Source of the DNA: a virus | DNA: 20,632 nt | Reading direction: 5' to 3' (one strand) | Virus record (IMG/VR): IMGVR_UViG_3300032086_004221 | Coordinates: 1 to 20,632 of that record | Shown: positions 1 through 20,632 of the stretch, one piece after another | How positions within the stretch are numbered: position 1 is the first letter of the stretch | How the letters are laid out: each line of letters starts with the position of its first letter | Notes under the pieces: model-generated | Databases searched by the model: none | Told to the model about the DNA's origin: nothing | The model's input: only the letters and a program-made list of their open reading frames with translations | Made by a program: the position numbers and the translations under genes

Positions 1-79
1 CATAAGGACCAGCAAAAGCAGGTGCTGCGGTAGCAAATCCCAGGAGTGCTAATGCGGAGAGAGCGAATGCTTGTTTCAT
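1..79 (-). CDS. Exported protein, N-terminal part (cut by window edge)
   Basis: Only the first 26 codons are in the window. They encode MKQAFALSALALLGFATAAP followed by AFAGPY, a typical Sec signal peptide: positively charged start, hydrophobic core and an AFA cleavage site. The product is therefore probably exported to the host periplasm or outer membrane. Unlike most genes here it has a clear ribosome-binding site, AGAGG at 87-91, correctly spaced from the ATG at 77-79. As I remember them, cyanophages carry short secreted beta-barrel-like proteins whose mature part begins GPY, and the gene ending at 20540 has a C-terminus of that type. That family assignment is an inference, since the mature domain lies outside the window. 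Confidence 0.75.
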   Translation of the reverse strand, partial: MKQAFALSALALLGFATAAPAFAGPY

Positions 80-118
80 TTCTATACCTCTTTGTAAATT
101 TGTTTTGTTTACCTAACT

Positions 119-147
119 ACTATAACAACATTTTCAAATTTTGTCTT
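119..147 (-). promoter_or_regulatory. Possible sigma70-like promoter of the exported-protein gene
   Basis: On the minus strand TATAGT (119-124) is preceded at 17 nt by AAGACA (142-147). The -10 box matches 5 of 6 consensus bases and the -35 box 4 of 6. It would give a leader of about 30 nt carrying the AGAGG ribosome-binding site. This is a weak call from motif inspection only. Confidence 0.35.
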
Positions 148-172
148 TAAGATCAAGTTAACTTGATTTAAG
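147..172. repeat. Palindrome centred on GTTAAC upstream of exported-protein gene
   Basis: ATCAAGTTAACTTGAT at 152-167 is a perfect 16-nt palindrome, and TTAA on each side extends it imperfectly to about 26 nt. It lies just upstream of the putative -35 box of the gene starting at 79. Possible roles are an operator for a dimeric regulator or a small cruciform. Its position supports a regulatory role but nothing shows binding. Confidence 0.6.
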
Positions 173-193
173 GCAAACCGAATTATATAGAGA

Positions 194-203
194 GGGTTAA
201 CCC
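194..203. repeat. Second GTTAAC-centred palindrome
   Basis: GGGTTAACCC is a perfect 10-nt palindrome with the same GTTAAC core as the one at 152-167. The two centres are 39 bp apart, in the gap between a terminator and the next gene. It may be a second half of an operator pair; this is inference. Confidence 0.4.
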
Positions 204-215
204 AAATTTAACCAT

Positions 216-243
216 AAAAAAACCTCCCCATAAAGAGAAGGTT
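216..243 (-). terminator. Rho-independent terminator ending the SleB/epimerase operon
   Basis: On the minus strand AACCTTCTC (243-235) pairs with GGGGAGGTT (229-221) around a TTTAT loop, giving a 9-bp stem that includes two G-U pairs. Seven T follow (222-216). It lies 28 nt beyond the stop codon of the 98-aa gene and so should end the operon that begins at 3934. Confidence 0.85.
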
Positions 244-271
244 AGCATTACGTCATATTAGGAGATGAATT

Positions 272-568
272 TTATAATGTTCTATTTAATCTAGTTTGTG
301 CTTGATTTGGATAGTCTGCTGAATTATCTGTCTTAGGAGAACCTTCATTTGCTTTCATAGTATGTTGATAGTTCACTCTCTTATATCTGATACAAAATGG
401 ATCAGGCATCCAGTACGTAACTTGCCAATCAATTGGATCATCACCACAGATATCATTACTCAACTCAATGTGTCTTTCAACCGAGTGAGAAAATATGCCG
501 AGTTGAATATGCCCATCATGCATCACACATCTACCATTCCCAACATCAACAAGGAAAAGTCTTTTCAT
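272..568 (-). CDS. Hypothetical protein, 98 aa
   Basis: I do not recognise this protein. It begins with a beta-strand-like segment (MKRLFLVDVGNGRCVMHDGH), has several aromatic and cysteine residues in the middle (WQVTYWMPDPFCIRY), and ends in a polar, probably disordered tail rich in N, Q and R. No signal peptide or membrane segment is visible. It is the last gene before the terminator at 216-243, 12 nt after the oxygenase gene. The N-terminus suggests a small domain that could fit a virion or regulatory accessory protein, but no function can be assigned. Confidence 0.6.
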   Translation of the reverse strand: MKRLFLVDVGNGRCVMHDGHIQLGIFSHSVERHIELSNDICGDDPIDWQVTYWMPDPFCIRYKRVNYQHTMKANEGSPKTDNSADYPNQAQTRLNRTL

Positions 569-580
569 AATAAAAGTTTA

Positions 581-1159
581 TTAGTAACATAAGTCTATCC
601 AACCAGTAATAATTGTTTTCTCTGTATAACAAACACGACCTCTGTGGGTATGAGTCCAATCTGCAGGCCAAATAACAGTCTTACCAAATTCAGCACTGAC
701 GTATTTATTTTGCAGATCCCATTCAGTACCACCATCAGGATTATCAGATAGATACGTCATCCAAACTAAATGTCGGTCACGGGTGTTCCTGACATGACTG
801 CGTTCCCAATGCCATTTTTTATAACCCTCACCTGGTTTGTATCGTTGTATGTTAAACAACTCAGAAACCATGCAAGGCATGGAACCTGCATAAGGAAATA
901 ACTCAAAGTATCGACTAACATGTACTGAAAGATTCTTTAGGTAGTTGTCAAGACATTCTTCTTTTTGAGCTATTATAAGATGTAGATTTAAATCCGTTGA
1001 GTGTTTCCCCTTATTAAGATCACTAGTTATCAAATGTTCAGGTTCTTCTGAACTTGGATAAGTATACTTATCTAGATACTTACATTCATCATAAAACTTC
1101 AAAAGTGGATTACATACCTCAGTATCAATCCACCCCTCATAAATGAAATTTGCTGTCAA
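581..1159 (-). CDS. 2-oxoglutarate/Fe(II)-dependent oxygenase (HxE type)
   Basis: This 192-aa protein belongs to the 2OG-Fe(II) oxygenase superfamily, of the prolyl-4-hydroxylase-like kind common in T4-like cyanophages. The metal triad is visible as H117-W-E119 and a distal histidine in WTHTHRG (about 170-172). K181 in EKTIITGW sits where the family binds 2-oxoglutarate with Arg or Lys. The first acidic ligand is Glu, not the usual Asp. The substrate is unknown; candidates are a virion protein, a host protein or a glycan. I chose the TTG at 1157-1159, which overlaps the upstream stop codon as TTGA and has GGAG 9 nt before it. A TTG at 1174 is the longer alternative. Confidence 0.8.
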   Translation of the reverse strand: MTANFIYEGWIDTEVCNPLLKFYDECKYLDKYTYPSSEEPEHLITSDLNKGKHSTDLNLHLIIAQKEECLDNYLKNLSVHVSRYFELFPYAGSMPCMVSELFNIQRYKPGEGYKKWHWERSHVRNTRDRHLVWMTYLSDNPDGGTEWDLQNKYVSAEFGKTVIWPADWTHTHRGRVCYTEKTIITGWIDLCY

Positions 1160-1470
1160 TCTCTTTGTCTCCAATCGTCAGGTTTATCTTGTTTGAACCA
1201 ATCTACAATCTCATCAGCACCATCAAACCCCGATTTATAATTAGATGGGTCGGGGTCTCCTAATCCCATCTTATTCATAAAATCATCCATAGTTCCCTCT
1301 TCAATATCATGTGCTGCTTGTCTTCTTGCCTTGTTTAACCAGTCTCTAGCAGTTGTATGTGATTTGGCAAGTTTTTCTGCCCAGATCATATCTTCTAGTT
1401 TGACTTCTTCCTTGTTCGCAATCTTCTTACAGATGAACTCCAATCGGAGTCTGTATTGAGTAGATAGCAT
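1156..1470 (-). CDS. Cyanophage-type hypothetical protein, 104 aa
   Basis: A soluble, charged, mostly helical protein. The first 60 residues look like a helical bundle (LSTQYRLRLEFICKKIANKE, then EDMIWAEKLAKSH). The C-terminal third is acidic and ends in DDWRQRD. From memory it resembles a small protein conserved in T4-like cyanophages, always without a function. It overlaps the downstream oxygenase gene by a few bases, so the two are probably translated together. No catalytic motif, signal peptide or membrane segment is visible. Confidence 0.75.
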   Translation of the reverse strand: MLSTQYRLRLEFICKKIANKEEVKLEDMIWAEKLAKSHTTARDWLNKARRQAAHDIEEGTMDDFMNKMGLGDPDPSNYKSGFDGADEIVDWFKQDKPDDWRQRD

Positions 1471-1471
1471 A

Positions 1472-1666
1472 TTATTCCCGCAGTTTGAGTTCTAGATCTT
1501 CAAGTTTATGATATTCGGCATGTGCTTGTTCTTGTCGAACACAGATTATGTCGAGAATATCTTCCATGATTATATTGTTCTCGACATAATCGTCAAGATA
1601 CTTGTCCAATGCTTCCTTTAAATATCTATATCTGTGCCACTCAGGACTGTATGGTTTGTAGTGCAT
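1472..1666 (-). CDS. Small helical hypothetical protein, 64 aa
   Basis: The protein starts with a tyrosine-rich stretch (MHYKPYSPEWHRYRYLKEAL) and continues as a charged amphipathic helix up to KLEDLELKLRE. It may form a coiled coil or a small helical bundle. It starts 2 nt after the epimerase stop codon and its own stop lies 1 nt before the next start, so it sits inside the operon. I recall similar small cyanophage proteins but no known role. Confidence 0.7.
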   Translation of the reverse strand: MHYKPYSPEWHRYRYLKEALDKYLDDYVENNIIMEDILDIICVRQEQAHAEYHKLEDLELKLRE

Positions 1667-1668
1667 AA

Positions 1669-2520
1669 TCAGTAATCATACTCCTTTTTCATTTCATCAA
1701 AGACTGCTTTAATACCGTCTTGCATATTAGTCGTGGGCAACCACCAGTCCATGATGTAATTGTTTGCTTCGTTCCTCTTATCCATCTGCACACTATCCTT
1801 AGCAAGACCAGGAGTAATTTTAATTGGTTTACCAATTAGATTGAACTGGCCCATGATGATTGAAGCAATTTCTTTAATAGATGTTGCATAGAAAGATGTA
1901 ATATGTAGAGGGTCTTCTGGTTTGAAGTGAGTGTAGCAATTCATTACTGTCTCCAGTGCTTCACAACAATCCTCAGCATATAGAAACTGACGTTCTTCTG
2001 TTCCATCAGTCAGCATCTCAAAATCACCTTCCTCAAATCCTTTACGGATAAAGTCAGTAATAACATGTGCTTTTTCCATGTCTTTTTCAATACCATACAC
2101 ATTCCAGAACTTTACAGTTAGTCCTTTTAATGATGTAGTGTAAAGTTCTCCAACACGTTTCATCACACCATAAGGAGAGTATGACATATTACTCATCTGA
2201 GATGAGGCAAATACAAACCTTTTATTATACTTCTCAAGCAAGGCAAAAGTATTTGCCATCATGCGAGTATTGTTATTGATGAACTCAAAAGTATGCTGAT
2301 ACTTCTTTAGATACCTAGAACCACCAACATCAAACGCAAGGAAGAAAACAAAGTCTGACTCTTTGATGCAGGACTCCAACCAAGTGCTAGGAATAACAGT
2401 AAGATTGTATTGCGGTCCAATATTCTTATCATACTCAATGACTTTGTGGCCCTTTTTACAAAGATACTCAGTCAAATAAGCACCAATCTGACCACTAGAT
2501 CCAAGAATTAAAACTTTCAT
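1669..2520 (-). CDS. NAD(P)-dependent nucleotide-sugar epimerase/dehydratase (extended SDR)
   Basis: A 283-aa extended short-chain dehydrogenase. The Rossmann motif GSSGQIGAYL is at residues 7-16. A catalytic serine region follows (FASSQMS, about 103-109) and then YGVMK as the YxxxK pair. The middle carries RQFLYAEDCCEAL, which resembles the R-D-F-hydrophobic-D segment of sugar epimerases. It probably acts on a nucleotide-linked sugar in the host cytoplasm, but the substrate cannot be read from the sequence. The start has the best ribosome-binding site in this operon (AAGGAG at 2525-2530). It lies apart from the large glycan cluster, and T4-like cyanophages are known to carry such a lone epimerase. 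Confidence 0.85.
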   Translation of the reverse strand: MKVLILGSSGQIGAYLTEYLCKKGHKVIEYDKNIGPQYNLTVIPSTWLESCIKESDFVFFLAFDVGGSRYLKKYQHTFEFINNNTRMMANTFALLEKYNKRFVFASSQMSNMSYSPYGVMKRVGELYTTSLKGLTVKFWNVYGIEKDMEKAHVITDFIRKGFEEGDFEMLTDGTEERQFLYAEDCCEALETVMNCYTHFKPEDPLHITSFYATSIKEIASIIMGQFNLIGKPIKITPGLAKDSVQMDKRNEANNYIMDWWLPTTNMQDGIKAVFDEMKKEYDY

Positions 2521-2536
2521 TAATCTCCTTAATTAT

Positions 2537-2803
2537 TTAGAATGGTATTGCCCCTCCAGTTACTTTAGGTGCTTGGGGAATAACCTCACCAGTCTCTGTA
2601 GGAACTTTTGGAATTTCTGGCATTGCCGAATTAATCATTGAAGGAAGTTCTTCAATGATTAGTTCTGTTGCATATTTAACAGCACTCTCTTGCACACTAT
2701 CAATAATAGCATCTTTATTAAAATAAAGATATGCACCACCACTAACAACAGTCAATGAAACCAAACCTGATAAAAGTGCAATTGAATTAATTAATGCTTG
2801 CAT
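2537..2803 (-). CDS. Single-pass membrane protein, 88 aa
   Basis: Residues 3-27 (starting ALINSIALLSGLVSLTVVSG) form one clear transmembrane or signal-anchor segment. An amphipathic helix containing YATELIIEELPSMINSAM follows, and the tail is proline-rich with a repeated APKV/IPKV pattern. The topology suggests a short membrane anchor with an exposed tail. Proteins like this occur next to epimerase genes in cyanophages as I remember them, without a known role. It overlaps the upstream gene by 17 nt. Confidence 0.75.
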   Translation of the reverse strand: MQALINSIALLSGLVSLTVVSGGAYLYFNKDAIIDSVQESAVKYATELIIEELPSMINSAMPEIPKVPTETGEVIPQAPKVTGGAIPF

Positions 2804-3011
2804 AATAATAAGCCTCGTAATATTTTACTAGACCGTTACAATTTACATTTCCTTGAGATACCCAATCATGAGCACACTCATAAATTGATCGATCGATATA
2901 TTTAGATTTTCTAGTAGAATCTAATTCAGAACCATACTTACTTAGTAAAATTTTTAATACATTCTCCCTAAGTTTAAGTTTTTCTTCACTATATCTCCAA
3001 TCTTCACTCAT
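2787..3011 (-). CDS. Small soluble hypothetical protein, 74 aa
   Basis: A charged helical N-terminal half (YSEEKLKLRENVLKILLSKY) is followed by SIYECAHDWVSQGN and a tyrosine-rich end. The HDWV element recalls short phage proteins of unknown function. It has no membrane segment. Its ATG overlaps the upstream stop codon by 4 nt (ATGA) and its end overlaps the next gene by 17 nt, so it is part of the SleB operon. Confidence 0.7.
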   Translation of the reverse strand: MSEDWRYSEEKLKLRENVLKILLSKYGSELDSTRKSKYIDRSIYECAHDWVSQGNVNCNGLVKYYEAYYYASIN

Positions 3012-3490
3012 GAAAATTGCTCCCGTCCATTACCAGAATTCCAACCACCAGGACCTGTATGAAAGTTTTCTGATCCACCAGGAGGATCAAGATCTAGTGT
3101 AGTGTTATGATTTTTAGTGGCAATTTCATACATCTTTTGATGAATATCATCAGGTTCGACAGAAAAACTTTCTTTTCTTTCCTGACGTTTCATTTCAATT
3201 TCTTTCTCCATATAATCAATCTGTTTTTGAGATCTGATAGGAGCAGGTCCAAACCACTCATCATCTTCTAGATATACAGGTGCCGGAATGCCAGTATAGG
3301 ATCCATATCCTTGAGTAAAATGTCCAGGTCCACATTCAACTAATGGTGCCTCCAAATCCAAACAATCAATTTGAGTTTCATCAATAGCACATTCAATTTC
3401 AGATTCATCAATAACATCAGGCCAATTAATACTGGTTACTTGCTCTCGTTTGAATATGTTAAGTTTTTGTTTAATGTCTTTGATGATCAT
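3008..3490 (-). CDS. Acidic hypothetical protein, 160 aa
   Basis: I do not recognise this protein. It is acidic and low in hydrophobic residues. It contains an E/D-rich segment (DVIDESEIECAIDETQIDCL), a glycine/proline region with GHFTQGYGSYTGIPAPVYL, and a disordered Gly/Asn/Pro-rich end (GPGGWNSGNGREQFS). A helix with the basic-acidic pattern EKEIEMKRQERKE lies near the centre. No signal peptide or membrane segment is seen. It overlaps both neighbours by 4 nt, so its translation is coupled to the cell-wall hydrolase before it. It could be a virion-associated or scaffold-like protein, which is only a guess. Confidence 0.65.
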   Translation of the reverse strand: MIIKDIKQKLNIFKREQVTSINWPDVIDESEIECAIDETQIDCLDLEAPLVECGPGHFTQGYGSYTGIPAPVYLEDDEWFGPAPIRSQKQIDYMEKEIEMKRQERKESFSVEPDDIHQKMYEIATKNHNTTLDLDPPGGSENFHTGPGGWNSGNGREQFS

Positions 3491-3873
3491 TGCCAGTGAT
3501 AGTGATAAAAATTTCCTTTATTATGGCACATAGGGTCTTGAGATGCAACCCTGTATCTGAGCATTCTCTGACCTTTGAAATCAGTTCGATCTCCAATAAT
3601 TGAGTATGCTTCAAGAAGTTTATCAGTATTACTCAAACGATTAACTACTGATTGCTTTGCAACCGGCCTCCAATATCGAAAACCCTCATATTGACCAGGA
3701 GAATAAACTACGTCCGCAACTGTATTGGGATATAGAGGAGATTTAAGACGATTGAGAATGGACACTGCCACACAGTATTCATCCATAGTTTTAGGTGCTG
3801 CTTCAACTTGCACTGCCCTTGCAAGATGATCATAATCAACTGCAGTAAGTGCTAAAATAGTTTCTAAAATCAT
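3487..3873 (-). CDS. Cell-wall hydrolase, SleB family
   Basis: A 128-aa protein that is almost entirely one SleB-type (Hydrolase_2) lytic domain. The diagnostic features are LARAVQVEA (residues 17-25, with the probable catalytic Glu24), ILNRL, and YSPGQYEGF. Enzymes of this family cut the glycan strands of peptidoglycan. No signal peptide is visible, so it would need a holin, virion packaging or host lysis to reach the wall. It is the first gene of its operon, right after the promoter at 3905-3934, and overlaps the next gene by 4 nt. Possible roles are lysis, virion entry or cell-wall remodelling. Confidence 0.85.
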   Translation of the reverse strand: MILETILALTAVDYDHLARAVQVEAAPKTMDEYCVAVSILNRLKSPLYPNTVADVVYSPGQYEGFRYWRPVAKQSVVNRLSNTDKLLEAYSIIGDRTDFKGQRMLRYRVASQDPMCHNKGNFYHYHWQ

Positions 3874-3882
3874 ATATAAAAA

Positions 3883-3904
3883 AATAGAGCAAAAATGCTC
3901 TATT
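3883..3904 (-). terminator. Rho-independent terminator of the hli operon
   Basis: AATAGAGCA (3883-3891) and TGCTCTATT (3896-3904) form a perfect 9-bp stem with a 4-nt loop, followed on the minus strand by a run of T down to 3878. It lies 27 nt after the stop codon of the 44-aa gene. The promoter for the SleB operon lies just upstream of it and overlaps it, so transcripts started there would lack most of the 5' arm and escape termination. Confidence 0.9.
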
Positions 3905-3934
3905 ATAATAAAGTAAAAATATTTAGTTTGTCAA
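3905..3934 (-). promoter_or_regulatory. Sigma70-like promoter of the SleB operon
   Basis: TTGACA (3929-3934, full consensus) is followed after 18 nt by TATTAT (3905-3910, 5 of 6). The overlapping TATAAT at 3902-3907 would need a 21-nt spacer. The -35 box contains the TGA stop codon of the 44-aa gene. The predicted start near 3897 falls inside the hairpin loop of the terminator. Host RNA polymerase, and so early expression, is the likely reading. Confidence 0.65.
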
Positions 3935-4065
3935 GATGTAGGAACATACACTGGTGTCATCAAACCACCATCTGGGCCGTCATCATCATCAACATCTTCA
4001 CTCAATAGGGATGCAAATATAAACCCTCCTATCATGAATGTTGCTATGAGTAACACGTCGTTCAC
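3931..4065 (-). CDS. Small membrane protein, 44 aa
   Basis: The protein starts MNDVLLIATFMIGGFIFASL, a single hydrophobic span (about 4-22), and continues with an acidic cluster (SEDVDDDDGPDG) and a TPVYVPTS end. I chose the GTG at 4063-4065, which overlaps the Hli stop codon as GTGA. A longer reading from a TTG at 4140 would run through the hli gene in another frame and add a cysteine-rich stretch that looks like a frame shadow. It is the last gene of the hli operon. Such a small membrane protein could assist Hli in the thylakoid, but that is an inference from position alone. Confidence 0.65.
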   Translation of the reverse strand: MNDVLLIATFMIGGFIFASLLSEDVDDDDGPDGGLMTPVYVPTS

Positions 4066-4169
4066 CAAATCCCAGGGATTAGGTCGCCGGTTAGGGCATA
4101 AGATCCCATGGCAGCGATCACACCGATCATTGCTGCCCAACCATTAATACGTTCTGCTCTTTCGTTCAT
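4062..4169 (-). CDS. hli: High-light-inducible protein (Hli), short form, 35 aa
   Basis: This gene is only 108 nt. It encodes a minimal Hli: MNERAERINGWAAMIGVIAA followed by MGSYALTGDLIPGIW. The ExxNGxxAMxG chlorophyll-binding helix and the TGxxIPGxW end are typical of cyanobacterial and cyanophage Hli proteins. These bind chlorophyll and carotenoid in the thylakoid and protect the photosystems during infection. The Arg of the usual NGR is Trp here (residue 11), so the Glu-Arg ion pair of the LHC fold is altered. It starts at an ATGA overlap with the 49-aa gene and ends at a GTGA overlap with the 44-aa gene, which supports both boundaries. Confidence 0.9.
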   Translation of the reverse strand: MNERAERINGWAAMIGVIAAMGSYALTGDLIPGIW

Positions 4170-4315
4170 TTGTTTTCCTCCAAAGTTTTGTTTGTAATGA
4201 TGATCTTCTGACCATCGTGTGTAAATTGTAGTTCATCATCAGGATGCCACAGTAGCTCTTCATACAAGTCGTCGAGTTTCTGCATGTCATCCCATAGTGC
4301 ATTTAAATTAGGCAT
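4166..4315 (-). CDS. Small acidic hypothetical protein, 49 aa
   Basis: The protein reads MPNLNALWDDMQKLDDLYEE, then LLWHPDDELQFTHDGQKIII and TNKTLEENK. It is acidic and probably one helix plus a beta-hairpin. No membrane span is visible. The reading frame is supported by its position: it fills the gap between the 73-aa and the second Hli gene and ends in an exact ATGA overlap with Hli. I know of no function. A regulatory or chaperone role for the Hli proteins is possible but unproven. Confidence 0.7.
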   Translation of the reverse strand: MPNLNALWDDMQKLDDLYEELLWHPDDELQFTHDGQKIIITNKTLEENK

Positions 4316-4342
4316 ATCAGTTAGGTCTATCTAACGTATATA

Positions 4343-4564
4343 TTATCCTGGCAATTCAAGATAAAATTTAGTCTGATCACTGGGAGTATTCTCATAGATA
4401 GAGGAATCTCCATATGTTTTGTGATCTTTGTACCCAACCATTCTACCTTTTGTATTTTGTAGAGCTGGCATGAATGCTATAACAAAGAATACTCCTGGAG
4501 CACCAATCAAAAGGGCACCACCAATCACATAATAAGTAAGAATTTCAAGAAGGGAGTTTTCCAT
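4343..4564 (-). CDS. Small membrane protein next to hli, 73 aa
   Basis: The protein begins MENSLLEILTYYVIGGALLI with a single transmembrane span at about residues 8-33 (into GAPGVFFVIAFMPAL). A polar tail follows with GRMVGYKDHKTYGDSSIYEN and a FYLELPG end. I start it at the ATG 4562-4564, which overlaps the 28-aa stop codon as TGATG; the TTG one codon earlier is less likely. Its size, topology and place beside hli suggest a thylakoid protein. I could not match it to a named photosystem or cytochrome b6f subunit, so it stays unnamed. Confidence 0.75.
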   Translation of the reverse strand: MENSLLEILTYYVIGGALLIGAPGVFFVIAFMPALQNTKGRMVGYKDHKTYGDSSIYENTPSDQTKFYLELPG

Positions 4565-4650
4565 CAATAAGTCTCAGATAGTTGTTCTACAGAATAAGCT
4601 AGCAATACAAAAAATGCAATGCTAGTTGTGGTGAAAATAATTTCAGACAT
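4564..4650 (-). CDS. Single-span micro-protein, 28 aa, between two hli-operon genes
   Basis: The ORF encodes MSEIIFTTTSIAFFVLLAYS followed by VEQLSETY. It is one short transmembrane helix with almost no other sequence, the architecture of low-molecular-weight photosystem II, photosystem I and cytochrome b6f subunits. Both ends are fixed by TGATG overlaps, with Hli upstream and the 73-aa gene downstream, which is strong evidence that it is translated. The likeness to PetM- or PsbM-type subunits is in size and topology only; the sequence does not let me name it. Confidence 0.7.
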   Translation of the reverse strand: MSEIIFTTTSIAFFVLLAYSVEQLSETY

Positions 4651-4868
4651 CAGAATCCGAAAGCACCAAAGAAAAATACACTACCAGTAGTAGCATAGCT
4701 GACGATAGCAGCAATAAATCCAAGCATAGCAGTACGTCCATTTAACTTCTCCGCACGTTCTGCATAGGTCTCATATCCATAACGCTCGGCATCAGATTTA
4801 GAGATGTACATCTGAGGCTCTTTGGCAAACATGTTCTGTTGCCCAAACTCATTTGTTGTTACGGTCAT
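4650..4868 (-). CDS. hli: High-light-inducible protein (Hli), 72 aa
   Basis: The C-terminal half is a full Hli helix: AERAEKLNGRTAMLGFIAAI with E40, N43, G44, R45, M48 and G50, followed by the TTG turn (60-62) and a hydrophobic FFFGAFGF end. Residues 1-35 are a polar extension that may reach into the stroma. The protein is expected in the thylakoid membrane, where Hli proteins bind pigments and protect or help assemble photosystems. It is the first gene after the consensus promoter at 4895-4923 and overlaps the 28-aa gene as TGATG. No ribosome-binding site is visible before its ATG. Confidence 0.95.
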   Translation of the reverse strand: MTVTTNEFGQQNMFAKEPQMYISKSDAERYGYETYAERAEKLNGRTAMLGFIAAIVSYATTGSVFFFGAFGF

Positions 4869-4887
4869 TGTCTTGTGTAAAGAACTA

Positions 4888-4911
4888 TTACATTATTATA
4901 TAGTAATGTAA
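4888..4911. repeat. Inverted repeat over the -10 box of the hli promoter
   Basis: TTACATTA (4888-4895) and TAATGTAA (4904-4911) are perfect 8-nt inverted repeats separated by 8 nt. They flank the TATAAT box at 4895-4900 and reach into the -10/-35 spacer. The spacing of the arms, about one and a half helical turns centre to centre, suits a dimeric regulator. An operator controlling hli is plausible; a hairpin at the very start of the transcript is less likely, because transcription should begin near 4888. Confidence 0.55.
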
Positions 4912-4923
4912 CAACCTTGTCAA
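4895..4923 (-). promoter_or_regulatory. Consensus sigma70 promoter of the hli operon
   Basis: TTGACA (4918-4923), a 17-nt spacer and TATAAT (4895-4900) form a perfect bacterial housekeeping promoter. It should be read by host RNA polymerase early in infection. The -35 box contains the TGA stop codon of the GT25 gene, so there is no intergenic spacer. Transcription should start near 4888, about 20 nt before the Hli ATG. Confidence 0.85.
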
Positions 4924-5720
4924 GTATTTTGATTTGATTTTCCTGAAGGTTCACTAATTCTAGAAAAGTATGGGTCAAAGTTTGTAATCTGATCCACACT
5001 CATCTGACAACCAGTCTCTCTCCAAAAATTTAATATTCCATTAAAACTATTTCGATGAAACGCATCAATGTGATCTGGATGAATAGAAGACCCTAATTCG
5101 GTTCTATACAATAGTATGGGAGTAGCATAAGTAATTCCAGAATTATAAACCAAATCATCAGCAACAGGACGTGGTTTTACACCATTATCAAGTTTATACT
5201 TATCTCCACGTATATGAAAATCAATTAACTTTTTAGCATGATGTCTAGTAATTACATAACATGCTGTAGAAAAATCATTCACAAATCGTGTATGAATAGG
5301 AACATGTATATCTCCTGTAGAAATAATTGCAAGTTGCAATGTATCCCATGCGTATGGAACTTTTGATATAAAATCTTTCCAAGTAAAATTCCAATATTTA
5401 ATTACATCCAACCAACAATCATCCTCCATCATAATTGCACATTGAGTATCACTCGTATCATACCAATGTTTAATTGCCTTTAAATGAGACGTAGTACATC
5501 CTATTTCACCAGATGAAACACCTTCAGGGTATCTACCTTTAATAATACCACTCAAATCATCTTCACGACCATCATAGGCACTAATACGAGTATAATCTTC
5601 TATCTCCCAATACTTAAATTGTTCTTCCATATACTCACGTCTTTCTGGTTGACCATCCAAATTAATATAATATACCGGAGGAAGTCCTTTGAGTTTATAT
5701 GCCGATTTATTTTTGTCCAT
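4920..5720 (-). CDS. Glycosyltransferase family 25 (LPS-type)
   Basis: A 266-aa GT25 protein. The N-terminal family motif is YYINLDGQPERREYM (residues 17-31). EIGCTTSHLKAIKHWYD follows, and then MMEDDCWL with the metal-binding EDD. GT25 enzymes typically transfer galactose or glucose to lipooligosaccharide or, in eukaryotes, to hydroxylysine. It is the last gene of the long glycan cluster and probably works in the host cytoplasm on a surface-glycan or virion acceptor. Its ATG overlaps the GT11 stop codon as TAATG. Its own stop codon is part of the next promoter. Confidence 0.85.
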   Translation of the reverse strand: MDKNKSAYKLKGLPPVYYINLDGQPERREYMEEQFKYWEIEDYTRISAYDGREDDLSGIIKGRYPEGVSSGEIGCTTSHLKAIKHWYDTSDTQCAIMMEDDCWLDVIKYWNFTWKDFISKVPYAWDTLQLAIISTGDIHVPIHTRFVNDFSTACYVITRHHAKKLIDFHIRGDKYKLDNGVKPRPVADDLVYNSGITYATPILLYRTELGSSIHPDHIDAFHRNSFNGILNFWRETGCQMSVDQITNFDPYFSRISEPSGKSNQNT

Positions 5721-6523
5721 TATATAATCTCCCAGTGTTCGGGGTATAAGTCTTTTATATTTAAATGAGAATTGTTAGGTCCAAACCATTTTTTGGGTGC
5801 TATTACCTTTCCTTTATTTGCTAACCATGCACCCCACCAAGAGAATGTAGAATTGGCAATAATAAAATCCTTACATTGACTCATTAAGTATAGATCCATG
5901 TAAGGATTATTTCCTGAAGAAACAATAAATCTATCAGATTCAAACAACTTTTGCTCCACACACCACTGAGGATCATCACTGAAGATTACAATCTGTCTTT
6001 TAGAATTAAATTTACTTAGAGCTTTTTCATAATAAACAAGAGATTGATTGTAATGATTACCAGAATTGATTAAAAAATCTCCTCTACGAATGTGAAGAGC
6101 AATAGGATTATCAAAACGTTCTTCAATAATATCATTACAATCATCAATAATTTCTTCTTTAAATTTGAACTGACTTCTTACTTCATCTTCACAATGCTTA
6201 AAGTATTTTTCAGTTTGAAAAAATCCGTAAAGAGTAAAATTATTATGTCTATCTATATTAAAAATATTACTATCAAACTCAAACCCATTTTCGGAAAAAA
6301 CATTATCGGTTTTAAGTAGTCCTTTATTGTCTGGTTTAATATCAAAACAATCAAATAGTTCTATTCTTAGTTTGTTACCAAGAACATCAACAAGAACTTC
6401 ATTATGATCCGGAATTGTAAATGTAACTCCAAGATATCTTGCGGCACCTAAGGTTGCCGCATACTGAAACATTTGATTACCAAGTTGTCCCAGTTTACCA
6501 AGATAGTTAAATGCTACTGTCAT
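5720..6523 (-). CDS. Glycosyltransferase family 11 (alpha-1,2-fucosyltransferase-like)
   Basis: A 267-aa GT11 protein. The N-terminal motif LGQLGNQMFQYAATLGAARY (about 11-30) and the GDP-sugar binding motif HIRRGD (144-149) are both intact, as is the C-terminal NSTFSWWGAWLA region. The family transfers L-fucose, sometimes a related 6-deoxy or L-sugar, from a GDP donor. The GDP-mannose 3,5-epimerase at the start of the cluster makes GDP-L-galactose, a close mimic of GDP-L-fucose, which may be the real donor here (inference). The start is the ATG at 6521-6523, overlapping the previous stop codon as ATGA. A truncated relative of this gene lies at 18574-18741. Confidence 0.9.
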   Translation of the reverse strand: MTVAFNYLGKLGQLGNQMFQYAATLGAARYLGVTFTIPDHNEVLVDVLGNKLRIELFDCFDIKPDNKGLLKTDNVFSENGFEFDSNIFNIDRHNNFTLYGFFQTEKYFKHCEDEVRSQFKFKEEIIDDCNDIIEERFDNPIALHIRRGDFLINSGNHYNQSLVYYEKALSKFNSKRQIVIFSDDPQWCVEQKLFESDRFIVSSGNNPYMDLYLMSQCKDFIIANSTFSWWGAWLANKGKVIAPKKWFGPNNSHLNIKDLYPEHWEII

Positions 6524-7218
6524 TTTACCTTTTCCCAATCAAATCGAATAAAATCAGTTGACCAATTTCCACTTCTCTTCTTTTCTTCATGCAACTTGTG
6601 GTTGTGAGAATTATCTCTATTAATATCTGCCTCCCCTTCAGGACAATAATCTAAGTATAAATCCAAATAGGCAATAACATGAAGTTTTCCAACTGATCTA
6701 AACCAAAAACTAGGATCAGTCCATCCATAATGACCAACTAAATCTTCTTCACATCCACCAACATTCCAATAATCCTCAACTCGAAGAAGACAGACTGCAG
6801 GATGTGGTTGACCATTCTTAGGATGATTAGGATATTCAGGAACTCTTCTATTAAATTTAAATGCTTCTCCTGTTTTTGAAGAAGTTAATTTCAACATATT
6901 TGAAGCAAGTTCTTCAGATACAAAAGTATCCATATCCAGAATCACCATCCAATCTGTCTTACATTCTTGAGCAGATAGATTTCTAACTCCAGCAATATTA
7001 CAATAAAGATCTTTTTTTACTCGATAGATGGATACATCAATATCGGACATATCAACATCCTTTAAGGTGTCTATTGCTGGAACTTTACTACAATCATCGA
7101 CAATACAAAAAGAAAATTGATCTCGTATTTCTTTCGACCAAGACTTCCAAGACTCAACCTGCTTTATAAGAACTTTATTCTGATTATAGAACGATAAGTT
7201 TATTGTAATTTTTTTCAT
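6520..7218 (-). CDS. Glycosyltransferase family 2-like protein
   Basis: A 232-aa protein with a GT-A fold. The N-terminal strand ITINLSFYNQNKVLIKQVES is followed by FCIVDDCS, the region YCNIAGVRNLSAQECKTDWM, and LDMDTFVS with the metal-binding DxD. Near the C-terminus GWTDPSFWFRS and HNHKLHEEKKRSG match the acceptor side of GT2 enzymes. The sugar and acceptor are unknown. I use the ATG at 7216-7218, which overlaps the epimerase stop codon as ATGA; a TTG seven codons upstream is the only longer start. Confidence 0.85.
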   Translation of the reverse strand: MKKITINLSFYNQNKVLIKQVESWKSWSKEIRDQFSFCIVDDCSKVPAIDTLKDVDMSDIDVSIYRVKKDLYCNIAGVRNLSAQECKTDWMVILDMDTFVSEELASNMLKLTSSKTGEAFKFNRRVPEYPNHPKNGQPHPAVCLLRVEDYWNVGGCEEDLVGHYGWTDPSFWFRSVGKLHVIAYLDLYLDYCPEGEADINRDNSHNHKLHEEKKRSGNWSTDFIRFDWEKVK

Positions 7219-8102
7219 TTTAAATTTTTCTTGATCCAATCAACAACTTTGGTACTCCACTTCCATCCAAGAGTCTTTTGAATTTTATCAATATTGGCTC
7301 TGGAATGCATAACTTCACCTTGTCTAGAAGGAATCATGATTTGATAATCAGAAATTAAATCAGCAATAGTTTGAATTTCTGTTCCCTCTCCAGTTCCAAC
7401 ATTGAAGACTTCACCATATGTTTCAAGTTCTCTTTGAGAAGCAAGAATATTTGCATAGACCACATCAGATACATGAATAAAATCTCTTGTTTGATATCCA
7501 GGTTCTACAACTGTAAGAGGTTCTTTGGTTTCTTTCTGTCTTTTGAAAATGGACATAACAGGAGCATACTGTCCCGACTGATGCTGCCCCTCACCATAAA
7601 CGTTAAAGTATCTAAAGACAACTGTCTTTAGACCATAAAGTTCATAATACATCTTAAACAGCATCTCTCCAGAATACTTAGAAATTGAGTAAGTGTTCAG
7701 ACAGTCTACCCTGTTTGTTTCATAGTTGGGATTGTACAATGTATTACCATACACAGCACAAGTAGATGAGAATATCGCTCTATCTACATTATGAATCCTA
7801 CAGCACTCCAATACATTCATCGTTGACAACATATTGTTTGCCATACTTTCATTTGGTTTCTCAACACAATATGAAATAGCAACCTCTGCTGCCATATGAA
7901 ATACGTTGTTCACACTGTCAAAAAGATGAACATACTTATTGTAATTTTCAATCAAGTCAACAAGATAATATGTTGCTTTAGGATTTGGATTGTGGTGATG
8001 AACTCTATCCAGCACAATAACTTCATGTCCCAAGTCAACTAATCTATTAACAAGATGAGATCCAATAAATCCACATCCACCGGTTACAATACTTCTAATC
8101 AT
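7215..8102 (-). CDS. NAD-dependent UDP-sugar epimerase (GalE/WbpP-like extended SDR)
   Basis: A 295-aa extended SDR. It has TGGCGFIGSHL (residues 7-17) for NAD binding, FHMAAEVAI, the SSTCAVYG serine region, and YSISK as the catalytic YxxxK. FRYFNVYGEGQ and RDFIHVSDV complete the UDP-sugar epimerase pattern. It probably interconverts UDP-glucose and UDP-galactose, or the corresponding N-acetylhexosamines or uronic acids. The family pattern does not decide which. It overlaps both neighbours as ATGA, within the glycan operon. Confidence 0.9.
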   Translation of the reverse strand: MIRSIVTGGCGFIGSHLVNRLVDLGHEVIVLDRVHHHNPNPKATYYLVDLIENYNKYVHLFDSVNNVFHMAAEVAISYCVEKPNESMANNMLSTMNVLECCRIHNVDRAIFSSTCAVYGNTLYNPNYETNRVDCLNTYSISKYSGEMLFKMYYELYGLKTVVFRYFNVYGEGQHQSGQYAPVMSIFKRQKETKEPLTVVEPGYQTRDFIHVSDVVYANILASQRELETYGEVFNVGTGEGTEIQTIADLISDYQIMIPSRQGEVMHSRANIDKIQKTLGWKWSTKVVDWIKKNLK

Positions 8103-9082
8103 AATTCATAGTTATCTGTTGACATTGAAAGACACTCAACTGGAGAGACCATCTTATTGAATTTTGAATTGCAATTATCCCACATTTGTGTATATGAAAT
8201 ATTATGCCAACAAGATTCCCAAACTAATGGTAAAACTACTCCTTCTTCAAAATATCCACTGTGCAATCCAATAATATTTGTCTTATACAAATCGTACAGT
8301 GGAAGAGGAAATGTCTTTATATTATGTATCTTGTATAATAAAGACAGTATAGACTGATCATTTTGATGTTTAATAAAGTGACCACTTTCTTTACTGATAG
8401 ATGGAGAGTAATCCATCAACCTTATTATACTCCATGTGTCAAATAATTCCTGAAAGAATTTTACCGTATATTCATTCTTCTTCACCAAAAAAATACCACC
8501 ATATGCTTGATTAGTATCCCAATACAAAGAATCAGTAATATTAAAATGATCATACAGATCTCTTTTAGTAAAAAGTTTTTCTAACCAAAAATCACTATGA
8601 AATCCTACAATTCCTTTTTCTGAGTTATTAGCAAGATTAAAAAGATTTTCAACACCATCTTCTTTTAGATCTTTGATATCACTATCAATCCAAAAAATAA
8701 CATCACCATCATCACAATCTTGAAGACCTTTATACATTAAGTATGCCTTTGCTGCCCAAGGAAATACACGACTATCATCAAATAATGATTGATGCTCTTC
8801 AATATATCCTGGATCAACATCGGAAAGATTGAATACGTTCACCTCGTCAATAATAGAATACTTTTCAACCCTCTCCTTAAATGATTTCATATTAATTTCT
8901 CTTTCCCTATGTCTATCAGCAAAGGTAAAGATTTTATATTTACCCTCCTTTTCTGATGACCTCATCTCATTACCACCAGAGAGAATTTTATCCTGGTTAT
9001 TAGGATTTCTATAGTAATAATTTGTAGTTACATCAAAAAAATATGGAAGATATTTTTTTACAGAATCAAAGGATTGTGACAT
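8099..9082 (-). CDS. GT-A type putative glycosyltransferase, 327 aa
   Basis: The DxD motif VIFWIDSDIKDL (D133, D135) lies after a Rossmann-like half, and YGGIFLVKKN and HQNDQSILSLLYK (239-251) follow, as in nucleotide-diphospho-sugar transferases. I cannot place it in a numbered GT family with certainty. The first 40 residues are poorly conserved in character; an internal ATG at codon 40 precedes KYKIFTFADRH, which is the true start of the fold. The first start overlaps the previous gene by 17 nt, a spacing used several times in this genome, and I keep it. Confidence 0.75.
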   Translation of the reverse strand: MSQSFDSVKKYLPYFFDVTTNYYYRNPNNQDKILSGGNEMRSSEKEGKYKIFTFADRHREREINMKSFKERVEKYSIIDEVNVFNLSDVDPGYIEEHQSLFDDSRVFPWAAKAYLMYKGLQDCDDGDVIFWIDSDIKDLKEDGVENLFNLANNSEKGIVGFHSDFWLEKLFTKRDLYDHFNITDSLYWDTNQAYGGIFLVKKNEYTVKFFQELFDTWSIIRLMDYSPSISKESGHFIKHQNDQSILSLLYKIHNIKTFPLPLYDLYKTNIIGLHSGYFEEGVVLPLVWESCWHNISYTQMWDNCNSKFNKMVSPVECLSMSTDNYEL

Positions 9083-9743
9083 TTTCTAAATCAGGATTGT
9101 AAGATGATAAGGTGTGTATTGAAAATTTTACTTTATTATAAAATTTAAACAATCTTGAATAATCGTCCTTGATCGATTGACATTGCTTTTTCTCAACCTC
9201 ATAGTCATGTTTCTGTGGAACTAGATATTCTCTCTCGTAAAAATCAAGACCAAAAATATTTACCTTATCTGCATTATAGTAGTTAATCGCAAGCATGATA
9301 CCCCATGCCAGAGAACCTCTGACACATCCCAATGGCCATACACCTGGATAACTATCCTCCTGCTTGAGTTTGCCACTTAGATGAGCATATTTGTAGTCTT
9401 CTACACACTCTAAGGGGAAGCAACTAAAATTACCCTGAGCAGGACAATCTCTATCTGTGCCGGAACCAGGAGGAAAAACTGTATTATACTTGTTCTTGAC
9501 ATTATGATCTGATTCAATACCTTTAATCAAAGGTGATAGATCTCCAATGGTTGGTGTACAAATAAGTGTAAGATCTTTTCCAGTAATAAACTTGGAAACT
9601 TCAGGTACTTTATAATATTCACATGGGTTTCTAGGTGATTGCCACCACTCATTAATTAAAATTACATCACTACAATCTGATTCAAATCCGTCAAGTTTTT
9701 TAAGAGATTCACCTCTTCCTAAAATAGTTACTTCCACAATCAA
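9066..9743 (-). CDS. GT42/sialyltransferase-like protein
   Basis: A 225-aa protein. The start IVEVTILGRGESLKKLDGFE resembles the GNGPSL loop of GT42 and the related DUF115 fold. The segment GSLAWGIMLAINYYNADKVN ending IFGLDFYE resembles the CxIDFYEG stretch of Campylobacter sialyltransferases such as CstII. The donor could be a CMP-linked acidic sugar, but no CMP-sugar synthetase of the NeuA type is seen nearby, only the nucleotidyltransferase at 17251. The start is uncertain: a TTG at 9741-9743 overlaps the aminotransferase stop codon as TTGA, and a GTG lies two codons later. Confidence 0.6.
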   Translation of the reverse strand: MIVEVTILGRGESLKKLDGFESDCSDVILINEWWQSPRNPCEYYKVPEVSKFITGKDLTLICTPTIGDLSPLIKGIESDHNVKNKYNTVFPPGSGTDRDCPAQGNFSCFPLECVEDYKYAHLSGKLKQEDSYPGVWPLGCVRGSLAWGIMLAINYYNADKVNIFGLDFYEREYLVPQKHDYEVEKKQCQSIKDDYSRLFKFYNKVKFSIHTLSSYNPDLENVTIL

Positions 9744-10792
9744 AATGAAGATATTACATCGTATATATCACTCTTTTTCATAGATGGTGTGAGTGGTAAA
9801 CAAACGTGCGGAACCCAAGAACGATTCTCTCCTACAAAAGTGTATGGATAAGAATTCTCATCAAGAATTGAGGTTATTTGATTAGTGTGATCATAAACAG
9901 GTGAAGTTTTTATCGGAGAATCTGAGATGAAACAAATATACTTATAATAAGATGGTGAGACAACAGATTCAGTATAGTTAATTTTTTTAAAAGACAAGTC
10001 ACCTAACTTTGAATCATAGATGTCTGCCAGTTCTTCCTTATGTTGGATAATTGATTTGTAGTTATTAATAATAACATTGGCAATTGCTGCAGAAAAATCA
10101 TTCATCCTAGCATTTGGAAGTGCTGGTAAAGAATGATGCAATTGTCCGTCAAAAGAATACTTACCATAATCACGCAAACAACGTGCTTGTTTTGCTTTTA
10201 CAGAATCTTTCAGAATAACAACTCCACCTTCACCAGCAGGAATAGGTTTAGTAGGAAAGAAGGATAAAATTGCGGCATCTCCAAAGGTGCCGACATATTG
10301 ATCATCTATACTGACAAAAGGTGAGTGAGCACAATCTTCGATAAGAATGACTCCTCTTTCTTTACACAGATTTGATATCTCTGCAATGTCAGGATTTGGA
10401 TATCCACCAATATGAGTAATAACAATAGCATCAGGTTCATACTCTAGGGCATCCTTGATGATGCTAATATCAGGCATTAAGAGATTCTGATTAGATCCAA
10501 GAAGAATGATCTCTTTATTAGTGGTTACCCATGGCAAACAACTAGCAAAGTACGTATTTGTCTGAACTGCTATCTTTTTAATTTCAGGAAATAGCAAACT
10601 AATTGTTTGAAGTGCAGTTCCACCACTTGAAGTTGTTACACAAGGACGTTTGTACAAATGCCAAAGAGTATCTTCAAGCAGTTTTGACTGTGGACCAGTG
10701 GACCAAAATCCAGAATGCAACACCTCAATCAATGATTTTTCTAATTGATCATTGATTGATTGACCAAAATCTAAAAATTTATAACCCATCAT
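9740..10792 (-). CDS. DegT/DnrJ/EryC1/StrS-family PLP aminotransferase
   Basis: A 350-aa sugar aminotransferase. Visible motifs are the TSSGGTAL phosphate loop, EDCAHS with the PLP-binding Asp, and SFFPTKPIPAGEGGVV, whose Lys (about residue 182) would form the Schiff base. The family converts a nucleotide-linked keto-sugar to an amino-sugar with glutamate as donor, in the cytoplasm. No dedicated 4,6-dehydratase is obvious next to it, so the keto-sugar may come from one of the SDR proteins here or from the host. The start is an ATG after GGAGAGG at 10796-10802; the next codon is also ATG. Confidence 0.9.
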   Translation of the reverse strand: MMGYKFLDFGQSINDQLEKSLIEVLHSGFWSTGPQSKLLEDTLWHLYKRPCVTTSSGGTALQTISLLFPEIKKIAVQTNTYFASCLPWVTTNKEIILLGSNQNLLMPDISIIKDALEYEPDAIVITHIGGYPNPDIAEISNLCKERGVILIEDCAHSPFVSIDDQYVGTFGDAAILSFFPTKPIPAGEGGVVILKDSVKAKQARCLRDYGKYSFDGQLHHSLPALPNARMNDFSAAIANVIINNYKSIIQHKEELADIYDSKLGDLSFKKINYTESVVSPSYYKYICFISDSPIKTSPVYDHTNQITSILDENSYPYTFVGENRSWVPHVCLPLTPSMKKSDIYDVISSF

Positions 10793-11597
10793 CACCTCTC
10801 CAATAATTAGACCATTTGGGATCGAGATACTCAGTAGAAGATGCGAAACGTAAATCGCACGATAATCTCGGAATCATATTGTTAGTATCAAAAGACGCAT
10901 GTACAACATTTAGACAATGAAATACTATATCTCCTTTCGAGACCTTTGGCAAGTACCAAGTCGTTTTAAGACGATCTGCCAAATCCTTCAGATCACTTGT
11001 AATTGTTTTATCATCTTTAACCAATTTTGTTATTGGTGAAATATTTTTATGAGAATCTTTAAGATAAACAAGTTGACCATGATGAAAATCAGCAGGTCCG
11101 AGTGGTATCCAAGCAGTTAATACTTTACTACTGTCTGATGTATGGAAGTAGTCTCTATCACGGTGTGCTAGGGTACATCTAGAACTAAAATGAGAGAAAC
11201 TTCTTAAGATAGCTCTTGGAGATAAGGCAGATTTTTCTGACCTTAATAGAACTGCTGCTAACTTTTTTAAAACACTAGACTCAATAAAATTACAGAATGC
11301 TTCTGAACGTACAAATCTATTAGCAGGGTGCGATCCTACACCATGTGATAATTTTGAACTTTTAACATGAGTCCATTCACTACCATCATACTCATAATCT
11401 TCACCAAACATAGAAAAATATTGACTCCGTAAAGAGTCAATAATCTCATGAGAAAAAACATTTTTTACAATTAGAATTCCCTCAAAATTATTAAGTGGTT
11501 TGCTGCTAAGAAGATCATCAAATTCAATGTAACATTCAGAAGGAACATCAATTGCTTCAAAAGACTTTCCAGATGCTTTTAGATTATATGGTTTCAT
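10779..11597 (-). CDS. Phytanoyl-CoA dioxygenase-like 2OG/Fe(II) oxygenase
   Basis: A 272-aa PhyH-family protein. The metal ligands are H145 and D147 in AHRDRDYF and H233 in NVVHASFD; R244 in PRLSCDLRF would bind 2-oxoglutarate. WIPLGPADFHHGQLVYLKDS is the typical core strand before the distal site. The family hydroxylates small molecules, lipids or sugar-linked substrates. Inside a glycan operon it may oxidise a glycan residue, an amino-sugar or a lipid carrier (inference). It overlaps the glycosyltransferase gene before it by 4 nt. Confidence 0.85.
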   Translation of the reverse strand: MKPYNLKASGKSFEAIDVPSECYIEFDDLLSSKPLNNFEGILIVKNVFSHEIIDSLRSQYFSMFGEDYEYDGSEWTHVKSSKLSHGVGSHPANRFVRSEAFCNFIESSVLKKLAAVLLRSEKSALSPRAILRSFSHFSSRCTLAHRDRDYFHTSDSSKVLTAWIPLGPADFHHGQLVYLKDSHKNISPITKLVKDDKTITSDLKDLADRLKTTWYLPKVSKGDIVFHCLNVVHASFDTNNMIPRLSCDLRFASSTEYLDPKWSNYWRGDDGL

Positions 11598-12517
11598 AAA
11601 TATTTTTCAATAATTTTTTTAATTTCACATGCTCTAATCTCCCAAGTCAATCTATTATTGAAGATTTCATAAGCATTATTTACAATGCCCTTTCTTTCAT
11701 TTTCATTATCAAGATAGTATTGTGCTTTCTCATAAAACTCATCTACAGTAGAAAACATAACACAGTTTACCCCATCAATAATCATATCACCATAAATCTT
11801 CTCATCCATTCTATTACAGATAACAAGACTTCTATTAGCAGCAAAAATCTCAAAGAACCTTGTACCTACAAGATCAGCAGGACCAGTAGTTACAAGGCAC
11901 AATTTTGAGTCAGATAAATGCCTAGCATACTCATCGTCAGTAAACATAGTCCCTGCATAGTTGTTTCTATGTGACCTCACATTAATAAAATTTCCAAGTT
12001 TACCGTTGAGTCTATCCAATTCCAATAGAACTCTTTCTCTAAGATTTTCAGACTGTTCAGGTCTTGTTACACCAGAGAAGAATATATCGTGTTTGTAATC
12101 TCCACCATAGTTTCTAAACTGCTTTTCACTAGCAGACCACATAATTCTATAAAATGGAATAGAGGTCTGAGACATAAACTTATCAACATCATGATGAACA
12201 GTAAGAGCAGCAGTTGCTCTCATCTCTCTAATCCAATCTAGTTTATTATTAAGTCCAGTATATTCTTTATTTAAGATAGGAAAAAGGAGAGTATTACTAT
12301 CTCTGATCAATGATACTGGTTTACCATCTCCACAATCAGTGTGTCCGAATCCCAGAAAAACTGCATCATATCCTTCAAAGTCACTGGTTTTTGTGGGAAC
12401 AAAATTTTTAAATTCAATATCAAAAAATTCTTTAAGTGCATAGAATATTTCACTGTAATAAGAACAGTATCCATTCCTCAAAGGTTTATTTGGATGCTCA
12501 CAAAACAAAAACTTCAT
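11594..12517 (-). CDS. CgeB-like glycosyltransferase (GT-B fold)
   Basis: A 307-aa GT-B type protein. The C-terminal half contains KLCLVTTGPADLVGTRFFEI, then ICNRMDEKIYGDMIIDGVNC and VMFSTVDEFYEKAQYYLDNE. This is the nucleotide-sugar binding order of CgeB and other GT1/GT4-like proteins: the E of the FEI segment, a G-N-C-V loop and a helix that counts residues of the sequence. The donor is unknown. I choose the ATG at 12515-12517, which overlaps the methyltransferase stop codon as ATGA with GGAG upstream; the TTG four codons earlier is less likely. Confidence 0.8.
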   Translation of the reverse strand: MKFLFCEHPNKPLRNGYCSYYSEIFYALKEFFDIEFKNFVPTKTSDFEGYDAVFLGFGHTDCGDGKPVSLIRDSNTLLFPILNKEYTGLNNKLDWIREMRATAALTVHHDVDKFMSQTSIPFYRIMWSASEKQFRNYGGDYKHDIFFSGVTRPEQSENLRERVLLELDRLNGKLGNFINVRSHRNNYAGTMFTDDEYARHLSDSKLCLVTTGPADLVGTRFFEIFAANRSLVICNRMDEKIYGDMIIDGVNCVMFSTVDEFYEKAQYYLDNENERKGIVNNAYEIFNNRLTWEIRACEIKKIIEKYL

Positions 12518-13098
12518 TTTTTTCTCCAAGTCAAATCAATCTTATTTTCAGTATTACCTTTATTCCTAATAAAAGTAAGCCCATATCCATAAGGAAGAGT
12601 TGCATATTCAACATCTTTATCAGATACAAAATCTTGAACTGCTTTTGACATTCCCTCACCCAAAGTATGATGTCTAGTATCATGGGTAATCAAAATACCA
12701 TCATGTTTAAGGTATGGATAGATGTTATTAAGATCTACCAGAACTTCTTCACCTACATGAGAACCATCATGAAGGATTACATCATATTGATCAAACTCAA
12801 CTTCTTTATCACTAAAGATATCATTACTATTTCCATGATAGAAACTCCACTTGTCACTATTTTTTGAAAAATTAGTAACATTGGGATTATCACTGTAGTT
12901 TGTAATATCTACACTAGTCAATACTCCGCCAGTTTTTTCAAGTGCATGAAGAATAACATGAGTTGAGAATCCACTACCAAACTCAAATACATTTTTAGAT
13001 TCCATACCGACTATGCAAGAGTAAAGAAATCCATAATGAAGTGACATTCCAGTATCACCTTTCTCTGCCTTTGCTGCAATTTGTTCTAAAATGTTCAT
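12514..13098 (-). CDS. Class I SAM-dependent methyltransferase-like protein (Methyltransf_24 type)
   Basis: A 194-aa Rossmann protein. The SAM-binding motif I is VFEFGSGFST (residues 37-46), motif II is LTSVDIT, and DVILHDGSHVGEEVLVDLNN matches the motif IV/metal region of this family. It may methylate a hydroxyl of a sugar in the glycan made by this cluster, but the acceptor cannot be read from sequence. It overlaps both neighbours by 4 nt as ATGA. A second protein of the same type is encoded at 17961-18590. Confidence 0.8.
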   Translation of the reverse strand: MNILEQIAAKAEKGDTGMSLHYGFLYSCIVGMESKNVFEFGSGFSTHVILHALEKTGGVLTSVDITNYSDNPNVTNFSKNSDKWSFYHGNSNDIFSDKEVEFDQYDVILHDGSHVGEEVLVDLNNIYPYLKHDGILITHDTRHHTLGEGMSKAVQDFVSDKDVEYATLPYGYGLTFIRNKGNTENKIDLTWRKK

Positions 13099-13766
13099 GC
13101 TGTTCTACTGTGATTTGAATAAACTATTTGAGGCATAATAGTATTACCTCTAATTGTATTTGCTTGTCCAGGAAGAATATTAGGTTTGATTCCCAGTTGA
13201 TGGCATACAAATGGAAAACTAATTTGATCTCTTGAAGAGAACATACATATTTGCTCCCACCACATCCAACCCATTCTTTGAGTCAATTCTGTGTTTCTCT
13301 GAACTCTTGCTGGTAATTCATATAATCCATTATTCTCAGGATAATCCATATCCATATAAAAGTCAAGTTGATCTTTCACCAAGTTTTGATGATCAAAATT
13401 AATTCTTATGACTTCCTTCCCTTCATCATATACACAGTTCTGACCAGGATGTTTGAATACTGCAACATCACTATTGCTCAGATATTTGTCAATGACATCA
13501 TAAGGATCGGTTTCAAGAATATGGGTGGAGTCAACCCAGAAATAATAATCATAGTCTGGAAGAAATGTAAAAGGAAGAACTTTATACACCTTAGCATTTC
13601 TTCTATTCTTATAAGTAGGATCTGAAGAGAATAGCAATACAGGATGAACGTTCCACCCATTTGCGGGAGATTTATCTACAAATGCATGATAGTCCACACC
13701 CTCAAATGGCACTGGTTTGATTAATTCATTGGTTCCAACTGATGCTGTTACAACTGCTATTTTCAC
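13095..13766 (-). CDS. DUF616-family putative glycosyltransferase
   Basis: A 223-aa protein of the DUF616/TOD1-like type. Signs are KIAVVTASVGTNELIKPVPF at the start, FSSDPTYKNRRNAKVYKVLP with the paired arginines and lysine, YFWVDSTHIL as the DxD-like site (D79), and VFKHPGQNCVYDEG. Proteins of this family are linked to polysaccharide assembly in plants and bacteria. It is a probable glycosyltransferase of the cluster. It overlaps the oxygenase gene before it and the methyltransferase after it by 4 nt each. Confidence 0.8.
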   Translation of the reverse strand: MKIAVVTASVGTNELIKPVPFEGVDYHAFVDKSPANGWNVHPVLLFSSDPTYKNRRNAKVYKVLPFTFLPDYDYYFWVDSTHILETDPYDVIDKYLSNSDVAVFKHPGQNCVYDEGKEVIRINFDHQNLVKDQLDFYMDMDYPENNGLYELPARVQRNTELTQRMGWMWWEQICMFSSRDQISFPFVCHQLGIKPNILPGQANTIRGNTIMPQIVYSNHSRTA

Positions 13767-14479
13767 TTTGATCTCTCCTTACATAATTTAACTATATCAG
13801 GGTCAGTTGATTGTTCCTCTGTTGGTACAAAAAGTGCCCTATATCTTTCTTCAGTGTTTTCGTCCACATCAGTTAGATAATAAACTGCAAGACTTTTTCT
13901 ATATTTTCCCTCTGGACAGGTCAGTGGTTTAGGTAATCCATGCCATGAATTCTGTGTAGTATCAAACAGGATTGCTCTATTGAACTTAGGTTCAATAGTT
14001 TTGATCAACTCTTTGGGTCTATTTGTTTCTGAATTATTTGACCATAATTCAAGACCACCACCCCAAGTAGAATCCCAGACATCGGACATATACACAATTA
14101 AGTTAAGTTTTCTCTGTAATTTTAACTTAGGGTGAATTGAATAATCTTTATGAATGTTTAAATTGCCACCCCTACCATGAATATGAAGACCGCCACCATG
14201 CAATCCATAGTCTGGATATAAGTTCTTAATACCAGTCATCGACTTAATAGTCTCAATGAAATCATTAGAACACAAGTCCTGCAGTGTCTTATAGATCTCT
14301 GGAGGAAATCTCAACCAGTGTTGCAAAGTCTTCTTATTTTCAATTGGATTTTCATAAAAAAACCACCTCTCATCATCATAATCAGGAAAGTTTTCAGTTA
14401 TCCTTTGTGCTTTATCAGGGGAAAAGAAGTCGTCAATAATCCAATGGTCAAAAGGTTCTTCATACGTTGATAAGGTCAT
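13763..14479 (-). CDS. 2-oxoglutarate/Fe(II) oxygenase (HxD type)
   Basis: A 238-aa 2OG oxygenase. The triad is H110 and D112 in LNIHKDYS and H180 in QNSWHGLP; R194 in KYRKSLAVYYL would hold 2-oxoglutarate. STWGGGLELW is the family strand between them. Enzymes of this shape hydroxylate protein side chains or small molecules and are frequent next to glycosyltransferase genes in phages and marine bacteria. It is distinct from the PhyH protein at 10779 and the HxE protein at 581. It overlaps the GT2 gene before it by 20 nt. Confidence 0.85.
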   Translation of the reverse strand: MTLSTYEEPFDHWIIDDFFSPDKAQRITENFPDYDDERWFFYENPIENKKTLQHWLRFPPEIYKTLQDLCSNDFIETIKSMTGIKNLYPDYGLHGGGLHIHGRGGNLNIHKDYSIHPKLKLQRKLNLIVYMSDVWDSTWGGGLELWSNNSETNRPKELIKTIEPKFNRAILFDTTQNSWHGLPKPLTCPEGKYRKSLAVYYLTDVDENTEERYRALFVPTEEQSTDPDIVKLCKERSK

Positions 14480-15173
14480 ACTTTTCCTTACAGTATTTTG
14501 TTTCTTTCTCTACATAATATTCCCTATTCTTATGAGAAACATTAGTAGTCACAGAATATTCACCAACTCTATTCGATATCAATACATCATTTAAAAAAAT
14601 AGGTTGTCCATACTTTTCATTCATCCCATAGTAAAATTCACAGTCCATAAAGTAAACCAAGGTTTCATCAAATCTATTCGATACTTCTTTTCGGAAAGAG
14701 AGTACAGATGGAGAGCTGATAGAATTTATACCTTCAAGGAGATTGTCATTCCATTTGGGATACATTTCCCAATAGAAAGAATGACCATCATCTTGCGTAT
14801 GATTACATCCATTAACTAACCACATTTCATCATTATTTTTGAATTCATTATAAATTTTTTCTAGTGCTTCATCATCATAAAAAAAGTCATCTTGAAACAT
14901 TACCTTGATAATGTCCCCAGAACACATATCAATTGCTCTATTTGTATTTGCAGGACCATTCCCTCGATTTTCTTCATTTCTGGTATAAAGAATATTGATT
15001 CTATCTTCAAATTCTTTTATCTTGTCAAGAACTTCGTTGTTCTCACTGTGATCAGAAATACAAACCTCATAATCTTTAAATGTTTGTATTTCAATAGTTC
15101 TTAATAGATCATCAATAAATTCTGATCCTTTCCCATAAGACTCCCAAGTTGGAACTGCTATTGATATTTTCAT
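14460..15173 (-). CDS. Glycosyltransferase family 2
   Basis: A 237-aa GT2 protein. The first strand and UDP-binding loop are ISIAVPTWESYG, followed by VCISDHSENN (motif with the first Asp), NRGNGPANTNRAIDMCSGDI, and MFQDDFFYDD as the DxD. The C-terminal part includes SSPSVLSFRKEV and NDVLISNRVGEY. It probably adds one sugar to the phage-directed glycan. It lies 24 nt after the GDPD-like gene, the largest spacing inside the cluster. I see no terminator or convincing promoter there. Confidence 0.9.
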   Translation of the reverse strand: MKISIAVPTWESYGKGSEFIDDLLRTIEIQTFKDYEVCISDHSENNEVLDKIKEFEDRINILYTRNEENRGNGPANTNRAIDMCSGDIIKVMFQDDFFYDDEALEKIYNEFKNNDEMWLVNGCNHTQDDGHSFYWEMYPKWNDNLLEGINSISSPSVLSFRKEVSNRFDETLVYFMDCEFYYGMNEKYGQPIFLNDVLISNRVGEYSVTTNVSHKNREYYVEKETKYCKEKYDLINV

Positions 15174-15197
15174 TTTTTTGTTTGCTCACTGATCCAG

Positions 15198-15692
15198 TTA
15201 TAAGTAATCAGAAACTTCATTTAATTCTCTTCGGTAATAATTACATTTATCTGTACAGATTCCATGAGTCCTAAGGATTCTGTCGTATTTACCCTCGTAT
15301 TTATCGTAATACGAAATAGACTCAGGTAAAACAATGATCGAATTATTATATGGTATTTGTCCCACTAATACCCATCCAACACCCTTATTAGTTAAAGCAT
15401 ACCTATCATTTTCATGATAAAAGTAATGCAAATTCATGACTGTAGAAGAGCAAAACTCTAAAGATTCACGATCTTTACAGTGAATCCAGAGTCTTTCTCT
15501 ATTTTTATACAACCATCCAAGTTTTAGTGGATATTGTGCCTTATCATGTCCAAGATAAAGTCTTTTATCTTTTACTCTTAGATCAATCTCTACATCATAA
15601 CCCAATTCCAACGCTTCGTCAATATAGTCTGGACTATTCTCCCTTTCAGGATTTATTCCATCTACATTTCCACGGTGAGCAATAATAATCAT
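15198..15692 (-). CDS. Small GDPD-like protein (glycerophosphodiesterase fold)
   Basis: A 164-aa protein with the glycerophosphodiester phosphodiesterase signature: IIIAHRGN (H6, R7), EN at 18-19, YDVEIDLRV (E35, D37) and LYLGHD (H49, D50). Full GDPD enzymes have about 240 residues or more, so part of the barrel is missing or reduced. Short proteins of this kind are found in capsule loci, often near a nucleotidyltransferase, as I remember them. The retained His/Glu/Asp residues suggest that a phosphodiester or sugar phosphate is bound or cut. It starts one base after the RuBisCO-like gene, which suggests a shared pathway. Confidence 0.8.
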   Translation of the reverse strand: MIIIAHRGNVDGINPERENSPDYIDEALELGYDVEIDLRVKDKRLYLGHDKAQYPLKLGWLYKNRERLWIHCKDRESLEFCSSTVMNLHYFYHENDRYALTNKGVGWVLVGQIPYNNSIIVLPESISYYDKYEGKYDRILRTHGICTDKCNYYRRELNEVSDYL

Positions 15693-15693
15693 A

Positions 15694-16932
15694 TCAAAAC
15701 TCTAAAACCCACTCTGGTAGAGATCCACCACCAGTTTCATAACCCCACTTATCGATAGCATCGCGGAACTCTTCTCCAGGGGTCTTATCAATCGCTTGTC
15801 GCATTGCCAAAGCACCTGATAAAGTTCCGCCAGGATGACCGTGAACAGCACCACCACAGTTTGCTAGAAAGTCAGTTCCAAACTTCTCAGCGGTGGTATT
15901 AACGATGCCTGGATGCATACCACAACTGAGTGCCGGTAAAACATTTCTATGATGTAAAGTGCCCATCACAGTATGCAGTTCTGCTTCATCATCACTCAAG
16001 TATCCACCCCACATACCAGCATGAATAGTATCAACTCCACATAGACCTGCAAGATCACAAAGAACACTCCAATCAATACCAAAGTTGTGACGCTTATCAG
16101 TCAGAATCTTATCTCCACTCTTCTGATAGTGAACGAACAGTGGTAGATCCATCTTCCTTACAGAATTATAGACACCTAGTCCACTCCAGAAATTGATATG
16201 AATACCGTTACCACCATTATCTGCAACAAACTTTGCACGATTAAGAATAGTGTGATGATCACCATTAATACAGAAGCAGTAAATTACTCCCCTACCACAT
16301 TCATTAATAAGATTTGAAATAAGTTCTACACGATCCTCAAGACGACAAAAAGATGGGTTGGAAAGAATCTCATCCTCTTTAATAAAGTCCACTCCACCGT
16401 CAAGAAGTTCTTTGACCATCTCCGAAAGAGTTTGTGGAGAAATTCCAGTTTTTGGTTTTACAATAGCACCAGAAAGTGGTCTATCATAACGATTAACAAA
16501 CTTACGGATACCATCAATACCATACTTAGGTCCCAAGAACTGTACTTCAACATCAGCAGGAAAGTCAAGTTTCCTAAGTCTACATGTTTTGAAGACATCA
16601 ATATCAAGTTGACCTCCCATTAGCTGACACAACAAATGAGAGATACCGTCACCATCCCAGTCGGTATTAACTTTTGGAAAACCAATCTTGACTTCTCCAG
16701 AAGTCATAGTTGTCAATTTATCTTCGTCATCATATATGACACATGAAGCGAGTTCAAATAATTCGTCACTTTCCCAACGATTGCGAACCTTTGGATTTCC
16801 AACACTTTGACCAATAGCAAGAGCCCAAGCAGCATCACGAAGATTTCCTAAGTCTTGATATGTTTCAATATAAAATGTTGCTATCACGCAACGATTCTTT
16901 TCTACCTCAGTCAGTTCTCTAAAAAATTCCAT
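15694..16932 (-). CDS. RuBisCO-like protein (RLP), 412 aa
   Basis: The whole length aligns by eye with the RuBisCO large subunit. Retained active-site residues are K159 and K161 (GAIVKPKTGIS; spinach K175, K177), the carbamate lysine K185 with D187 and E188 (DFIKEDE; K201, D203, E204), H268 (H294), H304 (TIHAG; H327), S336 (S379) and G360-G361. The loop-6 lysine needed for carboxylation (K334) is Y311, and R295 is Y269. This pattern fits a form IV-like RLP: Mg-dependent enolate chemistry on a phosphorylated substrate without CO2 fixation. Known RLPs are enolases or isomerases of methylthioribose salvage and decarboxylases or transcarboxylases of apiose routes. Here it overlaps a cupin gene by 14 nt inside a glycan cluster. 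The gene is richer in GC than its neighbours. The reaction is unknown. Confidence 0.9.
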   Translation of the reverse strand: MEFFRELTEVEKNRCVIATFYIETYQDLGNLRDAAWALAIGQSVGNPKVRNRWESDELFELASCVIYDDEDKLTTMTSGEVKIGFPKVNTDWDGDGISHLLCQLMGGQLDIDVFKTCRLRKLDFPADVEVQFLGPKYGIDGIRKFVNRYDRPLSGAIVKPKTGISPQTLSEMVKELLDGGVDFIKEDEILSNPSFCRLEDRVELISNLINECGRGVIYCFCINGDHHTILNRAKFVADNGGNGIHINFWSGLGVYNSVRKMDLPLFVHYQKSGDKILTDKRHNFGIDWSVLCDLAGLCGVDTIHAGMWGGYLSDDEAELHTVMGTLHHRNVLPALSCGMHPGIVNTTAEKFGTDFLANCGGAVHGHPGGTLSGALAMRQAIDKTPGEEFRDAIDKWGYETGGGSLPEWVLEF

Positions 16933-17254
16933 TTGTTACCTCAAATTTGTCAGTTGGTATGGATGGAACTTTTACACAGACTACTCTACAGTCCTCATGA
17001 AATACTGGGTCTGCCACTTCTCCCTTTCCAAATACAAAAACATCTCCGGAATTTAATTCTGTTCCCTGAATGGTCATACGACCTTCAATCAAGACATTAT
17101 ATTCTACACACTCCTTATGATAATGTGCTGGCCATTTTTCATCTTTTTTGTGTGTTAAAACAGCAACTTCAAAATCTTTTGTTTTCAAAAGACTTGGTTC
17201 AAAGTTACCAATAAAATAACCTCGAACATAATCACTCAACTTAGTCACATTCAT
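16919..17254 (-). CDS. Small single-domain cupin
   Basis: A 111-aa cupin. Motif 1 is WPAHYHKECVEYNVLIEGRM with H44, H46 and E51 as metal ligands; motif 2 has H86 in VADPVFHEDC. A glycine turn (LNSGDVFVFGKGEV) lies between them. Single cupins of this size are metal-dependent isomerases, epimerases, dioxygenases or binding proteins of sugar phosphates or acids. Overlaps of 4 nt with the nucleotidyltransferase and 14 nt with the RLP tie it to both. It probably acts on the same small molecule, but the reaction cannot be told from sequence. Confidence 0.85.
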   Translation of the reverse strand: MNVTKLSDYVRGYFIGNFEPSLLKTKDFEVAVLTHKKDEKWPAHYHKECVEYNVLIEGRMTIQGTELNSGDVFVFGKGEVADPVFHEDCRVVCVKVPSIPTDKFEVTNGIF

Positions 17255-17964
17255 AATTTATCTAGATAAGTTTTTAAGTCTTCTGGAACTCCAACTGGAT
17301 TGTGCTGTTCGTTGGGAATATGATGAACTCCAATTGAAAAACCTTTCTTAATCATATAATTATATGTTGGTCCAACATAGAATTCTCCGTTAGGAGCTCT
17401 GTCATCAGATTCTATCATATCTAGAGCACTTTGCACAAAGTATTTTCCCTTTCTCCAATAATGAATACCATTCAAAGAAATATTACTAAGAACAATTTTC
17501 TCGCGTATTTCAGTAACAAATCCTTCTCTATCAATTTTTGCGTAACTGTTCTTCTCAGTATTTGTGTAATAAGTAACTACTACACCATCATACTTATAGT
17601 ATCTGGATGTTATTAGAAAAAGTTCTGGATCCCACCACATAATTTGATCACAGTTACAAATTACAAGTTCTTCTTCATTGTCAATATAATCTTTAAATAA
17701 AAGACAACTTGAAGCTGGCCCTTCTGTTGTTTCTTCTACGGATATTATTTTAGCTGAAGGTAGAATAGTATGCAACAATGTACATACTTGATCATAGTAA
17801 CTATCTTTTCTAATAATAAAATGATATGTTCCCACCATACCTAATGATTCTATTGCACATTGAATCATTGGTTTGCCATTAATATCAATCAGTGGTTTTG
17901 GTATTTTGTATTTGTCTCTGGGAAATCTAGTCCCCTCACCTGCCATTGGAATTATTATATTCAT
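17251..17964 (-). CDS. Sugar/polyol-phosphate nucleotidyltransferase
   Basis: A 237-aa NTP-transferase protein. The signature is NIIIPMAGEGTRFPRDKYKI with the glycine loop and R13, then PKPLIDINGKPMI with K23, and CNCDQIMWWD with D106 for the metal. The family activates sugar phosphates or related phosphates as NDP derivatives. Relatives with the same start are found in capsule loci, including Campylobacter cytidylyltransferases that activate non-sugar groups, so CTP and an unusual substrate are possible. It overlaps the methyltransferase-like gene and the cupin gene by 4 nt each. The substrate is probably made by the cupin and the RLP, which is an inference from gene order. Confidence 0.88.
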   Translation of the reverse strand: MNIIIPMAGEGTRFPRDKYKIPKPLIDINGKPMIQCAIESLGMVGTYHFIIRKDSYYDQVCTLLHTILPSAKIISVEETTEGPASSCLLFKDYIDNEEELVICNCDQIMWWDPELFLITSRYYKYDGVVVTYYTNTEKNSYAKIDREGFVTEIREKIVLSNISLNGIHYWRKGKYFVQSALDMIESDDRAPNGEFYVGPTYNYMIKKGFSIGVHHIPNEQHNPVGVPEDLKTYLDKL

Positions 17965-18590
17965 TTTTTTCTAGCAAATCCAATGCCCCAATCTTCTGGG
18001 CAACAGTTTTCTATAACATCCCATTTACCTTTATCAAGTGCTTTAATAAAGTTATTAGGACCAGGATGACATGAGGTATCATGAAATCCAACAATACCTC
18101 CATCAGCAAGAAGATTAGTATATTCCCAATCAGTCAAAACTTGATTAATACTATGCCACCCATCAATAAAAATAAAATCAAATTTTTCTACACCAATTGT
18201 TTTAAAAATTTCAACATTTTCATGATAATATGAACTGTTATTTTGAACAGTATGAATATTATTTTCAGAATCTCTTAAAAAAGAACGATCATCAATATCT
18301 AATCCAATATAAAAAGTATTCTTTTTTTTGTTCTTAAAAAATACATACGCAAAGGATTCTTCAGCGTTTCTACCAATACCAATTTCCAATATTGCCTTAC
18401 AATTGTCACGAACTTTATTAAATTGTTCTAAAAGATGATATCTATTACAATGAGTTACTTCTTTGGGATAGACGATTTCATTATCAATTATTTTATGCCG
18501 ATACCCCAATGGATGTGGAACACCACCATCTTGATCATCAAACTCAGTAAAAGTTCTAATATCTTTGATTAAATCAGATTTCCATTTCAT
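17961..18590 (-). CDS. SAM-methyltransferase-like protein (Methyltransf_24/CmcI type)
   Basis: A 209-aa Rossmann protein. ILEIGIGRNAEESFAYVFF is SAM motif I, FYIGLDIDDRSF motif II, and FDFIFIDGWHSINQVLTDWE the acidic motif with the following helix; GGIVGFHDTSCHPGP is typical of the CmcI/cephalosporin-hydroxylase-like group. An O-methyltransferase acting on a sugar is the likely reading. The start overlaps the GT11 remnant by 17 nt and the end overlaps the nucleotidyltransferase as ATGA. It is one of the most AT-rich genes of the cluster: one 60-base line at 18181 has 12 G or C. Confidence 0.8.
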   Translation of the reverse strand: MKWKSDLIKDIRTFTEFDDQDGGVPHPLGYRHKIIDNEIVYPKEVTHCNRYHLLEQFNKVRDNCKAILEIGIGRNAEESFAYVFFKNKKKNTFYIGLDIDDRSFLRDSENNIHTVQNNSSYYHENVEIFKTIGVEKFDFIFIDGWHSINQVLTDWEYTNLLADGGIVGFHDTSCHPGPNNFIKALDKGKWDVIENCCPEDWGIGFARKK

Positions 18591-18741
18591 ATTTTACATT
18601 ACCTCTTTCATCTACAATTTCTCTATAGTATGGTAAACAAAAATTTACCCCTGCATTAGCAGCAATTCCTCTAAGTGCTGCATACTGAAACATTTGATTT
18701 CCAGTTCTACCCAGTCTACCTAAATGATTAAATCCAATCAT
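18574..18741 (-). pseudogene. Truncated GT11 glycosyltransferase remnant, 55 codons
   Basis: The frame begins MIGFNHLGRLGRTGNQMFQY, continues AALRGIAANAGVNFCLPYYR and stops 15 residues later. The first 38 codons match the N-terminus of GT11 enzymes, including the intact 267-aa copy at 5720-6523 (shared LGxLGxxGNQMFQYAA and a GVxF segment). The HxRRGD donor-binding motif and all later parts are missing. It lies 2 nt after the GME stop codon and overlaps the next gene by 17 nt. It is either a relic left when the gene after it was exchanged, or a short peptide still translated. Catalysis is not possible. Confidence 0.8.
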
Positions 18742-18743
18742 TA

Positions 18744-19829
18744 TCAAACTGGGTAACGAAAAACATTTTTAGATGATGATTCAAAAGTTTTATAGGAAAT
18801 CTGCTTACCAATCCAAGTATATGTCTTGCGAATACCCTCTTCAAGAGTTTGAGAATAATCCCATCCAAGTTTTTCACGGATTAAATCATTGTTGGAGTTA
18901 CGACCACGCACACCCAGAGGACCATCAATGTGAAGTTTTTGAACATCTTTACCAGCAACTTTAGCAACAGTCTCCACCAATTGATTGATAGTAACCATCT
19001 CTTCGGAACCAATATTAACAGGACCAATGAAGTCACTATCCATCAACCGTCGAGTTGCTTCAATGCATTCATCAATGAACAAGAAGGAACGAGTCTGTAA
19101 GCCATCTCCCCACACCTCAATTGCTCCACCCTCCTCCGGAAGGTAAGCGACTTTACGGCAGATTGCAGCTGGTGCCTTCTCTCTTCCACCTTCCCAGGTT
19201 CCTTCGGGACCAAAGATGTTATGATATCTAGCAATGCGAACAGGAATACTATAATTCCTATTGTAAGCAAGGTACAGACGTTCGGAAAATAACTTTTCCC
19301 ATCCATATTCCGAATCTGGGTCTGCTGGATATGCGGATTCTTCACGACAATCGGGGTTATCAGGGTCAAGTTGGTTGTGTTCTGGATACATGCAAGCAGA
19401 TCCAGAATAGAAAATCTTAGTCTTATTTCCTACAGTCTCATTAAACTTTCGTTGTTCCTCAAGAACATTCAGATTGATAGTGACAGAGTTGTGCATAATG
19501 TCTGCATCGTTCTCTCCAGTAAAAACGAAACCTGCACCACCCATATCAGCAGCAAACTGATAAATCTCATCAAATGGACGATAATATCTTTCGGGTACAC
19601 TTGCGTAAAAATTACCAAGATACCCCTTAAATCGAAGACAACGACGAACAAAGTTTACATCACAAAGATCTCCCTGCACAAATTCATGTGCTTTAGTTCC
19701 AGAAAACTCAGGAGTCTTAAGATCTACACCACGAACCCAATATCCTTCGGACTTAAGTCTCTCGACCATATGACTTCCTATAAATCCACCAGCACCAAGA
19801 ACTAGTGCTGTCTTCTTAAATTCAGACAT
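18744..19829 (-). CDS. gme: GDP-mannose 3,5-epimerase
   Basis: A 361-aa extended SDR matching plant-type GME along its length. Visible are GAGGFIGSH (12-20), FAADMGGAGF, SGSACMYPE with S143 and C145, YGWEK with Y174 and K178, and HNIFGPEGTWEGGREKAPAA with K217. C145 and K217 are the residues known as acid/base pair in the plant enzyme. WGDGLQTRSFLFIDECIEA and NIGSEEMV complete the family pattern. The enzyme turns GDP-D-mannose into GDP-L-galactose or GDP-L-gulose in the cytoplasm. It is the first gene of the cluster, about 18 nt from the predicted transcription start, without a clear ribosome-binding site. Its GC content is higher than that of the following genes. Confidence 0.93.
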   Translation of the reverse strand: MSEFKKTALVLGAGGFIGSHMVERLKSEGYWVRGVDLKTPEFSGTKAHEFVQGDLCDVNFVRRCLRFKGYLGNFYASVPERYYRPFDEIYQFAADMGGAGFVFTGENDADIMHNSVTINLNVLEEQRKFNETVGNKTKIFYSGSACMYPEHNQLDPDNPDCREESAYPADPDSEYGWEKLFSERLYLAYNRNYSIPVRIARYHNIFGPEGTWEGGREKAPAAICRKVAYLPEEGGAIEVWGDGLQTRSFLFIDECIEATRRLMDSDFIGPVNIGSEEMVTINQLVETVAKVAGKDVQKLHIDGPLGVRGRNSNNDLIREKLGWDYSQTLEEGIRKTYTWIGKQISYKTFESSSKNVFRYPV

Positions 19830-19853
19830 TTTTTAAAACAATCTACAGTATGT

Positions 19854-19882
19854 ATTATACAAAAAAAAGAGGGTTATTACAA
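19854..19882 (-). promoter_or_regulatory. Sigma70-like promoter of the glycan cluster
   Basis: TTGTAA (19877-19882, 4 of 6) is followed after 17 nt by TATAAT (19854-19859, 6 of 6) and a TG before the -10 box region. The -35 box lies in the loop and arm of the preceding terminator. Start of transcription is expected near 19847. It would drive the long gene series that begins with GME, for which I see no other strong promoter. Confidence 0.6.
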
Positions 19883-19888
19883 CCCCCC
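19860..19888 (-). terminator. Rho-independent terminator before the glycan cluster
   Basis: On the minus strand GGGGGGTT (19888-19881) pairs with AACCCTCT (19875-19868) around a GTAAT loop, with two G-U pairs, and a run of eight or nine T follows. It lies about 55 nt after the stop of the 70-aa gene and should separate that gene from the glycan cluster. Confidence 0.8.
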
Positions 19889-19941
19889 TAAGATATATTT
19901 CTCCATGCACGCCACTTGTTTTTTTTTAAGAAACAAGAAAC

Positions 19942-20154
19942 TTAATTCCATAAAGTATTGATTTTTTTCTCAATCTCTATGAATCTTGCATCAACTTCTT
20001 GTTGTGCTTTATCACTGGCTTGAAGTGCCTCAATATTTGCTTGTAGTTCTACTAGTTTTTTTTCGATAGAGGTAAGTCTTCCCTCAACTTCAACGTCATA
20101 TTTAGACATTGATGCACCACTTGCAGATTTTGCTGCTGTCCCCTTAGTTGCCAT
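19942..20154 (-). CDS. Small coiled-coil protein, 70 aa
   Basis: After an Ala/Ser/Lys-rich start (MATKGTAAKSASGASMSKYD) the protein is one long heptad-patterned helix: VEGRLTSIEKKLVELQANIE, then ALQASDKAQQEVDARFIEIE. It should form a dimeric or trimeric coiled coil. I recall similar short coiled-coil proteins in T4-like cyanophages; none has a known role. It has its own short leader with a possible late-promoter element at 20178-20185 and is followed by a terminator, so it may be transcribed alone. Confidence 0.75.
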   Translation of the reverse strand: MATKGTAAKSASGASMSKYDVEVEGRLTSIEKKLVELQANIEALQASDKAQQEVDARFIEIEKKINTLWN

Positions 20155-20177
20155 ATTTTAATTATTAAACTCTTTTA

Positions 20178-20185
20178 TTATTTAG
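20178..20185 (-). promoter_or_regulatory. Possible T4-type late promoter element
   Basis: CTAAATAA on the minus strand resembles the TATAAATA-like late promoters of T4 and its cyanophage relatives. It lies 24 nt before the ATG of the coiled-coil gene, a suitable distance. One short motif in an AT-rich region is weak evidence. Confidence 0.3.
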
Positions 20186-20240
20186 TTTTAAGGGTCTTGT
20201 GACTCCACCAGTACTGTTATAGTCCTTCCTTGACTTTATC

Positions 20241-20456
20241 TCAGACAGTTTTCAATGACTCTAAATCTCCACTAAGACAATCGACAAGAATATCATAATC
20301 ATCACCGGGATCACCAGAAAAAATTACTCCTTCCTTTTCATAATAACGACGAACTTTTTTATATAATTTAGGATTCTTTACATCAAGAAAGAATTGACCG
20401 TCTGCAGCATTTTGAAGAGTTTGTAAATCTTTTTTAAATTTAGATGAAAGTGTCAT
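20241..20456 (-). CDS. Small hypothetical protein, 71 aa
   Basis: A soluble protein with a basic helical start (LSSKFKKDLQTLQNAADGQF), a lysine/tyrosine-rich middle (YKKVRRYYEKEGV) and an acidic end (DPGDDYDILVDCLSGDLESL). It may be an alpha/beta mini-domain. From memory it resembles small cyanophage proteins of unknown role. It starts 25 nt after the terminator hairpin of the exported-protein gene (which reaches 20481), without a clear ribosome-binding site. Confidence 0.7.
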   Translation of the reverse strand: MTLSSKFKKDLQTLQNAADGQFFLDVKNPKLYKKVRRYYEKEGVIFSGDPGDDYDILVDCLSGDLESLKTV

Positions 20457-20480
20457 TGTTCTGTTTATACAAAAATGAGA

Positions 20481-20517
20481 AAAAAATTCCCTGTAAGAAT
20501 TATATCCTACAGGGAAT
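20481..20517 (-). terminator. Strong rho-independent terminator after the beta-barrel-like gene
   Basis: ATTCCCTGTA (20486-20495) and TACAGGGAAT (20508-20517) form a perfect 10-bp stem with a 12-nt loop; on the minus strand six or more T follow. It lies 23 nt after the stop codon at 20540 and should isolate the exported-protein gene from the next genes. Confidence 0.92.
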
Positions 20518-20539
20518 ATCTAGTCAAGTAATAAACCTA

Positions 20540-20632
20540 TCAGAAGGAATACTTCAGACCCAGTTTACCACCAACACCAAAGTCATCATCATCTTCGGCA
20601 GTCAGGAAGGAAACCTCTCCATAGACTCCAAG
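20540..20632 (-). CDS. Beta-barrel-like exported protein, C-terminal part (cut by window edge)
   Basis: Only the last 30 residues are present: LGVYGEVSFLTAEDDDDFGV followed by GGKLGLKYSF. Alternating hydrophobic strands, an acidic turn and a final aromatic Phe are the hallmarks of an outer-membrane beta-barrel end recognised by the Bam machinery. As I remember them, cyanophages encode short secreted proteins with this ending (GVYGEVSF, LKYxF). The gene at 1-79 may begin a second member of the same family. Its function is unknown; a change of the host outer membrane is possible. Confidence 0.7.
   Translation of the reverse strand, partial: LGVYGEVSFLTAEDDDDFGVGGKLGLKYSF

Follow-up and report, generated by a model that had tools for sequence, protein, structure and literature searches.

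The central finding of this analysis is that a RuBisCO-like protein (RLP) encoded on a 20,632-nt viral contig – the whole of the stretch analysed, hereafter the window – is tied to a sugar nucleotidyltransferase (NTP) wherever the family occurs, with rare exceptions, and that its place beside this enzyme can be taken by other sugar-phosphate enzymes. The family is widespread in phages of both oceans and lakes. The reading toward which we lean, with moderate confidence, is that the cassette represents one form of a modular pathway of sugar activation within a cyanophage glycan cluster, and that the RLP makes the phosphosugar upon which the NTP acts. The phage RLP and its neighbouring NTP would then probably furnish an activated sugar for coating glycans.

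In the window lies a glycan cluster that includes GT2, GT11, GT25, DegT, PhyH and epimerase genes; because of this cluster, and because the epimerase gene resembles Kyanoviridae at the nucleotide level, its source is most likely a T4-like cyanophage. Four minus-strand genes follow one another in order of transcription: the NTP (17964-17251; 237 aa), a single-domain cupin (17254-16919; 111 aa), the RLP (16932-15694; 412 aa) and a small GDPD-like protein (15692-15198; 164 aa). NTP and cupin overlap by 4 nt, cupin and RLP by 14 nt, and a single nucleotide separates the RLP from the GDPD-like gene; after a further 24 nt, at 15173, begins the first gene past the block, a family 2 glycosyltransferase (14460-15173, minus strand; PF00535, 47.9 bits). 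The preliminary description had these coordinates and spacings exactly, and the identities it gave to the four genes are borne out by Pfam, motifs and fold. The tight run that it closed at four genes numbers five, however, since a methyltransferase gene (MT209; 18590-17961, minus strand; PF13578 Methyltransf_24, 30.5 bits) overlaps the NTP gene by 4 nt. On the other flank, also on the minus strand, lies a cyanophage nucleotide-sugar epimerase (18744-19829; PF01370, 122.6 bits) with Kyanoviridae nucleotide matches. A promoter scan did not rise above the level of shuffles (25 against 27.4).

The five-gene methyltransferase-NTP-cupin-RLP-GDPD block is a movable, exchangeable unit. All five genes are missing from AG-345-L05, a marine virus called a syntenic cyanophage, which shares with the window the epimerase on one side and, on the other, a GT2, a 2OG oxygenase, a TOD1-type glycosyltransferase, a methyltransferase and a further glycosyltransferase. 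The proteins of the syntenic flanks are 59-80% identical (GT2 74%, epimerase 77%), and between epimerase and GT2, where the window has the block, AG-345-L05 has a fucosyltransferase.

The NTP belongs with the sugar nucleotidyltransferases: PF00483 scores 33.9 bits (cut-off 21.2), and the motifs GxGxRF, NCDQ and EK are all conserved. The cupin (phrog_24762) stays below the Pfam cut-off for Cupin_7 (17.3 against 27); its metal motif, HxH...E, is conserved across 24 sequences, and we regard it as a putative sugar or sugar-phosphate isomerase/epimerase. The GDPD-like protein matches nothing in Pfam and is about 90 aa shorter than its best solved matches, that of Pyrococcus furiosus included, but its residues and fold place it among the GDPD phosphodiesterases. 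The catalytic residues H6 R7 G8, E35, D37 and H49 D50 (HRG...E-D...HD) are invariant in 24 sequences, and a Foldseek search with its AlphaFold2 model (pLDDT 93.3) gave P. furiosus GDPD as the best match, GDPD matches being of moderate TM (TMq 0.56-0.66). This model and that of the RLP are single chains without ligand.

The RLP itself is a member of the RuBisCO superfamily, as seen in the score of the catalytic domain (PF00016, 148.1 bits against a cut-off of 30.1) and in the RuBisCO fold of its AlphaFold2 model (pLDDT 93.6), which among solved structures comes nearest to form III RuBisCOs (TM 0.86 to 3a12). In a tree whose references included plasmid-derived RLPs and RuBisCOs, and which took in neither Deep-Ykr RLPs nor published Global Ocean Sampling sequences, the family formed a single clade apart from forms I, II and III, from OiaX-type RLPs and from 4nas (support 100/99). 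The plasmid search had returned only other RLPs and RuBisCOs, at no more than 33% identity among the matches listed. A family model scores members at 448-668 bits, and the other RuBisCO-type genes of one and the same Azospirillum genome at no more than 122. With a dN/dS of 0.04-0.08 against close relatives, the RLP is under strong purifying selection.

Recurrence of the cassette with varying flanks had been set beforehand as a supporting check, and it is seen over viral and cellular loci alike. Loci were gathered by patterns drawn from the window RLP, so that distant members are under-sampled. IMG/VR yielded 240 viral loci, of which 80 were kept; the viral RLPs, among the matches listed, are 54-95% identical to that of the window in their best segments. 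A further 21 loci in cellular genome records – from SAR11, Crocinitomicaceae, Pacearchaeota, Nanoarchaeia, Woesearchaeota, Verrucomicrobia, Elusimicrobia, Azospirillum, Legionella, Sphingobacteriales and an alphaproteobacterium – count against the phage-only pathway first envisaged, although this set includes MAG and single-cell contigs in which phage or foreign DNA is possible.

An NTP gene lies within 5 kb of the RLP, on the same strand, in 77 of 80 viral and 19 of 21 cellular loci (96 of 101 in total). The corresponding counts within 5 kb are 67/80 and 5/21 for the cupin and 66/80 and 12/21 for the GDPD-like gene; a methyltransferase is found in 33 of the 80 viral loci. When all neighbouring ORFs were clustered, the next family after these five was present in 24 of 101 loci. 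Four of the five loci without NTP end near the RLP, at contig ends, leaving one real exception (cupin-RLP-GDPD, the NTP not being nearby). Gene order varies: most phages have NTP-cupin-RLP-GDPD, Legionella and Nanoarchaeia have RLP-NTP, and many SAR11 loci read GDPD-NTPlike-RLP-NTP. The order is RLP-cupin-NTP for Elusimicrobia, for Azospirillum and for a Sphingobacteriales MAG. The core is RLP plus NTP, with GDPD and cupin as frequent partners, neither of them obligate. The earlier view of the four genes as one obligate unit therefore falls, the cupin being absent from the Legionella, SAR11 and archaeal RLP loci and GDPD from those of Legionella; its concern that the RLP might be found without the other three holds at some loci for cupin and GDPD, and almost never for the NTP.

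The window and many of the RLP's relatives sit within glycan clusters. Among 31 long RLP-bearing contigs and records the T4-type capsid protein gp23 is present in six and a terminase above cut-off in seven, many of the 31 being fragments, so that absence of either says little. No RLP was found in isolate phages by tblastn against INPHARED, no viral RuBisCO in PHROGs and no RuBisCO fold in BFVD. The RLP is rare in the SAR11-centred order, where an order-wide search around a SAR11 genome found it in 2 of 297.

A critical issue is what stands beside the NTP where the RLP does not. A search started from the cupin – its sample ordered by similarity to the cupin of the window, and sharing loci with the RLP sample – gave 80 loci, with the NTP in 79 and the RLP in 66. 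Eleven of the 14 loci lacking the RLP read NTP-cupin-PMM-GDPD, a gene of the phosphomannomutase (PMM) family occupying the RLP position; the two copies tested score 72 and 68 bits in Pfam against 22.4, and the other copies in this slot are 44-93% identical to one of these two. The rest comprise a locus cut at a contig end, one in which an NTP-HAD fusion is followed by cupin and GDPD (L200), and one in which the cupin adjoins an NTP-HAD fusion (L192). Isolate cyanophages extend the pattern. S-CAM9 has a HAD-NTP fusion and no RLP; Bellamy, which has cupin and GDPD, carries an NTP-RpiB fusion that is seen at 29 more IMG/VR loci; S-SKS1 has an NTP-RibB fusion, whose RibB part is found in 10 loci, and loci of this type gave no GDPD or cupin match. 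The RpiB domain passes its cut-off (TIGR00689, 104.9 against 88.3), as does that of RibB (TIGR00506, 188.1 against 177.45), while the HADs, which score below their cut-off, are called beta-phosphoglucomutase-like (beta-PGM-like) by family resemblance.

The slot enzymes differ in their sugar, PMM and beta-PGM acting on hexoses and RpiB and RibB on pentoses, and the NTPs of different module types are only some 30-50% identical to one another, so that slot exchange is no proof of a shared substrate. These enzymes nonetheless interconvert phosphosugars (the beta-PGM-like HADs by resemblance only), and the simplest reading is therefore that the RLP would do likewise.

In Mantel tests of divergence among the cassette genes over 38 dereplicated loci (all p=0.001), NTP and cupin gave a rho of 0.80, against values for the RLP of 0.42 with the NTP, 0.41 with the cupin and 0.38 with GDPD. 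Given these values, and that the cupin occurs without the RLP, the cupin goes with the NTP more than with the RLP; the picture is that of an NTP-cupin backbone with the RLP as an interchangeable part. RLP and NTP do not always move as a pair, for in a freshwater group the RLP is 82-84% identical to that of the window, and NTP and cupin only 36-48%. The activation route sketched in the preliminary description, with RLP and cupin rearranging a substrate for the nucleotidyltransferase, appears largely right on function – the slot takers are mostly phosphosugar mutases and isomerases – and wrong in pairing the cupin with the RLP.

Legionella provides a second, independent case of the same RLP/HAD swap. 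The RLP is present in 4 of the 22 genomes of the genus searched, and in each the RLP-NTP pair stands beside a divergently oriented LicD gene, an arrangement that at first made for a weak link, LicD being only divergent to the RLP. The link gains weight from four genomes without the RLP, in which a LicD relative (67-68%) directly precedes a HAD-NTP fusion, the two overlapping by 4 nt in one of them (L252); in three further genomes LicD is present with no NTP match beside it. LicD relatives transfer phosphorylated groups from CDP donors. This chemistry hints at a phosphodiester-linked decoration, which would be a plausible substrate for the GDPD-like protein.

The pathway that we favour may be set out as follows. 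At a site formed by a metal and a carbamylated lysine, the RLP would enolise a ketose monophosphate and release a rearranged phosphosugar, acting as isomerase or tautomerase and not as carboxylase. The NTP would couple this phosphosugar to a nucleotide, giving an NDP-sugar; the cupin, as partner of the NTP, would be an optional sugar isomerase/epimerase; transferases encoded nearby, which in phages are glycosyltransferases and in Legionella LicD, would pass the sugar to the glycan; and the GDPD-like protein would hydrolyse a phosphodiester made in the pathway. It is from co-occurrence and slot exchange that we infer that the RLP precedes the NTP and supplies its substrate. We likewise infer that the reaction is an isomerisation, for which there is precedent in the Rhodospirillum rubrum RLP that isomerises methylthioribulose-1-P (PMC4958253), and that the substrate is a pentulose or related ketose phosphate. 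A bolder version is possible, and we offer it tentatively: a new class of RLP, spread mainly by T4-like phages, would act on a pentulose or heptulose monophosphate and shift its carbonyl along the carbon chain, much as happens to a thio-sugar in the R. rubrum reaction, to yield a phosphosugar new to nucleotide-sugar metabolism, from which the NTP would make a new NDP-ketose for surface glycans, attached in part via phosphodiester bonds.

The RLP could instead be a decarboxylase or another C-C cleaving enzyme that hands a shortened phosphosugar to the NTP. RibB, which cleaves a C-C bond with loss of formate, is fused to a related NTP, and OiaX is an RLP that decarboxylates; but the window RLP scores 155 against the cut-off of 700 for OiaX (NF042437), its clade is separate from OiaX-type RLPs, no four-carbon acid sugar kinase was noticed beside it, and cleavage is not the reaction of PMM or RpiB, which can fill this slot too. 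We consider such a reaction unlikely. Decidedly improbable, in our view, is that the activated sugar is destined for DNA base modification – with arabinose or pentose, as in RB69- and Thanatos-type phages – and not for glycans. T4-like phages carry the RLP, and phage pyrophosphorylases are known to serve cytosine glycosylation (PMC12838424), yet SAR11, Legionella, Azospirillum and archaeal records have the RLP as well, and its neighbours are transferases of LPS/capsule type, with LicD in Legionella.

In R. rubrum an RLP and a cupin divide the labour of methionine salvage, the former as methylthioribulose-1-P isomerase and the latter as the sulfurylase that follows (PMC4958253), and the same might be imagined here. 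We give this very little credence: the cupin is missing from the RLP loci of SAR11, archaea and Legionella, and elsewhere occurs without the RLP, the constant partner of the RLP is a nucleotidyltransferase, and the RLP falls below both models for the MtnW DK-MTP-1P enolase (166.3 against 409 for NF007095; 123.8 against 513.6 for TIGR03332).

The usual reading of an 'rbcL' from a viral metagenome is that of a true RuBisCO with which the phage fixes CO2. The RuBisCO fold, at TM 0.86 to form III, fits this, as do the conserved carbamate lysine and metal ligands. Active-site correspondence was taken from HMMER alignments to PDB chains, and residues were counted in 34 family members. Unchanged in all 34 are K175, K177, K201, D203, E204, S379, G381 and G403, a group that serves metal binding and enolisation; replaced in all 34 are E60 (Gly), T65 (Asn), W66 (Pro), T173 (Ile), H294 (Gln) and K334 (Tyr). 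N123 has become Gln in 28 and His in 6. H294 and K334 serve carboxylation in RuBisCO, and with these two residues and T65 altered throughout, carboxylation by this RLP is unlikely; of the residues with which a bona fide RuBisCO carboxylates and binds phosphate, R295 is mostly replaced as well (Lys in 30 of 34). That the same invariant replacements extend from phages to archaea argues for one common non-carboxylating activity. The RLP also scores 201.8 bits where the form III equivalog (TIGR03326) demands 497.45, lies outside the group of forms I, II and III, and has a glycan context. Although viral rbcL was entered as CO2 fixation in a landfill virome study (PMC12607003), we hold it extremely improbable in this case. 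No more credible is hitchhiking, with the RLP a passenger that has no functional tie to the NTP: divergence of the two is only moderately correlated, but their linkage persists over phages, bacteria and archaea despite altered gene order, and strong purifying selection on the RLP, together with recurrence of the block in many different contexts, indicates that the block is not there by chance.

If the RLP does feed the NTP, then RuBisCO-fold chemistry enters sugar activation, to which none of the relatives found here has been assigned. A RuBisCO-like clade that is, by these searches, mainly phage-borne gains both a context and a testable function; 'rbcL' auxiliary genes of viral metagenomes need not signal CO2 fixation; and the interchangeable slot – RLP, PMM, beta-PGM-like HAD, RpiB or RibB – narrows the substrate candidates to a short list.

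The RLPs of methionine salvage, namely the MtnW enolase and the R. rubrum isomerase, share with the window RLP the fold and a carbamate-type lysine/metal site and, according to our proposal, isomerase/enolase chemistry on ketose phosphates without carboxylation; in R. rubrum the RLP is paired with a cupin too. The MtnW equivalog cut-offs, however, lie far above the NCBIfam scores of the window RLP, which is partnered by a nucleotidyltransferase and sits in a glycan cluster. RLPs of the OiaX type (3-oxo-isoapionate-4-phosphate decarboxylase and its relatives) act on sugar-acid phosphates, are separated from the window family at 100/99 support and, in most of those fetched, adjoin four-carbon acid sugar kinases. 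The unassigned RuBisCO homologues of the Global Ocean Sampling are similar by description – marine, beyond the known forms and proposed as new RLP types – and the portion of the account consulted here gives no host, context or function for them (PMC1821046). LPS/O-antigen clusters of P-SSM2-type cyanophages likewise hold nucleotide-sugar epimerases, cupins, kinases, nucleotidyltransferases and glycosyltransferases, but the word RuBisCO is absent from the survey that describes them (PMC7824862). There is a parallel in logic with the CDP-polyol pathways – CDP-ribitol in Haemophilus influenzae and Staphylococcus aureus, CDP-6-glucitol in Campylobacter jejuni – in which a ketose phosphate is converted, taken up by a nucleotidyltransferase and transferred to the capsule (PMC10918830). 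A literature search on CDP-xylulose in O-antigens gave general papers and CDP-polyol work only, and the recurrent cassette families include no NADPH-dependent pentulose-phosphate reductase of the CDP-ribitol type beside a cytidylyltransferase. In the CDP-polyol pathways it is such a reductase that supplies the cytidylyltransferase, a part that an RLP, PMM, RpiB, RibB or HAD seems to play here.

Linkage of the RuBisCO-like protein (RLP) to the sugar nucleotidyltransferase (NTP) has a sole intact exception, a locus (L076:6973-8919) in which cupin, RLP and GDPD genes stand in that order with no NTP nearby. The RLP cassette is also carried by a very large contig (L057; 518,643 nt) with gp23 and terminase genes.

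In a freshwater group three further genes come after the RLP (L033:9241-11935). They encode an APH/fructosamine-type kinase, a cyclase resembling dehydroquinate synthase and a putative short-chain dehydrogenase, and may form a branch of the pathway that leads to a cyclitol. Many SAR11 loci have a second, degenerate NTP-like protein immediately before the RLP (L096:1396-2133, with equivalents in L097-L102). The copy aligned, that of L096, has no GxGxRF motif, and a Pfam scan of the L099 copy returned no match; the protein is possibly a regulatory or repurposed subunit.

Where the RLP is absent, an NTP can be fused to another domain. In phage S-SKS1 (L086:5001-6428) the partner is a riboflavin-type DHBP synthase domain, scoring above its curated cut-off, which suggests an activated four-carbon keto-sugar. 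In RLP-less Legionella-genus genomes (L252-L255) LicD is followed by a fusion of a beta-PGM-like HAD domain to the NTP, the domain order being that of cyanophage S-CAM9. The NTP-RpiB variant (L228:3797-9320) is perhaps a heptose version: its neighbours are a phosphatase of KdsC-like type, a fragment of a PfkB kinase and a relative of heptose-7-phosphate kinase (292.6 bits, below the cut-off of 600).

The window itself encodes at 4650-4868 what we take, by eye, to be a high-light-inducible-type protein; such proteins are typical of cyanophages.

Viral 'rbcL' genes annotated as functioning in CO2 fixation have been found to group with 'RbcL-like' proteins (PMC12607003), and these genes may belong to the same family as the RLP of the window.

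Follow-up and report, generated by a model that had tools for sequence, protein, structure and literature searches.

What does a RuBisCO-like protein (RLP) do in a phage, among genes for glycan synthesis? The question is raised by the window, i.e. the whole 20,632-nt stretch of viral DNA that was analysed (IMG/VR record IMGVR_UViG_3300032086_004221; Table 1). The contig comes from a T4-like cyanophage, as supported by the window protein encoded at 1156-1470, which matches 460 phage records at up to 95%; all 460 are named Synechococcus or Prochlorococcus phages, cyanophages or marine viruses. A packed minus-strand run encodes a methyltransferase, an NTP-transferase-fold nucleotidyltransferase (NTP), a cupin, the RLP, a glycerophosphodiester-phosphodiesterase (GDPD)-like protein and glycosyltransferases; from the coordinates, neighbouring genes at the joins around the RLP gene overlap by 14 nt or 4 nt or lie 1 nt apart. 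An Rfam scan of the window gave no matches, and ARAGORN found no tRNA in it. A preliminary description, made from the sequence alone, had claimed a complete 412-aa RuBisCO-fold protein, a cyanophage source and glycan-gene neighbours. All three claims held: the first by the ORF, PF00016, AlphaFold2 and Foldseek, the second through the 460 phage records, and the third through the NTP, SDR epimerases, glycosyltransferases and others. The strand of the RLP gene, which the description had not given, is minus.

Table 1. Features of the window, and NTP fusions of cyanophages that lack the RLP
Feature	Location	Strand	Remarks
SDR nucleotide-sugar epimerase/dehydratase	window 18744..19829	minus	
SAM methyltransferase (Methyltransf_24)	window 17961..18590	minus	common but not constant RLP neighbour
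NTP-transferase-fold nucleotidyltransferase (NTP)	window 17251..17964	minus	237 aa; core RLP partner
Small cupin	window 16919..17254	minus	111 aa; HxH...E motif (H44, H46, E51); 14-nt overlap with RLP start
RuBisCO-like protein (RLP)	window 15694..16932	minus	ATG start, 412 aa, complete; KPK 159-161, IKEDE 184-188, QKSG 270-273, GGY 309-311, SCG 336-338
Compact GDPD-like protein	window 15198..15692	minus	164 aa; invariant GDPD catalytic residues
Remaining glycan cluster	window 4920..15173	minus	GT25, GT11, GT2-type and TOD1-like glycosyltransferases, galE-like SDR; also DegT-type aminotransferase, 2OG-Fe oxygenase, PhyH, methyltransferase
Short ORFs	window 4062-4169 and 4650-4868	minus	ERAEKLNGRTAMLGFIAA-type sequence; resemble cyanophage high-light-inducible proteins
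Short endolysin-like protein	window 3487-3873	minus	phrog_12490, 4e-60; adjoins glycan cluster
NTP-RpiB fusion, phage Bellamy	L215:7992-9149		PF02502, 4e-32
NTP-RibB fusion, phage S-SKS1	L216:5001-6428		PF00926, 5e-65
NTP-HAD fusion, phage S-CAM9	L211:5341-6726		HAD fusions also in B23, DSL-LC03

The protein belongs to the RuBisCO superfamily by both fold and family match: it hits Pfam RuBisCO_large (PF00016) at E=4e-43 and 148 bits (cut-off 30), and its AlphaFold2 model (mean pLDDT 91) shows the RuBisCO fold over the whole length. Foldseek places the model at TM 0.85 to the form III RuBisCO 3a12, VIA-align matches the RLP to B. subtilis MtnW (Z 42.1, rmsd 3.1 over 372 residues), and the solved structures nearest by sequence in the PDB are form III RuBisCOs. 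Every NCBIfam RuBisCO and RLP model matches it far below its own cut-off; the nearest, for form III, scores 202 bits against 497, and the equivalog test fails for the MtnW models (124-166 bits, cut-offs 409-514) and the OiaX model (155 bits, cut-off 700). No PHROGs family matches the window RLP, and a BFVD fold search returned no hits but unrelated TIM barrels, with a query TM <0.4 even for the best, although BFVD may simply lack members.

The main tree set 30 family members against 38 reference RuBisCOs and RLPs (forms I, II and III, MtnW, OiaX, IV-Photo-type and other RLP rows). Every member, viral or cellular, falls in one clade, with 100/99 support and recovery in 100% of 200 bootstrap trees; an earlier tree of the family gave this clade an SH-aLRT of 99. 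Outside it lie the MtnW row (L160), the OiaX rows and three rows that we take as IV-Photo (Chlorobium type), on the basis of host group and profile scores and not of a named record. A profile built on the viral members scores the family at 295-724 bits and every reference at 198 or less. The tree has its limits: MtnW is a single row on a long branch, and MTRu-1-P isomerase, IV-GOS and IV-AMC are without a named reference in it. Against the references that are present, the window RLP is a member of a separate, previously uncharacterised clade. Placement within a characterised clade, with the same active site, would have counted against a new function; judged from the trees, the widely missed NCBIfam cut-offs and the active-site residues, the protein lies outside every such clade included (MTRu-1-P isomerase not among them) and its active site is distinct.

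Residue numbers were mapped via a form I reference. All 31 members compared carry the replacements E60G, T65N, N123G, D202E, H294Q, K334Y and G380C, and all 31 retain K175, K177, K201, D203, E204 and S379. R295 is usually Lys and H298 usually Asp, while H327 remains His in 27/31 members and is changed to Gln in a viral subgroup. Both GQSxGN and IKEDE are present in 103 of 103 distinct RLP proteins; the window RLP fits the clade signature that we propose, namely GQSxGN, IKEDE, Q-K/S-SG, GGY and SCG. In RuBisCO, Mg is bound by D203, E204 and the K201 carbamate, which also accepts the proton; reprotonation depends on K175, and CO2 addition requires K334 together with N123, E60 and T65. K201 corresponds to K185 of the window RLP. 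The protein lacks the catalytic set of a bona fide RuBisCO, K334, N123, E60, T65, H294 and R295 all being replaced; it has the RuBisCO fold with substituted carboxylase residues that a form IV RLP in the broad sense should have, the absence of RuBP carboxylase activity being inferred from the residues. Because the Mg/carbamate site and the KPK lysines are kept and K334, N123, E60 and T65 are not, enolisation is plausible and carboxylation implausible, an inference from residues and general RuBisCO knowledge without biochemistry.

We counted RLP neighbours in loci dereplicated at 90% identity, 59 of which have 2.5 kb on both sides of the RLP gene. Within that distance an NTP transferase gene was found in 58/59, a GDPD-like gene in 49/59 and a cupin gene in 42/59, against background rates of 1/131, 5/131 and 0/131 among the other genes of the first 81 loci lying >5 kb from the RLP; the window locus carries its NTP gene within 2.5 kb. 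The RLP-NTP linkage recurs in cellular chromosomes (SAR11, three Legionella species, Azospirillum, Elusimicrobia, Verrucomicrobia and Nanoarchaeia) with differing gene order, the NTP being upstream of the RLP in viruses and downstream in many cells, which favours functional linkage over shared ancestry alone. A neighbourhood peculiar to this phage would have weakened the case for a glycan role; it is instead conserved in relatives across viruses, bacteria and archaea.

Taken together, the NTPs form a divergent family. The GDPD-like protein is a GDPD of compact form, which VIA-align matches to P. furiosus GDPD (Z 11.3, rmsd 3.2 over 153 residues) and in which the catalytic residues are invariant. 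The cupin bears an HxH-E metal motif and has only weak relatives among solved small cupins; it is missing from 17/59 RLP loci, including those of SAR11, Legionella and Nanoarchaeia, and we therefore rejected it as an obligate partner. In the three Legionella (L. nautarum, L. maceachernii and L. drozanskii; loci L206, L207 and L208) a LicD gene (PF04991, 1e-42) is divergent from the RLP-NTP pair, an arrangement absent from most Legionellaceae sampled. LicD enzymes transfer phospho-units from CDP donors, so this neighbour hints at a CDP-linked product. LicD was sought in the viral RLP loci and not found. The idea that GDPD stands in for LicD was dropped: their distribution is complementary, but mainly in one genus. 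In SAR11 (L090, L093-L096) two different NTP-transferase-like genes flank the RLP, the upstream one (e.g. L090:1396-2133) matching no Pfam family. In one viral subgroup (L026, L031-L033, L035-L038, L074) the cassette is followed by an APH/fructosamine-kinase-like gene, a 3-dehydroquinate-synthase-like gene and an SDR (e.g. L035:2635-5323); perhaps a cyclitol-type product is made there.

In cyanophages without the RLP, homologous NTPs are fused to RpiB, RibB or HAD domains (Table 1). Database records for the Bellamy, S-SKS1 and S-CAM9 fusions name merely a phosphatase, DHBP synthase or pyrophosphorylase. Scanning IMG/VR for NTP-RpiB fusions yielded 30 loci, that of Bellamy included, with the RLP in 0/30, and RpiB was absent from the 180 RLP loci scanned. 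Nearly all the NTP-RpiB loci that are long enough continue with homologous cupin and GDPD-like genes, and the RpiB motifs of the fusions (SDHSGFEAK, FCRTGQG, RHNCANF) look intact. The RLP occupies the cassette slot that RpiB occupies in these sister phage cassettes; the replacement is shown, while functional equivalence is inferred from it. The exchange is not of single genes, since the RpiB cassettes have an extra KdsC-like HAD and PfkB-like kinase, both lacking from RLP cassettes, and the two pathways must therefore differ by more than one enzyme. The NTP-RibB fusion is found in S-SKS1 and relatives, in cassettes without cupin and GDPD genes, and one RLP locus (L080) also carries a HAD-NTP fusion. 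Since ribulose 5-phosphate is a substrate of RpiB as well as of RibB, and ribulose 1,5-bisphosphate is that of RuBisCO, pentulose phosphates are the likely substrate class for the RLP. RpiB-family enzymes also act on hexose phosphates.

The preliminary description had treated the RLP as a cyanophage protein, which needs correction: the family extends beyond cyanophages. Pattern scans of IMG/VR gave 240 and 360 stretches with the RLP, so that it is present in at least 360 places there, and its carriers include viruses of aquatic bacteria. One cassette lies on a 518-kb virus contig (L057, IMGVR_UViG_3300017917_001342), and the family therefore reaches very large phages. No phage record in INPHARED was matched in a tblastn search with the RLP, and in the same search of plasmids the only relatives were of OiaX-like or form III-like type, all <60% and the best rows at ~30%. 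In the genome scan, bacterial members came from SAR11, three Legionella species, Azospirillum oleiclasticum, an Elusimicrobium, a Verrucomicrobium and Patescibacteria, and archaeal members from Nanoarchaeia/Pacearchaeota. The gene is rare in cells, with 1/93 Legionellaceae, 2/197 Pelagibacterales and 1/241 Verrucomicrobiota; other matches in the Verrucomicrobiota sample score far lower, and A. oleiclasticum was the only carrier recognised in the Alphaproteobacteria sample. Sampling of Bacteroidota likewise points to rarity in cells. Nine further genome-scan loci (L105-L113), without a linked NTP and at <200 bits, were excluded from the family as form III-like. The cellular setting of one SAR11 locus (L095) includes ribosomal-protein, pheS/pheT-, lepA- and gyrB-like genes; in Legionella, purD/purN-like genes lie near the locus in two or more of the three species (names read from sequence in both cases). 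Some short contigs counted as cellular may nevertheless be viral. In one of them, a 3.3-kb contig (L082) of a Crocinitomicaceae MAG, the RLP is identical to that of a viral locus (L044) over the tree columns; we consider it likely that this is a misbinned virus contig.

What was computed (fold, clade, active-site residues, conserved cassette and RpiB replacement) is shown; the step from there to a pathway is inference. It is likely, judging from the residues and the cassette, that the RLP makes an unusual sugar building block and does not fix CO2. More specifically, and by a modest margin of preference, we read it as an enolising isomerase or epimerase of a ketose phosphate, probably a pentulose phosphate, whose product is activated by the NTP for a glycan. 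The RLP would take the proton next to the carbonyl of the ketose phosphate, for which a pentulose 5-phosphate (e.g. ribulose 5-phosphate) is the likeliest candidate; a Mg-stabilised enediolate would form at the carbamylated lysine and be re-protonated to an isomer or epimer. The adjoining NTP would attach a nucleotide to this sugar phosphate, giving a CDP- or other NDP-linked form, the cupin and GDPD-like proteins may carry out further steps of unassigned nature, and glycosyltransferases, or the LicD-type transferase in Legionella, would attach the unit to a surface glycan. An isomerase or epimerase is preferred mainly because of the RpiB replacement in the cassette and the pentulose-phosphate substrates that it points to. 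Gene context cannot name the substrate, and the base specificity of the NTP, like the substrate, reaction and final glycan, is inferred only. The earlier proposal that a phosphorylated sugar is formed or rearranged as a glycan building block is thus supported, and strengthened by the RpiB replacement, with the catalytic reaction itself not shown.

A possible alternative is that the RLP rearranges, splits or decarboxylates its substrate, giving a shortened or branched sugar phosphate for the NTP, whether by OiaX-like decarboxylation, RibB-like C-C chemistry or aldol-type branching. In its favour, RLPs of the apiose pathway act on 3-oxo-isoapionate-4-P by decarboxylation or transcarboxylation (PMC6302742), the Mg/carbamate site at K201 is preserved, and the homologous NTP is fused to RibB, an enzyme that releases formate from ribulose-5-P. 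Against it, a plain isomerase, RpiB, fills the slot in the most closely matching cassettes, cupin and GDPD are absent from the RibB cassettes, and H294, R295 and K334, which OiaX keeps, are all changed in the RLP clade. Loss of so many RuBisCO catalytic residues might also suggest an inert or regulatory protein, e.g. a scaffold for the NTP enzyme; however, no member compared, whether viral, bacterial or archaeal, has lost a metal ligand or either KPK lysine, which implies catalysis and leaves this explanation very unlikely.

Two more familiar roles fare no better. That the gene is a methionine-salvage RLP (MtnW enolase or MTRu-1-P isomerase) lying by chance near glycan genes finds support in the fold shared with B. 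subtilis MtnW, but it is very unlikely given the missed MtnW cut-offs, the position of the MtnW row outside the RLP clade, the K177G, R295P, H327L and K334S changes of that reference, and the NTP in 58/59 loci. That the phage carries a true RuBisCO as an auxiliary metabolic gene for carbon fixation is all but excluded. PF00016 is matched well over its cut-off, form III is the nearest NCBIfam model, and viral rbcL has been reported as a carbon-fixation gene (PMC12615777, PMC12607003, PMC8506154); set against these are the six replaced catalytic residues, the form III score of 202 against 497 and the conserved linkage to glycan genes. A Calvin-cycle role was accordingly considered and dropped.

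This bears on viral 'rbcL' more generally. We scanned IMG/VR with conserved motifs of forms I-III and obtained 23 relatives whose identity to the query does not exceed 27%; all 23 match the RLP profile (314-711 bits). Such a pattern scan would be expected to find form I, II and III genes with ordinary motifs and could miss divergent true RuBisCOs. With only RLPs returned, some viral 'rbcL' annotations may be RLPs, although published viral rbcL sequences were outside the scan. The viral RbcL of PMC12607003 clusters with 'RbcL-like' proteins, and PMC12615777 reports active viral rbcL co-expressed with rbcS. Where viral 'rbcL' has been reported to serve carbon fixation, K334 and N123 deserve checking.

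RLPs are not known to function in other than catabolic or salvage reactions, and literature searches brought up no relevant report of an RLP that takes part in making polysaccharides or phage glycans. The function is likely new, though unproven without biochemistry; if the isomerase/epimerase reading is true, an RLP is used for building, as a maker of a glycan precursor, and its family is carried mainly by viruses. The RpiB replacement gives a short, concrete substrate list, and thus the function is directly testable. A bolder reading, which we lean slightly against, is of a new activity in the RuBisCO superfamily that isomerises or rearranges ketose phosphates to supply an NDP-sugar for surface glycans, is interchangeable with RpiB, is spread mainly by viruses and explains most 'RuBisCO' genes of viral metagenomes.

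Among known systems, form III RuBisCO (Thermococcus kodakarensis, 3a12; Pyrococcus horikoshii, 2cwx) is nearest in both sequence (28% identity) and fold, and shares the metal/carbamate site and the KPK motif; its E60, T65, N123, H294, R295, K334 and G380 are all replaced in the RLP, which lies in a glycan-gene context. MtnW (the DK-MTP-1-P enolase, form IV-YkrW) resembles the RLP in having a non-carboxylating fold with the carbamate site kept and without E60 and K334, but belongs to a different clade, has K177G, R295P and H327L in its reference, and serves methionine salvage. Sixty-five marine RuBisCO homologues outside all known forms were described in the Global Ocean Sampling (GOS) survey (PMC1821046), where N123, K177, D198, F199, H327 and G404 were named as poorly conserved; no function or viral origin was proposed for them there, and their identity with the RLP clade is not established. 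OiaX and the apiose-pathway RLPs are, like the window RLP, non-photosynthetic, with a phosphorylated sugar derivative as substrate (inferred for the window RLP). Unlike it, OiaX keeps H294, R295 and K334 and changes K177, and has catabolic neighbours (e.g. a four-carbon acid sugar kinase) where the RLP has a biosynthetic NTP cassette. The Bellamy-type NTP-RpiB/cupin/GDPD cassette is alike in its compactness and its homologous NTP, cupin and GDPD-like genes, and differs in having an RpiB (LacAB_rpiB) domain instead of the RLP, with the KdsC-like HAD and PfkB-like kinase added.

Follow-up and report, generated by a model that had tools for sequence, protein, structure and literature searches.

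A RuBisCO-like gene in a cyanomyovirus-type record

What reaction is carried out by a RuBisCO-like protein (RLP) that is encoded by a virus, keeps the carbamate-lysine site of RuBisCO and has a tyrosine at the loop-6 lysine? To our knowledge, most RLPs still lack an assigned function, and the functions assigned so far lie in sulfur salvage or in the breakdown of acid sugars. We studied an RLP of 412 aa encoded at 15694..16932 on the minus strand of a virus record of 20,632 bases (IMG/VR IMGVR_UViG_3300032086_004221; this whole stretch is called the window), whose genes are of cyanomyovirus type as judged by PHROG matches and by the DNA identity of its epimerase gene to cultured Synechococcus phages.

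The protein matched PF00016, the catalytic domain of the RuBisCO large chain, with an E value of 4.3e-43 and 148.1 bits (gathering cut-off 30.1), which places it in the superfamily. Comparison of the window gene with its relatives gave dN/dS values of 0.04-0.09 in six of seven pairs, the seventh being saturated at synonymous sites, and the gene is under purifying selection; because of the E value together with these ratios, the RLP is not a chance match. Every NCBIfam model that matched it scored far under its own cut-off: rubisco_III gave 201.8 bits (cut-off 497.45), the MtnW models TIGR03332 and NF007095 gave 123.8 (513.6) and 166.3 (409), and the OiaX model NF042437 gave 155 (700). A sequence-only reading of the locus had proposed structure prediction and superposition as a check, and at the level of the fold this was done. 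An AlphaFold model built on 20 relatives (pLDDT 91.1, pTM 0.90) had form III RuBisCO 2cwx as its top match by VIA-align (Z 42.8, rmsd 2.3, 381 aligned), tied with MtnW 2zvi (Z 42.6, rmsd 2.5, 367 aligned); other fold matches were 1ykw, 2qyg and 3nwr. The shared fold by itself shows no function.

Active-site residues of the RLP family

We read the active site from a multiple alignment of the RLP family with 29 references (11 of RuBisCO form I/II/III type, five of the OiaX clade, 12 OiaX-sister RLPs, and one MtnW) and from hhalign runs of the family profile against nine reference sequences, with counts referring to 81 viral members (80 loci plus the window) and 24 cellular ones. Both approaches placed RuBisCO residues K175, K177, K201, D203, E204, H327 and S379 at K159, K161, K185, D187, E188, H304 and S336 of the RLP, as had been proposed by eye, and the earlier coordinates and residue numbers agreed with the codons when these were read back on the minus strand (K159 16456-16458, K185 16378-16380, H304 16021-16023, Y311 16000-16002, S336 15925-15927). 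The equivalent of the carbamate lysine K201, Lys185, and the metal ligands Asp187/Glu188 (16369-16374, minus strand) are present in 81/81 viral and 24/24 cellular members, i.e., the metal-centre residues are fixed in all 105 sequences; judging by sequence and strand position, Lys185 would face the metal. His304 is found in 70 of the 81 viral members, with Gln in the other 11.

At the loop-6 position K334 the family has a tyrosine (Tyr311 in the window RLP) in every one of the 81 viral members and of the 23 readable cellular ones. All nine hhalign runs put Tyr311 at this lysine or at most one residue off, the runs with OiaX and two RLPs being off by one relative to the multiple alignment, and residues 305-317 of the window RLP hold no lysine; one occurs in this stretch in 6/81 viral members, never at the tyrosine position. 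The tyrosine assigned earlier was therefore upheld. A tyrosine at K334 common to OiaX was suggested by hhalign and rejected, since the larger alignment puts a lysine of OiaX there.

Strand β5 (residues 266-270 in the model) came out differently from the sequence-only reading, which had H294 present and R295 as Tyr269. In eight of nine hhalign runs (the ninth is gapped there) and in the multiple alignments, Gln270 corresponds to H294 and Lys271 to R295 (16120..16125, minus strand), and His268 falls at H292. Gln270 is constant (81/81 viral, 24/24 cellular), and Lys271 is found in 77/81 viral members, with Ser in the other four. Among the 24 cellular members, 12 have Phe and one has Met in place of His268, which, being lost in 13 of them, cannot be essential to the family; this loss and the profile alignments led us to reject the pairing of H294 with H268 and of R295 with Y269. 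An MtnW-like motif (H-P-A..G) fits by eye on His268 and may be the origin of the misalignment. The residue mix put forward earlier thus stands at eight of its ten positions and falls at H294 and R295.

Five further replacements had been missed: E60 to Gly41 (16810..16812, inside the fixed motif GQSxGNPxxR; one of nine hhalign runs shifts it by one residue), T65 to Asn46, N123 to Gly107 (16612..16614, in both the multiple alignment and hhalign), D202 to Glu186 and G380 to Cys337, all encoded on the minus strand and, wherever they can be read in the 24 cellular rows, fixed. With these positions changed as well, the active site has been rebuilt around an intact Mg-carbamate, and the combination of residues was seen in 0/29 references. 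In RuBisCO, K334, E60 and N123 serve in handling the gas substrate and in orienting or stabilising the carboxylated intermediate, N123 belonging to a loop of the partner subunit's active site, and H294 touches the substrate. As read from the alignments, the metal centre of the RLP is kept while the residues for the carboxylated intermediate are lost together. That K185/D187/E188 are fixed and that K334, E60 and N123 have disappeared jointly is consistent with the earlier expectation of an enzyme that keeps its Mg-carbamate, can enolise, and would not stabilise a carboxylated intermediate.

The RLP family forms a single clade, separate from RuBisCO, MtnW and OiaX

A scan of viral contigs gave 240 stretches encoding RLP relatives, of which the best 80 were analysed, and 32 loci came from 84,980 species genomes of bacteria and archaea, 23 of these loci (L082-L104) belonging to the RLP family by score. 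A family HMM separated members (at least 295 bits) from all other RuBisCO relatives tested (at most 198.5 bits). In a maximum-likelihood tree of 72 rows, which omits named IV-Photo, IV-NonPhoto and DeepYkr references and from which nine duplicates, fragments or near-copies were dropped, the 43 family rows formed one side of a 100/98 branch against the 29 others, OiaX included, and family membership was a single change in 100% of 200 bootstrap trees. The RLP family is thus one clade apart from RuBisCO, MtnW and OiaX.

Carriage by cellular genomes is patchy (4 of 22 genomes of the genus Legionella; 2 of 247 of a Pelagibacter family), and some loci from metagenome-assembled genomes (MAGs) may be viral contigs, such rows being included in the cellular counts. 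The RLP on a Crocinitomicaceae MAG contig (L082) is identical to that of viral locus L043 over the tree columns, and L082 probably represents viral DNA that was binned with a MAG. No direct relative of the RLP was found in 50,697 phage records by tblastn, nor in PHROGs, and the plasmid matches listed (best 40 of 351) comprised only OiaX, other RLPs and RuBisCO at <60% identity. Of 20 large contigs that bear the RLP, three have genes of the psbA/psbD family, indicating that at least some RLP carriers are cyanophages. One RLP cassette lies on a contig of jumbo-phage size (L056, IMGVR_UViG_3300017917_001342, 518,643 bases).

The RLP gene lies in a cassette with a nucleotidyltransferase gene

The window RLP gene has three close neighbours, all on the minus strand: N (17251..17964), a nucleotidyltransferase of 237 aa (PF00483, 3.3e-8; nearest PDB entry 4evw, 4e-12); C (16919..17254), a small cupin-like protein of 111 aa (weak match to Cupin_7, 0.0041; its relative in L086 matched Cupin_2 at 1e-5); and H (15198..15692), 164 aa, which resembles a miniature GDPD by its fold model and invariant residues. 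N and C overlap by 4 bases and C and RLP by 14, and a single base separates RLP from H. Upstream of N lie a methyltransferase gene (17961..18590, minus strand; PF13578, 7e-7), too little conserved for the cassette core, and, heading the island, a gene for a sugar-nucleotide epimerase common to cultured Synechococcus phages (18744..19829, minus strand; PF01370, 2e-35), with about 80-83% DNA identity to these cyanophages.

Of the 80 viral loci, 77 have N, 67 have C and 61 have H within 2.5 kb of the RLP gene, on the same strand throughout except for one H (60 of 61). The loci that lack N are L001, L021 and L075, and in the first two the sequence ends near the RLP. In the cellular loci N lies near the RLP in 21/23, H in 15/23 and C in 7/23, and the four-gene order H-RLP-C-N is found in Azospirillum oleiclasticum (L099) and in an Elusimicrobium (L098; Elusimicrobia). 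Few sequenced phages carry N or H (19 and 16 of 50,697 records, respectively), so their co-occurrence with the RLP is not background.

H had no match to Pfam, NCBIfam or PDB sequences. Its model (pLDDT 93.2) is a condensed GDPD barrel with a best VIA Z of 11.1 to 7e0v; among the top 33 VIA rows, 24 carry the title GDPD, GlpQ or phosphodiesterase (Z 8.2-11.1), and the other nine comprise five phospholipases D, two rows of a multidomain glucanase and two of a phage spike. Foldseek alone gave a weaker result, with one match under E 0.001, a GDPD. Residues H6, R7, E35, D37 and H49 are invariant in 30 H sequences and match HR...E.D...H, the catalytic pattern of GDPDs. Both fold and residue pattern point to H as a GDPD-like predicted phosphodiesterase.

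In Legionella, the RLP and N genes adjoin a divergent gene for LicD (PF04991, 1e-42 in the one tested), a LicD homologue being beside the RLP in 4/4 RLP-bearing genomes of this genus; H and C were not found in locus L100, the one recounted. LicD proteins move phospho-groups from CDP-activated donors, and this neighbour therefore fits a phosphodiester-linked product.

Variants of N were also seen. Two different N-type genes flank the RLP in the order H-N'-RLP-N in Pelagibacteraceae loci L090, L091 and L093-L096, and N' of L095, the one tested, had no Pfam match. A Pelagibacteraceae contig carries an ORF of 1,695 aa (L097:2389-7473, plus strand) that has no Pfam match and contains an N-type nucleotidyltransferase match; C and then a divergent RLP come after it. 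A protein of 532 aa with two tandem nucleotidyltransferase-like domains is encoded near the RLP cassette of L053 (1327-2922, plus strand), and fusions of a HAD domain to N lie beside the cassette in 3/81 (L010:5599-6966, L079:3247-4617 and L076:1-1014), as in phages S-CAM9 and B23.

RpiB replaces the RLP in an otherwise similar cassette

Cultured cyanophages without the RLP carry homologues of N fused to other domains, namely RpiB (ribose-5-phosphate isomerase B) in Synechococcus phage SynMITS9220M01, DHBP synthase in S-SKS1, and a HAD domain in S-CAM9 and B23. Searching the viral contigs with the N-RpiB fusion of SynMITS9220M01 gave 44 loci, of which 43 had N-RpiB, 41-42 had C, 37 had H and none had the RLP; conversely, RpiB was present in 0/80 viral RLP loci. 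Between the two kinds of cassette, C is 44-53% identical (41/41 matched) and H 43-77% (37/37). In SynMITS9220M01 the fusion gene lies downstream of an epimerase gene that is 80.3% identical in DNA to window positions 18809-19814, and this shared upstream gene indicates that the RLP and RpiB modules lie in phage glycan islands of one kind. The RLP is thus replaced by RpiB in an otherwise same N-C-H set, the RpiB domain being fused to N, unlike the RLP, which has a gene of its own.

A search with the fusion of N to DHBP synthase gave 11 viral loci, with the fusion in 10 and C or H in none. The N in this fusion is a more distant one. Window N is only 33-34% identical to N of two listed N-RpiB phages. 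The S-SKS1 fusion (L115:6067-7494) lies near genes annotated as transaldolase and phosphoheptose isomerase.

A proposed function for the RLP, and its alternatives

The reading that we prefer, with a probability of about 0.58, is that the RLP enolises a ketose phosphate, as an isomerase, epimerase or decarboxylase, and supplies N with a sugar phosphate for a phosphodiester-linked glycan decoration. Part of this reading is that the clade appears to work in carbohydrate biosynthesis and not in CO2 fixation. In the direction that we infer, the Mg-carbamate would deprotonate a phosphorylated ketose, the likeliest being the monophosphate of a pentulose or tetrulose, and thereby give an enediolate; with K334, E60 and N123 gone, CO2 would be neither added nor held, and either the intermediate would regain a proton, as in an isomerase or epimerase, or a decarboxylation would be driven by the same centre. 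The neighbouring N, aided by C, would activate the resulting sugar phosphate, perhaps with CTP as its nucleotide, and the activated sugar would enter a phosphodiester-linked decoration on which H would act in phages and perhaps LicD in Legionella. A ketose monophosphate is proposed as the substrate mainly because ribulose 5-phosphate is enolised by RpiB as well as by DHBP synthase. That RpiB takes the place of the RLP favours an isomerase or epimerase reaction, and Rhodospirillum rubrum has an RLP that acts as an isomerase. CDP-ribitol synthesis (Bcs1, TarI/TarJ) likewise couples an enzyme acting on a pentulose phosphate to a nucleotidyltransferase and feeds phosphodiester-linked glycans; that enzyme is an NAD(P)H reductase, unlike an enolising RLP. 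The sequence-only reading had spoken of a reaction class not yet defined, which was reasonable, and the gene neighbourhood, which it did not use, narrows that class.

Several points count against the preferred reading. With Gln at H294 in the RLP family, the enolisation step may itself be different. The compound that N activates could be one that the RLP does not make, given the HAD-N fusions and the two N-type genes in Pelagibacteraceae, and the RLP and RpiB could make different products for different N enzymes, which are only distantly alike. C is lacking in 13/80 viral loci and in most cellular ones, and H is missing in part of the loci.

A clade that has its own fixed active site, is tied to a nucleotidyltransferase and is exchangeable for RpiB offers a testable substrate class, and members in cultured Azospirillum and cultured Legionella species are open to ordinary genetics and biochemistry. 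A literature search that reached few subscription papers found no paper tying an RLP to a nucleotidyltransferase cassette. More tentatively, this RLP branch might be an anabolic ketose-phosphate isomerase or epimerase, exchanged for RpiB in a portable nucleotide-sugar cassette of phages and bacteria. If so, the RuBisCO superfamily would gain a biosynthetic role in glycan decoration, and some orphan ocean RLPs (IV-GOS) may be explained. Form IV-GOS, which we compared by description only, resembles our family in being of ocean origin, uncharacterised and outside the known RLP clades; the form is listed in a review (PMC10173188), and a 2007 ocean-sampling paper describes RuBisCO homologues outside known clades (PMC1821046).

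Membership of the RLP among CO2-fixation AMGs, MtnW or OiaX was rejected on scores, residues and tree. As for function, the alternative that survives best, and which we regard as unlikely, is that the RLP acts in the manner of OiaX (3-oxo-isoapionate-4-phosphate decarboxylase) and forms a ketose phosphate (e.g., tetrulose or pentulose) for N by decarboxylating a 3-keto sugar-acid phosphate, with RpiB as the alternative source. OiaX is also an RLP with a Mg-carbamate and about 31% identity (the top record among the plasmid matches listed is annotated OiaX, 31%), its N123 is Gly too, and it has Gln at H327 as do 11/81 viral members. However, the window RLP reaches 155 of the 700 bits required and its clade is separate; the alignment shows H294, R295 and K334 kept and Ala at K177 in OiaX, the reverse of the RLP family; and no sugar-acid dehydrogenase or kinase stood out among the conserved RLP neighbours. 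The context of OiaX is catabolic.

An inactive or structural RuBisCO remnant, retained for binding or regulation, would account for the replacement of several classical catalytic residues, but we consider it very improbable given the low dN/dS and the metal-centre residues fixed in 105 sequences; the replacement residues, being fixed themselves, point to a new activity. Still less credible is a diketo-MTP-1-P enolase of methionine salvage. The RLP shares with MtnW the fold (tied with form III), a Mg-carbamate centre, a replaced K334 and Gly at E60, but its scores (124 vs. 513.6 and 166 vs. 409 bits) are far below the cut-offs, the residues at N123, K177, R295 and K334 differ (the sole MtnW reference has Lys, Gly and Pro at the first three), and methionine-salvage genes did not stand out among the conserved neighbours. 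Least of all do we favour a viral rbcL that fixes CO2 on RuBP, for although the RLP shares with form III RuBisCO (2cwx, 3a12) its PF00016 fold, the Mg-carbamate residues, K175, K177, H327 and S379, the positions expected of a bona fide RuBisCO of forms I-III hold Tyr311 (K334), Gly41 (E60), Gly107 (N123), Gln270 (H294) and Lys271 (R295; Lys in 77/81 viral members), T65, D202 and G380 are replaced as well, the score is 202 bits against the rubisco_III cut-off of 497, the clade is separate, and the neighbours are those of a glycan cassette, with no small subunit or phosphoribulokinase standing out among the conserved ones. Two papers label viral rbcL genes as CO2-fixing (PMC12607003; PMC8506154), and our results are a warning that viral "rbcL" genes reported as CO2-fixation AMGs may be glycan-biosynthesis enzymes.

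Other features of the window

A promoter scan of the sequence did no better than shuffles (24 vs. 21.7), and a tRNA scan found none. Terminator-like sites numbered 8 in the region, with 2.1 expected, and one terminator-like hairpin with a T-tail (19867-19889, minus strand) lies just upstream of the epimerase gene that heads the island. An endolysin-like gene is found at the edge of the glycan island (3487-3873, minus strand; phrog_12490, 4e-60). The same island holds three genes of the 2OG-Fe(II) oxygenase/PhyH type (581-1174, 10779-11597 and 13763-14479, minus strand).
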